Assembly: GCA_020723405.1 (NCBI GenBank)
Contig: DYIY01000010.1
Coordinates: 73,866 to 137,865 of the forward strand
DNA length: 64,000 nucleotides
From: Thiobacillus denitrificans
GTDB lineage: Bacteria; Pseudomonadota; Gammaproteobacteria; Burkholderiales; Thiobacillaceae
Direction: 5' to 3'
The translations under genes were made by a program, and so were the position numbers. The notes beneath the pieces were generated by a model. The model did no database searches and was not told where the DNA came from. It was given only the letters and a program-made list of their open reading frames with translations. Positions 1-64,000 of the stretch are shown in pieces (positions within the stretch are counted from its first letter, which is position 1; each line of letters opens with the position of its first letter).

Positions 1-180
1 GAGGAAGCCCGGCTCGGGTATTTTCTCGACAACTACCTGTCGGCCCTGGAAGCGCTCTGGCTGGAAGATCCGGGCAATATCGCCGTGCGCCACCTGCGTC
101 ACTATCTGACTTCTGAACCAATCCCCCCTGAAAAGGGGATAGCATCCAAAAACCGGGAAGAGGAGCCTGAGAACGTATGA
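1..180 (+). CDS. C-terminal end of an unidentified protein (partial)
   Basis: An open frame runs from the first base to TGA at 178-180 and gives 59 residues. The first part (YFLDNYLSALEALWLEDPG) looks like an amphipathic helical segment; the last 20 residues are charged and probably disordered. The stop overlaps the next gene's start as ATGA, so the two are likely translationally coupled and cotranscribed. I do not recognise the family from this fragment. Its position suggests it belongs to the same biosynthetic cluster as the adenylation enzyme that follows. Confidence 0.6.
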   Translation, partial: EEARLGYFLDNYLSALEALWLEDPGNIAVRHLRHYLTSEPIPPEKGIASKNREEEPENV

Positions 181-1736
181 ACAACAACACGCTGCATGCC
201 ACCGTGCTGAACCTGGATCCCGCCTGGACCGACCGGCCGGCGGTGAAGATGCAGAAGGGGGCGGTGACCTATGGCCAGTTCCGCGATCTGGCCGTGCGCC
301 TGGCCCAGCTGCTGGCCGATCGGGGCTGCCGGCGGGGTGACCGGGTGGCGGTCTGCCTGCCCAAGAGCATCGATTCCGTCACGGCCCTCATGGGCGTGAT
401 GCTGTCCGGTGCCGCCTACGTGCCGGTGGACCCCACGGCCCCCGCCCAGCGCCAGGCCACCATCGCCCGGCTGGCCGGGGCGAAGTTCATCATCACCACC
501 CCGGAGCTGGCGGCGGCCATGCGCGACGTGGCCGGCGAGCTGGAAGGCGAACCGACGCCCCAGATCGAAGTGGCCCCCGTGGGCATCGGCGACGGCATCC
601 GCGCCCTGGTGGCCGACGTGGCGCCCGTGGCGCCGGAAGCCGGCGCGGAAGTGGGCGCCGAAGACCTGGCCGCCATCCTGTTCACCTCCGGTTCCACCGG
701 CGTGCCCAAGGGCGTGAGCCTGACCCACGGCAACATCCTGGCCTTCGTGGACTGGACCGTGGACGCCTTCAAGTTCACCGCCGAGGACCGGCTCACCAGC
801 CACGCCCCCTTCCACTTCGATCTGTCCACCATGGACCTCTACACCACCTTCCGGGTGGGGGCCTCGGTGTTCATCCTGGACGAGGTGCTGGTGCGCTTCC
901 CCGCCGTGCTGGCCAAGATCATCGAAACCGAGAAGATCACCTCCTGGTACTCCGTGCCCACCGCCCTGCGCCTGCTGGAAGAGAAGGGCGCCCTGGGCCG
1001 CCGGGACCTGTCCAGCCTGCGGCAGATCTTCTTTGCCGGCGAGGTGTTCCCGGTGCCGGCCCTGCGCAAGGTCATGGAAGCCTTCCCGGGCGTGGAATTC
1101 ATCAATCTCTACGGGCCCACGGAAACCAACGTCTGCACCTATTACCGCATGCCCGGCGTGCCTGGCGACGACGTGCTGGACATCCCCATCGGCCTGCCCT
1201 GCGAGCACTACGTCATCACCATCCGCGACGAGGCGGGCAACATCCTGGCCCCGGGCCAGAGCGGCGAGATCTTCGTCGCCGGCCCCGGCTGCACCCCGGG
1301 CTACTGGCAGCGTCCGGACCTGACCGAGAAGTGCCATTTCGACGGGCGCATCGACACCTACCGCACCGGCGACTTCGGCTACTGGCTGCCCGACGGCAAC
1401 ATCCGCTTCCAGGGCCGCAAGGACGCCCAGGTGAAGATCCGTGGCCACCGGGTGGAGTTGATGGAGGTCGAGAACGTGATCCTCAACCATCCGGAGATCA
1501 AGGAAGCCGCCGCCGTGCTCCATTCGCCCCCGGACGGGGAGCAGGAACTCTATGCCTTCGTGGTGGCCCAGGCCGGCTGCGAGATGGACGAGACCAAGGT
1601 CTACGGCCAGTGTTCCAAGTTCCTGCCCCACTATGCCGAGCCCCACAAGGTGGTGATCATGGCCGACTTCCCCCGTACCTCCACCGGCAAGATCGACCGC
1701 CAGGGGCTCAAGGCCCTGTGCGGCGCGCCGGCCTGA
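177..1736 (+). CDS. Stand-alone amino-acid adenylation enzyme (AMP-forming)
   Basis: This 519-residue ANL-superfamily enzyme should activate a carboxylic acid, probably an amino acid, as the acyl-AMP and load it on a carrier protein. Visible core motifs are the P-loop-like FTSGSTGVPKG (about 169-179), the substrate-pocket FDLSTMDLY, YGPTE (about 312), the hinge region YRTGDFGYWLPDG (about 395-407) and the C-terminal lysine in STGKIDRQG (about 505). It has no condensation or carrier domain. The free carrier protein at 6383 and the carrier-protein-dehydrogenase-like flavoprotein at 5200 are the likely partners, as in PltF/PltL/PltE and PigI/PigG/PigA systems. DltA-type D-alanine ligases are the main alternative. 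Substrate identity cannot be read with confidence. Confidence 0.85.
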   Translation: MNNNTLHATVLNLDPAWTDRPAVKMQKGAVTYGQFRDLAVRLAQLLADRGCRRGDRVAVCLPKSIDSVTALMGVMLSGAAYVPVDPTAPAQRQATIARLAGAKFIITTPELAAAMRDVAGELEGEPTPQIEVAPVGIGDGIRALVADVAPVAPEAGAEVGAEDLAAILFTSGSTGVPKGVSLTHGNILAFVDWTVDAFKFTAEDRLTSHAPFHFDLSTMDLYTTFRVGASVFILDEVLVRFPAVLAKIIETEKITSWYSVPTALRLLEEKGALGRRDLSSLRQIFFAGEVFPVPALRKVMEAFPGVEFINLYGPTETNVCTYYRMPGVPGDDVLDIPIGLPCEHYVITIRDEAGNILAPGQSGEIFVAGPGCTPGYWQRPDLTEKCHFDGRIDTYRTGDFGYWLPDGNIRFQGRKDAQVKIRGHRVELMEVENVILNHPEIKEAAAVLHSPPDGEQELYAFVVAQAGCEMDETKVYGQCSKFLPHYAEPHKVVIMADFPRTSTGKIDRQGLKALCGAPA

Positions 1737-1758
1737 CGCTCCCGAGGAAAGGACGAAC

Positions 1759-2526
1759 TTGAAGATTGCGGTTTGCTTGAAGCAGGTGCCCTCCACCAGC
1801 GCGCCCCTGCAACTGGATGCCGCCACCCGCTGGGTGCGGGAGGCGGAAACGGCCTTCGAAACCAACGCCGCCGACAACAATGCGGTGGAAGCCGCCCTGG
1901 CCCTGCGGGACCAGTTGGGCGGCGAGGTCATCGTCGTCAGCCTGGGCCCGGAGCGGGCCACGGAAGCCCTGCGGGAAGCCCTGGCCAAGGGGGCCGACCG
2001 GGCCCTCCATCTGGTTTCCGATCAGGCCCCCGGCCTGGACCCGGCCACGGTGGCCGGCCTGCTGGCCGGCGCCCTGACTGCCGAGAACTGCGACCTGGTG
2101 CTGTGCGGCCTGCAATCCGACGACCAGGGCCACGGCCAGACCGGCGCCCTGCTGGCGGAAAAGCTGGGCTGGCCCCTGGCCAGCATCGCCGCCGCCCTGG
2201 AAGTGGACGGCGCCGGCAAGGCCCGGGTGAAGCGGGAACTGGAAGGCGGCTGGTACCAGTGGCTGGAACTGTCCTGCCCCTGCCTGGTGACCATCCAGGC
2301 CGGCATCAACAAGCCCCGCTACGCCGGCATGAAGGGCATGCTGGCCGCCAAGAAGAAACCCATCGCCAAGACCCCCGTGACCGATTATCCCGGCGGGCAG
2401 ACCCGTCAAGCCATGGATGAACTCTATTTCCCCCACAAGACCAAGCAGACCCGCATGCTGGAAGGCAGCCCCGAAGACGTGGCCGGCCAACTGGTGGCGG
2501 CCCTGAATCTGAGGGCCCGGCCATGA
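1759..2526 (+). CDS. etfB: Electron transfer flavoprotein beta subunit
   Basis: This 255-residue protein begins with MKIAVCLKQVPSTSAP, the standard EtfB/FixA N-terminus. It keeps the nucleotide-binding part (VIVVSLGPERATEAL, then LCGLQSDDQGHGQTG) that holds AMP in ETFs. With EtfA it accepts electrons from acyl-CoA-dehydrogenase-type flavoproteins. It starts at TTG (TTGAAGATT) after GAGGAAAGGAC. It overlaps etfA by ATGA at 2523-2526. Its place between an adenylation enzyme and a specific dehydrogenase suggests a pathway-dedicated ETF rather than a fatty-acid one; that is inference. Confidence 0.93.
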   Translation: MKIAVCLKQVPSTSAPLQLDAATRWVREAETAFETNAADNNAVEAALALRDQLGGEVIVVSLGPERATEALREALAKGADRALHLVSDQAPGLDPATVAGLLAGALTAENCDLVLCGLQSDDQGHGQTGALLAEKLGWPLASIAAALEVDGAGKARVKRELEGGWYQWLELSCPCLVTIQAGINKPRYAGMKGMLAAKKKPIAKTPVTDYPGGQTRQAMDELYFPHKTKQTRMLEGSPEDVAGQLVAALNLRARP

Positions 2527-3515
2527 GCGGCGGCATCCTGGTCATCGTCGAGGGTGCCGGAGAGGGCGGCAATGCCGGCATCAGCCGCGCCAGCCTGGAA
2601 ACCGTCGCCTACGCCCAGAGCCTGGGCGGCCCCCTGAAGCTGATCCTGCCCGGCGCCGCCAGCCCGGCCCAGGCCGACGCCCTGGCCGCCCTGGCGGTGG
2701 ACGAGGTGCTGCTGGCCGACTTCGCCTATCCCGCCGGGGGTGTGGCGGGCTACGACGGCGACGGCTACGTGGCCGTGCTGGCCGAGGCCATCCAGCGCCT
2801 GGCCCCCGACCAGGTGTTCCTGGCCCACAGCTACGGCGCCCGGGATTTCGCCCCCCGCCTGGCGGCCCGGCTGAACCTGACCCTGGTGAGCGACTGCATC
2901 GGCCAGGAAGGGCAGGGGGACGCCGTGGCCTACCTGCGCCAGGTGTTCCTGGGCCGGGCCCAGGCCAGGGTGAAGGTGGCCGGCGCCGGCCCGCGCCTGG
3001 TGTCGGTCCAGGCCGGCGTGGCCCGTCTGGAAGACCTGCGCCGGGGTGCCGCGCCGGCTCCGGTGTCCCGCAGCACCCTGGCCATGCCGGCGGCCCCCCG
3101 GGTGGTGGCCCAGGCCCCCATCCGGGAAGGGGAACGCAGCGTGGACCTGAGCCAGGCCCGGATCATCGTGGCCGTGGGGCGGGGCATCAAGACCCAGGAG
3201 AACATCGCCCTGGCGAAGAAGCTGGCCGACCTGCTGGGGGCCGAACTGGCCGCCAGCCGGGCCGTGTGTGACGAGGGCTGGCTGCCCATCGAACGCCAGG
3301 TGGGCAGTTCCGGCCAGACCGTGGCCCCGGCCCTGTACATCGCCATCGGCATTTCCGGGGCCGTGCAGCACCTGGTGGGCATGAAAACCTCGGAAACCAT
3401 CGTGGCCATCAACAAGGACGCCAACGCCCCCATCTTCAAGGTGGCGGACTACGGCATCGTGGGCGACCTGTTCCAGGTGGTGCCCGCCCTGATCGCCGCC
3501 CTGGAAGGGGCCTGA
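2523..3515 (+). CDS. etfA: Electron transfer flavoprotein alpha subunit
   Basis: This 330-residue EtfA/FixB carries the FAD-binding C-terminal domain with the family signature GSSGQTVAPALYIAIGISGA (about 260-280), followed by QHLVGMKTSETIVAINKD. It forms the ETF heterodimer with the preceding gene product, with which it overlaps by 4 bp. It passes electrons to the ETF:quinone oxidoreductase encoded 5 bp downstream. Length is normal for the family. The tight overlaps place etfB, etfA and the oxidoreductase in one transcript with the adenylation enzyme. Confidence 0.94.
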   Translation: MSGGILVIVEGAGEGGNAGISRASLETVAYAQSLGGPLKLILPGAASPAQADALAALAVDEVLLADFAYPAGGVAGYDGDGYVAVLAEAIQRLAPDQVFLAHSYGARDFAPRLAARLNLTLVSDCIGQEGQGDAVAYLRQVFLGRAQARVKVAGAGPRLVSVQAGVARLEDLRRGAAPAPVSRSTLAMPAAPRVVAQAPIREGERSVDLSQARIIVAVGRGIKTQENIALAKKLADLLGAELAASRAVCDEGWLPIERQVGSSGQTVAPALYIAIGISGAVQHLVGMKTSETIVAINKDANAPIFKVADYGIVGDLFQVVPALIAALEGA

Positions 3516-3520
3516 GAGCC

Positions 3521-5158
3521 ATGGAGCGGGAACGCCTGGACGCGGAAGCGGTCATCGTCGGCGCAGGGCCGGCGGGGCTGGCCTGCGCCCTGCATCTGGC
3601 CCGGCTGGTGGCCGAACACAATGCCCAGGGCAGGATGCCCGCCATCGACCCGGAGGGCATCTTCGTCCTGGAAAAGGGCGCCGAACTGGGCATGCACAGC
3701 CTGTCCGGCGCGGTGATGGATCCCCGGGCCCTGGCGGAACTGGAGCCGGATTACCTGGCCCAGGGCGCGCCCCTGGAGGCCCCGGTCAGCGAAGACCACC
3801 TGTTCCACCTCAGCGCCAGCGGCAGCCGGCGCCTGCCCGTGATCCCCGCCGCCCTGCGCAACGAGGGCAACCACATCATCTCCCTGGGCCGCCTGGTGCA
3901 GTGGCTGGGGGGCCGGGCCGAGGCTGCCGGGGTCAACCTGTTCCCCGGCACCGCCGCCGCCGGCCTGGTGCTGGAAGAGGGCCGGGTGTGCGGCGTCATC
4001 ACCGACGACAAGGGCCTGGACAAGGCGGGTGAGCCCCAGGCCAATTTCGAGCCGGGTTACGAACTGCGCGCCAAGGTCACCGTCTGCGCCGAAGGCGCCC
4101 GGGGCTCCCTGGCGGGCCAGTTGATCCGGGAATTCCAACTGGATGCCGGGAGCAATCCCCAGGCCTATGGCCTGGGCCTCAAGGAAGTCTGGGACATTCC
4201 CGCCGGCCGGGTGAAGGCGGGCACGGTCTGGCACAGCTTCGGCCATCCCCTGCCCGGCGACATGCAGGGGGGTGGCTGGATGTACGCCCTGTCCGAGACC
4301 CGGGTGTCCCTGGGCCTGGTGGTGGGCCTGCATTATTCCGACCCCGGCTTCCAGCCCCACACCGCCCTGCAACGCTACAAGCAGCATCCCCTGCTGGCCG
4401 GCCTGCTGGACGGGGGCACCCTGGTCCGCTACGGGGCCAAGACCCTGGCCAAGGGCGGCTACTGGGCCCTGCCCAGGCTCTCCGCCCCGGGGGCTTTGCT
4501 GGTGGGGGATTCCGCCGGCTTCCTGGATGGCATGCGCCTCAAGGGCGTGCACATGGCCATCAAGAGCGGCATGCTGGCCGCCGAGGCGGCCTATGCCGCC
4601 CTGGGCGCGGCAGACCCGGCCGCCGCCGACCGGGCCCTGGCGGGTTACCGGGAGCGCTTCGAGGCCAGCTGGATGAAGGCCGACCTGTGGCGGGGCCGCA
4701 ATTACCACCAGGCCTTCCAGCATGGGGTGAGCCGGGGCCTGTTGCCCTCCCTGGTGCAGGGCCTGCGGGCCCGCCAGGGCAACCGGCCGGCCCACGCCTA
4801 CCTGCGCCCCGGCGGGTCGGCGCCGGCCCCCTTCGTGGCCGACGGCAAGCTGGCCCAGGACCGGCTCACCAGCGTCTATCACTCGGGCACCGGCCATCGG
4901 GAAGACCAGCCGATCCATCTCAAGGTGGAGAGCGACACCCTCTGCCTGCAATGCAACAGCGAATTCGGCAGTCCCTGCCAGCATTTCTGCCCGGCGGGGG
5001 TCTACGAATGGGCAGCCGACGGCGGGGGAGCGGGGCGCCTGCGCATCAATGCCGCCAACTGCCTGCACTGCAAGACGTGCGATATCATGGACCCATACCA
5101 GAACATCGCCTGGACGCCGCCGGAAGGCGGCGGGGGTCCCCAGTACGAAGGCATGTGA
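3521..5158 (+). CDS. Electron transfer flavoprotein:ubiquinone oxidoreductase
   Basis: This 545-residue FAD and [4Fe-4S] enzyme oxidises reduced ETF and reduces quinone at the membrane. It has an N-terminal dinucleotide-binding GAGPAGLACALHLA (about 13-26) and a second FAD segment, LLVGDSAGFLDGMRLKGVHM. The C-terminal cluster region has FCPAGVYEW followed by NCLHCKTCDIMDP (about 510-522), giving the family's four cluster cysteines. The length matches bacterial and mitochondrial ETF-QO. Having it directly beside etfBA and an acyl-CoA-dehydrogenase-like gene gives a complete route from dehydrogenase to the quinone pool within one operon. Confidence 0.92.
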   Translation: MERERLDAEAVIVGAGPAGLACALHLARLVAEHNAQGRMPAIDPEGIFVLEKGAELGMHSLSGAVMDPRALAELEPDYLAQGAPLEAPVSEDHLFHLSASGSRRLPVIPAALRNEGNHIISLGRLVQWLGGRAEAAGVNLFPGTAAAGLVLEEGRVCGVITDDKGLDKAGEPQANFEPGYELRAKVTVCAEGARGSLAGQLIREFQLDAGSNPQAYGLGLKEVWDIPAGRVKAGTVWHSFGHPLPGDMQGGGWMYALSETRVSLGLVVGLHYSDPGFQPHTALQRYKQHPLLAGLLDGGTLVRYGAKTLAKGGYWALPRLSAPGALLVGDSAGFLDGMRLKGVHMAIKSGMLAAEAAYAALGAADPAAADRALAGYRERFEASWMKADLWRGRNYHQAFQHGVSRGLLPSLVQGLRARQGNRPAHAYLRPGGSAPAPFVADGKLAQDRLTSVYHSGTGHREDQPIHLKVESDTLCLQCNSEFGSPCQHFCPAGVYEWAADGGGAGRLRINAANCLHCKTCDIMDPYQNIAWTPPEGGGGPQYEGM

Positions 5159-5199
5159 CCCCGGTCACTTCCCATCAATCGTCATGGATAAGAAACAAC

Positions 5200-6345
5200 A
5201 TGGATTTTGACCTGAACGAAGACCAGAAAGCGATGCGCAAGGAGCTCATCGCCTTTGCCCAGAACGAACTGAACGACGACATGATCGGCCGGGACAAGGC
5301 GGGACTGTTCTCCCGGGAAGCCTGGAAGAAGTGCTGCGACTTCGGCATCACCGGCTTTCCCTTCCCTGCCGAATACGGCGGCAGCGACGGCGACATCGTC
5401 ACCACCACCGCCATGATGGAAGCCCTGGGTTACGGCTCCAAGGACGCCGGCCTGCTGTTCAGCATCAACGCCCAGATGTGGAGCGTGATGATGCCCATCT
5501 GGCGCTTCGGCACCGAGGAACAGCGGCAGCGTTATCTGCCCGGCCTGTGCAACGGCGACATCATCGGCGCCCACGGCATGTCCGAGCCCGATTCCGGATC
5601 CGACGCCTTCAGCCTGCGCACCACGGCGGTGAAGGACGGCGACAACTACGTGCTCAACGGGGTGAAGACCTGGTGCAGCAACGCCCCCGTGGGCGACGTG
5701 TTCATCATCTTCGCCAACACCGACAAGATGGGCGGCTTCATGGGCGTCACCGCCTTCGTGGTGGACCGGGACACCCCCGGCCTCAAGGTGAGCAAGGAAA
5801 TCAGCAAGATGGGCCTCAAGACCTCCCCCATGGGCGAGGTGATCCTGGAGGACTGCGTGGTGCCCGCCTCCGCCCGCCTGGGCAAGGAGCGCCAGGGCGC
5901 CAAGATCTTCAACGACTCCATGGAATGGGAGCGGGCCTGCATCCTGGGCTTCAACCTGGGGGCCATGCAGCGGCAACTGGAAACCTGCGTCAAGTACGCC
6001 AACGAGCGGCAGCAGTTCAAGAAGCCCATTTCCCAGTACCAGTCCGTGTCCAACAAGATCGTGGACATGAAGGTGCGCCTGGAGACCTCCCGCTGGCTGC
6101 TCTACAAGGTGGCCTGGGCCAAGCAGAACAACGTGGACGGCACCATGGACGCCGCCATCGCCAAGCTCTACCTGAGCGAGGCCTGGGTCCAGTCCTGCCT
6201 GGACGCCATCCAGATCCACGGCGGCTACGGCTACACCACGGAATACGAACTGGAGCGGGAACTGCGCGACGCCGTCGGCGGCAAGCTCTACTCCGGCACT
6301 TCGGAAATCCAACGCAACATCATCGCCCGCGCTTTGGGCATGTGA
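5200..6345 (+). CDS. Acyl-CoA-dehydrogenase-like flavoprotein, probable aminoacyl-carrier-protein dehydrogenase
   Basis: This 381-residue protein has the whole acyl-CoA dehydrogenase fold, beginning MDFDLNEDQKAMRKEL. FAD and substrate segments include SEPDSGSDAFSLRT and the C-terminal GTSEIQRNIIARALGM. The base position used by medium-chain dehydrogenases (Glu before GT) is Ser365 here (YSGT). A glutamate at 244 (SMEWERAC) instead sits where isovaleryl-CoA dehydrogenase keeps its helix-G base. From memory, PigA/PltE/RedW-type prolyl-carrier-protein dehydrogenases share this arrangement and the NAP..DVFII and QSVSN.I.DMK.RLE segments. With the adenylation enzyme and carrier protein nearby, oxidation of an aminoacyl thioester is the best guess. 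The ordinary acyl-CoA alternative remains open. An upstream in-frame extension is rejected because it overlaps the ETF-QO gene and lies before the family N-terminus. Confidence 0.85.
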   Translation: MDFDLNEDQKAMRKELIAFAQNELNDDMIGRDKAGLFSREAWKKCCDFGITGFPFPAEYGGSDGDIVTTTAMMEALGYGSKDAGLLFSINAQMWSVMMPIWRFGTEEQRQRYLPGLCNGDIIGAHGMSEPDSGSDAFSLRTTAVKDGDNYVLNGVKTWCSNAPVGDVFIIFANTDKMGGFMGVTAFVVDRDTPGLKVSKEISKMGLKTSPMGEVILEDCVVPASARLGKERQGAKIFNDSMEWERACILGFNLGAMQRQLETCVKYANERQQFKKPISQYQSVSNKIVDMKVRLETSRWLLYKVAWAKQNNVDGTMDAAIAKLYLSEAWVQSCLDAIQIHGGYGYTTEYELERELRDAVGGKLYSGTSEIQRNIIARALGM

Positions 6346-6382
6346 CTTTCGTATTTTTTCATTTCTCGTTGAAAGGAAAGCC

Positions 6383-6634
6383 ATGAGCAACACCACCGAA
6401 ACCGTCCTGGACTGGGTCAAGGCCAACTGTCTGAAGGACAAGCCCAATCTGGTCCTGAATGCGGATACCTCCTTCCTGTCCAACAACGTGCTGGACTCCC
6501 TGTCCTTCCTGCATCTGGTGACCTTCCTGGAGCAGCAGTTCTCCGTGAAGGTGGACGAAGACGACATGTCTCCGGACAACTTCGAGAGCGCCACCACCGT
6601 GGCCGCCCTGGTGGACCGGCTGCGCGGCGCCTGA
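6383..6634 (+). CDS. Free acyl/peptidyl carrier protein
   Basis: This 83-residue protein has the carrier-protein four-helix pattern and the phosphopantetheine attachment site NNVLDSLSFLHLV, with Ser39 in the DSL motif. A good ribosome-binding site (GAAAGGAAAGCC) precedes the ATG. The acidic stretch VKVDEDDMSPDNF is typical of helices II-III of carrier proteins. It lies 37 bp after the dehydrogenase and probably carries the substrate activated at 177-1736 and oxidised at 5200-6345. No phosphopantetheinyl transferase is encoded in the window, so the cell's general one must activate it. Confidence 0.9.
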   Translation: MSNTTETVLDWVKANCLKDKPNLVLNADTSFLSNNVLDSLSFLHLVTFLEQQFSVKVDEDDMSPDNFESATTVAALVDRLRGA

Positions 6635-6767
6635 GCCGGACGTGCCCCCCATGCCGCCGCCCCGTGCGGCAGGCAGTCCCGGTCGTGGCTTGCCGTCAGC
6701 GGCAGGCAGCGGCCGAGGATCCGAACCCCCAGCGTATTTTTGGCCCTGCTTTTCGGCCTGAACAATA

Positions 6768-7730
6768 ATGAGCAACGCTCCCTCCAAAGCCCAGCCGGCC
6801 TCCCTACCCCGTGGTGAGGGTGATCGTCTGGAACGATTCCATCGCCTGAAGCGGTGGCTATCCCTGATTCCCTATGGGGTGGGTGCCCGGGTGTACGCCA
6901 TGATCACGGCGAATCCCCTGACCCAGGCGGTCATGGGCAAGCACCGCCGACGCATGCGGGCCTTCATGGCCGAACAGGGCCTGACCTTCCCCCTGCGGCA
7001 GACCTTCGCCCGCTACCTGGCCACCAACTACATGGCCGCCTGGCGGCTTTCCAGCCTGTCCCGTTGCGGCCCGGCCGAATTCGACCGCTGGGTGGGCATC
7101 GACGGTTACGAACATTTCCTGTCCCTGCGCCAGCAAGGCAAGCCGGTCATCCTCTGCAACAGCCATTACGGCAGCGGCAAGACCATCCTGCTGGCCCTCA
7201 TGCGCCGGGGCCACGACATCCACTCCCTGGACCGCCAGGACGTGTTTTCCTTCTTCGGCATCCAGGATCAGGGCAAGGTCATCAGTATCAACCTGGGTCC
7301 CAAAGAGCAGAATTTCATGCTCAAGCAGATCTTCAAGGCCCGCAACGCCCTGGCTGCCGGCGGCGTGCTGCACATCGCCGGAGACGGCACCCGGGGGTTG
7401 TCCGGCAAGCCCCTGCCTTTCCTGGGCCGGGAACGGAGCTTTCCGGGCAGCGTGGCGGAACTGGCTCTGGCCACCGGCGCCGCCATCCTGCCCGTCTTCG
7501 GCGTGCTGGACGGGAGGGGGGGCGTGCGCCTGTCCATCCTGCCGGCCCTGGCCATGCCCGACCCGGCCCTGCCCCGGGAGGATCAGGTGGCCTTCATCAA
7601 CGCCCAGTACTGCGCCCTGCTGGAAGCCCGCTGGCGGGCCGATCCGGGCTCCATCTTCAAGAGCGAATACGGCATCTACGCCAAGCTGCCCAAGCTGGCC
7701 GACGCCGCCACCAGGACCTCCCAGCCATGA
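6768..7730 (+). CDS. LpxL/HtrB-like lysophospholipid-type acyltransferase with altered catalytic motif
   Basis: This 320-residue protein resembles LpxL-family acyltransferases. It has a hydrophobic segment near 30-50, a catalytic block NSHYGSGKTILL (131-142) and a downstream DGTRGLSGKPLPFLGRE block. The usual HX4(D/E) motif is H133-Y-G-S-G-K138 here, so the acid is replaced by lysine. It could transfer an acyl or aminoacyl group from the upstream carrier protein to a lipid or sugar, but the altered motif makes the chemistry uncertain. The 133 bp before it (6635-6767) contain two direct copies of GCGGCAGGCAG (6666-6676 and 6699-6709) and no gene. The stop overlaps the next ATG by 4 bp. Confidence 0.7.
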   Translation: MSNAPSKAQPASLPRGEGDRLERFHRLKRWLSLIPYGVGARVYAMITANPLTQAVMGKHRRRMRAFMAEQGLTFPLRQTFARYLATNYMAAWRLSSLSRCGPAEFDRWVGIDGYEHFLSLRQQGKPVILCNSHYGSGKTILLALMRRGHDIHSLDRQDVFSFFGIQDQGKVISINLGPKEQNFMLKQIFKARNALAAGGVLHIAGDGTRGLSGKPLPFLGRERSFPGSVAELALATGAAILPVFGVLDGRGGVRLSILPALAMPDPALPREDQVAFINAQYCALLEARWRADPGSIFKSEYGIYAKLPKLADAATRTSQP

Positions 7731-8650
7731 CCGTCGCCACCGGGCCCATGCCCAACTTCCTCATCATCGGGGCCGCCCGCACCGGTACTTCGTCCCTCTA
7801 CGAGTACATGCGCCAGCATCCGGACATCTATTTCAGTCCGGTGAAGGAGCCCATGTACTTCGCCATGGAAGGGAAGAAACCGGATTTCCGGGGTCCCGGG
7901 GACGACCTGGAAATCAACCGCAAGTCGGTGACCGACCTGGCCGCCTACCAGGCATTGTTCGCCGGCGCCCAGGGGAAAAAGGCCGTGGGCGAGGCCTCGG
8001 CCAATTACCTGTATTCGGACGTGGCGGCGGCGCGCATCCATGAGGCCGTGCCCGACGCCCGGCTCATCGCCGTGCTGCGCAATCCCGTGGAGCGGGCCTA
8101 TTCCAGCTTCCTCTACATGATCCGCGACCGGCGGGAGCCCCTGCGCGATTTCGGCGAGGCCCTGGCCCAGGAGCCCCAGCGCATCCGCGACCACTGGGAA
8201 CACATCTGGCACTACGCCGCCATGGGCTTCTACCACCAGCAGTTGCAGCGCTACTACGAACGTTTCGACAAGTCCCGCATCCGGGTCTATCTCAACGAGG
8301 ACATGAAGAAGGACGCCCCGGGCCTGTTGAAGGACGTGTTCGGCTTTCTCGACGTGGACGACGGCTACGCCCCGGACACCTCGGTGACCTACAACGAGGG
8401 CGGCGTGCCCAAGCGCAAGATGCTCAACGCCCTCCTCACCCGGCCCAGCATCTTCAAGCGACTGCTGCGCCCCCTCATGCCCGCTGCGGCCATGAAGCTC
8501 TATACCAAGGTGAAGCACAGCAACCTGGACAAGCCCCCCCTGGATCCGGAAGTGCGGGCCCGCCTGGTGGCCCTCTACCGGGACGACGTGCTGAAGCTCC
8601 AGGACCTCATCGGCCGGGACCTGTCCCACTGGCTGGCGGACAAGCCATGA
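7727..8650 (+). CDS. Sulfotransferase family protein (first of three)
   Basis: This 307-residue protein starts at the ATGA overlap with the acyltransferase. It shows the PAPS 5'-phosphosulfate loop FLIIGAARTGTSSLYEYM (about 11-28) and the 3'-phosphate block LIAVLRNPVERAYSSFLYM, typical of carbohydrate sulfotransferases. It would move sulfate from PAPS to a sugar hydroxyl or amine in the cytoplasm. Being first in a run of three related genes inside a polysaccharide cluster argues for a sulfated polymer. The acceptor cannot be deduced. Confidence 0.85.
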   Translation: MTVATGPMPNFLIIGAARTGTSSLYEYMRQHPDIYFSPVKEPMYFAMEGKKPDFRGPGDDLEINRKSVTDLAAYQALFAGAQGKKAVGEASANYLYSDVAAARIHEAVPDARLIAVLRNPVERAYSSFLYMIRDRREPLRDFGEALAQEPQRIRDHWEHIWHYAAMGFYHQQLQRYYERFDKSRIRVYLNEDMKKDAPGLLKDVFGFLDVDDGYAPDTSVTYNEGGVPKRKMLNALLTRPSIFKRLLRPLMPAAAMKLYTKVKHSNLDKPPLDPEVRARLVALYRDDVLKLQDLIGRDLSHWLADKP

Positions 8651-9480
8651 GCCGGCGGCGGCCCAACTTCCTCTACCTGGGGCCAGACAAGTCGGGCTCC
8701 TCCTGGCTGTTCGAGGTGCTGCGCCACCATCCGGACTGCTTTGTGCCCGCCTGCAAGGACGTCTATTACTTCGACGAGCACTACGACAAGGGCATGGACT
8801 GGTACCTGGACTTCTTCCGGGACGCCCGGCCCGACGTGCCGGCCATGGGGGAACTGTCCCACAGCTACCTGTTTTCCATGGACGCCGCCGACCGCATCCG
8901 CCGGGACCTGCCCGGGGTAAAGCTCATGGCCAGCCTGCGCCAGCCCGTGGAGCGCTGCTATTCCCATTACCTCTACCTGGTGTCCAGCGGCCTGGTGACC
9001 ACCTCCTTCGCCGAGACCATCGACAACCGGCCGGGCCTCACCCGCAGCAGCTACTACGCCAAGTCTGTTGAAGGCTACCTGGAACGCTTCGGGGCCGAGC
9101 AGTTCAAGGTGCTGTTCTTCGACGACCTGAAGCAGGATCCCCGGGGCTACGCCACCCAGGTCTACGACTTCCTGGGCCTGCCTTTCAACGAGGCCTTCGA
9201 CTACGGCAAGAAGGTGCGGGAAGCCCGGGCCGCCCGCAGCTTCTTCATGGCCCGCCTGGCCAAGCAGGGGGCCCTCATGGCGCGCAAGCTGGGCCTGGTG
9301 AACCTGGTGGGGGCGGTGAAGCACGGCTTCGCCGCCAAGCTCCTCTACCGGCCCATGAAGAAGGGCGAGACGCCGAAGATGGACCCGGAGGTGGGCAAGC
9401 GCCTCCTGGAGCGCTACATCCCCGACATCGAGGCCACGGAGAAGCTCCTGGGCGTCAACCTGGACCACTGGAAGCGCTGA
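8647..9480 (+). CDS. Sulfotransferase family protein (second of three)
   Basis: This 277-residue protein overlaps the previous gene by ATGA. The 5'-phosphosulfate loop is FLYLGPDKSGSSWLFEVL (about 8-25) and the 3'-phosphate block is LMASLRQPVERCYSHYLYL. DxxYFDEHYDKGMDWY-like aromatic text after the loop is common in heparan-type sulfotransferases. It is clearly diverged from its two neighbours rather than a recent duplicate, so each enzyme may sulfate a different position or sugar. Confidence 0.85.
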   Translation: MSRRRPNFLYLGPDKSGSSWLFEVLRHHPDCFVPACKDVYYFDEHYDKGMDWYLDFFRDARPDVPAMGELSHSYLFSMDAADRIRRDLPGVKLMASLRQPVERCYSHYLYLVSSGLVTTSFAETIDNRPGLTRSSYYAKSVEGYLERFGAEQFKVLFFDDLKQDPRGYATQVYDFLGLPFNEAFDYGKKVREARAARSFFMARLAKQGALMARKLGLVNLVGAVKHGFAAKLLYRPMKKGETPKMDPEVGKRLLERYIPDIEATEKLLGVNLDHWKR

Positions 9481-9482
9481 GC

Positions 9483-10409
9483 ATGGCGAACCTGCCCAAC
9501 ACCTTCATCGTCGGCCAGCCCAAGTCGGGCACCAGCGCCCTGTTCGCCTTCCTCAAGGACCACCCGGACGTCTGCGTGGGGGCCACCAAGGAACCCCAGT
9601 ACTTCAACACCGACCTGAATTCCCAGTATTTCCACCTGGCCCGCCTGGAGCGCAACGAGGCCAACTACCTGAACCTGTTCGCCCACTGCACGGGCCAGAA
9701 GGTGGTCATGGAGGCCTCCACCGGCTACCTCTATTCCCAGGTGGCGGCCCGGGCCATCCACAATTTCAATCCCGCCGCCAAGATCATCATGATGCTGCGG
9801 GAGCCGGTGGATTTCCTCTTCACCTATCACATGCAATTGCAGCGCAACAGTTGCACCTTCGAGACCGAGCCCGACTTCCTCAAGGCCATGAGCCTGGAGG
9901 CGGACCGCCGCCAGGGCCGCCAGATCCCGGGCAACTGCTTCGACGCCAGCTTCCTCTACTACCGGGCCCGGGCGGCCTACACGGAACAGGTGCGCCGCTT
10001 CCTGGAGGTCTTCCCCCGGGAGCAGGTGCTGATCCTCATCCACGACGACTTCAAGGCCGACAACGAGAAAACCTACGACCAGGTGGCGGCCTTCCTGGGC
10101 CTGGACCCCAACTGGCGGCCCCAGTTCCGGGTGGTGAACCAGAAGGTGGGGGTGCGCTTCCGGGCCCTGAAGCAGGCTTCCGACCAGTTCCTCTTCCCCA
10201 TCAAGCAGGCCATCAAGCCCCTGGTGCCCGGCAGCTTCTACAAGGCCGGGCGCAGCCTCTACCGCAAGCTGTTCTTCCGCACCAAGGGCCTGCCGGTGCT
10301 GCTGCCCGAGGACCGGCAGCGGCTCAAGGGCGAGTTCCGCGAGGAAGTGGCCCGGCTCTCCGAACTGCTGGACCGGGATCTGGCCAGCCTGTGGGGCTAT
10401 GAGCGTTGA
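9483..10409 (+). CDS. Sulfotransferase family protein (third of three)
   Basis: This 308-residue protein begins 2 bp after the previous stop. The PAPS loop is FIVGQPKSGTSALFAFLKDH (about 8-27) and the 3'-phosphate block is IIMMLREPVDFLFTYHMQL, with Asp-Phe replacing the more usual Glu-Arg after the proline. The C-terminal half is rich in basic residues, as expected for an anionic cofactor or acceptor. Its last 13 bases overlap the convergent glycosyltransferase gene on the other strand. Confidence 0.83.
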   Translation: MANLPNTFIVGQPKSGTSALFAFLKDHPDVCVGATKEPQYFNTDLNSQYFHLARLERNEANYLNLFAHCTGQKVVMEASTGYLYSQVAARAIHNFNPAAKIIMMLREPVDFLFTYHMQLQRNSCTFETEPDFLKAMSLEADRRQGRQIPGNCFDASFLYYRARAAYTEQVRRFLEVFPREQVLILIHDDFKADNEKTYDQVAAFLGLDPNWRPQFRVVNQKVGVRFRALKQASDQFLFPIKQAIKPLVPGSFYKAGRSLYRKLFFRTKGLPVLLPEDRQRLKGEFREEVARLSELLDRDLASLWGYER

Positions 10410-11536
10410 TGCCCTGCCCAGTCGTGCAGACCGTCGAACACCCGGGAAAGATCGGCGCGGAACCGGTCCATGCCGTGGCGGGCATTGACCTCGTCGCGCA
10501 GATGCCGGTAGGCCGCCGTGTCGAAATCCCTGCCCAGGGCCAGGATGCGCTCGGCGATCTGGCCGGGCTGGCGCGGGTCGAAACGCCACGGACTGGGCAC
10601 CGGGTAGTCCTCCAGCAGGCCCAGGTCGGAGATCAGGAAGGGCTTGTTGAGGTGCAGGGTCTCCAGCAGGATCAGGGGCAATCCTTCGTAGAGGGAGGGG
10701 ATCAGCATCAGGTCCACCTGCTCGGTCAGGAAGGGCACCAGTTGGGGCTTCTGCATCCAGCCGTGCAGGAGGATCCTGTCCTCCATGCCGGCGGCACGGA
10801 TTTCCCCTTCCAGCCGATCCCGGTCCGGGCCGTCGCCCACCACGTGGATGCGTACTTCCCGGCGGCCGGCCAGGGCCTGGACCAGGGGCACCAGCACCCC
10901 CTGATTCTTCTGCTTGAAGACCAGGCGGCCCACCACGGCAATGTCCAGGGGGCCTTCGCCGGGAAAGACCACGTCCCCTTCCGGCGGCGCGAAGTCGAAG
11001 TCCGCCGGGTTGCCGATCACGTGGATGGCCTGGTCCCTGCGGGTGAAGCGGGCCAGCAGCCGGGCCTGGTGGGGGCTGATGGTGATGTAGGCGCCGGGCA
11101 GCCGGTAGATGAGCTTGCACAGCAGATCCCGGGGCAGGGCGAAACGGTTGTTGAGTTCCGTGTTGTTGTTGCCGAAGGGAATGTAGGACACGCAGGGCAG
11201 ACCTGCCGCCCGGGCCGCCAGCAGGCCGCGCACCCCGGATTCCGCATAACCTTGCGCGACCACCACCAGATCCGGCGCCGCCGCTTCCATGAGCCGGCGG
11301 GCATGGCTCACCTGCCAGCCGCCGTCGGCCATGCACAGGCCTTTCGTCTTGGTGTGGAAGGGCAGGGGGGTGAGGGCGACCGATTCCGGAAGGTGTTCCC
11401 GGAAAGCCGGTGTGTGATGCAGGCCCCCCACCTGCCAGCCCAGGTCCGCCAGGCCGGCCATGAAGCGCACGGTCATGATTTCATGGCCGCCGAACACTTC
11501 GGAATCGTTGTAGAAGAGGACGCGCTTGGCCGTCAT
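10397..11536 (-). CDS. GT4-like glycosyltransferase
   Basis: This 379-residue protein has a two-domain GT-B layout. The N-terminal part has VLFYNDSEVFGGHEIMTVRF, the usual glycine-rich acceptor-side loop. The C-terminal donor domain has VGRLVFKQKNQGVLVPLVQA, then MLIPSLYEGLPLILLETLHL, containing the E-x7-E type nucleotide-sugar motif. It should add a sugar from a nucleotide-sugar donor to a lipid-linked intermediate. It is the only minus-strand gene in the polymer cluster and the only obvious glycosyltransferase. Other transferases, including the initiating one, must lie outside the window. Confidence 0.87.
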   Translation of the reverse strand: MTAKRVLFYNDSEVFGGHEIMTVRFMAGLADLGWQVGGLHHTPAFREHLPESVALTPLPFHTKTKGLCMADGGWQVSHARRLMEAAAPDLVVVAQGYAESGVRGLLAARAAGLPCVSYIPFGNNNTELNNRFALPRDLLCKLIYRLPGAYITISPHQARLLARFTRRDQAIHVIGNPADFDFAPPEGDVVFPGEGPLDIAVVGRLVFKQKNQGVLVPLVQALAGRREVRIHVVGDGPDRDRLEGEIRAAGMEDRILLHGWMQKPQLVPFLTEQVDLMLIPSLYEGLPLILLETLHLNKPFLISDLGLLEDYPVPSPWRFDPRQPGQIAERILALGRDFDTAAYRHLRDEVNARHGMDRFRADLSRVFDGLHDWAGHQRS

Positions 11537-11741
11537 GGCGGCGGTTTCCGGAAGAGTTGCGGGGCGCCCATTCTAGCGAAGCCCGAGGTGCTGAAGTCGC
11601 CCCCCTCAAGAATTGAAGTGATTTATCCGATATGGGCTGTAATGCCCGTGTCTTAAAGGTTCTTTTAACTTAATGAAGTATGATTGCCCGGGTTTGCCAC
11701 AAGCAGCCTGCGTGGCGATGGACAAAGACAGAGGAAACAAG

Positions 11742-14693
11742 ATGGAACAAGGCACTCGCGCCCCAGGTGTAGCGTTGACGATGATTGGCCGGATCGGGAG
11801 CCCAGCGGGCCGGCGCCACTGGAGCGGAGTCCTGCGCGCACTGCTCCTGGCGGGAACCTGCCTGGGCATGGCGTCCGCCCCCATGGCCGCCTCCAGCCTC
11901 TTCACCAGCAGTTCCAGCAGTGCCAAGTCGCCCAAGAGCGCATCCAGCAGCAGTTCCGACGAGGACAGCAGCAGCACGGAAACCACGGCCGTCCCCGCCA
12001 CCACCACGCCCACGACGACCTCGACCAGCACCAGTACGGCGCCCACCGCCATTTCCGGCACCACCACCGGAACCACCGCCACGGCCACCGGCACCACCAG
12101 CAGCACGACCGACACCACGGCCAGCACGGCGAAAACCCTCAAGGCCAGCGACACCCTGTACCTGAAGATCACCGCCCCGGTGCTGGAGGCCACCTCCGTC
12201 TCCGCCACCCCCACCACCACGGCCGCCACCATACCGCTGCCCGCCAAGCGCATCTTCGTCCTGGACAAGTCCGGAGTGTTGGACCTGCCCTATCTGGGCC
12301 GCTTCCCCCTGGCCGGCCTGACTGAAGAGGAAGCCATCCTGCGCATCAAGGCGGAACCCATCCTGGAAAGCTACCAGGTGGAACTGCGCCTGCTGCCCGT
12401 GACCCAGACCGGTGCCGACGCCCTCAAGCCCTTCGGCTACAGCCTGTTCGAACTGCCCCCCACCACCTTCGCCCCCGCCGACGACATTCCGGTGCCCGAG
12501 GACTACGTGCTGGCCGCCAACGACACGGTGATCATCCAGCTTTACGGCACCCTCAACGAAACCTACACCCTGCTGGTGACCCGGGAAGGCGTCATCGACA
12601 TTCCCGACATCGGCCCGGTGCCCGTGGCCGGCCTGACCTATGCCCAGTTGAAGCAGAACCTGGCCCAGCGGGTCAACAAGGTGATGATCGGCGTGAAGTC
12701 CCACATCACCCTGGGCCCCCTGCGCTCCATCCAGGTGTTCATCATGGGCGACGCCCTGAAGCCCGGCTCCTACACCGTGAGCTCCCTGTCCACCCTCACC
12801 AATGCCCTGTTCGTGGGCGGCGGCGTCACCAGCAACGGCTCCCTGCGGGACATCCAGGTGAAGCGCAACGGCAAGGTCATCACCCGCCTGGATCTGTATG
12901 AGCTGCTCCTGGCCGGCGACACCAGCAAAGACATCCGCCTGAAATCCGGCGACGTGATCTTCATTCCGCCCATCGGCCGTACCCTGTCGGTGGATGGCGA
13001 AGTGCGCCGTCCCGCCGTCTACGAGCTGCGCAAGGAAAAGACCCTGGGCGAAGTGGTGGCCCTGGCCGGCGGCCTGCTGCCTTCCGCCTATCCCAAGGGA
13101 GCCCAGGTGGACCGGGTGAGCGAAAAGGAATTCCGCATCATCGAGGATGTGGACCTGTCCCATCCCAACGGCCTGCAAACCCCTGTGCGGGACGGCGATG
13201 CCCTCAGCGTGCCCGCCCTGCTGGCCAAGAAGGAGAAGATCGTCACCCTGGGCGGTTACGTGAAGCGGCCCGGCGCCCGGGCCTGGCGCCCCGGCATGAA
13301 ACTCACCGACCTGGTGGGCGGTAAGAATGCCCTGCTGCCCAAGCCGGACCTGGATTACGCCGTGATCCGCCGGCACATCGAAGGGGCCCGCCAGACCGCC
13401 GTGTTCTCCGTGCGCCTGGGCGACGCCCTGGCCGCCCCGGCCTCGGCCGCCAACATCGAGCTGCTGGCCGACGACGAGGTCATCGTCTTCGGCCACGAAG
13501 TCCTGGGCGACCGGCAGAACAAGCTGGCGCCCCTGGTGGCCGAGCTGGAGCGCCAGGCTTCCGGCACCCTGCCGGCCCTGGTGGTGAACGTGGGGGGCTC
13601 CGTCTATGAAACCGGCGCCTACCCCCTGGAATCGGGCATGCGCATCGCCGATCTGTTGCGAGCCTCCGGTGGACTGAAGGAGGAAGCCGACACCTCCGTG
13701 GCCGAACTGACCCGCTACGACGCCGCCCCCGGCAAGGGCCTGGAGATCAAGCATCTGACCGTGGATCTGGGCAAGGCCCTGGCCGGCGACCCGGAAGCGA
13801 ACCTGATGCTGAAGCCCCGGGATTACCTCATCGTCAAGAAGATCCCCGAGTGGACCGACCAACTCACCGTGGAGCTGACCGGCGAAGTGCGCAACCCGGG
13901 TGTCTATCCCATCAAGCGGGGCGAGAAGCTGTCCAGCGTCATCAAGCGGGCTGGCGGGCTGACGGAGGTGGCGTTCTCCGAAGGGGCCGTGTTCACCCGT
14001 ATTGAAGTAGCTCAGAAGGAAGAGGCCCAGTTTAGAGAGTTGGCGGATCGAATCGAAACTGAGCTCAAGGCGAACATTGTTGAGCGCGTGGACGAAGTGG
14101 CGCGGCCTCAGGAAACGTCTGAGATTGCCAACTCAATTGTTGAGTTGTTACGGAACTCAAAATCTTCTGGTCGAATGACGGTTGACTTGAATTCCATTCT
14201 GGCAACTTCATCACCTGCAAGTGATGTCACACTGATGAGTGGTGACACTCTTTTCATCCCGCAAATCAAAAATGAAGTCACCGTTGTAGGAGAAGTTCGA
14301 CGGTTCAGTACCCATATGCATGTAAAGGGAAAGTCAGTTGATGATTACCTTGCCATGAGTGGTGGTCTGACGGAGAAGACCAAGCGGGATCTGGTCTATG
14401 TGATCCGTGCGGATGGAACCACCTACAGCGATAAGGAAAAATCGATATTTTCCTTCCTGGATTTGTCTCAGGAAGGAGTGGATCAGGCCAAGAAAAGCAT
14501 CGTCAAGCCCGGAGATACGATCGTGGCAATCCTGGATGTTGAGAAGGTCAGCACGCTTAAAGTGTGGAGGGATGTTTTGGGGAGTTTGACTGGCCTCGGC
14601 TCGCTGATGTCCGGAGTTGCTAACGTCTATACCGCGGTGAATGGACAAAAAGTCAAATCCGAGGGTTCGAACGTGATCATCACCACTCCTTGA
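11742..14693 (+). CDS. Very long SLBB-domain polysaccharide export protein
   Basis: This 983-residue outer-membrane export protein belongs to the Wza-like poly-export family but is more than twice Wza's length. The ATG at 11742 follows AGAGGAAACAAG. A hydrophobic signal segment (LRALLLAGTCLGMASAPMAA) is followed by a Ser/Thr-rich linker of roughly 80 residues (about nt 11890-12140). Two poly-export-like blocks come next, then repeated SLBB units recognisable by G-EV-RPG-Y-type text (VDGEVRRPAVYEL, LGGYVKRPGARAW, LTGEVRNPGVYPI, VVGEVRRFSTHMH). The last 700 bp are clearly lower in GC and use different codons from the rest of the gene. The 205-bp upstream gap is also AT-richer and holds a TATGAT hexamer at 11679-11684 that could be a -10. 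Confidence 0.88.
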   Translation: MEQGTRAPGVALTMIGRIGSPAGRRHWSGVLRALLLAGTCLGMASAPMAASSLFTSSSSSAKSPKSASSSSSDEDSSSTETTAVPATTTPTTTSTSTSTAPTAISGTTTGTTATATGTTSSTTDTTASTAKTLKASDTLYLKITAPVLEATSVSATPTTTAATIPLPAKRIFVLDKSGVLDLPYLGRFPLAGLTEEEAILRIKAEPILESYQVELRLLPVTQTGADALKPFGYSLFELPPTTFAPADDIPVPEDYVLAANDTVIIQLYGTLNETYTLLVTREGVIDIPDIGPVPVAGLTYAQLKQNLAQRVNKVMIGVKSHITLGPLRSIQVFIMGDALKPGSYTVSSLSTLTNALFVGGGVTSNGSLRDIQVKRNGKVITRLDLYELLLAGDTSKDIRLKSGDVIFIPPIGRTLSVDGEVRRPAVYELRKEKTLGEVVALAGGLLPSAYPKGAQVDRVSEKEFRIIEDVDLSHPNGLQTPVRDGDALSVPALLAKKEKIVTLGGYVKRPGARAWRPGMKLTDLVGGKNALLPKPDLDYAVIRRHIEGARQTAVFSVRLGDALAAPASAANIELLADDEVIVFGHEVLGDRQNKLAPLVAELERQASGTLPALVVNVGGSVYETGAYPLESGMRIADLLRASGGLKEEADTSVAELTRYDAAPGKGLEIKHLTVDLGKALAGDPEANLMLKPRDYLIVKKIPEWTDQLTVELTGEVRNPGVYPIKRGEKLSSVIKRAGGLTEVAFSEGAVFTRIEVAQKEEAQFRELADRIETELKANIVERVDEVARPQETSEIANSIVELLRNSKSSGRMTVDLNSILATSSPASDVTLMSGDTLFIPQIKNEVTVVGEVRRFSTHMHVKGKSVDDYLAMSGGLTEKTKRDLVYVIRADGTTYSDKEKSIFSFLDLSQEGVDQAKKSIVKPGDTIVAILDVEKVSTLKVWRDVLGSLTGLGSLMSGVANVYTAVNGQKVKSEGSNVIITTP

Positions 14694-14757
14694 TGTCCTT
14701 CAGGCTGACACAGGTGTGCATATCCGTTGAGAACATTCCTTCCAAGGGTGAGTAACA

Positions 14758-15792
14758 ATGACCGAAACGAGCAATACCGGAACTTCGATTCCTGCGGATA
14801 TGGTTGAAGCCGCAAAGGTGGTCGGTTCCCCCCGCCTGCCCAACGGCTACTACCTGCAACTGGGCGCTCCCGAGGAGGAAATGCACCTCCTGGATCTGTG
14901 GTATGCCATCACCTCCAGAAAACTGCTCATCTTCCTGGTGGTGCTGGGCTTCACCCTGTTCGGCGCCCTGCTGGCCTGGGTGATTCCCATGAAGTGGAAA
15001 GGTGAGGTGACGGTGTCGGTGGTGCCCCAGAGCAAGACCACCACCACCAGCACCTCTTCGACCACCACCCCGCCGCCGGTGGATCTCAACATGCCCTACA
15101 CCTCGGATGAAATCATCGGCTACGTCCAGGGCCGGGACTTCATCTACCGCTTCATCCAGAAATACGACCTGCTGCCCATCCTGTTCGAGAAGGACTGGAA
15201 TGCCGACAAGAAGGAATGGCAGCTCAGCACGGTGCACCGCTGGATCTATGGCGATACGATTTCCCTGTGGGATGGCTATGACAAGTTCAGCGGCGTGCTG
15301 GACGTGAGTACCGACGACGAAACCAGTCTGACCACCGTGACCGTGACCTGGACCGATGCCAAGCTGGCCGCCGACTGGGCCACCAAGGTGGTGGAGATGC
15401 TCAACGTCGAGATGCGCCAGAAGGCCGTCCAGGAATCCGAAGCCATCCTGAAGGAACTGGAATCCCAGTTGAAGCGCACCAGCGTGCTGGAGCTGCAACA
15501 GTCCATCTACGCCCTCATGGAAGTGCAGATGGCCAAGGTGGCGTCGGCCCGGGTCCATCCCGAGTACGTTTTCAAGGTGGTGGACAGCGCGGTGGTGGAG
15601 GACGATCAGAACATTCCCTACCTGCAACTCATCCTGATCATCGTCAGTTCCTTCCTGGGCGTGGTGGTGGCTCTGGGCCTGGTGCTCCTTCTGCACACCA
15701 TCGCCAAGCAGCCGGCCCAGCCCAAGCCGCGCAAGAAGCGGCGGGGCGGCAAGGCGGCGGGCGAAGCGGCGGCCCCTGAAGGCCAATCCTGA
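14758..15792 (+). CDS. Wzz-type chain-length determinant protein
   Basis: This 344-residue inner-membrane protein has the polysaccharide co-polymerase layout. A cytoplasmic N-terminus comes first, then a transmembrane helix at about 58-80 (LLIFLVVLGFTLFGALLAWV). A large periplasmic part with coiled-coil character follows (AVQESEAILKELESQLKR), and a second helix lies at about 288-315. A proline-Thr-rich stretch (TTTSTSSTTTPPP) lies just after the first helix. No tyrosine-kinase domain is attached, which fits a Wzz partner for Wzx/Wzy assembly. The C-terminal tail is Lys/Arg-rich (PKPRKKRRGGK). A strong terminator lies 6 bp downstream. Confidence 0.85.
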   Translation: MTETSNTGTSIPADMVEAAKVVGSPRLPNGYYLQLGAPEEEMHLLDLWYAITSRKLLIFLVVLGFTLFGALLAWVIPMKWKGEVTVSVVPQSKTTTTSTSSTTTPPPVDLNMPYTSDEIIGYVQGRDFIYRFIQKYDLLPILFEKDWNADKKEWQLSTVHRWIYGDTISLWDGYDKFSGVLDVSTDDETSLTTVTVTWTDAKLAADWATKVVEMLNVEMRQKAVQESEAILKELESQLKRTSVLELQQSIYALMEVQMAKVASARVHPEYVFKVVDSAVVEDDQNIPYLQLILIIVSSFLGVVVALGLVLLLHTIAKQPAQPKPRKKRRGGKAAGEAAAPEGQS

Positions 15793-15798
15793 TTGACC

Positions 15799-15826
15799 GG
15801 GCGCACCTGGGGGTGCGCCCTTTTTT
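15799..15826 (+). terminator. Rho-independent terminator after the export/chain-length genes
   Basis: A perfect 9-bp stem (GGGCGCACC at 15799-15807 and GGTGCGCCC at 15812-15820) with a 4-nt loop is followed by six T. It ends the transcript of the SLBB and Wzz-like genes. The flippase gene starts only 12 bp later and so probably needs its own promoter or read-through. Confidence 0.92.
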
Positions 15827-15838
15827 CGGCGTCGCCAG

Positions 15839-17260
15839 ATGAAACCCTCTGCTCCCAATCCTCCCCATGGGCCCCAGGGCTCCCTGAAGCGGCGCATCGT
15901 CTCGGGCGGTGCCTGGACCCTGGCCAACCGGGTTCTGGTCACGGCCACCCAGTTGCTGGCCCTGGCCCTGTTGGCCCGCCTGCTGTCTCCCGACGAAATG
16001 GGCGTCTATTTCCTGGTGGCCAACCTGGTGGCGGTGGTCACCGTGCTGTCCCAACTGGGGCTCAGCCAGTCGGTGGTTCGCCTGGTGGCGGAATCCATCG
16101 CCCAGAACCTGCCCGGCCGGGCCCGCCAGGCCATCGGCCATGTGCTTCGGGTGGGCGGCATCGGTGCCCTGGCCGGTGGCCTGCTTCTCTATCTGGGCGG
16201 TGGCCAGTGGCTGGCCGAGCACGTCTTCAATTCCCCGGCCATGGCCGCCGTGATGCTCTGGGCCGGCTTGTGGGTGGTGTTCCAGACCCTGCAACGCTTC
16301 CATAGCGAAATCTTCCGGGGGCTCCACGACCTGCGCATGGCCGCCCTGTTCGGCGGCATGATCACCGGCGTGCTCATGGTGGTGTTCTACGGCGGCCTGC
16401 TGGTGCTGGGCAAGGAAAGCGACCTGGCCCTGGTGCTGATCCTCAACGCGGTGGCCTTCGCCGTGGGGGAAGCCCTGGCCTTCCTGGCCCTGAAGCGGCG
16501 CATCCGCCCCCTGCAGGGCGAAGGCACGGTGAGTCTGGGGGAGATCATGGCCATCTCCTGGCCCATGTTGCTGGCCAGCCTGACCAACATCCTGCTGCTG
16601 CGTGCCGATCTGTGGATCCTGGGCATGTACGCCTCGGCCGAGGACGTGGCGGTGTACGGGGCGGCTGCCCGCATCATCACCGTGGTGACCATTCCCCTCA
16701 CCATGGCCAGTGCCGTCCTGGCGCCCATGATCGCCGAACTGAACGCCCAGGGGCAGAAGGAGCGCATGGAACGGGTGCTGCGGGCCGTGGCCACCCTGGG
16801 CGGTCTGCCTGCCGTGGCGGCCATCACCCTGTTCGTCCTGCTGGGGGCACCCCTGCTGGAACTGATCTACGGCGACGCCCTGTACCGGGGGGGCTGGATC
16901 GTGCTGGTGCTGCTGGGCCTGGGGCAACTGGTCCACGTCTGGTCCGGGGTCAGCGCCCAGTTGCTGATGATGACCGGCCACCACACGGCGGTCATGAACA
17001 TCACCCTGGTGAGTTCCCTGCTGACCATCGTGGCGGCGGTGCTGCTGGCTCCCGTGCAAGGGGTCATGGGCGTGGCCGCCGCCTTTGGCCTGGGCATCGC
17101 CGCCCAGAACCTGGGCATGGTGATCCACACCCGGCGCACGGTGGGCGTGCGGCCCTACATGCTGGCCAACCCCCTGGCCCTGCGGGGCTATGTCAAGGAG
17201 TTCCGCGCCGCAGCCCGGGAACGCCGGGCGGCCCGCCAGGCGGGACAAGGGGAGGAGTGA
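15839..17260 (+). CDS. Wzx-like polysaccharide flippase
   Basis: This 473-residue integral membrane protein of the MOP/oligosaccharide-flippase superfamily starts with a short basic cytoplasmic region. It then has GAWTLANRVLVTATQLLALA and about 12-14 hydrophobic helices. It should move the lipid-linked repeat unit across the inner membrane. The C-terminus is basic and cytoplasmic. It is followed after 3 bp by the polymerase/ligase-like gene, which supports a Wzx/Wzy pathway. Confidence 0.88.
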   Translation: MKPSAPNPPHGPQGSLKRRIVSGGAWTLANRVLVTATQLLALALLARLLSPDEMGVYFLVANLVAVVTVLSQLGLSQSVVRLVAESIAQNLPGRARQAIGHVLRVGGIGALAGGLLLYLGGGQWLAEHVFNSPAMAAVMLWAGLWVVFQTLQRFHSEIFRGLHDLRMAALFGGMITGVLMVVFYGGLLVLGKESDLALVLILNAVAFAVGEALAFLALKRRIRPLQGEGTVSLGEIMAISWPMLLASLTNILLLRADLWILGMYASAEDVAVYGAAARIITVVTIPLTMASAVLAPMIAELNAQGQKERMERVLRAVATLGGLPAVAAITLFVLLGAPLLELIYGDALYRGGWIVLVLLGLGQLVHVWSGVSAQLLMMTGHHTAVMNITLVSSLLTIVAAVLLAPVQGVMGVAAAFGLGIAAQNLGMVIHTRRTVGVRPYMLANPLALRGYVKEFRAAARERRAARQAGQGEE

Positions 17261-17263
17261 GCG

Positions 17264-18661
17264 GTGCTGAAAAAGCTTGAGCTCAACTTCAACCCCTTCT
17301 CCTGGCGTTGGACCCTGTTGAGTTTCACCACCTTTTTCCTGCTCTGGGGCACCTTCTTCATCGAAATCCAGGTTCCCCTGCTGGTGGGCCTGTTGTTCGC
17401 GGTCAGCATCATCTTCGTGCGCTTTTTTGGCCGGGGGATCATCGACAAGCTGGGCGTGCTGCTGCTGGCCAACATCTTCTACTGGCTGATCAGCGGTTTC
17501 CTGACGGGCTCCATCAACGGTTTCGATCTGCTCAACATGAAGCTGTGGAACGGGGATGGCCGGATCATCATCGCTTCCATCCCCTTCCTGCTCTTTGCCC
17601 TGGTGCGGGTCACCCATGGGGAACTCAAGCACACCATCAACACCATGTTGTGGATGGGCATCATCGGCATGGTCCTGTACGTGTCCTGGTTCACTCTGGG
17701 GGTGTCCTGGCTGGCCGGCGCCGGCCATCCGGATGAATTCCATGCCTTTCTCAGTTCCCACACCGGGGCCGGCACCTTCTTCGGCTGTCTGGCCACCTTC
17801 ACCACCATCTATGGCTACCAGAAAAAGAACTGGATGCTGACCCTGCTGGGACTGGCCCTGGTGGGGCCCACCTTCTCCAGCGGCTCCCGGGAATCCCTGG
17901 TGGGCCTCATGGCCGTGGCCGGCTGGTATCTGGTGTTGCGCAATCCCAAGCCCCATCTGATCCTGGGGACCCTGGTGGTGGGGACCGTACTGTTCGTGAC
18001 CCTGCCGGCCTTCATCAGCCAGAAAACCTATGAACGGACCTACGGTCTGCTGGAATGGAGCTTCGTCACCGGCATGGTGGCCCAGGCCGAGCGGGCGGCT
18101 GCGTCCAACTGGCAGTTCGGCGACTGGGACGTGGAAAATGAGGGGACGGAAAGCCTGGAGGAAGGGGACGTGACCACCCTGGTGCGCATCCAGCTCTGGG
18201 TCTATGCCAGCAAGCGCGTCCTGGAAAGCCCCCTGTTCGGCATGGGTTGGGGCCACTTCAACGATCCCAACGTGGATTTCATCGACGCCGCGCCATTCCT
18301 GTCCATCGCCAATGGCGGGGTCAAGGCCCTGGCGCCATCCACGGCCCACAATTCCTATTTCCATATTGCCGCTGAATCCGGGCTCATCGGCCTGGCCCTG
18401 TACCTGGCCCTCTGGGTGGCCCTCTACATGCGGTGCAGTCGGGCCGCCGGGGCTTTCGAAGCGGTGCTCGATCTCCAGGCCTACTTCGTCGCCATGCAGG
18501 CCCTGGTGGTGTACATCCTCACCTGTGCCCTCACCGGCCACGCCTTGGGTTCCCCCTCGGTGATGGTGCCCACCATGGTGCTGCTGGGCGTGGGCACCGC
18601 CTTCCTGCGCGGCAACCTGTTCCGGCCGGAGCAGGTGCGGCTGGTGCCCATGGGCTCTTGA
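17264..18661 (+). CDS. O-antigen ligase/Wzy polymerase-like membrane protein
   Basis: This 465-residue polytopic protein starts at GTG, preceded by GGGGAGGAGTGAGCG. It has the Wzy_C/WaaL signature in a periplasmic loop, STAHNSYFHIAAESGLIGLA (about 360-380), followed by further membrane helices. Its position after the flippase favours a polymerase that links repeat units in the periplasm; ligase activity cannot be excluded from sequence alone. The stop TGA overlaps the next ATG by 1 bp. Confidence 0.85.
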   Translation: MLKKLELNFNPFSWRWTLLSFTTFFLLWGTFFIEIQVPLLVGLLFAVSIIFVRFFGRGIIDKLGVLLLANIFYWLISGFLTGSINGFDLLNMKLWNGDGRIIIASIPFLLFALVRVTHGELKHTINTMLWMGIIGMVLYVSWFTLGVSWLAGAGHPDEFHAFLSSHTGAGTFFGCLATFTTIYGYQKKNWMLTLLGLALVGPTFSSGSRESLVGLMAVAGWYLVLRNPKPHLILGTLVVGTVLFVTLPAFISQKTYERTYGLLEWSFVTGMVAQAERAAASNWQFGDWDVENEGTESLEEGDVTTLVRIQLWVYASKRVLESPLFGMGWGHFNDPNVDFIDAAPFLSIANGGVKALAPSTAHNSYFHIAAESGLIGLALYLALWVALYMRCSRAAGAFEAVLDLQAYFVAMQALVVYILTCALTGHALGSPSVMVPTMVLLGVGTAFLRGNLFRPEQVRLVPMGS

Positions 18662-20034
18662 TGGCCGGCGTGCTGCTTCGCCTGCTGTTGGGGCTTTGCC
18701 TGGCGGGCCCGGTCCAGGCAGCCACTCCCTGGACCGCTTATTTCGGCACCCATTACGAGTTGGCGGACTGGTCGTCCTCCCTGCGCGATCCCGGGGGCCC
18801 GGGCCGCTTCGGCTACTGGCTGCCCTCGGCCCGTACCGAGCGGCGCATGACCAGCGCCGACAGCGGCAGTCCCGAGGAATTGCGCCGCCTCCTGGCCCGG
18901 GGCGACGTGGTGCTCAACGTGGGGGGGCTGGGGTCCGCCCGGGATGGGGACCTGGTGAGCGCCTTTCTGGATGCCGTGCGGCAAGACCGGGGTGCGACCT
19001 GGAAGAGGGAACTGGCCGAACGGGCCCGCCGGGTGGCCCGTCTGCCGGGGACGGCAGAACACATCCACTGGCAGTTTGGCAACGAGATCAACGGCCCGCG
19101 CAGCGTGGACAACATGGCCCGTTGGGCGGGCGGCAGCCGGACCGGCCTGGAGACCGGCCTGGCGGCGGTCATCCCCGTTTACGTGGAGCAATTCCTGGCC
19201 CCCGGGGTGGAGGCCCTGCGGGGCGTCAGCCGGGAGGTCCATGGCGATCCCCAGCACATCCGCATCATGCTGGGCTCCCTGGCCAACGCCCGGCACCCCC
19301 GGTCGGTGCGCTGGTATGAGCAATTGCTGGATTACACCATCCGCGGGGACAACGCCCCCAGCCTGGCCGGACGCAAGGTCCACGAAGTGGTGGATGCCCT
19401 GTCCGTCCATTACCTGGCCAGCGCCCCGGACGAGGGCTGGGCAGAAGTCCTGGAGGGGTTGAACAAGCGTTGGGTGGGCAAGGGGGCGGTACGCCGCATC
19501 TGGGCCACCGAGGAACTGGGGGTGCGCCGCGCTCAGGGGGGCTATGGGGCCGCAACCGCCTTGCGGGTAGCGGTCCGTTACCTGGACTGGTGGCAACGCC
19601 ATGGCTGGACGCCGGATCAGGGCCACTGCTTCTTCTGGGGAGCCGGCATGGGCCGGCCGGGCAACCGGGCCGACGACGCCTTGTCCCTGTTGGCCGGCTT
19701 CACCGGCCACGTACCCCTGACACCGCTGTCTGCACTGGATTCCCCCGATCTGGAAAGCTATTTCTTCAGCGTGGAGGGCGACCGCAAGCGCTTCCTGGTG
19801 GTCTTCCCGAGGAATGGCTGGCGCATGGGCAACCTGGACTTCGCCTCGGCAACCCTGCCGGCTTCGGGCTGGCAGGGTCCGGTCCGTGCCCGGGCGCTTC
19901 TCTTTGCCAGCAGTGGCACCAGCCATCCCTCCGCCACGGTCTCGGCTTCCGCTGCCGGCCTGCGGCTGGCCCTGGAGCGGAGCACGGCCATCCCGGAAAC
20001 CGGCACCCTGTTGTTCCTGCTGGAGCGGGATTGA
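18661..20034 (+). CDS. Secreted clan-A glycoside-hydrolase-like protein
   Basis: This 457-residue protein starts with a clear signal peptide (LLRLLLGLCLAGPVQAATPW). The mature part looks like a TIM-barrel hydrolase. FGNEINGP has the Asn-Glu pair expected for an acid/base at strand 4, and WATEELG about 130 residues later has a glutamate suited to be the nucleophile. Additional barrel-like text includes ILGSLANAR-type and CFFWGAGMG segments. The family (GH39/GH5/GH51-like) is not assigned. Its location suggests periplasmic trimming or turnover of the polymer made by this cluster. The start at 18661 is chosen because the signal peptide begins there. Confidence 0.7.
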   Translation: MAGVLLRLLLGLCLAGPVQAATPWTAYFGTHYELADWSSSLRDPGGPGRFGYWLPSARTERRMTSADSGSPEELRRLLARGDVVLNVGGLGSARDGDLVSAFLDAVRQDRGATWKRELAERARRVARLPGTAEHIHWQFGNEINGPRSVDNMARWAGGSRTGLETGLAAVIPVYVEQFLAPGVEALRGVSREVHGDPQHIRIMLGSLANARHPRSVRWYEQLLDYTIRGDNAPSLAGRKVHEVVDALSVHYLASAPDEGWAEVLEGLNKRWVGKGAVRRIWATEELGVRRAQGGYGAATALRVAVRYLDWWQRHGWTPDQGHCFFWGAGMGRPGNRADDALSLLAGFTGHVPLTPLSALDSPDLESYFFSVEGDRKRFLVVFPRNGWRMGNLDFASATLPASGWQGPVRARALLFASSGTSHPSATVSASAAGLRLALERSTAIPETGTLLFLLERD

Positions 20035-20116
20035 CCCGGCTCGTGCCATACTTGCGCCCCGGCGGTTCCCCATGGGACCGTCGCCACGGCAAACATAACC
20101 GACAGGACAGGAACCC

Positions 20117-21130
20117 ATGTCATACAAGGTCACCATCCAGCCCAGCGGACGCTCATTCCAGGCCGAAGCGGGCACCACCATCCTGGAAGCAGCGGACGAG
20201 GCCGGCATCAAGCTGCCCCACGCCTGCCAGAACGGCGCCTGCGGCGCCTGCGAGGGCCGCGTGCTGTCCGGCACGGTGGATTACGGCGAATATCAGGAGA
20301 GCCTGCTCACCGATTTCGACAAGGAAGAGGGCCTGGCCCTGTTTTGTGCTGCCAAACCCCTCTCCGATCTGGTCATTGAGGCCTGGGAGATCGAGGAGGA
20401 AACCATCCATGAGGCCACTACCGTGCAGGCCCGGGTGGCACGCATGGAGAAACTCTGCCACGACGTGATGGGGCTGTGGCTGGAAGTGGCGGATGCCGGG
20501 AAATTTTCCTTCCTGCCCGGCCAGTACGTGGATTTCCTTCTGGAAGACGGCCAGCGCCGGAGTTTCTCGATGGCCAGCGCACCCGGCGCGGATCTGCTGG
20601 AGTTCCATGTGCGCCACGTCCCCGGTGGTTTCTTCACCGATCGGGTGTTCAATTCGATGAAGGTGGGGGATGCCCTGACCCTCAACGGCCCCCTGGGCAC
20701 CTTTTTCCTGCGGGATACCAACCGACCGGTGGTGTTCGTGGCCGGGGGCACCGGCTTTGCGCCGGTGAAAAGCATCATGGACAAGGTGATGGCTGGGGAG
20801 TTGAAGCGGCCCATGACCCTGTTCTGGGGGGCTCGCCAGGTCCGCGATCTCTACCTGCCGCAATTGCCGGCCGGCTGGGACGGGGCCCAGGCCCAGTTCA
20901 GTTTCGTGCCGGTCATCTCCGAACCCGGCCCCGGCGATGACTGGAGCGGCGCCACCGGCTACGTGCACCAGGCCGTGCTGGCCCAGGTGCCCAACCTGGC
21001 CGAGTGCGACGTCTATGTCTGCGGCGCCCCGGTCATGGTGGAAGCCGCCCGCCGGGATTTCCTGGCCCGGGGTCTGCCCCGGGAGCACTTCCACGCCGAC
21101 GCCTACACCTTCCAGAGCGCGTCGGCCTGA
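20117..21130 (+). CDS. [2Fe-2S] ferredoxin-reductase (AscD-like CDP-6-deoxyhexose reductase family)
   Basis: This 337-residue protein joins an N-terminal plant-type ferredoxin domain to a flavin reductase. The cluster cysteines are in HACQNGACGACEGRV (about 35-49) with a later LFCAAKP. The reductase part has RRSFSMASAP for flavin, VVFVAGGTGFAPVKSI for NAD(P)H and the C-terminal VYVCGAPVMVEAAR. Family members include CDP-6-deoxy-delta-3,4-glucoseen reductase, which would fit deoxysugar synthesis. No dehydrase partner is present, so this may instead be a general electron-transfer reductase. An 82-bp gap separates it from the polymer genes, and it ends at a strong terminator. Confidence 0.8.
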   Translation: MSYKVTIQPSGRSFQAEAGTTILEAADEAGIKLPHACQNGACGACEGRVLSGTVDYGEYQESLLTDFDKEEGLALFCAAKPLSDLVIEAWEIEEETIHEATTVQARVARMEKLCHDVMGLWLEVADAGKFSFLPGQYVDFLLEDGQRRSFSMASAPGADLLEFHVRHVPGGFFTDRVFNSMKVGDALTLNGPLGTFFLRDTNRPVVFVAGGTGFAPVKSIMDKVMAGELKRPMTLFWGARQVRDLYLPQLPAGWDGAQAQFSFVPVISEPGPGDDWSGATGYVHQAVLAQVPNLAECDVYVCGAPVMVEAARRDFLARGLPREHFHADAYTFQSASA

Positions 21131-21145
21131 GGGCCGGTGAAGCCG

Positions 21146-21179
21146 AAAAAAAAAGCCCGGCCGAGCCGGGCTTTTTTTT
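21146..21179. terminator. Bidirectional rho-independent terminator
   Basis: A perfect stem (GCCCGGC at 21155-21161 and GCCGGGC at 21165-21171) has a 3-nt loop, nine A before it and eight T after it. It can terminate both the plus-strand reductase gene and the minus-strand cytochrome gene, which converge here. Confidence 0.95.
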
Positions 21180-21194
21180 CGTTGCTGACCGGGC

Positions 21195-21497
21195 TCAATG
21201 GGTCAGGATCCACTTGGCCAGGGCGGGGGCATCGGCAGCAGCCTTGGCCTGGGGCGGCATGGGGATCTTGCCGTACTTGTCCTTGCTGCCCTTGACGATG
21301 GCTTCGGCCACGCCCTTTTCGTTGCCCTTGTTCTTGGCGGCGATGTCCTTCCAGGTGGGGCCCACCTTCTTGGCGGCGGCGTCGTGGCAGGCGATGCAGC
21401 CGTTCTTCTTGGCCAGGTCGTCGCTGGCCAGGGCGGAGCCGGAGGCGGTGGCGGCGGCCAGGGCGGCGGCCAGGGCCAGGGTGGTCAGGGTCTTCAT
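21195..21497 (-). CDS. Small periplasmic cytochrome c (c551/class I-like)
   Basis: This 100-residue protein has a signal peptide of about 25 residues (LTTLALAAALAAATASGSALA), one CXXCH haem site (NGCIACHDA) and a distal methionine in GKIPMPPQ. This is the layout of short class I monohaem cytochromes that carry electrons in the periplasm. ATG at 21497 is preferred over the TTG one codon upstream because AAAGGAAGG is well spaced. Upstream on the minus strand lie TATACT (21542-21537) and an imperfect FNR-like box. In a sulfur oxidiser it could feed a terminal oxidase or denitrification enzyme. Confidence 0.9.
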   Translation of the reverse strand: MKTLTTLALAAALAAATASGSALASDDLAKKNGCIACHDAAAKKVGPTWKDIAAKNKGNEKGVAEAIVKGSKDKYGKIPMPPQAKAAADAPALAKWILTH

Positions 21498-21571
21498 CAA
21501 TACCTTCCTTTCATGGTTGAGGATAACGGGTCGAATAGTATAAAAGTATCCGGATAATGCAGTGACTTAAA

Positions 21572-22753
21572 TCAACTCAGGCGGAAGGATTTCACCGCCT
21601 CATCCAGGGAATGGGCGCCGGCGGCCAGATCGGCCGCCATGGCCACCCCCTTCTGGGCGTCGTCCAGGGTTTCCGCGTTGAGCCGCTCGATGGCCAGGAC
21701 GCTGCCGCGCACCTTTTCCACGGCGCTGCGCTGGGTGCCCGTGGCGCCGGCGATCTCCGCCACCAGGGTGGCCACGTCGGACACGCTGTGGGCGATGCGG
21801 GCCAGGGCGTCCCCGGCTTCCCGGGCATGGCCCACTCCGGAAGAGGCCTCCGCCATGCCCTGGCTGATGGCCTCGGTGGCCTGGCGGGTCTCGGTCTGGA
21901 TGGTCTGGATCATCTGGCCGATTTCGCTGGTGGCCTGGGCGGTCTTCTCGGCCAGCTTGCGCACCTCGTCGGCCACCACGGCGAAGCCCCGGCCCTGCTC
22001 GCCGGCCCGGGCCGCCTCGATGGCGGCATTGAGGGCCAGGAGGTTGGTCTGGTCGGCGATCTCCTTGATCACCGCCACGATGGCACCCACGTCCTGGGAA
22101 CTGCGCCCCAGCTTTTCCACGAAGGCGGTGGCCTGGTTCACCGTGGTGTGGATGCGCTCCATGCCCACCAGACTCTCCTGGGCCACGTCCACGCCTTCCT
22201 GGGCCACCCGGCCGGCGGCCCGGGCCTGTTCGGAGGCTTGTTCGGTACGTCGGGAAATGTCGCTGATGGCAGCGTCCAGATTGCCCACAGCGCCGCTGAT
22301 GTCCCGGGCGCTGCCGTTCATGCGTTCCACCCGGCCGTGGATGCTGTCCGCCTGGGCATTGATGCCGGCGCAGTCGGCGCGTACCTGGCCGCTCAGGTCG
22401 GAGGTGCGGGCGATGAGGTCCCGCAGGGTGGCGGCCATGTCGTTGAAGCTCTGGATGATTTCGCCGATGGTGTCGGCGCTGTGCATGGAACAGGTGAAGG
22501 ACAGGTCCCGCTGGGCGATGGCTCCGGCCACCTGGGAGATGCGACGCAATTTGGAGATGAGTACCAGATTGACCACCCAGTAGCTGACCAGGCCCATGAT
22601 CAGGCCGGCGATGACGCAGCCCACCACGAACCAGACCAGCATGCCCTCCTTCCACTCCACGAAGAAGTGGGCATAGAAGGGGAAGACCATGGCCATGAGG
22701 ACGCCGGTTCCCAGGAAGGCGAACAGGACGTTGCGCAGGATGCTGGGTTGCAT
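21572..22753 (-). CDS. Methyl-accepting chemotaxis protein without a periplasmic sensor domain
   Basis: This 393-residue chemoreceptor has two transmembrane helices close together (about 10-30 and 38-62) with only a short connecting loop. A HAMP-like segment ([19 protein letters not shown]) and a long coiled coil follow. The signalling hairpin reads [20 protein letters not shown]. With almost no periplasmic region it may sense membrane state, redox or an interacting protein rather than a soluble ligand. No che genes are nearby. It lies 64 bp downstream of murI on the same strand. Confidence 0.92.
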
Positions 22754-22817
22754 GACGACACCGGACGGTATGAATCAACCCCCCGTTAACGGCCTGTCCG
22801 GGAAAAACTTGACGGGA

Positions 22818-23630
22818 CTACCAGTGCACCACGTGGACGTTGTTCAGACCCCGGCCCAGGAAACGCTCGCCGATGGTCTGGAAGCGCAGGGGCACGTCGG
22901 TGACCCAGAAGTGGTAGTCGGGGGGGGTGCGGGCCGGGTTGCTCAGGCCCCGTTCCGCCAACAGGGCGGCGGTCTGCTCGGCCATGGCCTCGGCGGAATC
23001 CACCAGGGCCACCCCGGGGCCGGCCACCTCCCGCAGCAGGGGTTTCAGCAACGGGTAATGGGTGCAGCCCAGCACCAGGCTGTCCACCTCCTCGGCCAGT
23101 ACCGGTTTCAGGTATTCCTGGGCGGTGAGGCGGGTGACCGGATGATCCAGCCAGCCTTCCTCCACCAGGGGCACGAACAGGGCGCAGGCCTGGGAGGTGA
23201 GGCGGGCTTCCGGTTCGATGGCATGGATGGCCCGGGCGTAGGCGTTGCTGTTGATGGTGGTGGGGGTGCCGATGACGCCGATGCGCCGGGAGCGGGTGGC
23301 GGCCAGGGCGGCCAGGGCGCCGGCGTCGATCACGTCCAGTACCGGCGCGGGCGACAGATCGCGCACCGACTGGGCGGCCACGGCGGCCATGGTGTTGCAG
23401 GCGATGATGAGCAGCTTGACCCGCTTCTCCAGCAGGAATTCGGCAATCTGGGTGGTGTAGTGGGCGATGGTCTGCACCGATTTGACCCCGTAGGGCACCC
23501 GGGCCGTGTCGCCGAAATAGTGGATGGACTCGAAGGGCAGCCGCTCCATGAGGGCCCGCACCACGGTCAGTCCCCCCACGCCGGAATCGAACACGCCGAT
23601 GGGGCTTTGGGGATCGAGGTGAAAGTTCAT
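22818..23630 (-). CDS. murI: Glutamate racemase
   Basis: This 270-residue enzyme makes D-glutamate for peptidoglycan. It has the N-terminal IGVFDSGVGGLTVV, the first catalytic cysteine in IIACNTMAA and the second in LVLGCTHYPLL. The start at 23630 (MNFHLDPQSP) gives a normal length and overlaps the queG stop by ATGA. The pair is translationally coupled on the minus strand. Confidence 0.96.
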   Translation of the reverse strand: MNFHLDPQSPIGVFDSGVGGLTVVRALMERLPFESIHYFGDTARVPYGVKSVQTIAHYTTQIAEFLLEKRVKLLIIACNTMAAVAAQSVRDLSPAPVLDVIDAGALAALAATRSRRIGVIGTPTTINSNAYARAIHAIEPEARLTSQACALFVPLVEEGWLDHPVTRLTAQEYLKPVLAEEVDSLVLGCTHYPLLKPLLREVAGPGVALVDSAEAMAEQTAALLAERGLSNPARTPPDYHFWVTDVPLRFQTIGERFLGRGLNNVHVVHW

Positions 23631-24694
23631 GGGGGTGGGGCCTGTCGGGAAAGGGCCCATTGTAAATGCTCCCGGACCAGGGCCGAGGGGTGGTCGGCCC
23701 GGGCCTCAAGGGATGCCCGGACGGCGGGGGAGGGCGGGGCGTTGCCCAGGGCCACGGCGATGTTGCGCAACCAGCGTTCGTGGCCTATGCGGCGGATGGC
23801 CGAGCCTTCCAGCCGGGCCAGGAATTCGTCTTCGCTCCAGGCGAAGAGGTCCACCAGGTTCGCCTGGTCCAAACCATGGACGGGCCGGAAATCGGCCAGG
23901 CCTTCGTGCCTGGCGAAGCGGTTCCACGGGCAGGCCAGTTGGCAGTCGTCGCAGCCGTAGATGCGGTTGCCCAGCAGCGGCCGCAGATCCGTCGGAATCG
24001 GGCCTGGATGCTCGATGGTGAGGTAGGAGATACAGCGCCGGGCATCCACCAGGCCGGGGCCGAGAATGGCCCGGGTTGGGCAGATGTCCAGGCAGGCCTG
24101 GCAGGTGCCGCAGTGGGCTTCGACGGGCGGGTCGGGCGGGAAGGGGAGGGCAGTGTAAAGCTCCCCCAGGAAGAACCAGGAACCGCTGCGATTGAGCAGC
24201 AGGCTGTGCTTGCCCTCCCAGCCCAGTCCGCCCAGTCTGGCCAATTCCACTTCCAGAACCGGGGCACTGTCGGTAAAGGGACGCCAGGCGAAGGGACCCC
24301 ACTCCCGTTCCATGCGCTGGGCCAGACGCTTGAGCCGGGCGCGCAGGGGCTTGTGGTAGTCCCGCCCCAGGGCATAGCGGGAGACGTAGGCCCGCAGGGG
24401 GGCGGCCAGATTGGCCCAGGCCTCCGGCCCGGGGGGGGGATAGTCCAGCCGGGCGGTGATGACGCTCAGGGTGCCGGGCAGCAGTTCTGCCGGGCGGGCG
24501 CGGGTGGCACCGTGGCGGGCCATATAATCCATGTTGCCGTGATAACCCGCCGCCAGCCAGTCCATGAGCCGCTGTTCCGCCTCACCCAGTTCCACCGGGG
24601 CAAACCCCAGGTCTGCCAGGCCCAGTTCCCGGGCCCAGGTGCGGATGACGGGTTTCAGGGCCGCCAGGGCGGCGGGTGAGCGGTCGATGGCCAT
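23627..24694 (-). CDS. queG: Epoxyqueuosine reductase
   Basis: This 355-residue cobalamin and iron-sulfur enzyme performs the last step of queuosine synthesis on tRNA. Two [4Fe-4S] motifs are visible, HCGTCQACLDICPTRAI and the second set beginning YGCDDCQLACPWN, in the order seen in QueG. The N-terminal part has the family text GYHGNMDYMARH. The ATG at 24694 gives the standard N-terminus; a further upstream start would run into the divergent tsaE promoter region. The gap to tsaE is only 17 bp. Confidence 0.96.
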   Translation of the reverse strand: MAIDRSPAALAALKPVIRTWARELGLADLGFAPVELGEAEQRLMDWLAAGYHGNMDYMARHGATRARPAELLPGTLSVITARLDYPPPGPEAWANLAAPLRAYVSRYALGRDYHKPLRARLKRLAQRMEREWGPFAWRPFTDSAPVLEVELARLGGLGWEGKHSLLLNRSGSWFFLGELYTALPFPPDPPVEAHCGTCQACLDICPTRAILGPGLVDARRCISYLTIEHPGPIPTDLRPLLGNRIYGCDDCQLACPWNRFARHEGLADFRPVHGLDQANLVDLFAWSEDEFLARLEGSAIRRIGHERWLRNIAVALGNAPPSPAVRASLEARADHPSALVREHLQWALSRQAPPP

Positions 24695-24711
24695 GACGAG
24701 ATGATAGCCCG

Positions 24712-25176
24712 ATGGACGATTTGACCCTGGCACTCCCCGACGCAGCCGCCACCCTGGCCTTGGGGTCCCGGCTGGCCCGGGCCCTGGTGCCCGGGTTGAG
24801 CATCTGGCTGCGGGGCGACCTGGGGGCGGGCAAGACCACCCTCACCCGGGGGGTGTTGCGGGAACTGGGTTTCACGGGACGGGTCAAGAGCCCGACATAC
24901 ACTTTGGTTGAACTTTACGAGTTACCGAGGTTTAATCTCTATCACTTTGATTTGTATCGTTTTGCCGATCCGGATGAATGGGAAGATGCGGGGTTCCGCG
25001 AATACTTCAATCCCGCCAGCGTCTGTCTGGTGGAATGGCCGGACAAGGCCGGCGGGCGTATGCCTGCCCCGGACCTGGCGGTGGAGCTGGAATTCCGCGA
25101 TGAAGGCCGGGTGGCCGATGTCCGTTCGTTCTCCGCAATGGGGATGGCATGCGTCGAACGCTTGAAATCCTCCTGA
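24712..25176 (+). CDS. tsaE: tRNA threonylcarbamoyladenosine biosynthesis ATPase
   Basis: This 154-residue P-loop ATPase is needed with TsaB and TsaD for t6A tRNA modification. The Walker A motif is RGDLGAGKTTLTRG (about 34-47), followed by the family block SPTYTLVELYE and YHFDLYRF. Its length is normal. The 3' end overlaps the amidase gene by 28 bp. A short stretch at about 24890-24970 is AT-richer than its surroundings. Confidence 0.95.
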   Translation: MDDLTLALPDAAATLALGSRLARALVPGLSIWLRGDLGAGKTTLTRGVLRELGFTGRVKSPTYTLVELYELPRFNLYHFDLYRFADPDEWEDAGFREYFNPASVCLVEWPDKAGGRMPAPDLAVELEFRDEGRVADVRSFSAMGMACVERLKSS

Positions 25177-26513
25177 GCCTGGTTCTCCTTGCTCTGGCTG
25201 GCCACAGCGCCCTGGCGGCAGGGGTCAAGGCGGCCCGCCTGTGGCCGTCGCCGGAATACAGCCGGCTGGCCATCGAGTTCGACGGGGCCGTCACCTTCAA
25301 GCAGTTTTCCCTGAAGAACCCGGAACGCATCGTTCTGGACCTGGAAGGGGTGGAACCGGAGACGATCCTGGCCGAGGTGGCCGGCAAGGTGGCGCCCCAG
25401 GACCTGTACATCGGCGCCATCCGGGTGGCGCGCAACCGTCCCGGCGTGACCCGCATCGTCGTGGAACTGAAGGCCGAGGTGCGGCCCCAGGTATTCACCC
25501 TGAAGCCCATGGGCGAGTACGGCCATCGCCTGGTCATGGATCTCTACCCGGCTTCCTTGGACACCATCGAAAAGCAGGTGGAGAACGCCATCGAACGGGC
25601 GGAGAAGAAGATCGAGGCCCGGGCGGAGCCCGGCCAGCCTTCCCTGCCTGGGGCCGATGCCCCGGGCCAGGCCAAGGTCCCCCAGCCTGACAGGGCCGGC
25701 AAGGCGAGCCCCCCTGAAAAACCCGCCACCACCGAAAAGGCCGGGGTCGTGGACAAGGGGGAGAAATCCGACAAACCGGCCCGGCCCGAATACCAGCGCC
25801 TCATCATCATCGCCATCGATGCCGGCCATGGCGGCGAGGATCCGGGTGCCAAGGGGGCCAACGGTTCCCGGGAGAAGGACATCACCCTGTCCATCGCCCG
25901 GCGCCTCAAGGGCATCATCGACAAGACCGAGAGCATGCGCGCCTACCTGACCCGGGATGGGGATTACTTCCTGCCCCTCCACGAGCGGGTGAGCAAGGCC
26001 CGCAAGGTCCAGGCGGATCTGTTCGTCTCGGTCCACGCCGACGCCTTCATCAAGCCCCATGCCCGGGGTTCATCGGTGTTCGCCCTGTCGGAGAAGGGGG
26101 CCACCTCGGCGGCGGCCAAGTGGCTGGCCAAGCACGAGAACGACGCGGATCTGATCGGCGGGGTGAACATCGCCGTGAAGGACATCTACCTCAAGCAGAC
26201 CCTCATCGACCTGTCCCAGACCGCCCAGATCGCCGACAGCCTCAAGCTGGGCAAGGCGGTCCTGGAGGAGATCGGCGACATCAACCAGTTGCACAAACCC
26301 CACGTGGAGCAGGCCGGCTTCGCCGTGCTCAAGGCGCCGGACATCCCCTCCATCCTGGTGGAGACGGCCTTCATCTCCAACCCGGAGGAGGAGAAGCGGC
26401 TCAACGATGAGGCCTACCAGGACAAGATGGCCCAGGCCATCGTCAATGGCATCCGCCGCTATTTCGAGCGCAACCCGCCGTTGGCCCGCAACAAGCTGGC
26501 CGTCACCTTCTGA
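25149..26513 (+). CDS. amiC: N-acetylmuramoyl-L-alanine amidase (AmiC type)
   Basis: This 454-residue enzyme has a signal peptide (LLSLVLLALAGHSALAAG), an N-terminal AMIN domain (about 25-130), a Lys/Pro/Glu-rich linker (about 140-215) and an Amidase_3 zinc domain. The catalytic domain shows IAIDAGHGGEDPGAKG, SVHADAF and a late LVETAFISNPEEE carrying the conserved glutamate. It cleaves septal peptidoglycan during daughter-cell separation. The tsaE-amiC arrangement is common in betaproteobacteria. Confidence 0.95.
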   Translation: MRRTLEILLSLVLLALAGHSALAAGVKAARLWPSPEYSRLAIEFDGAVTFKQFSLKNPERIVLDLEGVEPETILAEVAGKVAPQDLYIGAIRVARNRPGVTRIVVELKAEVRPQVFTLKPMGEYGHRLVMDLYPASLDTIEKQVENAIERAEKKIEARAEPGQPSLPGADAPGQAKVPQPDRAGKASPPEKPATTEKAGVVDKGEKSDKPARPEYQRLIIIAIDAGHGGEDPGAKGANGSREKDITLSIARRLKGIIDKTESMRAYLTRDGDYFLPLHERVSKARKVQADLFVSVHADAFIKPHARGSSVFALSEKGATSAAAKWLAKHENDADLIGGVNIAVKDIYLKQTLIDLSQTAQIADSLKLGKAVLEEIGDINQLHKPHVEQAGFAVLKAPDIPSILVETAFISNPEEEKRLNDEAYQDKMAQAIVNGIRRYFERNPPLARNKLAVTF

Positions 26514-26599
26514 ACGGCGGCCGGTCCGTTTGGCGCGGGCCCGGGGCTCCGTTACCATGGGTTTCCCGGGCGGAACCGGGACCTGAGAGGGCAGAGAAC

Positions 26600-27826
26600 T
26601 TGGAAACCTACATCCCCATCAACGCCATCGCCGGAGGCCGTGCCGCCGCAGAGGCGGCCGACGTGGCCGTCATGACCGGCGACCGTCTGCCGGTCATCGA
26701 AGTGCTGGCGGAAATCGCCAGCAGCATGAGTTCCGATGCCGATACCGAGCAGATGCTCATGCGCTTCCTGGAGATCATGGTGCGCATCTCCCGGGCCAAG
26801 GCCGGCGCCGTGCGGGTGCTCACCGCCGATGGCGCCCACCTGCGCATGGTGGGTTCCCTGGGTCTGTCCCCGGCCCTGGTGGAGAAGGAACGCTACGTGC
26901 CCCTGGAATGCGGCATCTGCGGCAAGGCCACCCTGTCCCAGACTTCCCAGTCCGACAGCGTCATGGAGGTCTGCCAGAAGCAGGTGCGGCACATCTATTT
27001 CGCCCAGCAGTGCAGCACGGTCTATGCGGTGCCGCTGCGCTACAAGGGCAAGGTCCTGGGGGTCTACAACATCTTTCTGGACAACCCGGCACCCCTGCCG
27101 GAAGACATCCGCTACCTGTTCAACTCCATCAGCGAACACCTGGGCATGGCCCTGGAGAACACCCGGCTGACCCGGGAGAACATGCGCATCTCCCTGATGA
27201 ACGAGCGCACCATGCTGGCCAACCAGATCCACGACTCCCTGGCCCAGACCCTGGCCTACGCCAAGATGCGCCTGTCGGTACTCAACGAGGCCATGGCCGA
27301 CGGGGACCAGGAACGCTCCAACCGCTACCTGGCGGATGTGGAAGAGGCGGTGGACATGGCCTATTCGGAACTGCGCAACCTGATCACCCAGTTCCGCGAC
27401 CATATCGACCCCCGGGGCCTGGTGCCGGCCCTCCAGGACATGGCGGAAAGTTTCAGCAAGAAGGCCAACGCCGACGTGGACTTCCTCAACGTGGCCCAGG
27501 ACGTGGTGCTCACTCCGGAGGAAGAAATCCAGGTGTTCCACATCATCCAGGAAGCCCTGTACAACATCTGCAAGCATTCCCGGGCCCGCCACGTGGTGGT
27601 GACCCTGGACCTCCACGAGAAGCAGTACGTGGTGAACGTGGCCGACGACGGCGTGGGCCTGCACACCCGGCCCGACGGCGACGTGGGCAAGAGTTTCGGT
27701 CTGACCATCATGCGCGAACGGGCGGCCAAGCTGGGCGGCCGCCTGACCATCGAGAGCCGGCCGGCGGGGGGCACCATCGTGCGCCTGAGTTTCCCGGCGC
27801 GCCAGGGTGTGGAGGAACGCAAATGA
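26600..27826 (+). CDS. Soluble NarX-like sensor histidine kinase with cysteine-rich GAF domain
   Basis: This 408-residue kinase has no membrane helix. A GAF-like sensor domain (about 35-190) contains four cysteines, C104-x2-C107-x17-C125-x12-C138. A HisKA_3 dimerisation domain follows with the phospho-acceptor in ANQIHDSLAQTLAY (His211), then an ATPase domain with HIIQEALYNICKHS, ADDGVG and GLTIMRERA. NarX and NarQ have a similar central cysteine cluster, but they are membrane proteins with nitrate-sensing P-boxes; this one is cytoplasmic. The probable start is TTG after GAGAGGGCAGAGAAC. It is coupled to its response regulator by an ATGA-type overlap. Confidence 0.88.
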   Translation: METYIPINAIAGGRAAAEAADVAVMTGDRLPVIEVLAEIASSMSSDADTEQMLMRFLEIMVRISRAKAGAVRVLTADGAHLRMVGSLGLSPALVEKERYVPLECGICGKATLSQTSQSDSVMEVCQKQVRHIYFAQQCSTVYAVPLRYKGKVLGVYNIFLDNPAPLPEDIRYLFNSISEHLGMALENTRLTRENMRISLMNERTMLANQIHDSLAQTLAYAKMRLSVLNEAMADGDQERSNRYLADVEEAVDMAYSELRNLITQFRDHIDPRGLVPALQDMAESFSKKANADVDFLNVAQDVVLTPEEEIQVFHIIQEALYNICKHSRARHVVVTLDLHEKQYVVNVADDGVGLHTRPDGDVGKSFGLTIMRERAAKLGGRLTIESRPAGGTIVRLSFPARQGVEERK

Positions 27827-28482
27827 GCCGGCTGCGGGTGGCCCTGGTGGACGACCACACCCTGTTCCGCAAGGGCCTGGCGGAACTGCTGGAAAGCCAG
27901 GGGGCCGTCCAGGTGGCGGCCATCACCGGCAATCCGGGCGAAGTGGCCGGACTGCTGCGCCAGCACACCCCCGACGTGTTGCTGCTGGACCTGAACATCG
28001 GCGGCACCGACGGCATCCACGTCATGCAGCAACTGCACGCCGAGGGATTCGAGCTGCCGGTCCTGATCCTCACGGTGAGTGAAGCGGAGGAGGACATGGC
28101 CCGGGCCCTGCGCAACGGCGCCAAGGGCTATCTGCTGAAGAGCATGGAGCCCGACGAGGTGGTGGAAGCGGTGATCCGCGCCGCCCGGGGCGAGACCGTG
28201 GTGGCGCCGGGCATGACCGCCAAACTGGTGCGCATGCTGGACAACAAGGGCAACGAATCCGTGTCCCTGCTGGAATCCCTCACCCAGCGGGAGCGGGAGA
28301 TCCTCACCCACCTGGCCAAGGGGGAGAGCAACAAGGCCATCGCCCGGCAATTGGACATCAGTTACGACACGGTGAAGCTCCACGTGCGCCACATTCTGGC
28401 GAAACTGAATCTGACCTCCCGGGTGGAGGCAGCGGTGTTCGCCGTGGAGCACAAGCTGGGCCCTGGCGGCGGCAAGGGCTGA
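27823..28482 (+). CDS. NarL/FixJ-family response regulator
   Basis: This 219-residue regulator has a receiver domain with acidic D10-D11, phospho-acceptor Asp56 (VLLLDLNIGG) and a conserved lysine in YLLKSMEP. A LuxR-type helix-turn-helix follows (LTQREREILTHLAKGESNKA, then DTVKLHVRHIL). It is the cognate partner of the soluble kinase. The next gene, on the other strand, ends 20 bp away. Targets are unknown; nitrate, oxygen or redox control of respiration is plausible from the family. Confidence 0.92.
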   Translation: MSRLRVALVDDHTLFRKGLAELLESQGAVQVAAITGNPGEVAGLLRQHTPDVLLLDLNIGGTDGIHVMQQLHAEGFELPVLILTVSEAEEDMARALRNGAKGYLLKSMEPDEVVEAVIRAARGETVVAPGMTAKLVRMLDNKGNESVSLLESLTQREREILTHLAKGESNKAIARQLDISYDTVKLHVRHILAKLNLTSRVEAAVFAVEHKLGPGGGKG

Positions 28483-28502
28483 GTGTTCTGCTGAGTGTCC
28501 CG

Positions 28503-29405
28503 TTATCCGCCGCGCAGATTGCGCAGGTGGTCGTGGTAACGGGCCCGGTACAGCAGGCGCCGGTGTTCCGGCCGGTCGGTGAAGCCGCTGCGGGTGTGCA
28601 GCACGTTGTTGCAGATGAGGCCCATGCCCGGCGCCAGGCGCAGGCTGAAGTGGCCCATGGGCCGGCTGGCCAGCCAATCTTCCAGGAAGGCCAGGGCAGC
28701 CTGGGTGGCGGCGTCTTCCTTCCAGGCGATGCTCTTGGTGCGGGCCGTATAGCGCAGGTGTAAAAGCCCCTCATGGACGCACAGGGCGGGCCCGATCTCG
28801 TCGGCTCGGGCCACCCCCGTTTCATCGATGCGGGCGGGAATGGTCATGGCGTCTTCGGCCATGAGGGCGCGGATGTGGGCCGGGTCTGCGTCGCGCAGGG
28901 CGATATAGGCCAGTTCGTGGTCCAGCAGCTCGTTCTCGCCGCCCTCGTCGGCCTGGCGCACGCAGTGCAGGGTCATGGCGAAGATGCGCCGTTCCGGCGG
29001 GTTGTAGTAACCGTCGGTGTGCCAGCGGATGCGGTGGTGGGTGTAGGGGATGTAGTCGCCCCGCTTGCCGCCGCCGGCATCCTCGTCCCGGGGGGTCAGG
29101 CTGGAGATGCCATCCTCGTCGGCCAGCCAGTTGGCGTCCAGGTGGGTGAGGCCGAACTGGGCGGAGAGCCGGCGGGGGCCTTCCTTGTCCTCGGCTTCGC
29201 CAAGGGAAGTGGCATAGACCGCCATGTTGGCCTTGGCGATGCGCTGCCAGAGGGCTGCATGTTCCGCGTCAGTCAGATGCCGGGGATCGGCCACCGCTAC
29301 GATCAGCTCCTCCCCACGGGTGGGGTAGTCCGCCAGCTTGGCGGTTCGCCAGGCCCGGTAGCCGGCCTCGTTATCGGGATGGAAGGGGGAGTCGATGGGG
29401 ATCAT
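28503..29405 (-). CDS. TauD/TfdA-like Fe(II)/2-oxoglutarate dioxygenase
   Basis: This 300-residue protein has the TauD fold signature. The metal-binding H129-x-D131 is in IRWHTDGYYNPP, and the distal histidine and 2-oxoglutarate arginine are near the C-terminus (NNVLHTRSGF, then HRRLLYRARYHDH). Such enzymes hydroxylate small substrates; the prototype releases sulfite from taurine. It is the last gene of the minus-strand operon diverging from dsrA, so a sulfonate or organosulfur substrate is tempting but unproven. No taurine transporter is nearby. Confidence 0.85.
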   Translation of the reverse strand: MIPIDSPFHPDNEAGYRAWRTAKLADYPTRGEELIVAVADPRHLTDAEHAALWQRIAKANMAVYATSLGEAEDKEGPRRLSAQFGLTHLDANWLADEDGISSLTPRDEDAGGGKRGDYIPYTHHRIRWHTDGYYNPPERRIFAMTLHCVRQADEGGENELLDHELAYIALRDADPAHIRALMAEDAMTIPARIDETGVARADEIGPALCVHEGLLHLRYTARTKSIAWKEDAATQAALAFLEDWLASRPMGHFSLRLAPGMGLICNNVLHTRSGFTDRPEHRRLLYRARYHDHLRNLRGG

Positions 29406-29432
29406 GACCTCGCGGACAAAAGGGGGCGCCTC

Positions 29433-29456
29433 ACCCCTTACTCCTCGCTCCTCACC
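29433..29456. repeat. 24-bp repeat, copy 1
   Basis: This stretch begins ACCCCTTACTCCTC and ends CTCACC. It matches 45450-45473 at 22 of 24 positions in the same orientation. It overlaps the last codons of the uncharacterised gene on the minus strand. Confidence 0.7.
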
Positions 29457-30019
29457 GGATAGAACCCGTCCATGTTCTTCTTCACCATGCCCATCATCTC
29501 GGGCACTTCGATGTCCATGAGCTGGTCCTGGATCCAGGTCTGGTCGGATTGCTGCATGCCTTCCCGGATCATCAGGGAGAGGAAGCGCAGAGCCTGGAAA
29601 CTGGCCTTGTCCTGGGGAAATTCAAACTCCGAGTAGTCCACGTTGCGCCGGTTCAGGAGCTCGATGAAACCGTCCTGGTAGTCGTAGTCCGGATCCCGTT
29701 TGCCACCGGTCAGATCCAGGATGTTCTGCTCCATGATCTCGGCCAGGCGCACGCCCACGGCGCTCACCAGTTCCTCTCGCTTGGCGTCGTCCATGCGCTC
29801 GAAGGCCAGACGGTCGATGTAGTGGGTCAGGAAGCAGACCAGTTCGCCGATGATCTTGAAGCCCCGTTCCGGGGTGACGATGTCGAAATTGGCCTTGGAC
29901 AGGTTGTCCACGGCCTTGTCGCCCAGACGCCAGAGGGTGGAGGCCAGCACGGTGGCCACTTCCTCGGCGGGACGCTCGCCTTCCTTCTTGAACCAGACGG
30001 TCTTTACGCGCAGCGCCAT
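29438..30019 (-). CDS. Uncharacterised dsr-linked protein
   Basis: I do not recognise this 193-residue protein. It has no signal peptide, membrane helix or metal motif and one cysteine (in GELVCFLTHY). It looks largely helical, with acidic patches (RDPDYDYQDGFIELL). ATG at 30019 (MALRVKTVWF) is preferred over a TTG eight codons upstream. The last codons (RSEE and stop) are formed by a 24-bp sequence that recurs in the dsrR-cysG gap. The 83 bp between it and the rhodanese gene contain a GC-rich repeat-like stretch (30058-30097). The operon suggests a role in sulfur oxidation. Confidence 0.75.
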   Translation of the reverse strand: MALRVKTVWFKKEGERPAEEVATVLASTLWRLGDKAVDNLSKANFDIVTPERGFKIIGELVCFLTHYIDRLAFERMDDAKREELVSAVGVRLAEIMEQNILDLTGGKRDPDYDYQDGFIELLNRRNVDYSEFEFPQDKASFQALRFLSLMIREGMQQSDQTWIQDQLMDIEVPEMMGMVKKNMDGFYPVRSEE

Positions 30020-30102
30020 GTCAGTGCCGCCGGGCCGGCCCAAGGTGCTGACCAGCCGCCTCGGGGGGCAGCGAACGCAGTGAGCGTGGGGGTCGTGTCA
30101 TA

Positions 30103-30951
30103 TCATTCTCCAGTGGCGACGGGGCGGGCGGGATCGCGGATCCACTCGCTCCAGGACCCCGCGTACAGGCGGGAGCCAGGCAGGCCGGCGATCTCCATGG
30201 CCAGCAGGTTGTGGCAGGCGGTGACGCCGGAGCCGCAGGTATGGATCACCTGCCAGGCGGGCCGCCCCTTGAGCAGGGCCTGGTAGTTCTCCCGCAGGGC
30301 CTCCGGCGGCAGGTAGGTGCCGTCGATGTCCAGGTTTTCCTCGAAGGACCAGTTGATGGAGCCGGGAATGTGCCCGGCCACCGGGTCCAGGGGTTCGTAT
30401 TCGCCGCTGAAGCGGCGTTCCGGCCGGGCGTCGATGATGAGCTGGTCGGCGCCCTGGCTGGCACGCAGCACTTCCTCCGCCTGCACCACCTGGCTGGGCT
30501 CGGGCAAGCAGGCGCAACTGGCCTTGTGCAGGGTGGGAATGGCCGCGTCGAGGGGGCGCTTTTCCCGCTGCCACTTGGGCAGGCCGCCATCCAGCAGGGC
30601 CACGCCCGGGTGGCCAAGCCAGCGCAACATCCACCACAGCCGCACGGCCATGGCGCCGAAACTGTCGTCGTACACCACCACTTGCTTGTTGATCCCCACC
30701 CCGTAGCGGCACATTTTTTCGCAGAATGTCTTGGGGTCGGGCAGGGGATGGCGGCCGCTGGTTTCCGAAATGGATGCGGAGAGATCCTCATCCAGGTGGA
30801 TGTAATGGGCGCCGGGAATGTGGTTCTTCAGATAAGCCTGACGCCCGGCTTCCGGATCGGTCAGGGTGAAGCGGCAGTCGAATACGACCCAGTGGGGATC
30901 GTCCAGATGGGCTGCCAGGTCTTCAGTGGTGACGAGGGTGTTGGAGAACAT
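30103..30951 (-). CDS. Two-domain rhodanese-family sulfurtransferase
   Basis: This 282-residue enzyme has two rhodanese domains. The first is inactive (DDSFGAMAVRLWWML in place of a cysteine loop). The second carries the active loop HTCGSGVTACHN with Cys239, a loop of the type seen in 3-mercaptopyruvate sulfurtransferases. It moves sulfane sulfur onto a thiol acceptor. In sulfur oxidisers with Dsr, rhodaneses feed persulfide sulfur through TusA and DsrEFH to DsrC. No tusA is seen in the window. The ATG at 30951 (MFSNTLVTTED) begins the family N-terminus; the upstream in-frame codons are repeat sequence. Confidence 0.9.
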   Translation of the reverse strand: MFSNTLVTTEDLAAHLDDPHWVVFDCRFTLTDPEAGRQAYLKNHIPGAHYIHLDEDLSASISETSGRHPLPDPKTFCEKMCRYGVGINKQVVVYDDSFGAMAVRLWWMLRWLGHPGVALLDGGLPKWQREKRPLDAAIPTLHKASCACLPEPSQVVQAEEVLRASQGADQLIIDARPERRFSGEYEPLDPVAGHIPGSINWSFEENLDIDGTYLPPEALRENYQALLKGRPAWQVIHTCGSGVTACHNLLAMEIAGLPGSRLYAGSWSEWIRDPARPVATGE

Positions 30952-31055
30952 AGCCGGTAGCGGGTAGCCGGTAGCGGGTAGTCGGTAGCTGGGAGCTTTG
31001 ATTTCCGCGCCAGAGGCGCGCAAATATTCAGCTACCGACTACTCCCTACCGTCTA
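30951..31055. repeat. 14-bp tandem units with inverted copies between the DsrC paralogue and rhodanese genes
   Basis: Three direct units of TAGCCGGTAGCGGG occupy 30951-30964, 30965-30978 and 30979-30992, the third with two changes. Two inverted, diverged units follow at 31028-31041 and 31042-31055. GTAGTCGGTAGCT (30978-30990) pairs perfectly with AGCTACCGACTAC (31030-31042), and CGCGCCAGAGGCGCG (31006-31020) can form a nested hairpin. The transcript here can fold into a branched stem-loop between two genes of the operon. Confidence 0.85.
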
Positions 31056-31066
31056 CCTGCTGCCTT

Positions 31067-31399
31067 TTAGTACCCGCCCTTGCCGTAGGGCTTGGTCAGA
31101 CCGGCCACCCGGGCGGACTGGCGGGCGGGCTGGTTGGGGAACAGCTCGTAGAGCTTCTTCTTCCAGTCGGTGCCGGGGTGCAGGTCTTCCATCTCGGCCA
31201 GCATGTTGCGGAAGTTGGGGGTGTGGCCGTCTTCCTTGAACTTCTCGCGCATGTAGTTCACCACCAGCCAATGCTCGTCGGTGAGCTTGATGTTCTCGGC
31301 GGCGGCGATGATCTCCACGATCTCGTCACTGAAGTTGGGTTCCAGCAGGAAGTCCTCTTCGCCGGTTTCCAGTTCTTCGCCATTCAGCACGTATCCCAC
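31067..31399 (-). CDS. Cysteine-free DsrC/TusE paralogue (RspA-like)
   Basis: This 110-residue protein is clearly of the DsrC family (LTDEHWLVVNYMREKFKE, then LYELFPNQPARQSARVAGL) but contains no cysteine at all. At the C-terminal arm CysB is Ala96 and CysA is Lys107 (ARVAGLTKPYGKGGY). True DsrC has both cysteines and TusE has one. It therefore cannot carry a persulfide or form the trisulfide product. Cysteine-less members have been called RspA and suggested to be regulatory. It starts at GTG after GGAGAAAGACC. Its operon faces dsrA across the shared control region, which supports a dsr-related role. Confidence 0.88.
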   Translation of the reverse strand: MGYVLNGEELETGEEDFLLEPNFSDEIVEIIAAAENIKLTDEHWLVVNYMREKFKEDGHTPNFRNMLAEMEDLHPGTDWKKKLYELFPNQPARQSARVAGLTKPYGKGGY

Positions 31400-31453
31400 G
31401 GTCTTTCTCCTATCACACGGGTTGCAAAATCAGGTGGCAAGCGGCCGGATACC

Positions 31454-32107
31454 TCAGCCGCCGCCCACTTCCTTGATCGATTTGTGCGGTATGAAAATGC
31501 CGCATCCATAGCCGCGATGCCGGCCCACCCCCCGTTCCTGGACGGTGATGGACTGGGCCAGACTGATATCGTGCAGCATCAGACTGTAACCGCCAATTAC
31601 CCCATTGGGGGTGTGCATTTCCCAGTGCCGTCCCGGAATGAGCCCGCCGGGGATGCCCATCTCATCCAGTTCGGCGCGGGCGGCCTGAAGAAAACCCGCT
31701 TCGTCGCTGCTGCCCATGTCCACGGAATGGGCGTAGAGCGTGGGGAAGGGGGTGAGGGGCTTTTCCTTGGCCGGGCCGATGACCAGGGGGCCGGCCCCGG
31801 GGTCGATGGTCTTGCCCTCCAATACCCGGGCGTCGGCCAGGCGGGCCAGGGGCAGGCGCAGGACCAGCTTGACCCGGCGGTTGATGACCAGATTGGCGTT
31901 ACGGCCGCTGGGGGCGCCGTGTACCGGGTGGAGCCCGGCCTCCGGGGTCTCCCGCAGCCAGGGCAGATGGCGGGCCAGTTCCTCGAACAGGGCGTGGCCG
32001 TGGTCGGCCGGCAGTTCCCGTCCTTCCAGGTCGAACAGGAGGTCGCGCACGGTGGCCGTGTGCTCGAATTCCCGGATGGCTTCCCACTCGGGGTTGAACA
32101 GGCGCAT
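31454..32107 (-). CDS. Stand-alone Cas6/Cmx6-like RAMP-fold protein
   Basis: This 217-residue protein resembles Cas6/Cmx6 endoribonucleases. It has the domain start VKLVLRLPLARL, the block NGVIGGYSLMLHDISLAQSI and the C-terminal glycine-rich loop QERGVGRHRGYGCGIFIPHK. Several histidines could act in RNA cleavage (HWEMH, HRGYG). No CRISPR repeats or other cas genes occur in the window. The gene sits in the operon divergent from dsrA, 1 bp after the small protein gene and 54 bp before the DsrC paralogue. The fold assignment is fairly firm. Activity and target are unknown, and RNA processing within the sulfur cluster is only a hypothesis. Confidence 0.7.
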   Translation of the reverse strand: MRLFNPEWEAIREFEHTATVRDLLFDLEGRELPADHGHALFEELARHLPWLRETPEAGLHPVHGAPSGRNANLVINRRVKLVLRLPLARLADARVLEGKTIDPGAGPLVIGPAKEKPLTPFPTLYAHSVDMGSSDEAGFLQAARAELDEMGIPGGLIPGRHWEMHTPNGVIGGYSLMLHDISLAQSITVQERGVGRHRGYGCGIFIPHKSIKEVGGG

Positions 32108-32108
32108 G

Positions 32109-32351
32109 TCAGTCTCCCTGGGGCGGTACGGCGGCGCCATCGGCCAGGGGGTCCGCCCATTTGCGCATTTCGTCGGCCCAGTAGCGGGCGGTCAGTGGAT
32201 CCACGTCGAAGATGGTGAAGCGGGCGCCCCGTTCCCGGATGCGCAGGCGCAGCATGGGGGTGCCGCCAGCTTCATAGCGGACCTCCTGCAATTCGATCTC
32301 CTGGTTGCCATAAGGATTTCTGAATTTCGCAAGGGAAGTGATCTGGTCCAT
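32109..32351 (-). CDS. Small uncharacterised protein, first gene of the dsr-divergent operon
   Basis: I do not recognise this 80-residue protein. It reads as a small beta-rich domain (NQEIELQEVRYEAGGTPMLR, then RLRIRERGARFTIFDVD) followed by a helix (TARYWADEMRKWA) and a short tail. It has no cysteines and no export signal. It ends one base before the Cas6-like ATG, so coexpression and possibly complex formation are likely. The ribosome-binding site is weak. Confidence 0.7.
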   Translation of the reverse strand: MDQITSLAKFRNPYGNQEIELQEVRYEAGGTPMLRLRIRERGARFTIFDVDPLTARYWADEMRKWADPLADGAAVPPQGD

Positions 32352-32427
32352 AATCCATCAGCTTTCAATGATGTGCTGATTATCGACATTCATGGTCGGG
32401 TATAGGTAGTGCCACCCGGAATAGCTT

Positions 32428-32453
32428 CCAACCTACCCGAACGGGTAGGTTGG
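32428..32453. promoter_or_regulatory. Perfect palindrome in the dsr divergent control region
   Basis: Two 11-bp arms, CCAACCTACCC (32428-32438) and GGGTAGGTTGG (32443-32453), flank GAAC. It lies about 77 bp from the minus-strand operon and 163 bp from dsrA. There is no T-run, so it is not a simple terminator. It looks like an operator for a dimeric regulator. ACCCG-type half-sites also occur nearby (32414-32418, 32459-32463, 32472-32476). Confidence 0.6.
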
Positions 32454-32505
32454 GGATTACCCGAGTGAATGACCCGGTTACCCCTTCGGAATAATGGATA
32501 GCTCG

Positions 32506-32521
32506 ATTAGGGCTCCCTAAT
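32506..32521. promoter_or_regulatory. Second palindrome overlapping a possible dsrA promoter
   Basis: ATTAGGGCTCCCTAAT is a 7-bp inverted repeat with a 2-bp spacer. A possible -10 (TAATAT at 32518-32523) overlaps its right arm, with TGGATA at 32495-32500 as a weak -35 at 17-bp spacing. A factor bound here would cover the promoter. The assignment of promoter elements is tentative. Confidence 0.4.
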
Positions 32522-32615
32522 ATGCGACCACTCGTACCGTGCGGGCAGCGCGCCGGCGGGATGGTGCTGTGATTCGTGACGACACCCCGTAGTTCAAGAC
32601 TTCAAGGAGAAACAG

Positions 32616-33917
32616 ATGGCTAAGCAGATGTACAACACGCCTAACCTGGACGAACTTGAGAAAGGCCCGTGGCCCTCTTTCGTGACCGGTTTGAAGCGTC
32701 TGGCGAACGACAACGACATGATGGTTGACCTCATGGGCCAGCTCGAAACCTCCTACGAGACCAAGTTCGGCTACTGGAAGGGTGGCACCGTGGGCGTGGT
32801 GGGCTACGGCGGTGGCGTGATCCCCCGCTTCACCGAGCTGAAGGACGAGAACCACAAGCCCAAATTCCCCGAGGCCGCCGAGTTCCACACCCTGCGCATC
32901 CAGCCGCCCGCCGGCATGCACTACACCTCCGACCTGCTCCGCCAGATGTGCGATGCCTGGCTGGAAACCGGTGGCTCCGGTCTGGTGGCCTTCCACGGCC
33001 AGTCCGGCGACATCATGTTCCAGGGCATCAAGACCGATGACGTGCAGCGTTCCTTCGACAAGTTCAACGAAATGGGCTTCGACCTGGGCGGTGCCGGTCC
33101 CGCCCTGCGCACCTCCATGTCCTGCGTGGGTGCCGCCCGTTGCGAAATGTCCTGCTATGACGAAGCCCGCGCCCTGCGCACCGTCATCAACAACAACCTG
33201 GACGACATGCACCGTCCGTCCCTGCCCTACAAGTTCAAGTTCAAGTTCTCCGGCTGCCCCAACGACTGCGTCAACGCCATCCAGCGTTCCGACATGGCCA
33301 CCATCGGCACCTGGCGCGACAGCATCCGCGCCGACGAGAAGATCGCCCGGGAGTGGATGGCCAGCCACACCTCTGAAGACCTGACCAACCTGGTCGTCTC
33401 CATGTGCCCCACCCGCGCCATCCGCCTGGTCAAGAACGACGGTGCCGCCGCCGGTGAAGGCATCACCAAGGTCGCCGTGTCCGACACCCAGGCCCTGGAG
33501 ATCGACAACCACAACTGCGTGCGCTGCATGCACTGCCTGAACGTCATGCCCGGCGCCCTGCTGCCCGGCAAGGACAAGGGCGTCACCATCCTGGTGGGGG
33601 GCAAGGGCGTGCTGAAGATCGGTGCCACCATGGGCACCGTGGTCATCCCCTTCATGAAGATGGAGTCCGACGAGGACTTCGAGAAGCTGAACGACCTGTC
33701 CCGCAGCATCCTGGACTTCTTCGCCGAAAACGCCCTGGAGCACGAGCGCACCGGCGAGATGATCGACCGCATCGGTCTGGTCAACTTCCTGGAAGGCCTG
33801 GACATCGAAATCGATCCCTCCATGATCGTGCATCCCCGTACCAATCCCTACGTCCGCACCGACGGCTGGGATGAGGAAGCGGAGAAGTGGTTCGAGCGCA
33901 AGCAGGCCGCGGCGTAA
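32616..33917 (+). CDS. dsrA: Reverse-type dissimilatory sulfite reductase alpha subunit
   Basis: This 433-residue subunit, with DsrB, oxidises DsrC-bound sulfur to sulfite using sirohaem and [4Fe-4S] clusters. The sirohaem-cluster ligands are visible as C170-x5-C176 (SCVGAARCEMSC) and C214-x3-C218 (SGCPNDCVNA). A ferredoxin insert follows (HNCVRCMHCLNVMPGALLPG). AAGGAG lies 8 bp before the ATG. Co-occurrence with dsrEFH and dsrL and the absence of dsrD indicate the oxidative enzyme. It is the first gene of the dsr operon. Confidence 0.98.
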   Translation: MAKQMYNTPNLDELEKGPWPSFVTGLKRLANDNDMMVDLMGQLETSYETKFGYWKGGTVGVVGYGGGVIPRFTELKDENHKPKFPEAAEFHTLRIQPPAGMHYTSDLLRQMCDAWLETGGSGLVAFHGQSGDIMFQGIKTDDVQRSFDKFNEMGFDLGGAGPALRTSMSCVGAARCEMSCYDEARALRTVINNNLDDMHRPSLPYKFKFKFSGCPNDCVNAIQRSDMATIGTWRDSIRADEKIAREWMASHTSEDLTNLVVSMCPTRAIRLVKNDGAAAGEGITKVAVSDTQALEIDNHNCVRCMHCLNVMPGALLPGKDKGVTILVGGKGVLKIGATMGTVVIPFMKMESDEDFEKLNDLSRSILDFFAENALEHERTGEMIDRIGLVNFLEGLDIEIDPSMIVHPRTNPYVRTDGWDEEAEKWFERKQAAA

Positions 33918-33926
33918 TTCCGGAGT

Positions 33927-33951
33927 GCCGGTCCGCCCCGGGCGGGCCGGC
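33927..33951 (+). other. Intercistronic hairpin dsrA-dsrB
   Basis: GCCGGTCCGCCC (33927-33938) can pair with GGGCGGGCCGGC (33940-33951), with one G-U pair and a tight apex. No T-run follows. It probably modulates mRNA processing or stability between dsrA and dsrB rather than ending transcription. Confidence 0.6.
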
Positions 33952-33998
33952 GTTGTTGCAAGGTTATCGATCTCATCTCATATAGGTTGGAGATAAGC

Positions 33999-35072
33999 AT
34001 GGCTGAAAGAACTCACGAGACCATCGAATCCGGCGCACCGGACCCGATGCCCTACATGCACCCCGTCATGAAGAACAACTACGGCAAGTGGGTGTATCAC
34101 TCCCATCCCAAGCCGGGCGTGCTGTACCACCGCGCCGAGGGCGGCGCCGAAATCTGGACCGTCAAGGCCGGCACCCAGCGGCAGATGGACCACTACACCG
34201 TGCGCAAGCTGGCCGACATCGCCGACCAGTTCGCCGACGGCTACGTGCGCTTCACCACCCGGTCCAACATCGAATACATGGTGACCGACGGCACCAAGGT
34301 GGAGCCCCTCATCAAGGCCCTGAACGACAACGGTTTTCCCGTGGGCGGCACCGCCAACTCCGTTTCCATGATCGCCCACACCCAGGGCTGGCTGCACTGC
34401 GACATCCCCGGCACCGACGCCTCCGGCGTGGTGAAGGCCCTGATGGATGAGCTGTACGACGACTTCGTCAAGTGCGAGATGCCCAACCGGGTCAAGCTGT
34501 CCACCTCCTGCTGCGAGATCAACTGCGGCGGCCAGGCCGACATCGCCATCATCGTGCAGCACACCAAGCCGCCCAAGATCAACCATGACCTGGTGGCCAA
34601 CATCTGCGAACGTCCCTCCGTGGTGGCCCGCTGCCCCGTGGCCGCCATCCGTCCCGCCCTGGTGAACGGCAAGCCCTCCCTGGAAGTGGACGAGAAGAAG
34701 TGCATCTGCTGCGGCGCCTGCTTCCCCCCCTGCCCGCCCATGCAGATCAATGACCCGGTCAACTCCAAGATCGCCATCTGGGTAGGCGGCAAGAACTCCA
34801 ACGCCCGTTCCCGCCCCACCTTCCACAAGCTGGTGGCCGCCGGCCTGCCCAATACCGCGCCCCGTTGGCCCGAAGTCGCGGAAGTGGTCAAGAACATCCT
34901 GGCCGTCTACAAGGCCGATGGCCGTCCCTGGGAGCGGATGGCCGACTGGATCGACCGTATCGGCTGGCCCGCGTTCTTCGAGAAGACCGGTCTGCCCTTC
35001 ACCAAGTATCACATCGATAACTGGCGCGGTGGCCGGAGCAGCCTGAACGCTTCCGCTCACATCCGCTTCTGA
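33999..35072 (+). CDS. dsrB: Reverse-type dissimilatory sulfite reductase beta subunit
   Basis: This 357-residue partner of DsrA has the sirohaem-domain cysteine region STSCCEINCGGQ and a ferredoxin insert with a full four-cysteine set, CICCGACFPPCPPMQI. The ATG at 33999 (MAERTHETIE) follows GGTTGGAGATAAGC and is preferred to an upstream alternative. The alpha2beta2 enzyme is cytoplasmic. A perfect hairpin follows the stop. Confidence 0.98.
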   Translation: MAERTHETIESGAPDPMPYMHPVMKNNYGKWVYHSHPKPGVLYHRAEGGAEIWTVKAGTQRQMDHYTVRKLADIADQFADGYVRFTTRSNIEYMVTDGTKVEPLIKALNDNGFPVGGTANSVSMIAHTQGWLHCDIPGTDASGVVKALMDELYDDFVKCEMPNRVKLSTSCCEINCGGQADIAIIVQHTKPPKINHDLVANICERPSVVARCPVAAIRPALVNGKPSLEVDEKKCICCGACFPPCPPMQINDPVNSKIAIWVGGKNSNARSRPTFHKLVAAGLPNTAPRWPEVAEVVKNILAVYKADGRPWERMADWIDRIGWPAFFEKTGLPFTKYHIDNWRGGRSSLNASAHIRF

Positions 35073-35078
35073 CCCGCA

Positions 35079-35103
35079 CCGGCCCGGGATGACCCCGGGC
35101 CGG
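35079..35103 (+). other. Intercistronic hairpin dsrB-dsrE
   Basis: Perfect 10-bp arms CCGGCCCGGG (35079-35088) and CCCGGGCCGG (35094-35103) flank ATGAC. There is no T-run. Like the hairpins after dsrA and dsrC, it could protect the 3' end of the upstream message or limit read-through. Confidence 0.7.
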
Positions 35104-35138
35104 CGGTGGTTCTGTTAATCGGAGATAGGGATATTTAA

Positions 35139-35498
35139 ATGAAGATCGGCATTATGGTTAGTGAAGGTCCGTACAACCACCAGGCCAGCGATACCGCTTA
35201 CCTGTTTGCCCGTACGGCCATCGAAAAGGGACACAGCGTGCCCCGCGTGTTCTTCTATCACGACGGCGTGAACAACTCGACCAGGCTCACCGAGCCCCCC
35301 CAGGATGACCGCAACGTGGTCAACCGCTGGTCCAAGCTGGCGGAAGACCATGGCGTGGATCTGGTGGTCTGCGTGGCTGCCGGCCTGCGCCGCGGCATCA
35401 AGGACGATATCCTGGCTCCCGGCTTCCGCATTTCCGGTCTGGGCCAGTTGGTGGAAGCCGGCATCCAGTGCGATCGCCTGGTGACTTTCGGCGATTAA
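35139..35498 (+). CDS. dsrE: Sulfur-carrier protein DsrE
   Basis: This 119-residue subunit of the DsrE2F2H2 sulfurtransferase starts MKIGIMVSEGPYNHQ. It carries the persulfide-accepting cysteine at position 78 (LVVCVAAGLRRG), the same position as the active cysteine of Allochromatium DsrE. It passes sulfur from TusA-type carriers to DsrC. It is followed 12 bp later by dsrF. Presence of dsrEFH marks sulfur oxidation rather than sulfate reduction. Confidence 0.96.
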   Translation: MKIGIMVSEGPYNHQASDTAYLFARTAIEKGHSVPRVFFYHDGVNNSTRLTEPPQDDRNVVNRWSKLAEDHGVDLVVCVAAGLRRGIKDDILAPGFRISGLGQLVEAGIQCDRLVTFGD

Positions 35499-35510
35499 GG
35501 GGAACACGAA

Positions 35511-35909
35511 ATGAGCGACATGATGGATGACATGGATGGCGGCGAAGGCGTCGTCAAGAAGTTCATGTTCGTCAACCGCAAGGCGCCCCATGGCACTGTG
35601 TACGCCCTGGAAGGCCTGGAGGTCGTGCTGATCTCCGCCGCCTTCGACCAGGACGTGAGCATGGTGTTCACCGACGACGGCGTCTACGAGTTGATCAAGG
35701 GAATGAACACCAAGGGCATCGAGGTCAAGGATTTCTCCAAGACCTACCGGGCCCTGGAAGGTTACGACATCGAAAAGCTGTATGTCGAAAAGGAATCCAT
35801 GGATGCCCGGGGCCTCACCGAGGACGACCTGATCGTGGATGTGACCGTGCTCGACAGCGGCGAGATGGCCAGCCTCATGGCTGAGCAGGACGTCGTCATC
35901 AGCTTCTGA
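35511..35909 (+). CDS. dsrF: DsrEFH complex subunit DsrF
   Basis: This 132-residue DsrE-fold subunit has the text KKFMFVNRKAPHGTVYALEG and AAFDQDVSMVFTDDGVY. It contains no cysteine, as expected for the structural subunit. The N-terminus is Met/Asp-rich (MSDMMDDMDGGEG). A GGGGAACACGAA ribosome-binding region precedes the start. It assembles with DsrE and DsrH in a hexamer. Confidence 0.95.
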   Translation: MSDMMDDMDGGEGVVKKFMFVNRKAPHGTVYALEGLEVVLISAAFDQDVSMVFTDDGVYELIKGMNTKGIEVKDFSKTYRALEGYDIEKLYVEKESMDARGLTEDDLIVDVTVLDSGEMASLMAEQDVVISF

Positions 35910-35920
35910 GGGATACGAAC

Positions 35921-36220
35921 ATGCTGCATATCGTCAATAAGTCGGCCACCGAGCGCAACTCCCTGGAGAGCTGCCTGCGCATGGCCACCAAGGGTTCCGC
36001 CGTTCTGCTCATCGAGGATGCCGTCTACGCGGCCACCCAGGGCAGCGCGGCGGCTGCGAAAGTCCAGGCGGCCATGGCTGATGTCCAGATCTACGCCCTG
36101 GGACCCGACCTGGATGCGCGCGGCATGGCTGCCCGCGTCCTGGACGGGGTGAAAGTGGTGGATTACGGCGGATTCGTTGATCTCGTCACCGAGCACAACA
36201 GCTGCCAGTCTTGGCTGTAA
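35921..36220 (+). CDS. dsrH: DsrEFH complex subunit DsrH
   Basis: This 99-residue TusB/DsrH-family protein starts MLHIVNKSATERNSLESC. It has two cysteines, Cys18 and Cys95 (EHNSCQSWL). In DsrEFH the DsrE cysteine is essential and the DsrH cysteine is supportive. It lies 11 bp after dsrF. The 25-bp gap to dsrC is AT-rich and may hold part of a dsrC promoter, which could not be confirmed by eye. Confidence 0.95.
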   Translation: MLHIVNKSATERNSLESCLRMATKGSAVLLIEDAVYAATQGSAAAAKVQAAMADVQIYALGPDLDARGMAARVLDGVKVVDYGGFVDLVTEHNSCQSWL

Positions 36221-36245
36221 TTTTTGATTCTTTAGGAGAAATGTC

Positions 36246-36581
36246 ATGCCCATGGTCGAAGTTGCTGGCAAGTCGTTCGAAGTGGACGAAGAGGGTTATC
36301 TGACCAACCTGGCCGATTGGACCAAGGAAATCGCCGATTACCTGGCCAAGGAAGAAAAGGTTGAAATGTCCGAGAGCCACTGGGAAGTGGTGAACTTCCT
36401 GCGCGAATACTACGAGGAGTATCAAATCGCTCCCGCCGTGCGCGTGCTGACCAAGGCCGTCGCCAAGAAGCTGGGTCCGGACAAGGGCAACAACAAGTAC
36501 CTGTACGAACTGTTCCCCTACGGTCCCGCCAAGCAGGCCTGCAAGATCGCCGGCCTGCCCAAGCCGACCGGCTGCATCTGA
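36246..36581 (+). CDS. dsrC: DsrC sulfur substrate carrier
   Basis: This 111-residue protein carries the sulfur atoms oxidised by DsrAB and delivers electrons to DsrMKJOP. Both redox cysteines are present 11 residues apart on the mobile C-terminal arm, Cys99 (QACKIAGL) and the penultimate Cys110 (PTGCI). The core includes MSESHWEVVNFLREYYEE. TTTAGGAGAAATGTC gives a strong ribosome-binding site. Compare the cysteine-free paralogue at 31067-31399, which keeps the arm but not the cysteines. Confidence 0.98.
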   Translation: MPMVEVAGKSFEVDEEGYLTNLADWTKEIADYLAKEEKVEMSESHWEVVNFLREYYEEYQIAPAVRVLTKAVAKKLGPDKGNNKYLYELFPYGPAKQACKIAGLPKPTGCI

Positions 36582-36603
36582 TCGCCCTTCACTGAGCGAT
36601 CCA

Positions 36604-36625
36604 CCCGGCGGGTCCGCCCGCCGGG
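36604..36625 (+). other. Intercistronic hairpin dsrC-dsrM
   Basis: Perfect 9-bp arms CCCGGCGGG (36604-36612) and CCCGCCGGG (36617-36625) have a 4-nt loop TCCG and no T-run. Its place just after dsrC fits a 3'-stabilising hairpin that would raise the level of the dsrC message relative to the membrane-complex genes. Confidence 0.7.
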
Positions 36626-36712
36626 CCAGTGGTACCCGACGTGTCGCCGGCCTCGCCGGCGCGCCGGAGGTTTGTATCGGAATTTCGAACTGCCCGACCC
36701 CCAGAGGAACGG

Positions 36713-37450
36713 ATGACTTCGCTGACGTTTTTCTACACAGGCCTGCTCTACTTCGCCACCTTGGTGCTCTTCGGTGGCCTGGCCTACCGGATTTACGAGT
36801 ACAGCCGCACCCCGGCTCCCCTCAAGATTCCCACCACGCCCGCACCGACTACCAACTCGGGTGTGGTCCTGCGCATGGCGCGGGAAGTCGCCCTGTTTGA
36901 ATCCCTGTTCAAGTCCAACAAGTGGATCTGGCTGTTCGGCTGGCTATTCCACGTGGGCCTGGCCTTGGTGTTGCTGCGCCACGTGCGCTACTTCCAGGAA
37001 CCCGTGTGGTTCTGGGTCGAGTTCATCCAGCCCTTCGGCAAGTACGCCAGCTTCGCCATGGTGGCTGGACTGGCCGGCCTGTGGGCCCGTCGCTTCCTGG
37101 TGGACCGGGTGCGCTACATCTCCACCCCCTCGGACCACCTGATCCTGGCCCTGCTCATCGGCATCGGCCTGTCGGGCATGCTGATGACCTTCGTGGCCCA
37201 CACCGACATCGTGGCCCTCAAGGCCTTCATGCTGGGGCTCATGACCTTCGATTTCCAACCCATGCCGGCCGACGCCGTGCTCATGGCCCATCTGTTCCTG
37301 GTGGCCCTGCTGATGATCATCTTCCCCATCAGCAAGCTGCTCCACGCGCCGGGCATCTTCTTCAGCCCCACCCGCAACCAGGCCGACAACCCCCGCGAGA
37401 CGCGCCACATCGCGCCCTGGGCCGCCGCCCTGGATCGGGACAAGGCCTGA
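36713..37450 (+). CDS. dsrM: DsrM, membrane cytochrome b of DsrMKJOP
   Basis: This 245-residue NarI-like membrane subunit has about six hydrophobic segments and paired histidines for b haems (WLFHVGLALVLLRH and MAHLFLVALLMIIF). It exchanges electrons between the quinone pool and DsrK. The ATG at 36713 (MTSLTFFYTG) is chosen because CAGAGGAAC precedes it. The in-frame upstream extension is arginine-rich and overlaps the post-dsrC region, so it is rejected. Confidence 0.95.
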   Translation: MTSLTFFYTGLLYFATLVLFGGLAYRIYEYSRTPAPLKIPTTPAPTTNSGVVLRMAREVALFESLFKSNKWIWLFGWLFHVGLALVLLRHVRYFQEPVWFWVEFIQPFGKYASFAMVAGLAGLWARRFLVDRVRYISTPSDHLILALLIGIGLSGMLMTFVAHTDIVALKAFMLGLMTFDFQPMPADAVLMAHLFLVALLMIIFPISKLLHAPGIFFSPTRNQADNPRETRHIAPWAAALDRDKA

Positions 37451-37505
37451 TCCGCAGCCCGTCGTTTGAACGCTTACTAACGGTTAAGAGAGTCAAGGAG
37501 CCAAC

Positions 37506-39029
37506 GTGGCAGCCGCCGAGTTCGAAGTCCCCACGCTGACCGAGTACGTGGATGTCCCCAAGATCAAGGAAGGGGCCATGGCCCACGTGAAGTCCTTCGT
37601 CTCCCCCCAGGTGACCCAGGAGTTCATGGGCTACCCCTGGGCCCTGGGCGAGGACTGGAAGGAACGCGCCCTGTTCAAGATGGGCGATCTGCTGGGCAAG
37701 TACCGTTCCCTGCGCGTCTTCATGGACGCCTGCGTGCACTGCGGTGCCTGCACCGACAAGTGCCATTACTTCCTGGGTACCGCCGACCCCAACAACATGC
37801 CGGTGGCCCGCCAGGAACTGATGCGCAAGGTCTATCGCCGCTATTTCACCCTGCCGGGCAAGATCGCCCCCTGGTTGGTGGGCGCCGAGGACCTGACCCA
37901 GGAAACCCTGGAGAAGTGGTACAGCTACTACCACCAGTGTTCCGAATGCCGGCGTTGTTCCGTGTACTGCCCCTACGGCATCGACACCGCCGAGATCACC
38001 ATGGCCGGCCGGGAGATCCTCAACTACGCCGGCATGGGCCAGAAGTACTCCAACGAGATTCTGGTCAAGGTGCAGAAGATCGGTAACAACCTGGGCCTGC
38101 CCGGCCCGGCCCTGGAAGACACCCTGGCCGGCCTGGAAGAGGACATCGAAGCCGACACCGGCGTGCCGGTGAAGATGCCCCTGGACGTGGAAGGGGCCGA
38201 GATCCTGCTGGTCACCCCCTCCGCCGACTTCTTCTCCGAGCCCCACGTGGAGTCCCTCATCGGCTACGCCAAGGTGTTCCATGCCGCCGGCGTGTCCTGG
38301 ACCCTGTCCTCGAAGGCTTCCGAGGCGGGCAACTTCGGTCTGTTCAACGGCAGCTACGAAACCATGCGCACCGTCGCCATGCGGATCCGCGACGCGGCCC
38401 TGGAGCTGGGCTGCAAGCGCATCATCGTGGGCGAATGCGGCCACGCCTGGCGGGTGGCCTACAGCTTCTGGAACACCTTGAACGGCGTGGGCTACGGCGG
38501 TGACGATCCCTTTGCCCGGAAGCTTCAGGAACAACTGGACTCCCGCTATCCCCAGCCCATGCACATCTGTGAATACACCTGGGACCTGATCCAGCAGGGC
38601 GTCCTGAAGTTCGACAAGTCGGCCAACGACGACCGGGTCATCACCTTCCACGATTCCTGCAACGTATCCCGGGGCTCCCGCATGGGCACCGAACCCGGCG
38701 GCCAGTTCACCATCCCGCGCAACATCATCCGGGCGGTGGCCAACAATTTCCATGACATGGACGCCGACACCATCGGCGAGGCCACCTTCTGCTGCGGCGG
38801 GGGTGGCGGCCTGTTGACCGACGACCTGATCGAAGTGCGGGTCAAGGGCGCCTACCCGCGGATGAACGCCTTCAACAACGTGGCCAAGGGCCGGCAGGTG
38901 AATTTCCTGGCCCTGATCTGTGCCATCTGCAAGGCCCAGTTCACGAAGGTGTTCCCGTATTACGGATTTGATCGAAACATGGTCGGTGGCGTGCACCAAC
39001 TCGTCAGCACGGCCATCAAACTGGATTGA
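37506..39029 (+). CDS. dsrK: DsrK, HdrD-like iron-sulfur subunit of DsrMKJOP
   Basis: This 507-residue protein has two [4Fe-4S] motifs, CVHCGACTDKCHYF and CSECRRCSVYCPYG. It also has the CCG-type catalytic cysteines (GECGHAW, then TFCCGGGGGLL), as in heterodisulfide reductase HdrD. It is thought to interact with DsrC and handle its disulfide or trisulfide. It starts at GTG with AAGGAG ahead of it. A late IKLD tail ends the protein. Confidence 0.97.
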   Translation: MAAAEFEVPTLTEYVDVPKIKEGAMAHVKSFVSPQVTQEFMGYPWALGEDWKERALFKMGDLLGKYRSLRVFMDACVHCGACTDKCHYFLGTADPNNMPVARQELMRKVYRRYFTLPGKIAPWLVGAEDLTQETLEKWYSYYHQCSECRRCSVYCPYGIDTAEITMAGREILNYAGMGQKYSNEILVKVQKIGNNLGLPGPALEDTLAGLEEDIEADTGVPVKMPLDVEGAEILLVTPSADFFSEPHVESLIGYAKVFHAAGVSWTLSSKASEAGNFGLFNGSYETMRTVAMRIRDAALELGCKRIIVGECGHAWRVAYSFWNTLNGVGYGGDDPFARKLQEQLDSRYPQPMHICEYTWDLIQQGVLKFDKSANDDRVITFHDSCNVSRGSRMGTEPGGQFTIPRNIIRAVANNFHDMDADTIGEATFCCGGGGGLLTDDLIEVRVKGAYPRMNAFNNVAKGRQVNFLALICAICKAQFTKVFPYYGFDRNMVGGVHQLVSTAIKLD

Positions 39030-39121
39030 AGTAACACCTGGCGGCACGGGTGACCGTGCCAACCCGAGTAGCAGCGTGGTTTGGCGCTCGCGCCGCACGA
39101 ATTGACGATAGGAGAGCGAAG

Positions 39122-41080
39122 ATGGCTGTCACATCCAAGGATGTTAAGAAAACCGAAGGTCTGACCTGGCGCCGTTACAAGGACGGAGAAACCGAGGAAA
39201 ACTACCGCCGTTCCCAGGAAAGGATCTTCCAGGCCAGTTGGACCCACAAGTGCCCCGAGTACGTGCACTCCACGCCCCCTTGCCAGGGTTCCTGCCCCGC
39301 CGGTGAAGATATCCGCGGCTACCTGAACATCGTGCGCGGCATCGAGAAGCCCACCAACGGCATGAGCTGGCAGGAATACGCCTTCCGCCGCATGACCACG
39401 GCCAACCCCTTCCCCGCCGTCATGGGCCGGGTCTGTCCCGCCCCCTGCGAGTCCGGCTGCAACCGCAACCAGATCGAGGAAAACGTCGGCATCAACTCCG
39501 TCGAGCACTTCATCGGCAACTGGGCCCTGGCCAACAACATGGGCTTCGAAAAGCCCGCCATGGAATCCGGCAAGAAGATCGCCATCATCGGCGGTGGTCC
39601 CGCCGGCCTGGCCGCCGCCTACCAACTGCGCCGCATGGGCCATGGCTGCACCATTTTCGACGATCACGCCGAACTGGGCGGCATGATGCGCTACGGCATC
39701 CCGGGCTTCCGGACCCCCCGTGACGTGCTGGACGGCGAGATCAAGCGGATCATCGACATGGGCGTGGAAACCCGCCTGAACACCCGGGTCGGCACCGACG
39801 TGACCATGGCCCAGATCGAGCAGGATTTCGACGCCGTGCTGATCGCCCTGGGCGCCCAGGGCGGCCGTTCCCTGCCGGTGGACGGCGCCGACGCCCCCAA
39901 CTGCGTCACCGCCATGGCCTTCCTGCGGGCTTTCAACGAAGGCCGCCTGCAACACGTGGGCAACCGGGTCGTGGTCATCGGCGGTGGCGACACCTCCATT
40001 GACGTCGCCACCGTCGCCCGCCGTCTCGGCAAGATCACCAATGCCTCCACCACCGACCTGCCGGAAATGGTCCTGGCCGGCCATGCCGCCCACGACGTGG
40101 CTTCCATCGCCGCCCGCCAGGGCGTCGAAGTGGTGCTGATCTCCCGGGCCACCATCGACAAGATGGCCGCCAACAAGCACGAAGTCGAGCAGGCCAAGGC
40201 CGAAGGCATCGAAATCATCGGCGGCGTGACCCCCGTGGCCGTGGTCAAGGGTGCCGACGGCCGGGCCATCGCCCTGCGCGTGGCCGAATTCGAGATGGTC
40301 GGCAACGAGACCAAGATCAAGGAAGGCACCGAGCGCGACATCCACGGCGACCTGATCGTCTCCGCCATCGGCCAGGCCGTGGACTTCACCGGTCTGGAAG
40401 ACTTCAACAACAACAAGGGTCTGATCCGCGCCGACAAGAACTACCGCTTCCCCAACAAGCCCAACGTCTTCGTCGCCGGCGACGTGATCCGTCCCCACCT
40501 GCTGACCACCGCCATCGGCCACGCCCGCATCTGTGCCGACGGCATCGACGCCTTCCTCAAGGGCGAGGAACTGGACCGCCGGCCCAAGGTGGACGTGGCC
40601 CACTGGGACATGGTGCGCAAGTGGGTCGAGTCCGGCCACGAGTACAAGGAACACCACGGGCAGGACTGGGGCACTTCTGAATGGAAGGACACCCTGCACA
40701 ACTACGAGGACCGGTCCGGCCGTTACGTGATCCCCTCCACCGAAATGTTCCTCGGCCACTTCCTCAACACCCCCCGCAATCAGCGTGGCGTGACGGTGCT
40801 GGACAAGGATTCCGCCCTGGGCAACTTCGAGGATCGCCTGCATGCCCTGGACGACAAGCAGGTGGTCAACGAGGCCAAGCGCTGCATGTCCTGCGGCCTG
40901 TGCTTCGAATGCGACAACTGCGTGGTGTACTGCCCCCAGACCGCCGTGTTCAAGGTGAAGAAGAAGGATGGCCCCACCACCGGCCGTTACGTGGACACCG
41001 ACTACAGCAAGTGCATCGGTTGCCACATCTGTGCCGACGTGTGCCCCACCGGCTACATCGTCATGGGCATGGGCGAGTAA
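39122..41080 (+). CDS. dsrL: DsrL, NAD(P)H:acceptor oxidoreductase of the rDsr pathway
   Basis: This 652-residue iron-sulfur flavoprotein resembles the small subunit of glutamate synthase. N-terminal cluster cysteines lie in CPAPCESGCNRN. An FAD-binding IIGGGPAGLAAAYQLRRMG and an NAD(P)-binding VVVIGGGDTSIDVATVARR follow. Two [4Fe-4S] motifs are near the C-terminus (CMSCGLCFECDNCVVYCP and CIGCHICADVCPTGY). In sulfur oxidisers it takes electrons from DsrAB to NAD+. Its location between dsrK and dsrJ is typical of oxidative clusters. The ATG at 39122 has AGGAGAGCGAAG upstream. Confidence 0.97.
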   Translation: MAVTSKDVKKTEGLTWRRYKDGETEENYRRSQERIFQASWTHKCPEYVHSTPPCQGSCPAGEDIRGYLNIVRGIEKPTNGMSWQEYAFRRMTTANPFPAVMGRVCPAPCESGCNRNQIEENVGINSVEHFIGNWALANNMGFEKPAMESGKKIAIIGGGPAGLAAAYQLRRMGHGCTIFDDHAELGGMMRYGIPGFRTPRDVLDGEIKRIIDMGVETRLNTRVGTDVTMAQIEQDFDAVLIALGAQGGRSLPVDGADAPNCVTAMAFLRAFNEGRLQHVGNRVVVIGGGDTSIDVATVARRLGKITNASTTDLPEMVLAGHAAHDVASIAARQGVEVVLISRATIDKMAANKHEVEQAKAEGIEIIGGVTPVAVVKGADGRAIALRVAEFEMVGNETKIKEGTERDIHGDLIVSAIGQAVDFTGLEDFNNNKGLIRADKNYRFPNKPNVFVAGDVIRPHLLTTAIGHARICADGIDAFLKGEELDRRPKVDVAHWDMVRKWVESGHEYKEHHGQDWGTSEWKDTLHNYEDRSGRYVIPSTEMFLGHFLNTPRNQRGVTVLDKDSALGNFEDRLHALDDKQVVNEAKRCMSCGLCFECDNCVVYCPQTAVFKVKKKDGPTTGRYVDTDYSKCIGCHICADVCPTGYIVMGMGE

Positions 41081-41112
41081 TTCCCAGGCGAGCAACTTAA
41101 AGGAAGAACGGC

Positions 41113-41559
41113 ATGGCAAGACTGGCCAATTGGCTGCGACTGGCCGTCCTCGCGGGTGCGGCGGCCCTGATGGCCGCCCCGTCCCTGGAGGCGGTGGCGG
41201 GCGCGGATCTGCCCAAACTTGAGCGTGGCAAGGCCGAGAAGTGCGTGGAAGACACGCAATTCATGCGCCGCAACCACATGGATCTGCTCAAACATCACCG
41301 CGACGAAACGTTGCGCCAGGGCATCCGCACCACCAAGCACAGCCTGAAGAAGTGCGTGGAATGCCACGCCAGCGAAAAGACCGGCAGCGTGGCCGCCAGC
41401 AAGGACGACTTCTGCGCGTCCTGCCACAGCTACGCCGCCGTCAAGCTGGACTGCTGGGACTGCCATGCCACCAAGCCGGGCAAGAAACCGGTGCAACAGG
41501 CCGGACAGCCCGCCACCTCACCACTCATGGCCTCCACGCCCATGGAGGGTAAGCAATGA
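41113..41559 (+). CDS. dsrJ: DsrJ, periplasmic trihaem cytochrome c
   Basis: This 148-residue protein has an uncleaved or cleaved N-terminal signal (LRLAVLAGAAALMAAPSLEA) and three CXXCH motifs (CVECHAS, CASCHSY, CWDCHAT). Cys44 (EKCVEDTQ) lies outside the haem motifs, in the place where Allochromatium DsrJ has the cysteine ligand of an unusual His/Cys haem. It is a periplasmic part of DsrMKJOP. Overlap with dsrO is ATGA. Confidence 0.95.
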   Translation: MARLANWLRLAVLAGAAALMAAPSLEAVAGADLPKLERGKAEKCVEDTQFMRRNHMDLLKHHRDETLRQGIRTTKHSLKKCVECHASEKTGSVAASKDDFCASCHSYAAVKLDCWDCHATKPGKKPVQQAGQPATSPLMASTPMEGKQ

Positions 41560-42311
41560 GCGAGCCCATCAAGCAAGACACTCCGGCTGCCGACGGTGAA
41601 CGCCGGACCTTCCTCAAAGCGGGTGCCGCCGTGGCCGGCGCCGTGGTCGCCCCCGGCGTGCTGCTCTACGGGGTCTCCCAGGCCCGGCCGCCGGAAGAGG
41701 GCGCCTCCAGCAAACAGCGCTGGGGACTCCTGATCGATACCACCAAGTGCGGCGGCGGTTGCCACACCTGCGTGGACGCCTGCAACGCCGAGAACGGCCT
41801 GGACGGCAAGACCGGGCCCCAGGATCCCCAGTGGATCCGCAAGGTGGACATCAAAGATCTGCGCACGGGTTACGTGCAAAGCCTGCCCATGATGTGCCAG
41901 CACTGTGAACATCCGCCCTGCGTGGACGTGTGTCCCACCGGCGCCTCCATGAAACGGGCCGACGGCATCGTGCTGGTGGATCGGCACATCTGCATCGGCT
42001 GCCGCTATTGCATGATGGCCTGCCCCTACAAGGCCCGTTCCTTCGTGCACGAGCCCCTCACCGACCAAAACCCGGAAGTGCCTCGGGGCAAGGGCTGTGT
42101 GGAATCCTGCACCCTGTGCGTGCAACGGGTGGACCGGGACGAGCAACCGGCCTGCGTGGAAGCCTGCACCGCCGAGGGCCACCAGGCCATGATCTTCGGT
42201 GACCTGAAGGACCCCCAGAGCGCTATCTCCCAGGCGCTGAAGAGCGTGGACAGTGTGGAAGTCCGTGCCGATCTGGGCCTCAACACCGGCGTCCGTTACC
42301 AAGGGATCTAA
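41556..42311 (+). CDS. dsrO: DsrO, periplasmic ferredoxin-like subunit
   Basis: This 251-residue protein has a Tat signal (GERRTFLKAGAAVAGAVVAP) and multiple [4Fe-4S] motifs of the NrfC/DmsB type (CGGGCHTCVDACNAEN, CQHCEHPPCVDVCPTG, CIGCRYCMMACPYKARS, CTLCVQRVD). It links DsrJ haems to the DsrP membrane subunit. The gap to dsrP is 3 bp. Confidence 0.96.
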   Translation: MSEPIKQDTPAADGERRTFLKAGAAVAGAVVAPGVLLYGVSQARPPEEGASSKQRWGLLIDTTKCGGGCHTCVDACNAENGLDGKTGPQDPQWIRKVDIKDLRTGYVQSLPMMCQHCEHPPCVDVCPTGASMKRADGIVLVDRHICIGCRYCMMACPYKARSFVHEPLTDQNPEVPRGKGCVESCTLCVQRVDRDEQPACVEACTAEGHQAMIFGDLKDPQSAISQALKSVDSVEVRADLGLNTGVRYQGI

Positions 42312-42314
42312 AGC

Positions 42315-43532
42315 ATGTCCAACGATTTCTGCACCGATCTCGGCCAGTGCCGGACCAAGCAGTTCATGACCCTGCTGGGCATCGGCGGGGTGGTGGTCCT
42401 GGCCGGGCTGTACGCCTTCTTCACCCTGGAACACCATGGCCATGTCCTCACCGGCATGAACAACCAGATCGTCTGGGGCCTGCCCCACGTGTTCGCCGTG
42501 TTCCTCATCGTGGCGGCCTCCGGGGCCCTCAACGTGGCCTCCATCGGCTCCGTTTTCGGCAAGCCCATGTACAAGGCCCGGGCCCCCCTGTCGGGCATGC
42601 TTGCCCTGGCCATGCTGGTGGGCGGCCTGGCCATCCTGGTCCTGGATCTGGGCCGGCCTGACCGGTTGGTCGTGGCCATGACCTACTACAACTTCAAGTC
42701 CATCTTTGCCTGGAACATGATCTTCTACAACGGCTTCTTCGCCATCGTGGGCCTTTACCTGCTCACCCTGATGGATCGCCGCCTGAAGCTCTGGTCCAAA
42801 CCCGTGGGCTTCATCGCCTTCCTCTGGCGCCTTTCCCTCACCACCGCCACCGGTTCCATCTTCGGCTTCATCGTGGCCCGCTCCGGCTACAACTCGGCCC
42901 TCATGGCGCCCATGTTCATCATCATGTCCTTCGCCTACGGCCTGGCCATCTTCATGGTGGTGCAGTCCTCCATGTACCGCTGGAACGGCCTGCGTCTGGA
43001 CGAGAACGTGCGGCGGCGCATGAAGAACCTGCTGGCGGTGTTCGTGGGGGCTTCCCTGTATTTCACCATCGTCTTCCACCTGACCAACCTGTACTTCGCC
43101 AAGCAGTGGGATTACGAGCGCTTCATCCTGCTGGACGGTGGCATGTACACCTTCCTGTTCTGGGTGGTCCAGGTCTTCCTGGGCGGAATCGTGCCCATCA
43201 TCCTGCTCTTCGTGCCCCGTTCCAAGGACACCGAGGCCATGTGTTTCTGCTTCCTGGCCCCCTCCCTGGTGATCCTGGGCGGTCTGGCCCAGATGTACGT
43301 GACCATCATCGGCGGCCAGGCCTTCCCCATGAACATGTTCCCAGGCCATCAAGTGAGCAGCAGCTTCTACGATGGCGTGGTGGGCACCTATGCCCCCACC
43401 GTGTGGGAATGGATGCTGGGTCTGGGTGGCGTGGGCATCGCCTTCGTCGCCACGGTGGTCGCCGTGCGCATGTTCAAGTTCATGCCCCAGGACGACTTCA
43501 CCGAGCTGCAAATGCGGCGCAGCACCGACTGA
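42315..43532 (+). CDS. dsrP: DsrP, NrfD-like quinone-interacting membrane subunit
   Basis: This 405-residue membrane protein has about ten helices, as in NrfD/PsrC proteins, including LGIGGVVVLAGLYAFFTL and LAMLVGGLAILVLDLGRPDR. It exchanges electrons with quinone for the periplasmic DsrJO part. It is the last gene before a strong terminator, so dsrA to dsrP form the main dsr transcript. Confidence 0.95.
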   Translation: MSNDFCTDLGQCRTKQFMTLLGIGGVVVLAGLYAFFTLEHHGHVLTGMNNQIVWGLPHVFAVFLIVAASGALNVASIGSVFGKPMYKARAPLSGMLALAMLVGGLAILVLDLGRPDRLVVAMTYYNFKSIFAWNMIFYNGFFAIVGLYLLTLMDRRLKLWSKPVGFIAFLWRLSLTTATGSIFGFIVARSGYNSALMAPMFIIMSFAYGLAIFMVVQSSMYRWNGLRLDENVRRRMKNLLAVFVGASLYFTIVFHLTNLYFAKQWDYERFILLDGGMYTFLFWVVQVFLGGIVPIILLFVPRSKDTEAMCFCFLAPSLVILGGLAQMYVTIIGGQAFPMNMFPGHQVSSSFYDGVVGTYAPTVWEWMLGLGGVGIAFVATVVAVRMFKFMPQDDFTELQMRRSTD

Positions 43533-43551
43533 ACAGGTCCCGCCCCGGATC

Positions 43552-43584
43552 GCAAAAAGCCGACAAAATTTGTCGGCTTTTTGC
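43552..43584 (+). terminator. Rho-independent terminator after dsrP
   Basis: A 16-bp perfect inverted repeat (GCAAAAAGCCGACAAA and TTTGTCGGCTTTTTGC around a single A) ends in a T-run within the right arm. The A-tract on the left arm makes it bidirectional in principle. dsrN begins 24 bp later and probably depends on partial read-through or its own promoter. Confidence 0.93.
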
Positions 43585-43607
43585 TTCCCTGGAGTTAGAA
43601 TTCCGCC

Positions 43608-44999
43608 ATGCCGCATCTGTACGTTTCCGCCGCCCACAAGTCCTCGGGCAAGACCACGGTCACCCTGGGACTATGCCGTGCCCTGCGCGACCGGGGACTC
43701 AAGGTGCAGGCCTTCAAGAAGGGACCGGATTACATCGATCCCATCTGGCATGGTCTGGCCAGTGGCCGGCCCAGCTACAACCTGGATTTCCACATGATGT
43801 CCCGGGCCGAGATCGGGGACCTGTTCGCGCGCCATGCGGCCCCCGCAGACATTGCCCTGGTGGAAGGGAACAAGGGGCTGTACGACGGCATGGATCTGGA
43901 GGGCGGGGACAGCAACGCGGCCATGGCCAAATTCCTGGCCGCCCCCGTGGTGCTGGTGCTGGATAGCGTGGGCGTGACCCGGGGCGTGGCGCCCCTCATC
44001 CTTGGGTATCAGGCTTTCGATAAGGCGGTCAACATCGCCGGCATCATTCTCAACAAGGTGGGGGGGCCCCGCCACGAAGGCAAGCTGCGGGCAGTCATCG
44101 AACGCTACACCGACCTGAAGGTGATCGGCGCGGTACGCATGGATGACAGCCTGGCCATCGTCGAACGCCACCTGGGCCTCATTCCCGGCAACGAGGCGGA
44201 AGCGGCGGAGTCCCGGGTGTCGGCCATCGCCCAACGGGTGGCCGGCCAGGTGGATCTGGATGCCCTGCTGGCCCTGGCCCGGAGCGCACCGGACGTGGCC
44301 AGCCCCGGGTCCCTCCCGGCAGCCGGGCCCGCCCACCCGGGCCTGACCCTGGCCTACGCCCAGGATCGGGCTTTCGGTTTTTACTACCAGGAAGACCTGG
44401 ACACCCTGCGTGACCTGGGCGTCACCCTGGTGGCCGTGGACACCCTCCGCGATGCCAGCCTGCCCCCCTGCGACGGGTTGATCCTGGGAGGGGGCTTCCC
44501 CGAGATGTTCATCCCCGCCCTGGCCGGCAATACGGCCTTGCGCCAGCACATCCGCCAGGCGGTGGAAGGGGGCCTGCCCGTCTATGCAGAATGCGGTGGC
44601 CTCATGTACCTGGCCCGCAGCCTGCGCTGGAACGACCAGCAAGGCGAGATGGTGGGGCTGGTGCCCGGCGACGCGGTCATGGGGGAACGTCCGGTGGGCC
44701 GAGGCTATGCCGCCCTGGCAGAGACCGGACACGGGCCCTGGCCGGCCGCAGCCGCACCCATTCCGGCCCACGAATTCCACTATTCCCGCCTGGATGGCCT
44801 GAGCCCGGGCCTTGACTATGCCTATCGCGTCCTGCGCGGCCACGGCATCGACGGGGAACGGGACGGGTTCGTCCACAAGAATCTGCTGGCCGCCTACTGT
44901 CACCGCCGGGGCAGCGGGGCGGGGGGGTGGATCGCCCCCTTCCTGGGCAAGGCCCAAGCCTTTGCCGAGGCCCGCCAGGCCCGGCGGCTGGCCGCTTAA
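43608..44999 (+). CDS. dsrN: DsrN, cobyrinate a,c-diamide synthase-like amidotransferase
   Basis: This 463-residue CbiA/CobB-family enzyme has an ATP-binding N-terminus (SAAHKSSGKTTVTLGLCRA) and a class I glutamine amidotransferase domain with the cysteine in VYAECGGLMYLA and a late EFHYSRL. In dsr clusters it is proposed to amidate sirohaem to the sirohaem amide used by DsrAB. The adjacent cysG supports a sirohaem-related role. Without that context it would be called cobyrinate amidase. Confidence 0.92.
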   Translation: MPHLYVSAAHKSSGKTTVTLGLCRALRDRGLKVQAFKKGPDYIDPIWHGLASGRPSYNLDFHMMSRAEIGDLFARHAAPADIALVEGNKGLYDGMDLEGGDSNAAMAKFLAAPVVLVLDSVGVTRGVAPLILGYQAFDKAVNIAGIILNKVGGPRHEGKLRAVIERYTDLKVIGAVRMDDSLAIVERHLGLIPGNEAEAAESRVSAIAQRVAGQVDLDALLALARSAPDVASPGSLPAAGPAHPGLTLAYAQDRAFGFYYQEDLDTLRDLGVTLVAVDTLRDASLPPCDGLILGGGFPEMFIPALAGNTALRQHIRQAVEGGLPVYAECGGLMYLARSLRWNDQQGEMVGLVPGDAVMGERPVGRGYAALAETGHGPWPAAAAPIPAHEFHYSRLDGLSPGLDYAYRVLRGHGIDGERDGFVHKNLLAAYCHRRGSGAGGWIAPFLGKAQAFAEARQARRLAA

Positions 45000-45019
45000 T
45001 TCAACCGAAGGAGTACGAC

Positions 45020-45376
45020 ATGATCAGCTTGACCAAGGAAGCCGCCGACCAAATCCGCAGCGCGGCAGAACAATCCGGCGCCGGCAACATGGCCCTGCGC
45101 GTTGCCGCCCGGGTCAACGATGCCGGCATGCTGGAGTTCGGCATGGGCTTCGACGATGAGCGCAACAACGACGCCGCAGTGGATGTCTGGGGCGTGACCC
45201 TGCTCGTCAACGCCCAGTCCGCCCCCTATCTGGACGACGTGACCATCGACTTCCAGGAAGTCTCGCCCGGTCAGGCCCGCTTCGTGTTCATGAAGGCCAG
45301 TGCCGGTTGCGGCACGGGTGGTTGCGGCAGCAGTGGTGGCGGCTGCGGTTCCGGAGGCTGCGGCAGCCACGGCTGA
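45020..45376 (+). CDS. dsrR: DsrR-like A-type iron-sulfur carrier homologue with Cys/Gly-rich tail
   Basis: This 118-residue protein has the IscA/SufA fold (MISLTKEAADQIRSAAEQ, then VDVWGVTLLVNAQSAPYLDD). The cysteine of the usual middle position is missing. The C-terminus is a run of CG-type repeats (GCGTGGCGSSGGGCGSGG) with five cysteines. Allochromatium DsrR lacks the cluster cysteines and acts on DsrE levels, so the tail here is notable. GAAGGAG precedes the ATG at 45020. An earlier in-frame start inside dsrN is rejected. It lies 20 bp after dsrN. Confidence 0.85.
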   Translation: MISLTKEAADQIRSAAEQSGAGNMALRVAARVNDAGMLEFGMGFDDERNNDAAVDVWGVTLLVNAQSAPYLDDVTIDFQEVSPGQARFVFMKASAGCGTGGCGSSGGGCGSGGCGSHG

Positions 45377-45449
45377 TGTGGCGGGCAGTGTGGGGTGAGG
45401 AGTACGGGTAATATCCCCACTCCTGCGCCTCTTCTGCTCCTCGCGCTTT

Positions 45450-45473
45450 ACCCCTTACTCCTCACTTCTCACC
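45450..45473. repeat. 24-bp repeat, copy 2
   Basis: This sequence in the dsrR-cysG gap matches 29433-29456 at 22 of 24 positions. The surrounding 45398-45475 stretch is made of similar CTCCTC/CCCCAC words, including TGAGGAGTACGGG in the opposite sense at 45396-45408. No gene is seen in the 101-bp gap. Confidence 0.7.
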
Positions 45474-45477
45474 CACT

Positions 45478-46923
45478 ATGGATTACCTACCGATTTTCCT
45501 CGACCTGCGGGGCCGCAAGGGCCTGGTGGTGGGGGGCGGCGATCCCGCCGCGCGCAAGGCCACCCTGCTGCTCAACGCCGGCGCCTGGGTCCACCTGGTG
45601 GCCCCCGGGCCCCTGGCCGATGCCTTCAAGGATCTGGCCGCCACCGACCGGCTGATCCACCTGGATGAGACATTCCGTCCGGAGCACGTGGACGGGGTGG
45701 ACGTGGTGTTTGCCAGCAGCGGCGAGGATGCCCTGGACCAGGCCGTCCATGATGCCGCCCGGGCCCGCCACGTGCCGGTGAACGTGGTGGACCGGCCCAG
45801 CCGCTGCTCCTTCATCATGCCCTCCATCATCGACCGCTCCCCGGTCATGGTGGCGGTGAGCAGCGGCGGCGAAGCCCCGGTACTGTCCCGCCTGCTGCGG
45901 GCCCGCCTGGAAACCCTCATCCCCGCCGCCTATGGCCGTCTGGCGGCCCTGGCCGGCCGCTTCAAGAGCGAAGTGCGCAGCCGCTTCAGCAGTACCGAAG
46001 GCCGGCGCAAATTCTGGGAAAAGGCCTTCCTCTCCCCCGTCTCGGAAATGGTCTTCTCTGGCCGGGAACAGGAAGCCGAGGCGAGCCTGAGGGCCATGCT
46101 GGCCGCTGAGGACAACGCGCCGGACAGCGGCGAGGTCTATCTGGTGGGTGCCGGCCCGGGCAACCCGGATCTGCTCACCTTCCGCGCCCTGCGCCTCATG
46201 CAGCAGGCCGACGTGGTGGTCTACGACCGGCTGGTTTCACCCCCCATCCTGGACATGTGCCGGCGTGACGCCGACCGGCTCTACGTGGGCAAGGAACGGG
46301 ACAACCACGCCGTGCCCCAGGACGAGATCAACATGGTGCTGGTGCGCCTGGCCAAGGAAGGCAAGCGGGTGCTGCGCCTGAAGGGCGGCGACCCCTTCAT
46401 CTTCGGTCGGGGTGGCGAGGAGATCGAGACCCTGCGGGAACATGGCGTGCCCTTCCAGGTGGTGCCGGCGGTGACCGCGGCGGCGGGGGTGGCATCCTAC
46501 GCCGGCATCCCCCTCACCCACCGGGACCATGCCCAGGCCCTCATCCTGGTCACCGGCCACCTGAAGGACGGCAGCATGGATCTGGACTGGGACATGCTTT
46601 GCCGGCCCGGCCAGACCATCGTCATCTACATGGGCCTCAAGGGCCTGGTGACCCTGTGCGACGAAATGAAGAAACATGGCATGCCGGGCACCACCCCTGC
46701 GGCCATCGTGCAGCAGGGCACCACCCTCAACCAGAAGACCGTCACCGGCACCCTGGACACCCTGCCCGCCCTGGCCGCCCAGGCCGAGTTGAAGCCCCCC
46801 ACCCTGATCATCGTCGGCAGCGTGGTGAGCCTGCATGCCAAGCTCAACTGGTTCCACCCGGAGCCCGCCGCCGATGACCACTGGCACACGCCCCTGGACA
46901 AGCCGGCTTCCCTGAGCCACTGA
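45478..46923 (+). CDS. cysG: Sirohaem synthase (multifunctional)
   Basis: This 481-residue enzyme joins an N-terminal precorrin-2 dehydrogenase/ferrochelatase domain (FLDLRGRKGLVVGGGDPAAR, about 6-25) to a C-terminal uroporphyrinogen-III methyltransferase (VGAGPGNPDLLTFRALRLMQ, about 222-241; LKGGDPFIFGRGGEE). It makes sirohaem, the DsrAB cofactor. Its place next to dsrN and dsrR strongly suggests it serves the dsr system, though it also supplies assimilatory reductases. Confidence 0.95.
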   Translation: MDYLPIFLDLRGRKGLVVGGGDPAARKATLLLNAGAWVHLVAPGPLADAFKDLAATDRLIHLDETFRPEHVDGVDVVFASSGEDALDQAVHDAARARHVPVNVVDRPSRCSFIMPSIIDRSPVMVAVSSGGEAPVLSRLLRARLETLIPAAYGRLAALAGRFKSEVRSRFSSTEGRRKFWEKAFLSPVSEMVFSGREQEAEASLRAMLAAEDNAPDSGEVYLVGAGPGNPDLLTFRALRLMQQADVVVYDRLVSPPILDMCRRDADRLYVGKERDNHAVPQDEINMVLVRLAKEGKRVLRLKGGDPFIFGRGGEEIETLREHGVPFQVVPAVTAAAGVASYAGIPLTHRDHAQALILVTGHLKDGSMDLDWDMLCRPGQTIVIYMGLKGLVTLCDEMKKHGMPGTTPAAIVQQGTTLNQKTVTGTLDTLPALAAQAELKPPTLIIVGSVVSLHAKLNWFHPEPAADDHWHTPLDKPASLSH

Positions 46924-47106
46924 AACAGGCCGGACCCTGATCCGGCCAACCGGCAGGCCCGTTCCATGGTTTTCCGTCGCTCCCCCGTCCCGGCTCCGGC
47001 GCCCACCCCGGGGGAAATTCGCTTCCATGGGGGTTGGATCGGGGTGTCCGGCCAGGCCGGGCGGATTATCATTGCCGGCCTAGCGCATGTCCGAGCATTG
47101 AGTTCC

Positions 47107-48204
47107 ATGGAAACCCTCACCGTCGATCTGGGCGACCGCGCCTACCCCATCCACATCGGACCCGGCCTCCTGGACCGGGCCGACCTGGTGTTGCCCCACC
47201 TGGTGCAGAAACGGGTGGCCATCGTCACCAACACCACCGTGGGACCCCTGTATCTGGCCCGCCTGCGCCAGACCCTGGCCGATGCCGGGGTGGCGGCCGA
47301 GGCCGTGGTGCTGCCCGATGGCGAGGAGTTCAAGAACTGGGAAACCCTCAACCTCATCTTCGACGACCTGCTCACCCACCGGGCCGAGCGCAAGACCACC
47401 CTCATCGCCCTGGGGGGCGGGGTGATCGGTGACCTGACCGGGTTCGCCGCGGCCAGCTATCAGCGGGGCGTGCCCTTCATCCAGGTGCCCACCACCCTGC
47501 TGGCCCAGGTGGATTCCTCGGTGGGGGGCAAGACCGGCATCAACCATCCCCTGGGCAAGAACATGATCGGCGCCTTCTACCAGCCCCAACTGGTGCTGGC
47601 CGACACGGAAACCCTCAACACCCTGCCGGACCGGGAGTTGTCCGCCGGCCTCGCCGAAGTCATCAAGTACGGCCTGATCCGGGATCTGCCCTTCCTGGAA
47701 TGGCTGGAGGCGAACATGGAGAAGCTGATGGCCCGGGATACGCAGGCTCTCACCTACGCCATCCGCCGCTCCTGCGAGAACAAGGCGGAAGTGGTGGCCG
47801 CCGACGAAAAGGAATCGGGCCAGCGGGCCCTGCTCAACCTGGGCCACACCTTCGGCCATGCCATCGAGACGGGCATGGGCTACGGCAACTGGCTCCACGG
47901 CGAAGGGGTGTCGGCAGGCACCCTGCTGGCCGCCGACCTGTCCCGGCGCCTGGGCTACCTGAGCCAGGCTGACGTGGAGCGGATGGCTGCCCTGTTCCGC
48001 CGGGCCGGGCTGCCGGTTCTGGCGCCGAATCTCGGCGAGGCGGCCTACATGGACTACATGGGCCTGGACAAGAAGGTGGAAGGCGGGAAGATCCGCTTCG
48101 TGCTGCTGCGCAAGCTGGGCGAGGCCTTCGTCGCAGCCCTGAAGGACGAGGGGGAACAGGCGGCCCTGCAGGCCACCCTGAACGAAGCCGTGGACCGTGG
48201 CTGA
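47107..48204 (+). CDS. aroB: 3-dehydroquinate synthase
   Basis: This 365-residue shikimate-pathway enzyme starts [18 protein letters not shown]. It has NAD-binding [15 protein letters not shown], the substrate loop [13 protein letters not shown] and the zinc-ligand block [12 protein letters not shown]. aroK, its usual partner, is not adjacent. The 183-bp gap before it holds no gene. The downstream gene overlaps its end by 8 bp. Confidence 0.97.
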
Positions 48205-49321
48205 GCGGGCCCCCTACGCCGCCGACCCGGGGGCCAGCCGGGGCCGCCGCCACCCGGAACCGGCCGCAGCACCCCGTTCCGAATTCCAGCGGGACCGGGA
48301 CCGCATCGTCCACTCCACCGCCTTCCGCCGCCTGGAATACAAGACCCAGGTGTTCATCAACCACGAGGGCGACCTGTTCCGCACCCGCCTCACCCACAGC
48401 CTGGAGGTGGCCCAGATCGGCCGCACCCTGGCCCGGGTGCTGGGTCTGGACGAGGACCTGACGGAAACCCTGGCCCTGGCCCACGACCTGGGACACACCC
48501 CCTTCGGCCACGTGGGCCAGGACGTACTCAACGAGCTCATGGCCGAGCACGGCGGCTTCGAGCACAACCTGCAATCCCTGCGGGTTGTGGACAGCCTGGA
48601 GCAGAAGTACGCCGAGTTCGAGGGTTTGAACCTCACCTTCGAGGCCCGGGAAGGCATCCTCAAACATTGCTCGAAGAAGAACGCCGAGAAGCTGGGGGAG
48701 GTGGCCGGCCGCTTCCTGGCGGGACGACAACCCAGCCTGGAGGCCCAGATCACCAATCTGGCCGACGAGATCGCCTACAACAACCACGACGTGGATGACG
48801 GCCTGCGTTCCGGCCTCATCAGCCTGGAGCAACTGGAGGGCGTGGACATCTTCGCCCGCCATCTGGACACCGTGCGGGGCCTTTATCCCAGGCTCCACGA
48901 CCGGCGGCTCATCCACGAAACCGTGCGGCGCATGATCAACACCCTGGTGGTGGACCTGCTGGAAGAGACCCGCCGGCGCATCGCCGAACACCGGCCGGAC
49001 GGCCTGGAAGCCGTGCGCGGCTGCCCGCCCCTGGCCGCCTTCAGCAGCGAGATGCGCCGCCAGGCCCTGGAGTTGAAGCAGTTCCTGTTCCACAACCTGT
49101 ATCGCCACTACCGGGTGGAACGCATGAGCGAAAAGGCCCGGCGTCTGCTTCGGGAACTGTTCGTGGCCTTCACCGGCCAGCCCCGGCTCCTGCCCCCGGA
49201 ACACCGGGAGCGGGCCGAGGAGGACCTGCATCGGGCCGTGTGCGACTACATCGCCGGCATGACCGACCGTTTCGCCATCCGGGAACACCGGCGCCTCTAC
49301 GACATCGAGGAACTGGCCTGA
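48197..49321 (+). CDS. dGTP triphosphohydrolase-like HD protein
   Basis: This 374-residue HD-domain phosphohydrolase of the Dgt family (dgtP-like) starts at GTG inside the aroB end. Metal ligands appear as [13 protein letters not shown] and [15 protein letters not shown], followed by NLQSLRVVD. It hydrolyses deoxynucleoside triphosphates. The aroB-dgt order is common in proteobacteria. Confidence 0.93.
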
Positions 49322-49340
49322 AGGGCTGGACTGGGGGACT

Positions 49341-49369
49341 TGCCCCATTTCGAGTGGGGCATATGCCCC
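49341..49369. promoter_or_regulatory. Palindromic upstream activator-like sites
   Basis: TGCCCCA (49341-49347) and TGGGGCA (49355-49361) form one inverted repeat. The second arm is also the left half of the perfect 14-bp palindrome GGGGCATATGCCCC (49356-49369). Three half-sites 63-91 bp upstream of a -24/-12 promoter are the expected layout for an NtrC-family activator. Confidence 0.6.
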
Positions 49370-49431
49370 GATTGTCTAGGCGTATCCCCCGATCGGCCGG
49401 ACCGCTGCAAAGAGATCAATGACCTGCCGGG

Positions 49432-49447
49432 TGGCACGGGCCTTGCC
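49432..49447 (+). promoter_or_regulatory. Sigma-54 (-24/-12) promoter
   Basis: TGGCACGGGCCTTGCC matches the consensus TGGCACG-N4-TTGC with GG at 49433-49434 and GC at 49445-49446. It points toward the sensor kinase gene. Expected transcription start is near 49458. It suggests that the NtrC-type regulator at 51062 controls its own operon. Confidence 0.75.
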
Positions 49448-49697
49448 TCTGGGATGAGGCCATTCACCTCCCCGAGCCACCCCATGGGTCACCGCCTTTT
49501 CCCCAAGACCTTCCCGCCCGCAACCCGCCGTCCCGGTCCGGCGAGCCGTCAGGTGGAGCCGTCCACGCCGGGTTCAGTCGTCCTCAGTTTTCCGGTGCAT
49601 GTGCGCCCGCCATCCCGGCCGCCCCGGACCGGTGGCGTCCTGGGAGGCACAGGCTGAAGCCATGGCCGCCAACCCACCCGATCTCCATAATGCCGCC

Positions 49698-51044
49698 ATG
49701 TCCGACAAACCCTTCCGCCTGAGCCGTTCCTTCGCCGTCACCGGGCTGGTGTCCATTCTGCTCTTGAGCATCCTCGGGGCCCTGGCCCTGTCGCGCCTGC
49801 TCACCGACCGGATGCTGCGCCAGGAAGGGGTGCTCACCATGGAGTTCATCCACAGTCTGGTGATGGTGGAGAAAGCCGCCGAGTATTTCCGCCATGGCCA
49901 GACCGGCGCCCCGGAGGTGGCCATGACCTTCACCCACGTGGGCAGCATGCCCGACGTGTTGCGGGCCAGTGCCCACAGTCTGGACCGGCGGGTGATCTGG
50001 TCGAGCGACAAATCCATCGTGGGCCGCCAGTTCCTCGACAACCCCGAGTTGGAACGGGCCCTGGCTGGAGAGATGGTGGCCCATGACCACTTTGGCCACG
50101 CCCACGAACGTGACAAGTCGGAACACGCCAGCCTGGGCCAGGACGTGGGCTACTTCGTGGAAATCTACTTCCCGGTGCGGGATCCTTCCGGTGCCATCGT
50201 CGGGGCCGTGGAGGTTTACAAGACGCCCCGGGCCCTGTTCGAGGCCATCCGCACCGGCAAGCGCACCATCTGGGTCGGCGCGGCCCTGGGCGGACTGTTT
50301 CTCTACCTGGCCCTGTTCTGGGTGGTGCGCCAGGCCGACCAGTTGATCGCTGCCCAGCAGGAGCGGCTGGTGGAGAACGAAACCCTGGTGGCGGTGGGCG
50401 AGATGGGCTCCGCCGTGGCCCACGGCATCCGCAACCCCCTGGCCTCCATCCGCTCCTCGGCGGAACTGGCCCTGGAAACGGCCGACCCGGCCGGGGCCGA
50501 GTCGGCCCGGGACATCATCGCCGAAGTGGACCGCATGGAAGGCTGGGTGCGGGACCTGTTGAGCTACGCCCGGCCGGTGAACGCCAGCGGCACCAGCGTC
50601 CCGGTGACGCCCCTGCTCAAGGATCAGTTGCAGAGCTTTGAACGGGATGCGGCCCGCCGGGGCATCCACCTGGAATCGGAAGTGGAGGACGGGGTGGGCA
50701 GCGTGCGGGCCGATCCCCTGTTGCTGGGCCAGGTGCTCACCAGCCTGCTGGCCAACGCCTTCGAGGCCCTGGACCAGAAATCCCGCCGGGGCGGCCGGGT
50801 GCGGCTGGGGGCCGCGCGTACCGACCGGCTGGTGCGCATCTGGGTGGAGGACGACGGCCCGGGCATGACCACCGAGCAACTGGCCCGGGTGTTCAAGCCT
50901 TTCTACACCACCAAGCCCAAGGGCCTGGGGGTGGGCCTGCCCCTGGCCAAGCGCATCATCGAGCGGCTTGGTGGCGGCATCCACATCACCAGCCAACCGG
51001 GGCAGGGCGCCCGGGTGGAACTGCGCCTGCCCGTCGAAGGCTGA
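49698..51044 (+). CDS. Membrane sensor histidine kinase (partner of sigma-54 regulator)
   Basis: This 448-residue kinase has a first membrane helix (FAVTGLVSILLLSILGALAL), a periplasmic sensor region of about 170 residues, and a second helix (IWVGAALGGLFLYLALFWVV). Then come HisKA with GSAVAHGIRNPLASIRSS and an ATPase domain (VEDDGPGM, GLGVGLPLAKRIIERLGG). It resembles ZraS/NtrB-type kinases. The start at 49698 (MSDKPFRLSR) is likely but without a clear ribosome-binding site; ATGs at 49662 and upstream are possible. It is followed by its regulator after 17 bp. Confidence 0.88.
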   Translation: MSDKPFRLSRSFAVTGLVSILLLSILGALALSRLLTDRMLRQEGVLTMEFIHSLVMVEKAAEYFRHGQTGAPEVAMTFTHVGSMPDVLRASAHSLDRRVIWSSDKSIVGRQFLDNPELERALAGEMVAHDHFGHAHERDKSEHASLGQDVGYFVEIYFPVRDPSGAIVGAVEVYKTPRALFEAIRTGKRTIWVGAALGGLFLYLALFWVVRQADQLIAAQQERLVENETLVAVGEMGSAVAHGIRNPLASIRSSAELALETADPAGAESARDIIAEVDRMEGWVRDLLSYARPVNASGTSVPVTPLLKDQLQSFERDAARRGIHLESEVEDGVGSVRADPLLLGQVLTSLLANAFEALDQKSRRGGRVRLGAARTDRLVRIWVEDDGPGMTTEQLARVFKPFYTTKPKGLGVGLPLAKRIIERLGGGIHITSQPGQGARVELRLPVEG

Positions 51045-51061
51045 GCCCACCAAGGACAATC

Positions 51062-52444
51062 ATGAACGGCGTGATCCTGATCATCGAAGACGAAGCCACC
51101 CTGGCCAAGAACATGAGCGCCTACCTGGCCCGCTATGGCTACGAGGTGGTCACCGCCGACACGGCGGAAGACGGGCTGGCGGAACTGGAGCGCAGCAAGC
51201 CCGACCTGGTGCTCCTGGACTTTCACCTGCCGGGCATGGACGGCATGGCCGCCCTGGCGCGGCTGAGCGAAGGCAGTCCGGGCCTGCCGGTCATCATGAT
51301 CACCGGCCACGGCACGGTGGAACTGGCGGTGGACGCCATGAAGGCCGGGGCCTATGACTTCCTCACCAAGCCCGTCTCCCTGGCCAAGCTGCGACTGCTG
51401 GTGGACCGGGCCCTGGGAGAGAGCAAGCGGGCCCAGGCCCTGACCTACTACCAGCAACGGGATGCCCGGGCAGGGGGTCTGGACAGCCTGCTGGGCGACT
51501 CCCCGGCCATGCTGGACCTGAAGGCGCGCATCACCCAGCTGCTCCAGGCCGAGCGGGCCCTGCGCGACAGTGACGCGCCGGCGGTGCTCATCACCGGCGA
51601 AACCGGCACCGGCAAGGAACTGGCCGCCCGGGCCCTGCATTTCGGCGGCCCCCGGGCCGGCCAGCCCTTCGTGGAGATCAACTGCGCCGCCATTCCCGCC
51701 CAATTGCTGGAATCGGAACTGTTCGGCCACGAACGGGGCGCCTTCACCGATGCCCGGGAGCGCAAGATCGGCCTGGTGGAGACCGCCTCCGGGGGCACCC
51801 TGTTCCTGGACGAGATCGGTGACCTGGACCTGGGCCTCCAGGCCAAGCTCCTCAAGCTGCTGGAAGAAAAGACGGTGCGCCGCCTGGGCAACCTGCGCGA
51901 CCAGAAGGTGGACGTGCGCATCGTCGCCGCCACCCACCAGCCCCTGGAATCCCGTGTGCGGGAAGGACGCTTCCGGGCCGACCTGTTCTATCGCCTGCGC
52001 ATCGTGGAGCTGGCCATGCCGGCCCTGCGCGAGCGGGGCGACGACGTGCTCGTGCTGGCCCGGCATTTCCTCGCCCACCATGCCGCCCGCTACGGCCGCC
52101 GGCCCCTGTTGCCCAGCCCCCAGGCCGAAGCCCGCCTGGCCGCCCATCCCTGGCCCGGGAACGTGCGCGAATTGCGCAACCTCATGGAACAGGCCGTGCT
52201 GTTGTGCCCGGGGCCCTTGCTGGAAGCCGAACATCTGCGCCTGGCCGCACCGCCGTCCATGCCCGGCCCGGCGGCCGCTGCCGCCGATGCCGGGCGCACC
52301 CTGGACGAAATGGAACGCAACGCCTTGCTGGACGCGCTGCACAAGACCAGTTGGAACGTCACCCAGGCGGCCCGGCTGCTGGGCATCAGCCGGGATACCC
52401 TGCGCTACCGCATCGACAAGCACGGCCTGGAAGGCGGGCGCTGA
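51062..52444 (+). CDS. NtrC-family sigma-54-dependent response regulator
   Basis: This 460-residue regulator has a receiver domain with phospho-acceptor Asp53 (VLLDFHLPGMDG). The AAA+ domain has Walker A ITGETGTGKELAAR (about 177-190) and the sigma-54 contact loop GAFTDA (ERGAFTDARERK). A Fis-type helix-turn-helix follows (WNVTQAARLLGISRDTLRY). The proximity of a sigma-54 promoter and palindromic sites supports autoregulation. Other targets are not visible in this window. Confidence 0.94.
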   Translation: MNGVILIIEDEATLAKNMSAYLARYGYEVVTADTAEDGLAELERSKPDLVLLDFHLPGMDGMAALARLSEGSPGLPVIMITGHGTVELAVDAMKAGAYDFLTKPVSLAKLRLLVDRALGESKRAQALTYYQQRDARAGGLDSLLGDSPAMLDLKARITQLLQAERALRDSDAPAVLITGETGTGKELAARALHFGGPRAGQPFVEINCAAIPAQLLESELFGHERGAFTDARERKIGLVETASGGTLFLDEIGDLDLGLQAKLLKLLEEKTVRRLGNLRDQKVDVRIVAATHQPLESRVREGRFRADLFYRLRIVELAMPALRERGDDVLVLARHFLAHHAARYGRRPLLPSPQAEARLAAHPWPGNVRELRNLMEQAVLLCPGPLLEAEHLRLAAPPSMPGPAAAAADAGRTLDEMERNALLDALHKTSWNVTQAARLLGISRDTLRYRIDKHGLEGGR

Positions 52445-52449
52445 TCCCC

Positions 52450-55400
52450 TCAGACCGGCCCTTCCCGGGCCACCCGCCGGGCCATGAGCCAGCCGTGCAT
52501 GAGGGGGGTGGCGAACAGGGTGAGGGGGGTGGCCACGGCCAGCCCCCAGACGATGCTGGCGGCCACCGGTCCCCAGAGCAGGGAGTCGCCGCCCCAGCCG
52601 AAGGCCAGGGCCACCAGGCCGCCGATGACGGTGAGGGTGGTGATGATGATGGGCAACAGACGGCGCCGGGCGGCCAAAAAGGCGGCGGTCATGGGGCGCA
52701 GGCCCCGGGCCAGGCGTTCTTCCCCGGCGGAGACCAGGACGATGGAAGCGTTCACCGCCACGCCCGACAGGGCCACGCAGCCGTAAAGGGTGTACAGGGT
52801 GAGGGGCTGGCCGGTGGCCAGCAGGCCGATGGCCACGCCGGCCAGGGCCAGGGGGGCCGTGGCCAGGATCACCAAAGGCAGGAACAGGCGGCCGAACTGC
52901 ACGGCCAGCAGCCCGTACATGAGGGCGAAGCCCAGCAGCAACAGGCCCAGCAGGTTGTTCAGGCTGGCCTTCACGTCATCCAGCTCGCCGCCAGGACTCA
53001 GACTGACGCCGGGATGCCGGGCGCGGATTTCCGCCCAGGCACCATCCACGGCCGCCTGGGCCTGGCGGGCGGTGAGCAGGTCCTGGTCGAAGGCGGCGCG
53101 CAGGGTGACGGTGGCCTCAGCGTTGACCCGGCGCAGCTCGCCGGGGCGGGCGTCCAATTCCAGGCGGAACAGTTCGCCGGCCTTGAGGGTGCGGCCGTCG
53201 GGGAGTTTCCAGGGACTATCCAGCCAGGCCTGGAGGGCGGCACTGTCCATGCTGCGGCCCCGCACCACCACCTCCAGGCTGTCCTGCCCGTCTTCCAGCC
53301 GGCCCACCGCCACCCCTTCGAATTGCAGGCGCAGCATGGCCGCCAGCTTGAAGGGGTCCAACCCGGCCCGGACGGCGGCCGGGGCGTCCACGGCCAGGGT
53401 CATGCCCATCTGGCCCGCGCTGGTGTCGTCCTGGATGTCGCTGAAACCCTGGCGCTGTTCCAGCAGCCAGCGCAGATCCCCGGCCGCTGCGGCCAGGCGC
53501 TCCGGGGCGGCGCCGGTGAGGCGCAGGGACAGGTTGGAGAGCATGGGCAGATCCGCCGAGAGCACCTGGACCGAGACGGTTTCCGCCCCCTGGGCGGCCA
53601 GTCCGGGGCGCAGGGCAGCGACGAATTCGCCCACGCTGCGGGCGCCGCTGGACTCGGGGGCCAGGCTCACCGTGACCTGGCCCAGGTGCTCGCCGATGGC
53701 CAGTTCGCTGGGAGTGAATTGCAGGCCGGCCATGGCCAGGGTGGCGTTGAGTTCTCCGGGACGGGCCAGGCGCCGGGCGGCCTGTTCCACCTCCCGGGCG
53801 GCGGCCAGGGTCTGGGGCAGGGCGGTGGCCGGGGCCATGCGCACGTTGATGTTGAACACCCGCAGGGGGTCCGAGGCGAACCAGTGGGGCTTGACCCATT
53901 CCAGCAGGATGGCGGCGCCGGCCAGGAGGAACACCCCGCCGAACAGGGCGGCCACCGGCAGGGGATGGCGGAAGGCCGGGGCCAGGGCCCGGCCGTAGAG
54001 CCGGCGCAGGCGGCCGGCCAGGCCGTCGCGCCAGTCCCGGTCCCGGGGCCGGCCGCCCCATTCCACGGCATGGCGGGGGAGCAGCCAGAGGGAGGCCACC
54101 ACGCTCAGCAACAAAGTGAGGATCACCGCCAGGGGGGTGACGAACATGAAGCGGCCCATGAGCCCGGGCAGGAAGAGCAGGGGCAGGAAGGCCAGGCAGG
54201 TGGCGAACACCGAGGCGGTCACCGGCCGGGCCACCTCCTTCAGGGCCTCGCTGACGGCGGCGGCCCGGTCCAGGCCGGCGGCCAGGCGCAGGCGGATGGC
54301 TTCGGCCACCACCACCGCGTCGTCCAGGGGAATGCCCAGCACGATGGCCACCCCCAGCAGCACCGAGACGTTGAGGGTCTGGCCCAGCAGGTGCAGGGCC
54401 AGGAACATGCCGGCCAGGGCAAAGGGCACCCCCAGGCTGGTGAGCAGGGCCATGCGCCCGCCCAGGAAGAACCAGGTGACGGCCAGTACCACGGCCAGAC
54501 CGAACAGGGCGTTGACTTCCATGATGCCGATGGCTTCCCGGGTCACGGCGCTCTGGTCGTCCAGCAGGGTCAATACGTCGGCGCCGAAGGCCTGGTTGCG
54601 TTGGGCGATCACCTCCCGCACCGCCCGGGTCAGTTCCAGGGTGTTCACGTTCTCGGCCTTGGTGACCGAGAGCAGCACGGCGGGGCGGCCGTCCAGTTGC
54701 ACCAGTTCCCGGGGCGGGGCCAGACCCACGCTCAGGCTGGCCAGGCTGGACAGGGGCACCAGGCGGCCCCGGGCGTCGCGGATGGGCAGTTCGGCCAGAA
54801 AGTCCGGGTTGGCGGGCAGGCCATCCACCCGCAGGGCATAGCGGCGGCCGTCCAGTTTGGCGATGCCGGCGGGCAGGGAGCGGGACTGGTCGGCCACGGC
54901 CTGGGTCAGGTCGGCCAGGGAGACGTTTTCCCGGGCCAGGGCGGCCGGATCGAAATTCACCGCCAGTTCCCGGTTGCGCATGCCGTAGGCCCAGACCCGG
55001 CCCACCCCGGGCAGGCGCTCCAGTTCCCTGCGGGTGGCCTCGGCCAGATCGCAGACCCGGCCGTCGGCGGCCGCGCCGCTGACCACCACCATGGCGGTGG
55101 GGAAGAAATTGGAAGAGGTGAGTTCCACCACCTGGGGAGGCCGGGCTTCCTTGGGGAAGCTGGCGGCGGCCTGGCGGATCTCCCGGTCCAGGGCAGCCAG
55201 GCGCCGCTCGAAGCGGCCCCGGGCCAGATCCTTGAAACGCACCAGCAGGGTGGCCACGTTGTCCCGGGAGGTGGCGCTCACCAGGCCCAGGTCGGGCACC
55301 CGGCGCAGGGCCGTTTCCAGGGGAATGGTGATGTCCCGTTCCACGTCCCGGGCGCCGGCCCCGGGCCAGACCACCGCCACGGCCACCCAGTTCAGGTCCA

Positions 55401-55509
55401 CTTCCGGGTACTGGGCCCGGGGCATGGCGAAATACGCCCAGGCGCCGAGCAGAAGCACGACAGCAAGGAGAAGATCGGCGAGGCGTCGGGTGCGCGTGAT
55501 GGGCGGCAT
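52450..55509 (-). CDS. RND-family transporter without adjacent partner proteins
   Basis: This 1019-residue transporter has the RND layout: helix 1 near the N-terminus (LLLAVVLLLGAWAYFAM), two large periplasmic parts and two blocks of membrane helices. The proton-relay Asp pair is seen in GIPLDDAVVVAEAI. The AcrB-type lysine of helix 10 is absent (GVAVNASIVLVS), as in several other RND groups. No membrane-fusion or outer-membrane-factor gene is adjacent, unusual for multidrug or metal efflux. The start at 55509 (MPPITRTRR) is only 27 bp from the divergent START-domain gene. The 3' end is 5 bp from the convergent regulator gene. Confidence 0.88.
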   Translation of the reverse strand: MPPITRTRRLADLLLAVVLLLGAWAYFAMPRAQYPEVDLNWVAVAVVWPGAGARDVERDITIPLETALRRVPDLGLVSATSRDNVATLLVRFKDLARGRFERRLAALDREIRQAAASFPKEARPPQVVELTSSNFFPTAMVVVSGAAADGRVCDLAEATRRELERLPGVGRVWAYGMRNRELAVNFDPAALARENVSLADLTQAVADQSRSLPAGIAKLDGRRYALRVDGLPANPDFLAELPIRDARGRLVPLSSLASLSVGLAPPRELVQLDGRPAVLLSVTKAENVNTLELTRAVREVIAQRNQAFGADVLTLLDDQSAVTREAIGIMEVNALFGLAVVLAVTWFFLGGRMALLTSLGVPFALAGMFLALHLLGQTLNVSVLLGVAIVLGIPLDDAVVVAEAIRLRLAAGLDRAAAVSEALKEVARPVTASVFATCLAFLPLLFLPGLMGRFMFVTPLAVILTLLLSVVASLWLLPRHAVEWGGRPRDRDWRDGLAGRLRRLYGRALAPAFRHPLPVAALFGGVFLLAGAAILLEWVKPHWFASDPLRVFNINVRMAPATALPQTLAAAREVEQAARRLARPGELNATLAMAGLQFTPSELAIGEHLGQVTVSLAPESSGARSVGEFVAALRPGLAAQGAETVSVQVLSADLPMLSNLSLRLTGAAPERLAAAAGDLRWLLEQRQGFSDIQDDTSAGQMGMTLAVDAPAAVRAGLDPFKLAAMLRLQFEGVAVGRLEDGQDSLEVVVRGRSMDSAALQAWLDSPWKLPDGRTLKAGELFRLELDARPGELRRVNAEATVTLRAAFDQDLLTARQAQAAVDGAWAEIRARHPGVSLSPGGELDDVKASLNNLLGLLLLGFALMYGLLAVQFGRLFLPLVILATAPLALAGVAIGLLATGQPLTLYTLYGCVALSGVAVNASIVLVSAGEERLARGLRPMTAAFLAARRRLLPIIITTLTVIGGLVALAFGWGGDSLLWGPVAASIVWGLAVATPLTLFATPLMHGWLMARRVAREGPV

Positions 55510-55536
55510 GGGGGGTGGGTGGCTATACTCGCTGCC

Positions 55537-56109
55537 ATGAAGATGGTAATCCAATCCCTTGTGGCCTTCTGCATCGGCATGGCCGCTGCGGGTGCCGCAG
55601 AAACCGGCCTCAGCGTGCGCCAGGAAGGGGTGCAACTGGTGGTGGAAGGCTGGCTCAAGACCCATGCCGATGCGGATACCGCCTGGGCGGTACTCACCGA
55701 CTATCCCCGTTTTCCCGAGTTCGTGCCGGGCATGTTGGCCAACCGGGTGCTGGAAACTGCGGGGGGGGTGACCCGGCTGGAACAGCGGGGCGAAGTGGTC
55801 TCGGGCGCTTTTCGGCTGGTCTACGCAGGCCAGGTGCGGGTGGTGGAGAACCCGGGAAAGGGCCTGGACATCCAGTTTCTCTCTGGCCCTTTCAAGGACA
55901 CCCGGGGAGAATGGAACGTGGAGGGCGGAAAGCCCCTCAAATTGCTATATCGTATGCGCATGGATTTGACCCGTTCCCCCTTTCCCCCGCCCCTGGCGCC
56001 GGCCATCGCCGAGCAGCAGGTACGTACCTGGGTGGAGGTGTTCGGCCGGGAGATGGAGCGGCAGATGGAACCCAGGGAACAGCAAAAACGGAAGGCGAAG
56101 CCGTCATGA
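55537..56109 (+). CDS. Exported START/SRPBCC-domain protein 1
   Basis: This 190-residue protein has a signal peptide (SLVAFCIGMAAAGAAETG) and a polyketide-cyclase/START-like domain (DTAWAVLTDYPRFPEFVPGM, then ARVLET-type and VVSGAFRLVYAGQ text). Such domains bind lipids or other hydrophobic ligands. A TATACT hexamer (55524-55529) lies so close to the ATG that a leaderless transcript is possible. It is coupled by ATGA to a second START-domain gene and diverges from an RND transporter, which hints at lipid trafficking. Confidence 0.8.
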   Translation: MKMVIQSLVAFCIGMAAAGAAETGLSVRQEGVQLVVEGWLKTHADADTAWAVLTDYPRFPEFVPGMLANRVLETAGGVTRLEQRGEVVSGAFRLVYAGQVRVVENPGKGLDIQFLSGPFKDTRGEWNVEGGKPLKLLYRMRMDLTRSPFPPPLAPAIAEQQVRTWVEVFGREMERQMEPREQQKRKAKPS

Positions 56110-56687
56110 CACGCTTCTTGGGCCTGGTGGGCCTTTTTCTCACGGCCGTGGCCGCCAGCGCGGCGGCTGCGGGTGCCAAGGTGAATGCCAGCACCGGCCT
56201 GTCCGGCATCCGGGTGGAGGCCAGCCAGCGCCTCAATGCCGATGCCCAGACCGTCTGGCAGACCCTCACCGACTACAACCGGCTGGCGGCGTTCATCCCC
56301 GACATGGTGTCCAGCCGGGTGATCTCTCCGCCGGGGGCGGGACCGAAGAAGGTCGAACAGATCGCCGACGCCGGGCTGTTCGCCTTCGTCATGCCCGATC
56401 AGGTGGTACTGATCATGGAAGAGACGCCCATCAACCTCATCCGCTTCCGTTCCGTGGCCGGCAAGGTGGCGGCCATGAACGGCGAATGGCGCATCCAGGG
56501 GGACAAGGCGCCGGTCACCCTGACCTACCGGGCCCACATCGTGCCCATGACCCCGGTCCCCCCCCTGGTGACCAGCTATTTCATCGAGGATGAGGTGAAG
56601 AACCGCTTCGAGGCCCTGGGCCGGGAGGCCGAACGGCGCATGCGGGCGCCCGCCGCCGGTCAGAACCCCTACATCCCCCCCAGGTAA
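56106..56687 (+). CDS. Exported START/SRPBCC-domain protein 2
   Basis: This 193-residue paralogue of the preceding protein has a signal peptide (LGLVGLFLTAVAASAAAAG) and the same domain start (QTVWQTLTDYNRLAAFIPDM). It differs clearly in sequence, so the duplication is old. The tail NPYIPPR is short and probably flexible. Both proteins are probably periplasmic and could deliver a hydrophobic ligand to or from the RND protein; that is inference from gene order. Confidence 0.8.
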   Translation: MTRFLGLVGLFLTAVAASAAAAGAKVNASTGLSGIRVEASQRLNADAQTVWQTLTDYNRLAAFIPDMVSSRVISPPGAGPKKVEQIADAGLFAFVMPDQVVLIMEETPINLIRFRSVAGKVAAMNGEWRIQGDKAPVTLTYRAHIVPMTPVPPLVTSYFIEDEVKNRFEALGREAERRMRAPAAGQNPYIPPR

Positions 56688-56732
56688 TCCCCTCGGAGTC
56701 TTGGCCGCGTCGATGCCCAGAAAGGACCCCCC

Positions 56733-57176
56733 TTGAAGCGACCCGTCTGGCTGCTGTTCATTCCGGTCCTGCTGGCCGGGTGCGATCAACTCGCCGAGCG
56801 GGCCGGTTTCCCCGACCCGGCCACGGTGGAGGCCGACGGCAAGGCCATCGGCGGCGCCTGCCGCCACGCCGGCCGGGGCCTGGAGGATTGCTACCGACTC
56901 AACAAGAGCGCCTCCAAGGCGGCCATCTATGCCGGCTGGAAGGAAATGAACGAGTACATGGTGAAGAACAACCTGCCGGTGGTGGAGCCCAGCATCACTC
57001 CCCTGGCCCTGGACGCCCTGAAGAAGAAGGATGGGGAGGCCCACGGTGAAGGCCATGCCGAGAAAAAGGAAGAGGCCAAGGCCGAGGAAGGCAAGGACAA
57101 GGGGAGCGGCAAGGAAGAGGACAAGAAAACCGAGGCCGGCAAAGAGGATGGTCATACCAAGGCGGCCAGCCACTGA
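56733..57176 (+). CDS. Lipoprotein with charged repetitive C-terminus
   Basis: This 147-residue protein has a lipobox (LLAGCDQLAE) after a short signal peptide. A small domain with two cysteines follows (GGACRHAGRGLEDCYRLN). The last 50 residues are nearly all Lys, Glu, Asp, Gly and His (EAKAEEGKDKGSGKEEDKK). It starts at TTG after AAAGGACCCCCC. Function is unknown. The paired cysteines may form a disulfide in the periplasm. Confidence 0.75.
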   Translation: MKRPVWLLFIPVLLAGCDQLAERAGFPDPATVEADGKAIGGACRHAGRGLEDCYRLNKSASKAAIYAGWKEMNEYMVKNNLPVVEPSITPLALDALKKKDGEAHGEGHAEKKEEAKAEEGKDKGSGKEEDKKTEAGKEDGHTKAASH

Positions 57177-57229
57177 GCCGGGCTAGAATCCCCTGCCGAG
57201 GCGCCCCACGCCAGCCACCCAGCCCCGTC

Positions 57230-57985
57230 ATGAAACCCGCCCTGCGCGTCGCCAGCTACAACATCCACAAAGGCCTGTCCTTCTTCAACCGCCGTGTCGT
57301 CCTGCACGACGTGCGCGACAGTCTCATGGGACTCAACGCCGACATCGTCTTCCTGCAGGAAGTCCAGGGCCACCACGCCCGCCGGGCCGGCCGCTTCGAG
57401 GAATGGCCCAGCAAGCCCCAGCACGAGTTCCTGGCCGGCGACATCTGGAACGACTTCGCCTATGGCAAGAATGCCGTGTACGACCATGGCCACCACGGCA
57501 ACGCCATCCTCTCCCGCTATCCCATCCTCAACTGGGAGAACGTGGACATCTCCGCCCATGCCTTCGAGAGCCGGGGCCTGCTCCATTGCGAACTGGACGC
57601 CCCGCACCTGTCCCAGCCCCTGCACGCCATCTGCATCCACCTGGCCCTCAACGAATCCGGGCGGCGCAAGCAGATCCACGTGCTGTCGGAACGCATCCGG
57701 CGCATGGTGCCCGACGACGCGCCCCTCATCATCGCCGGGGACTTCAACGACTGGCGCCAACGCACCGGGCAGTACCTGGCCGAGGAACTGGGCCTCAAGG
57801 AAGTCTTCGAAACCGCCCACGGCAGGCCGGCGCGCAGTTTCCCCGCCGCCCTGCCCCTGTTTACCCTGGACCGCATCTACGTGCGCGGCTTCGGCATTGC
57901 CTCGGCCCACGTGCTGCACGGCCAGCGCTGGCGCAGGCTGTCGGACCACGCGGCGCTGACCGCCCAGCTCCGCCCCCTCGGCTAA
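57230..57985 (+). CDS. Endonuclease/exonuclease/phosphatase-family protein (YbhP-like)
   Basis: This 251-residue metal-dependent enzyme has the EEP signatures: ASYNIHKGL, IVFLQEVQG (catalytic Glu), IIAGDFNDWR and late SDHAALTAQL. It lies 13 bp before a cardiolipin synthase gene, as ybhP does before clsB in Escherichia coli, suggesting a phospholipid-related phosphodiesterase role. The exact substrate is unknown. Confidence 0.88.
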   Translation: MKPALRVASYNIHKGLSFFNRRVVLHDVRDSLMGLNADIVFLQEVQGHHARRAGRFEEWPSKPQHEFLAGDIWNDFAYGKNAVYDHGHHGNAILSRYPILNWENVDISAHAFESRGLLHCELDAPHLSQPLHAICIHLALNESGRRKQIHVLSERIRRMVPDDAPLIIAGDFNDWRQRTGQYLAEELGLKEVFETAHGRPARSFPAALPLFTLDRIYVRGFGIASAHVLHGQRWRRLSDHAALTAQLRPLG

Positions 57986-57998
57986 GCACCGCGCCGTC

Positions 57999-59207
57999 AT
58001 GATCAAGGGCGGCAACCGCCTGACCCTGCTGGAGAACGGCGCCGCCTATTTCCCGGAACTCATCGCCGCCCTGGACGGAGCCCGCCGGGAAATCCACCTG
58101 GAAACCTACATCTTCGCGGCCGACGCCACCGGCCTGGCCGTGGCCGATGCCTTGATGCGGGCCGCCCGGCGGGGCGTGGTGACCCGCCTGCTGCTGGATG
58201 GCTTCGGCAGCCGGGCCCTGGGGCAAGGCCTGCTGGACGGGTTGCGCAGTGCCGGGGTGGAAGTGCTGGTGTTCCGCCCCGACATCGGCATGGGCCTGCG
58301 CCGCAAGCGCCTGCGCCGCATGCACCGCAAGCTGGCCGTGGTGGATGCCCGCGTCGGCTTCGTGGGGGGGATCAACATCCTGGACGACCTCCATGGCCGC
58401 CACCTGTCCACCCCCCGCCGGGACTACGCCGCCCGGGTCGAGGGGCCCCTGGTGGCCGACATGCACGCCGCAGCCCAGCGCCTCTGGCGACTGGTGACCT
58501 GGAGCCGCCTGGGCCTGCGCCGGGGGGAGGACGCCTGGCTCAAGCCCCGGGTGGAAGCGGTGGGCACCCAGCGCGGCACCTTCCTGACCCGGGACAACCT
58601 GCGCCGCCGCCGTTCCATCGAAACCGCCTACCTGCACGCCATCCACCGGGCCCGGCGGGACATCCTCATCGCCAACGCCTACTTCATGCCCGGGGTGCGC
58701 TTTCGTCACGCCCTCATCGACGCCGCCCGCCGGGGGGTGCGGGTGCGTCTGCTCATGCAGGGCCACAGCGACCACCCCTTCTACCAGACGGCCGCCCGGG
58801 CTCTCTACCGGCACTTCCTGGAAAACGGCCTGGAAGTCTACGAGTACCACGCCACCGAACTGCACGCCAAGGCGGCGGTCGTCGATGGCCAGTGGGCCAC
58901 CGTGGGCTCCAGCAACATCGACCCCCTGAGCCTGCTCCTGGCCCGGGAAGCCAACCTGGTGGTCCACGACCCGGGCTTCGCGGGCGAACTCCAGGCCAGT
59001 CTGGAGGGTGCCCTGGACAGCGGTGCCCATCGCATCCATCGCCGGGCCTGGTCGCGCATCCCCTGGTATGCCCGCTTCGCCTCCTGGCTGGCCTATGGCC
59101 TGATCCGGGGTGCCATGGGTCTGGCCGGTTACGCCCAGGGCTGGGACCGCCCGCCCCGGCGCTGGGGCCAGGGGGGCAAGCACGCCGATCACTCCGGACC
59201 GGCCTAG
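57999..59207 (+). CDS. clsB: Cardiolipin synthase, ClsB type
   Basis: This 402-residue phospholipase-D-family enzyme has both HKD motifs, MHRKLAVVDARVGFVGG (about 107) and LHAKAAVVDGQWATVGSSNID (about 287), and no N-terminal membrane helices, as in ClsB. It makes cardiolipin or related phospholipids from phosphatidylglycerol and/or phosphatidylethanolamine. The C-terminus is hydrophobic (SWLAYGLIRGAMGLAGYA). Together with the preceding gene it forms a two-gene unit. Confidence 0.9.
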   Translation: MIKGGNRLTLLENGAAYFPELIAALDGARREIHLETYIFAADATGLAVADALMRAARRGVVTRLLLDGFGSRALGQGLLDGLRSAGVEVLVFRPDIGMGLRRKRLRRMHRKLAVVDARVGFVGGINILDDLHGRHLSTPRRDYAARVEGPLVADMHAAAQRLWRLVTWSRLGLRRGEDAWLKPRVEAVGTQRGTFLTRDNLRRRRSIETAYLHAIHRARRDILIANAYFMPGVRFRHALIDAARRGVRVRLLMQGHSDHPFYQTAARALYRHFLENGLEVYEYHATELHAKAAVVDGQWATVGSSNIDPLSLLLAREANLVVHDPGFAGELQASLEGALDSGAHRIHRRAWSRIPWYARFASWLAYGLIRGAMGLAGYAQGWDRPPRRWGQGGKHADHSGPA

Positions 59208-59273
59208 CGCTTGATTGAATGCCTGGGCTTTTCGGACAAAAACGGACTACCGGGAAAAGGACGGGCTGGACAA

Positions 59274-59315
59274 GGCCCTGGTGCGGCGATTGAAGTCGCG
59301 AGCCGCACCAGGGCC
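59274..59315. other. Long perfect inverted repeat between convergent genes
   Basis: A 14-bp perfect pair GGCCCTGGTGCGGC (59274-59287) and GCCGCACCAGGGCC (59302-59315) encloses GATTGAAGTCGCGA, which can itself pair (CGA with TCG). There is no T-run. It lies in the 202-bp gap between the ends of clsB and the patatin-like gene and may act as a bidirectional stop for transcripts or as a repeated palindrome. Confidence 0.7.
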
Positions 59316-59326
59316 GGCCGGTCCAT

Positions 59327-59353
59327 GATGCGGTTCGCTCCGCTCACCACATC
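59327..59353. repeat. REP-like palindromic element
   Basis: Arms GATGCGGT (59327-59334) and ACCACATC (59346-59353) pair at 7 of 8 positions around TCGCTCCGCTC. From memory, similar GATGCGGTTCGCTCC-type elements are scattered through betaproteobacterial genomes. Copy number cannot be judged from this window. Confidence 0.4.
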
Positions 59354-59409
59354 CTACCCACCGCTTCCAGAGCCCCGACTGCCGGTCAAGCTGCGCCAAG
59401 CTGGGCAGA

Positions 59410-62388
59410 CTAGCAGCACAGCACCACCAGCCCGGCCAGGGCGGCCAGGGCCAGCAGGCCCAGCAGGATTTCGGGCAGTCTCCAGCGCAGCACGATCAAT
59501 CCGGCGAAGAGGACCAGTCCGGCGGCGTAGATGGCCCAATCGGGCCATTGGGCTTCGGCCAGGGGGATGGACAGCAGGACCATCAGGCTGGCGGCCATGA
59601 GCATGCCGTAGAGGCTGATGAACAGGCGGCCGCGTTTTTGCAGGGCCTGCACCAGGACATCCAGGGCCAGCAGGGGGACGCGCAGGGTTTTGAACACCGT
59701 GCCCAGCCATTTGAGGCCCGCGCCCTTGCCCGAGAGGGCGGAGACCGCTACGGCGGCGCTGCGGGTGGCCAGCAGGGTGAAACGGTCGGTGCCCACTTCC
59801 TTGAGGATTTTCTCTTCGCCGACCTTGGCGCCTTTGAACAGCTCCACCAGTTGTTCGGTGGGCAGGCCGCTGTTGACCTGGATGCGCGGCGGCCGGCCGT
59901 CCGGCCTGCAGTCGTCGGGGAACAGGGCCGAGCGGAAGCGCTTGTAGAACTTGGGGCCATAGCCCGTGCGGTCGGCCCCATCCACCTCGTCGTCGCCCAC
60001 GGCGTTGGCCAGGGCCGGCAGTTCCTGGCGGAGGATGTCCAGATGCAGGCGTTCGAGCACCATGGCCGCACACTGGGGCAGGGTCTCGGGCAGGGTGCCC
60101 GTGCGGTCGTCGCCCGGTTCCAGGAAGGCCAGTTCACGGCCCATGTCGGGCAGGCGCGCCTGCCAGCATTGGCGCAGGTAGGCCTGGTCGTCCTCCCGGG
60201 TCAGGCCGTGGAACACGGCTTCGTCCAGCATCTGCAAGGCCGCGTCGATGTTGGCGCCCGGTGCCGTGGCCGGCAGGTCGCCGTACAGCCGGGCAAGCCG
60301 GCCCGGGTCCAGCAGGATGTGGACCAGCCGTTCGGCGCCGTCCAGCCGGCCGAACATCCAGTCATTGATGCGCCATGAACGCTTGTAGAAGGCGCCAAAG
60401 TGGGCGACCTGCACGCCGGCGAGCTTCTGGTCGAGCCGGTTGGGGCCGTTGAAGGCGGTGGGTACGTTGGCGCTGAACTGGATGAGTTCCAGATGCTGGT
60501 CGAGGGTGGGGTTGGCTCCGAAGGCGTAGTGCACCACTTCCATGGTCAGCAGCCTTTCCCAGGCGTCGGGCAGGGTGGCTGGGGTCGCCGGCAGGAGGAA
60601 TCCGAGCAGGGTGTGGAGGTCGGAATACTTGTCCGCGCCACGTCTGGGGATGCCCAGTTGCAGGGCGTGGACCAGGTGGGGCAGGCTGGCGATGAACAAA
60701 GTGCCGATCTTGTGGGCGAGAAGGGCGAACGCCCGGGGCGGGTGTAGCGTGGCGCCGACGTCCGTCTGGTCGATCTTGCCGACCCAGACGCCCAGCTCCA
60801 CCTGCATCAGGCTTTCCAGATCCATCCTGCCGCCGCTTTCCAGCGCCGCCAGACGGGGGGCGAGGGCTTTGCCACGGGCTTCCCAGTGGCCCTGGTCGCG
60901 CCGCCGCAGTTCGGCCAGTTCCGCCACCAGGTCGTAGGCCCCGCGCCGCCCCTGGGCGAACGCCTGCCACAATTCGTCACTGCCGCCGTCGCGTCGCGCC
61001 GGCACCAGGGCCATGCCCAGGCGCAGCATGTTGAGCAACAGGGACATGACGTTTTCCAGGGTGATGAGCCCCCAGCGCCAGGTGTGTTCCTCCAGGGCAT
61101 CGGCAAACTGCCTGGGCAGCCAGGGCAGGTCGGGCATCCGCGCCAGGACGTCGGCGATGCGTTCCCGGGCCCGGCGGCCCAGGGCGACGCCCTGGCCGCC
61201 GGCGTCGCGATGGCGGGCGGCGCCCTTCACCAGGGCCTGGGCGATGTATTCGGCGGCGCTCTGCAAGCGCCGCAGCCGATAACTTTCGAACACCGCTTCG
61301 GCCACCTCCCGCGCCCGCGTCCACTCCAGGGCCCGGGCCACCAGCAGGCGCGTATCCCGCTGGCGGGAAACCCGCAGGTTGTGTTCGGCCACGGCGCGCA
61401 ATTGATCGGCCACCGATTCCACCCGGGGAATGCTGACCAGGGAGGCCAGGGCGGTGCTGAAGATGCTGGGGATGCGCTCGGGGTCCTGGGAGGGGGGGTC
61501 GGGTATGTGGCCCGGGTCGGGCACCACGTAGGCCAGTACGCGCCGCACCTCGCCTTCCGCCCGCTGGCGGAACACGGCTTCGATGGCCGATTCCAGGGGG
61601 TTGTTGTCGAGCACGCCGCCATCCACCACGTAGCGGCCCTCCTGCCATTCCTCGTTGAAATTGGCGTGGCCTGCGAGGCAGGGCACCGGGCAGCCGCCCG
61701 CGCTGGCCTTCTCCTGCCTGCCCGGCAGGTAGAAGGGCTCGAAGGCCGCCGGAAACGAGGCGGTGCAGCGGGCCGCCGCGCTGAGCTTGAGGGCGATGTC
61801 CGGGGCGGCGAAGTCATCCCTCTCCAGGTCGGGGCCCCGGCGGAACTTGAGCAGGCCCCGGTGGGTGACGTCCCGGATCACCGTGCCGGCATCGTCGGGA
61901 AAATCGCGCACTTCGCCGTACAGCACGGTGGTGGTCAGGGTGAGTTCGATGGGCACCCGGTCGGCCGGCAGCAGGCCCGGGCCCTGCTGGCTGCGGATCT
62001 TCTCGAAGGCGTCCGCCATGGCACGATAGAAGTAGCCTCCGTCGAGCAGGGAGGGCGGGTCGGATTCGCTGGGCTTGCGCAGCAGGGCGAGGATATCGCC
62101 GCAGTCCAGCCAGATGTCCCGCAGCGGTTCGAGGGGCTTGCCCTGGCTGATGGCCAGGGCAAGCAGGGCGCCATTGATGCCCCCCGCGCTGGTGCCGCTG
62201 ATGATGTCCACCCGGGGCTTCAGATAGAGCCCCCGGCAGAGCCGCCCGTACACGGATTCGCCGCGCACCAGGCGGTTGATTTCCTGGGTTACGCCGCCGA
62301 TCCAGATGGCCAGGCTCACGCCGCCGTTCATCACCAGGGCGAGGCGCAGTTCCTGTTGGTGGAAGAGGTCCGCTTGGGGGTCAGCCAT
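59410..62388 (-). CDS. Large patatin-like protein
   Basis: This 992-residue protein has an N-terminal patatin domain. The oxyanion loop is NGGVSLAIWIGG, the nucleophile elbow GTSAGGINGALLA (about 66-78) and the catalytic Asp in VVDGGVLDNNPLE (about 250). A long central region of unknown fold follows, and the protein ends in three hydrophobic segments (SLMVLLSIPLAEA; WAIYAAGLVLFAGLIVL; LLGLLALAALAGLVVLCC). It fits the family of large patatin-related bacterial proteins, presumably membrane-anchored lipases. It overlaps the M20 gene end by 8 bp. A longer upstream frame lies inside that gene and is rejected. Confidence 0.85.
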   Translation of the reverse strand: MADPQADLFHQQELRLALVMNGGVSLAIWIGGVTQEINRLVRGESVYGRLCRGLYLKPRVDIISGTSAGGINGALLALAISQGKPLEPLRDIWLDCGDILALLRKPSESDPPSLLDGGYFYRAMADAFEKIRSQQGPGLLPADRVPIELTLTTTVLYGEVRDFPDDAGTVIRDVTHRGLLKFRRGPDLERDDFAAPDIALKLSAAARCTASFPAAFEPFYLPGRQEKASAGGCPVPCLAGHANFNEEWQEGRYVVDGGVLDNNPLESAIEAVFRQRAEGEVRRVLAYVVPDPGHIPDPPSQDPERIPSIFSTALASLVSIPRVESVADQLRAVAEHNLRVSRQRDTRLLVARALEWTRAREVAEAVFESYRLRRLQSAAEYIAQALVKGAARHRDAGGQGVALGRRARERIADVLARMPDLPWLPRQFADALEEHTWRWGLITLENVMSLLLNMLRLGMALVPARRDGGSDELWQAFAQGRRGAYDLVAELAELRRRDQGHWEARGKALAPRLAALESGGRMDLESLMQVELGVWVGKIDQTDVGATLHPPRAFALLAHKIGTLFIASLPHLVHALQLGIPRRGADKYSDLHTLLGFLLPATPATLPDAWERLLTMEVVHYAFGANPTLDQHLELIQFSANVPTAFNGPNRLDQKLAGVQVAHFGAFYKRSWRINDWMFGRLDGAERLVHILLDPGRLARLYGDLPATAPGANIDAALQMLDEAVFHGLTREDDQAYLRQCWQARLPDMGRELAFLEPGDDRTGTLPETLPQCAAMVLERLHLDILRQELPALANAVGDDEVDGADRTGYGPKFYKRFRSALFPDDCRPDGRPPRIQVNSGLPTEQLVELFKGAKVGEEKILKEVGTDRFTLLATRSAAVAVSALSGKGAGLKWLGTVFKTLRVPLLALDVLVQALQKRGRLFISLYGMLMAASLMVLLSIPLAEAQWPDWAIYAAGLVLFAGLIVLRWRLPEILLGLLALAALAGLVVLCC

Positions 62389-63598
62389 GGTGTGCTCCCT
62401 TCGGGTCCGTCCCGCTCGGCCGGGGGGCCAGCAGGCGGAGCAAGGCGTTGCGATAGGCCAGGAAGGTGGGCGCCAGGGTGTCGAGGCGCACGCATTCGTC
62501 CGGGCCGTGAATGCCGCGATAGGTGACGCCCAGCCCGGCCGTGGCCGGAATGTGGCGGGTGGCCAGGAAGTTGGCGATGTTCGATGGGCCGGCCACGGCG
62601 CCGGGCATCGGGTGGCCGAAGGCCTGGGCAGCGGCCCCTTGCAGCGCCTGCACCATGGGGTGTGCCTCATCCAGGCGATAGGCGGGCCAACCCGGTTGCC
62701 AGTCGATGCGGGTCGGCGGTGCCAGACCCATGGTCTCGGCATCGAGCCGGGCCGTCCCGGCTTCGACCCAGGCCCGGGCGGCCGGCTCCGCAAAGGCCGG
62801 GGTCAGGCGGATGTCCAGGTCGATTTCGCAGCGGTCGGGCACCAGGGTGAAGTCGCCACCGCCCCGGATCGCCGTCGGGGTGATCCGGGGCGGCAGGGGG
62901 AAGTCCCGGTCGGGGCCGGGGAGTGGCGCCTCGGCCAGGGCGGCGAGCCACTGGCCGGCCCGGGCGATGGCGTTGACGCCCCGGGCCGAGGACGAGCCGG
63001 AATGGGCCGCCACGCCGTGGACGTGGAGGGTGGCGCGCAGAAAGCCCCGGGCGCCGGTGATCAGGCGGTCATTGCCCGGGTAACCGATCATCACCCCGGC
63101 CGGCGGGTCACCCTCGCGCTGGGCCATGTAGCGGCGGATGCCGGCAAAACTGCCACTGTGCTCCTCGGCGTCGAACACGAAACCCAGCCGGCCTTGCCAG
63201 CGGTCGCGCCGGGGCAGCAGGTCGGCGAGCACGTGGCAGAACACGGCGATGCCCGCCTTGCTGTCGGCACTGCCCCGCCCGTAGAGCCAGCCGTCTTCCA
63301 CGGTGGGGCGGTCGGGGGGGTGGCGCCACGCGGCGGGGTTGCCGTAGGGCGCGGTGTCGGCGGTGGCATCGAGCAGATAGGCGGGGCCTTCCCGCCCGCC
63401 GCTGAACTCCCCCCACAAGCCCAGGGGCTGGCCGGCATCGTCCCGCAGCCAGGCGTGGTCGATGCCGTGGCGGCCCAGCCAGGCCGAGAGGGCGGCCAAT
63501 ACCGGTTGCGGAGAGTCGATGCCGGCCCGGCTGGGGTGGGCGACCAACTCCCCCAGCAAAGCGATCATGGAATCCACAAGACGATCGTCTGACGACAT
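62381..63598 (-). CDS. M20-family peptidase/deacylase with altered metal site
   Basis: This 405-residue ArgE/DapE-type protein has the family blocks GRGSADSKAGIAVF (bridging Asp), FDAEEHSGSFAG (Glu pair), the dimerisation-domain AHSGSSSARGVNAI and a late GIHGPDECVRL. The first zinc ligand normally sits in a G-H-x-D-x-V-P segment; here the text is DATADTAPYG, so the histidine is replaced by threonine. It may bind metal differently or have lost activity. The substrate is unknown. Confidence 0.82.
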   Translation of the reverse strand: MSSDDRLVDSMIALLGELVAHPSRAGIDSPQPVLAALSAWLGRHGIDHAWLRDDAGQPLGLWGEFSGGREGPAYLLDATADTAPYGNPAAWRHPPDRPTVEDGWLYGRGSADSKAGIAVFCHVLADLLPRRDRWQGRLGFVFDAEEHSGSFAGIRRYMAQREGDPPAGVMIGYPGNDRLITGARGFLRATLHVHGVAAHSGSSSARGVNAIARAGQWLAALAEAPLPGPDRDFPLPPRITPTAIRGGGDFTLVPDRCEIDLDIRLTPAFAEPAARAWVEAGTARLDAETMGLAPPTRIDWQPGWPAYRLDEAHPMVQALQGAAAQAFGHPMPGAVAGPSNIANFLATRHIPATAGLGVTYRGIHGPDECVRLDTLAPTFLAYRNALLRLLAPRPSGTDPKGAHHG

Positions 63599-63719
63599 GG
63601 CACACCCCGCTCCGGCCGCGCTTCCTTACGTTATCGCCCAAGGTGGGGCGGATGGCCAGCAGTGCCGCCCGGGAGCCTCCCACGGGTCGGGCCACCCGGG
63701 CCGCGAAACCGGCGGCTGC

Positions 63720-64000
63720 CTACAACACCTTGTGCAGTCTGGCCGCCAGCTTGTCCGCGATCTTCCGGTAGCCGTCCCCATTGGGATGGATTTCATTGAG
63801 CCAGTCGCCGCTGTTGCCCCGGGCGTCGATCTGGGCCCGCTCCAGGGTGTCGCGGGTCTCCACCACATGGAAGTTCGGCAGTTCCTTTTCCAGTTCCAGC
63901 AGGGTGTCGGCCAGGGCATTGAGCAGTAGATCGGCCACTTTGATGCGCATCGACTTGCCGATCTGGTAGCGCTCGAACACCGGATGCAGCCAGGGCTTGG
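63720..64000 (-). CDS. SGNH/GDSL hydrolase, C-terminal part (partial)
   Basis: The frame continues past the window end, giving at least 93 residues. It ends with the GDSL block V pattern GDWLNEIHPNGDGYRKIADK, containing the Asp and His of the SGNH triad. The preceding text (DTLLELEKELPNFHVVETRD) is the usual helix-strand before it. The nucleophile serine lies outside the window. The 121 bp between its stop and the M20 gene hold nothing recognised. Confidence 0.75.
   Translation of the reverse strand, partial: KPWLHPVFERYQIGKSMRIKVADLLLNALADTLLELEKELPNFHVVETRDTLERAQIDARGNSGDWLNEIHPNGDGYRKIADKLAARLHKVL

What the first reader, a model, noticed from the sequence alone, without database searches (positions are those of the whole stretch)
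177..6634. Self-contained aminoacyl-carrier-protein dehydrogenase module wired to the quinone pool
An adenylation enzyme, a free carrier protein and a dehydrogenase with the helix-G glutamate (E244) and no medium-chain-type base (Ser365) match the three-part logic of pyrrole-2-carboxyl formation (PltF/PltL/PltE, PigI/PigG/PigA). Unlike those systems, this operon also encodes both ETF subunits and ETF:quinone oxidoreductase, so electrons would go to respiration. It leads into acyltransferase, sulfotransferase and polymer-export genes, which suggests an oxidised aminoacyl group on a surface polymer or lipid. I know of no described system with this whole set.
Basis: partly seen in the sequence, partly recalled or inferred. 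Interest (0 to 1): 0.8.

Follow-up and report, generated by a model that had tools for sequence, protein, structure and literature searches.

The report
Halogenated-pyrrole module wired to respiration
A bacterium carries a gene set that probably turns the amino acid proline into a halogen-bearing pyrrole ring on a small carrier protein, probably sends the electrons to its respiratory chain through co-encoded electron carriers, and sits inside a locus for making and exporting a surface sugar polymer.

Summary
The adenylating enzyme is PltF-like, with pocket code DLMYFALVCK against DLLYLALVC in PltF. The carrier and dehydrogenase also match prolyl-to-pyrrole systems. The dehydrogenase falls in one clade (100/100) with three solved prolyl-carrier dehydrogenases, apart from 21 other acyl-CoA-dehydrogenase-type rows. 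ETF beta, ETF alpha and a canonical ETF:quinone oxidoreductase are in the operon.

The window cuts the cluster. Just upstream lie a flavin-dependent halogenase nearest to the pyrrole brominase Bmp2 and two more LpxL-like genes. The likely intermediate is a halogenated pyrrole-2-carboxyl group.

In the genus such a dehydrogenase was found in 2 of 23 genomes and ETF alpha in 3 of 23. None of 42 other prolyl-type loci showed ETF genes. The module seems to bring its own electron outlet. Polysaccharide genes flank it in the window's genome and follow it in genus mate G480.

Transfer of the pyrrole to a glycan or lipid is inferred only; the acyltransferases lack the HX4D/E acid. I rate it a new variant of thiotemplated halopyrrole biosynthesis. 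Nothing was tested at the bench.

The parts
1..180 (+). 3' end of LpxL-like acyltransferase AT2 (full gene C36:73086-74045, i.e. from window position -779). Upstream and outside the window: AT1 (window -1803 to -892) and the Bmp2-like flavin-dependent halogenase HAL (window -3194 to -1923)
   Evidence: AT2 is 39% identical to AT1; AT2 start codon chosen by eye; AT2 itself was not scanned against Pfam
177..1736 (+). Stand-alone adenylation enzyme, predicted L-proline:carrier-protein ligase (code DLMYFALVCK)
1759..2526 (+). ETF beta subunit, without the bifurcating GDTAQVG segment
2523..3515 (+). ETF alpha subunit
3521..5158 (+). ETF:quinone oxidoreductase, canonical, ubiquinone-binding and 4Fe-4S domains
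5200..6345 (+). Prolyl-carrier-protein dehydrogenase (E244, S365)
6383..6634 (+). Free carrier protein, phosphopantetheine site Ser39 in VLDSLSF
6768..7730 (+). LpxL-like acyltransferase AT3, HX4K in place of HX4D/E
7727..8650 (+). Sulfotransferase ST1
   Evidence: overlaps AT3 by 4 bp
8647..9480 (+). Sulfotransferase ST2
9483..10409 (+). Sulfotransferase ST3
10397..11536 (-). Glycosyltransferase (GT4), context
11673..14693 (+). Wza-like SLBB polysaccharide export protein, context; homologue at 59-62% identity only in G480 among 23 genus genomes
14758..18661 (+). Wzz-like, Wzx-like flippase and Wzy_C polymerase/ligase-like genes, context

Best explanation
A thiotemplated halopyrrole pathway with its own respiratory outlet. 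The A enzyme activates L-proline as prolyl-AMP and loads it on the free carrier protein. The dehydrogenase, using E244 as base, oxidises prolyl-S-ACP, most likely by four electrons, to pyrrole-2-carboxyl-S-ACP. Its FADH2 is reoxidised by the co-encoded ETF and ETF:quinone oxidoreductase, so the electrons enter the quinone pool. The upstream Bmp2-like halogenase then chlorinates or brominates the carrier-bound pyrrole. One or more of the three LpxL-like proteins moves the halopyrrolyl group from the carrier to an acceptor, most likely a sugar or lipid intermediate of the exopolysaccharide that the flanking WbaP/Wza/Wzz/Wzx/Wzy-type genes build and the three sulfotransferases may sulfate. Shown by sequence only: identity of the parts, prolyl-type pocket and clade, gene order, co-inheritance. 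Inferred: four rather than two electrons, ETF as the real acceptor, halogenation, and above all the acceptor molecule.
For: Dehydrogenase: best PDB match 4irn, prolyl-ACP dehydrogenase, 456 bits; 6cxt 334 and 5zw0 329; best other acyl-CoA dehydrogenase 291. NCBIfam best PigA 456 and RedW 433 bits, next AcrC 328. Clade of 43 rows with the three solved enzymes, 100/100. E244/S365 shared with them. A enzyme: TIGR01733 amino-acid adenylation over its cut-off (366 of 317); pocket segment best matches the L-proline ligases 6o6e 179 and 7thn 149 bits, next 8xjz 143; code agrees with PltF at 7 of 9 covered positions, and G480 has the same code as the window. Carrier: best PDB match is chain A of 6cxt, then 2my5 and PigG 5gxt. 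Halogenase: best PDB matches 5bva 286, its triple mutant 5bul 279, then 5buk 160 and PltA 5dbj 157 bits (that 5bva is Bmp2 and 5buk Mpy16 is recalled); WAWMIP, FVDPIFSLG and the aligned lysine (roles of motifs and Lys recalled). Electron path: ETF-QO 443 bits to 2gmh over full length with the cluster cysteines. Co-inheritance: ETF-QO over cut-off in 2 of 61 family genomes, 0 of the 11 other genus members of that sample, which did not include G480; ETF alpha in 3 of 23 genus genomes, G000, G438, G480; the dehydrogenase above 29% identity only in G000 and G480 of 23. 6 of 6 order relatives with the module have an ETF-QO on another contig. G480: HAL-A-ETFb-ETFa-ETFQO on one contig and ETFQO-DH-ACP-AT3-ST1-ST2-ST3-GT-Wza on another, without AT1/AT2 between HAL and A. 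A second unit in G480, HAL-AT1-AT2-carrier, ties halogenase, acyltransferases and carrier together. Glycan setting.
Against: NCBIfam equivalog cut-offs for PigA (500) and RedW (650) are not reached. The closest solved enzyme by score, 4irn (AnaB), is known to me (recalled) for a two-electron oxidation. 20 of 29 wider genomes with a relative of the dehydrogenase gave no PF05187 ETF-QO match (completeness of these genomes not told), so such enzymes can probably work with another acceptor. Trp158 does not separate ETF users: W in 5 of 43 prolyl-type and 9 of 21 other rows. ETF alpha scores higher to bifurcating-type ETFs (175, 172) than to human ETF (156). The acyltransferases lack the HX4D/E acid in both genomes. 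A terminator-like stem follows the halogenase (6 such sites in the region against 3.0 expected) and the gap to AT1 is 119 bp, so the halogenase may be a separate transcript. At the three Bmp2 pocket places the window's enzyme has L, F, A and one G480 copy L, F, V, so the Bmp2 pocket is only partly kept. The second HAL-AT-carrier unit of G480 has none of the screened polysaccharide genes on its contig.
Confidence: 0.6

Rival explanations
1. Free small molecule: the pathway makes a halogenated pyrrole natural product (tetrabromopyrrole-like or a pyrrolyl lipid), and the polysaccharide genes are only neighbours. The LpxL-like proteins acylate a lipid or small alcohol, or act as offloading enzymes.
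For: Nearest halogenase is Bmp2, whose product leaves as free tetrabromopyrrole (passage in PMC5577590). Two of the three Bmp2 pocket residues are kept (Y302/F306/A345 -> L/F/A). G480 has a HAL-AT1-AT2-carrier unit without the screened polysaccharide genes. Several relatives of the module lie beside further adenylation domains, as in NRPS clusters.
Against: No thioesterase family came up among the proteins scanned. Polysaccharide genes flank the module on both sides in G000, and a glycosyltransferase and Wza follow it in G480; a Wza of at least 59% identity occurs in only these two of 23 genus genomes.
Confidence: 0.35
2. Two-electron variant: the dehydrogenase stops at a dehydroprolyl (1-pyrroline) thioester as AnaB does, and the halogenase acts on another substrate.
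For: Highest PDB score is to 4irn, AnaB.
Against: In the tree AnaB pairs with L015, a locus that itself carries two halogenase-like genes, not with the window enzyme. The halogenase is nearest to pyrrole halogenases and lies beside the module in both genomes.
Confidence: 0.15
3. O2-linked dehydrogenase: the dehydrogenase is reoxidised by O2 or another partner, and the ETF/ETF-QO serve something else.
For: No ETF genes were found beside 42 relatives, and 20 of 29 wider genomes gave no PF05187 ETF-QO match.
Against: ETF genes lie between the A enzyme and the dehydrogenase in G000 and, as far as its separate contigs show, in G480. The only other acyl-CoA-dehydrogenase-like protein found in G000 is 25% identical and shows neither catalytic glutamate by eye; ETF clients of other families were not looked for.
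Confidence: 0.15
4. Ordinary fatty-acyl or branched-chain acyl-CoA dehydrogenase operon with its ETF chain.
For: ETF and ETF-QO are the usual partners of such enzymes (recalled); 3 of 107 genes flanking other acyl-CoA-dehydrogenase-type loci are ETF.
Against: Tree, catalytic residues, A-pocket code and carrier protein; no thiolase, hydratase or 3-hydroxyacyl-CoA dehydrogenase among the neighbours scanned.
Confidence: 0.02

Closest known systems
Bmp1-4 bromopyrrole pathway (pentabromopseudilin/tetrabromopyrrole)
   Same: Proline ligase, carrier protein, flavin dehydrogenase and flavin halogenase acting on carrier-bound pyrrole (passage in PMC5577590); halogenase and carrier are nearest to Bmp-type chains in the PDB (chain identities partly recalled)
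   Different: No thioesterase on the 83-aa carrier; ETF beta/alpha and ETF-QO in the operon; LpxL-like acyltransferases, sulfotransferases and polysaccharide export genes
PltF/PltL/PltE(+PltA) and PigI/PigG/PigA
   Same: A code, free carrier, dehydrogenase clade
   Different: Respiratory chain components in the operon; no polyketide synthase among the neighbours scanned
Clorobiocin CloN4/N5/N3 with CloN2, CloN1, CloN7
   Same: Pyrrole-2-carboxyl made from proline on one carrier, passed to a second carrier and put on a deoxysugar (passage in PMC11218499); G480 also has two carriers
   Different: Methyl instead of halogen on the pyrrole; a single deoxysugar of an antibiotic; acyltransferases of another kind (recalled)
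AnaB/AnaC/AnaD (anatoxin-a)
   Same: Prolyl-ACP oxidation; 4irn is the top PDB hit
   Different: Two-electron product, no such halogenase and no ETF in the cluster (all recalled)
LpxL/PatA-type acyltransferases (PF03279)
   Same: AT1 and AT3 pass the Pfam cut-off; the conserved His is kept
   Different: HX4R/K instead of HX4D/E in AT1-3 of both genomes

Membership tests
Thiotemplated prolyl-to-pyrrole systems | Stand-alone A enzyme with proline pocket code | tested here: met
   DLMYFALVCK; PltF DLLYLALVC, PigI DLFYIAWVC
Thiotemplated prolyl-to-pyrrole systems | Free carrier protein with DS(L/I) phosphopantetheine site | tested here: met
   PF00550 26.2 bits over cut-off 20.8; Ser39
Thiotemplated prolyl-to-pyrrole systems | Dehydrogenase in the prolyl-carrier clade with helix-G Glu and no MCAD-type Glu | tested here: met
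Thiotemplated prolyl-to-pyrrole systems | Conversion of prolyl-ACP to pyrrolyl-ACP | not testable with these tools
   needs enzyme assay
NCBIfam equivalogs PigA (NF053553) and RedW (NF045652) | Score above curated cut-off | tested here: not met
   456 of 500 and 433 of 650 bits; of the kind, but not an equivalog of either
NCBIfam carrier AmcB (NF058660) | Score above curated cut-off | tested here: not met
   47 of 80 bits
Pyrrolyl-carrier halogenases (Bmp2, Mpy16, PltA) | Best similarity to this group, WxWxIP, FxxPxxSxG and catalytic Lys | tested here: met
   roles of the motifs and Lys recalled; gene lies outside the window
Pyrrolyl-carrier halogenases (Bmp2, Mpy16, PltA) | Halogenation of pyrrolyl-S-carrier | not testable with these tools
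   needs enzyme assay
Canonical ETF:quinone oxidoreductase | Ubiquinone-binding and 4Fe-4S domains, cluster cysteines, full-length match | tested here: met
   PF21162, PF05187; 2gmh alignment
Bifurcating ETF | GDTAQVG segment in ETF beta as in 6fah and 5ol2 | tested here: not met
   window has SDDQGHGQTG; the ETF alpha score leans the other way
LpxL/LPLAT acyltransferases | HX4(D/E) catalytic pair (recalled as defining) | tested here: not met
   HX4R, HX4R, HX4K in AT1, AT2, AT3 and the same in G480
Fatty-acid or branched-chain acyl-CoA dehydrogenases | Grouping with such enzymes | tested here: not met

The most novel reading that the evidence does not exclude
A sulfated exopolysaccharide, or its lipid-linked precursor, of an apparently sulfur-metabolising bacterium is decorated with halogenated pyrrole-2-carboxyl groups. 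They are made on a carrier protein by an acquired module that includes a complete respiratory electron outlet because most of the host genus lacks ETF, and handed over by a variant LpxL-like acyltransferase family without the usual catalytic acid. Prolyl-carrier modules in glycan-type loci of other phyla (L021, L026, L028, L030, L031) would make heteroaromatic decoration of surface glycans a recurrent, undescribed theme.
Probability: 0.28. Interest if true: 0.82.

Novelty: new variant of a known kind. Interest (0 to 1): 0.62.

Why it matters
It links a secondary-metabolite reaction (proline to pyrrole) to the quinone pool through a co-encoded ETF and ETF-QO. The electron acceptor of prolyl-carrier dehydrogenases is not settled to my knowledge, and here it becomes directly testable. 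If the halopyrrole ends up on a surface polymer, that would be a new class of glycan decoration and a new role for LpxL-like proteins. The comparison with relatives gives a simple hypothesis: lineages without housekeeping ETF import the electron outlet together with the pathway.

Tried and rejected
Ordinary acyl-CoA dehydrogenase reading: rejected by tree, residues and A code. Trp158 (equivalent of MCAD Trp166, recalled; one search found no paper for it) as a marker of ETF use: rejected, W in 5 of 43 prolyl-type and 9 of 21 other rows. Fold model of AT3 from its single sequence: mean pLDDT 37, useless, no fold search made. Promoter scan: 1 found, 0.8 expected. Literature: no paper held joins these terms usefully: prolyl, dehydrogenase, pyrrole, ETF, carrier protein (0 papers); pyrrole-2-carboxyl with electron transfer flavoprotein (1 unrelated by its title); pyrrole-2-carboxylic acid with polysaccharide and decorated (1 unrelated by its title); pyrrole, halogenase, acyl carrier protein, prolyl, exopolysaccharide (one conference book); flavin-dependent halogenase with lysophospholipid acyltransferase and gene cluster. 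These cover only the held open-licence library. Glycan link in other phyla: of 97 genes flanking 29 prolyl-type loci (up to two per side, A- and DH-like genes and genes over 900 aa left out) 4 match Glycos_transf_1 and 3 Sulfotransfer_1; among 107 genes flanking 29 other loci neither is among the 25 of 149 families shown, the lowest of which has 2 members. So it is a recurrent minority pattern, not a rule.


Full report
Observation. Pfam and NCBIfam give AMP-binding/amino-acid adenylation, ETF, ETF_alpha, ETF-QO, acyl-CoA dehydrogenase and PP-binding. The dehydrogenase starts at 5200. E244 and Ser365 are as described. The next genes are an LpxL-like protein and three sulfotransferases, then on the opposite strand a glycosyltransferase, then a Wza-like export protein, Wzz-like, Wzx-like and Wzy_C genes.

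The window cuts the cluster. The window is C36:73866-137865 of a 4.15-Mb genome, G000. In the 3.2 kb before it lie a flavin-dependent halogenase (HAL) and two more LpxL-like proteins, AT1 and AT2. AT2 ends at window position 180 and overlaps the A gene by 4 bp. Before these come a WbaP-like initiating sugar transferase, a glycosyltransferase, a PEP-CTERM protein and a sulfatase. The order is HAL-AT1-AT2-A-ETFb-ETFa-ETFQO-DH-ACP-AT3-ST1-ST2-ST3, flanked by polysaccharide genes.

Prolyl chemistry. The dehydrogenase's best solved relatives are 4irn (prolyl-ACP dehydrogenase, 456 bits), 6cxt (labelled butyryl-CoA dehydrogenase, 334) and 5zw0 (L-prolyl-carrier dehydrogenase, 329); the best other acyl-CoA dehydrogenase has 291 bits. 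That 4irn is AnaB is recalled; passages of PMC10849742 name 6CXT as the Bmp3 structure. In a 64-row maximum-likelihood tree (53 of the 80 loci, six order relatives, G480, the window and the three PDB chains) 43 rows including the window and the three solved enzymes form one clade (UFBoot/SH-aLRT 100/100), apart from 21 other rows. Window and G480 pair (100/99), with Stappia L022 next (100/98). The three solved enzymes and the window have Glu at 244 and Ser at 365, while 19 of the 21 other rows have Glu at 365. L067, with Glu at 244 and Ala at 365 as in isovaleryl-CoA dehydrogenase (recalled), falls among the other rows, so the helix-G Glu alone does not make the clade. For the A enzyme the whole-protein search is led by multi-domain synthetases because their domain scores add up. 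With the pocket segment alone the top two hits are the L-proline ligases 6o6e and 7thn. The code, placed by alignment from remembered GrsA positions, is DLMYFALVCK; PltF (6o6e) reads DLLYLALVC, PigI (7thn) DLFYIAWVC; these two names are partly recalled; G480 is identical to the window. The carrier's best match is the carrier chain of 6cxt. Passages of PMC10849742 describe this three-part logic for RedW, PltE and Bmp3. Close relatives of the dehydrogenase are uncommon: 7 of 399 order genomes and 5 of 369 class genomes, the own genome counted in both (E<=1e-90).

Halogenase. Its best solved relatives are 5bva (286 bits), its triple mutant 5bul, 5buk and PltA 5dbj. It keeps WAWMIP, FVDPIFSLG and the aligned lysine. 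A review passage (PMC5577590) says that Bmp2 tetra-brominates and that Y302S/F306V/A345W makes it mono-halogenating. At these places the window's enzyme has L, F, A and the G480 copies L, F, A and L, F, V. I take this as a hint at multiple halogenation, not more.

Electron path. ETF-QO is canonical: 443 bits to 2gmh over the whole length, with the cluster cysteines. ETF beta matches the electron carrier 1o94_C best (155 bits) and lacks the GDTAQVG segment of 6fah and 5ol2. ETF alpha scores 175 and 172 to those bifurcating-type proteins and 156 to human ETF, so the type rests mainly on ETF beta and on the ETF-QO neighbour. In G000 one ETF alpha and one ETF-QO were found, and one other dehydrogenase-like protein at 25% identity that shows neither catalytic Glu by eye. 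In the family ETF-QO passes the cut-off in 2 of 61 genomes, G000 and G167, G480 not being in that sample; the G167 gene is 44% identical and sits beside ETF genes, with no prolyl-type dehydrogenase in its 20-kb stretch. ETF alpha is present in 3 of 23 genus genomes: G000, G438 and G480, which has two; 8 of the 23 are under 90% complete or over 5% contaminated. The dehydrogenase is present in the genus only in G000 and G480; other hits are 29% identical or less. Six of 6 order relatives with the module have an ETF-QO on another contig; of 29 genomes from other groups 9 have one and 20 gave no match. Around the prolyl-type dehydrogenase 0 of 38 and 0 of 4 other loci show ETF genes; some are cut short by contig ends and the sets may overlap. 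My inference: the module carries its own outlet because the host lineage mostly has none.

Conservation. G480 shows HAL-A-ETFb-ETFa-ETFQO on one contig and ETFQO-DH-ACP-AT3-ST1-ST2-ST3-(GT)-Wza on another, plus a second HAL-AT1-AT2-carrier unit on a third. AT1 and AT2 are absent between HAL and A there. The 135-aa gene before HAL in G000 also precedes HAL in G480 (79%, at the contig edge). dN/dS is 0.09-0.41 for the 13 genes. A Wza homologue of at least 59% identity exists in the genus only in G480; 5 of 23 genomes, G000 included, have any match at E<=1e-40. HAL matches at E<=1e-15 in 3 of 17 genus genomes searched: G000, G480 (93% and 79%) and G438 (30%).

Where does the group go? The LpxL-like proteins are the natural candidates to take an ACP-bound acyl group, and the second G480 unit binds them to halogenase and carrier. 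Yet AT1-3 in both genomes have HX4R/K instead of HX4D/E, so I do not file them as LpxL-type enzymes. AT2 was not scanned against Pfam, and its G480 counterpart gave no Pfam family. A precedent for proline-derived pyrrole-2-carboxyl on a sugar, with two carriers and an acyltransferase, is clorobiocin (passage in PMC11218499). Relatives of the module sit in glycan-type loci elsewhere: L021 with GT4, sulfotransferase and two Acyl_transf_3; L028 with two GT4, a hexapeptide transferase, sulfotransferase and polysaccharide deacetylase; L030 with GT4 and GNVR; L031 with UDP-sugar dehydrogenase, GT2, GT4 and Polysacc_synt; L026 with polysaccharide deacetylase, ABC and DegT (I chose these five loci by eye out of 29). 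The unselected count is modest.

Verdict. A real, conserved, prolyl-type module with a halogenase and a co-encoded respiratory outlet in a polysaccharide locus. The parts are known; the combination was not found in the paper searches I could make. The polymer reading is open.

Noticed in passing
L029, L033, L035, L036, L038, L040, L042, L043: A group of modules in which the A code is D(M/I)xYLGVQCK or close to it (L042 DILYLAVACK) and the dehydrogenase has Asp at 244 in 6 of 8 and Ala or Gly at 365 in 8 of 8. Eight of the 97 flanking genes of prolyl-type loci are ornithine cyclodeaminase-like, not matched to these loci. They may act on a different amino acid.
   Followed up: no
L021, L026, L028, L030, L031: Prolyl-carrier dehydrogenase modules inside glycan-type gene clusters in several phyla.
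   Followed up: partly
L139:9221-13017 (G480:C25): Second HAL-AT1-AT2-carrier unit in G480, next to a DUF1631/GGDEF/EAL protein, without A enzyme or dehydrogenase in view.
   Followed up: partly
L015:2188-10692 and 11187-17716: Order relative with two halogenase-like genes, LPLAT-like gene, MFS transporter, carrier, A enzyme and dehydrogenase, plus a TPR-sulfotransferase fusion and a further sulfotransferase, but no ETF genes in the stretch.
   Followed up: partly
L031:14863-16407: A enzyme with an odd pocket code DLFNHSISSK close to a prolyl-type dehydrogenase in a record titled Geobacter.
   Followed up: no
window 32616-43532: Two sulfite-reductase-type NIR_SIR proteins followed by genes that look by eye like a dsr sulfur-oxidation cluster.
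   Followed up: no
G480:C130:2977-4083 and 12698-12940: Another acyl-CoA-dehydrogenase-like protein (29% identical) and a second ETF alpha about 9 kb apart in G480.
   Followed up: no
L003:11972-11995: Terminator-like 8-bp stem just after the halogenase gene; 6 such sites found in the region against 3.0 expected.
   Followed up: no
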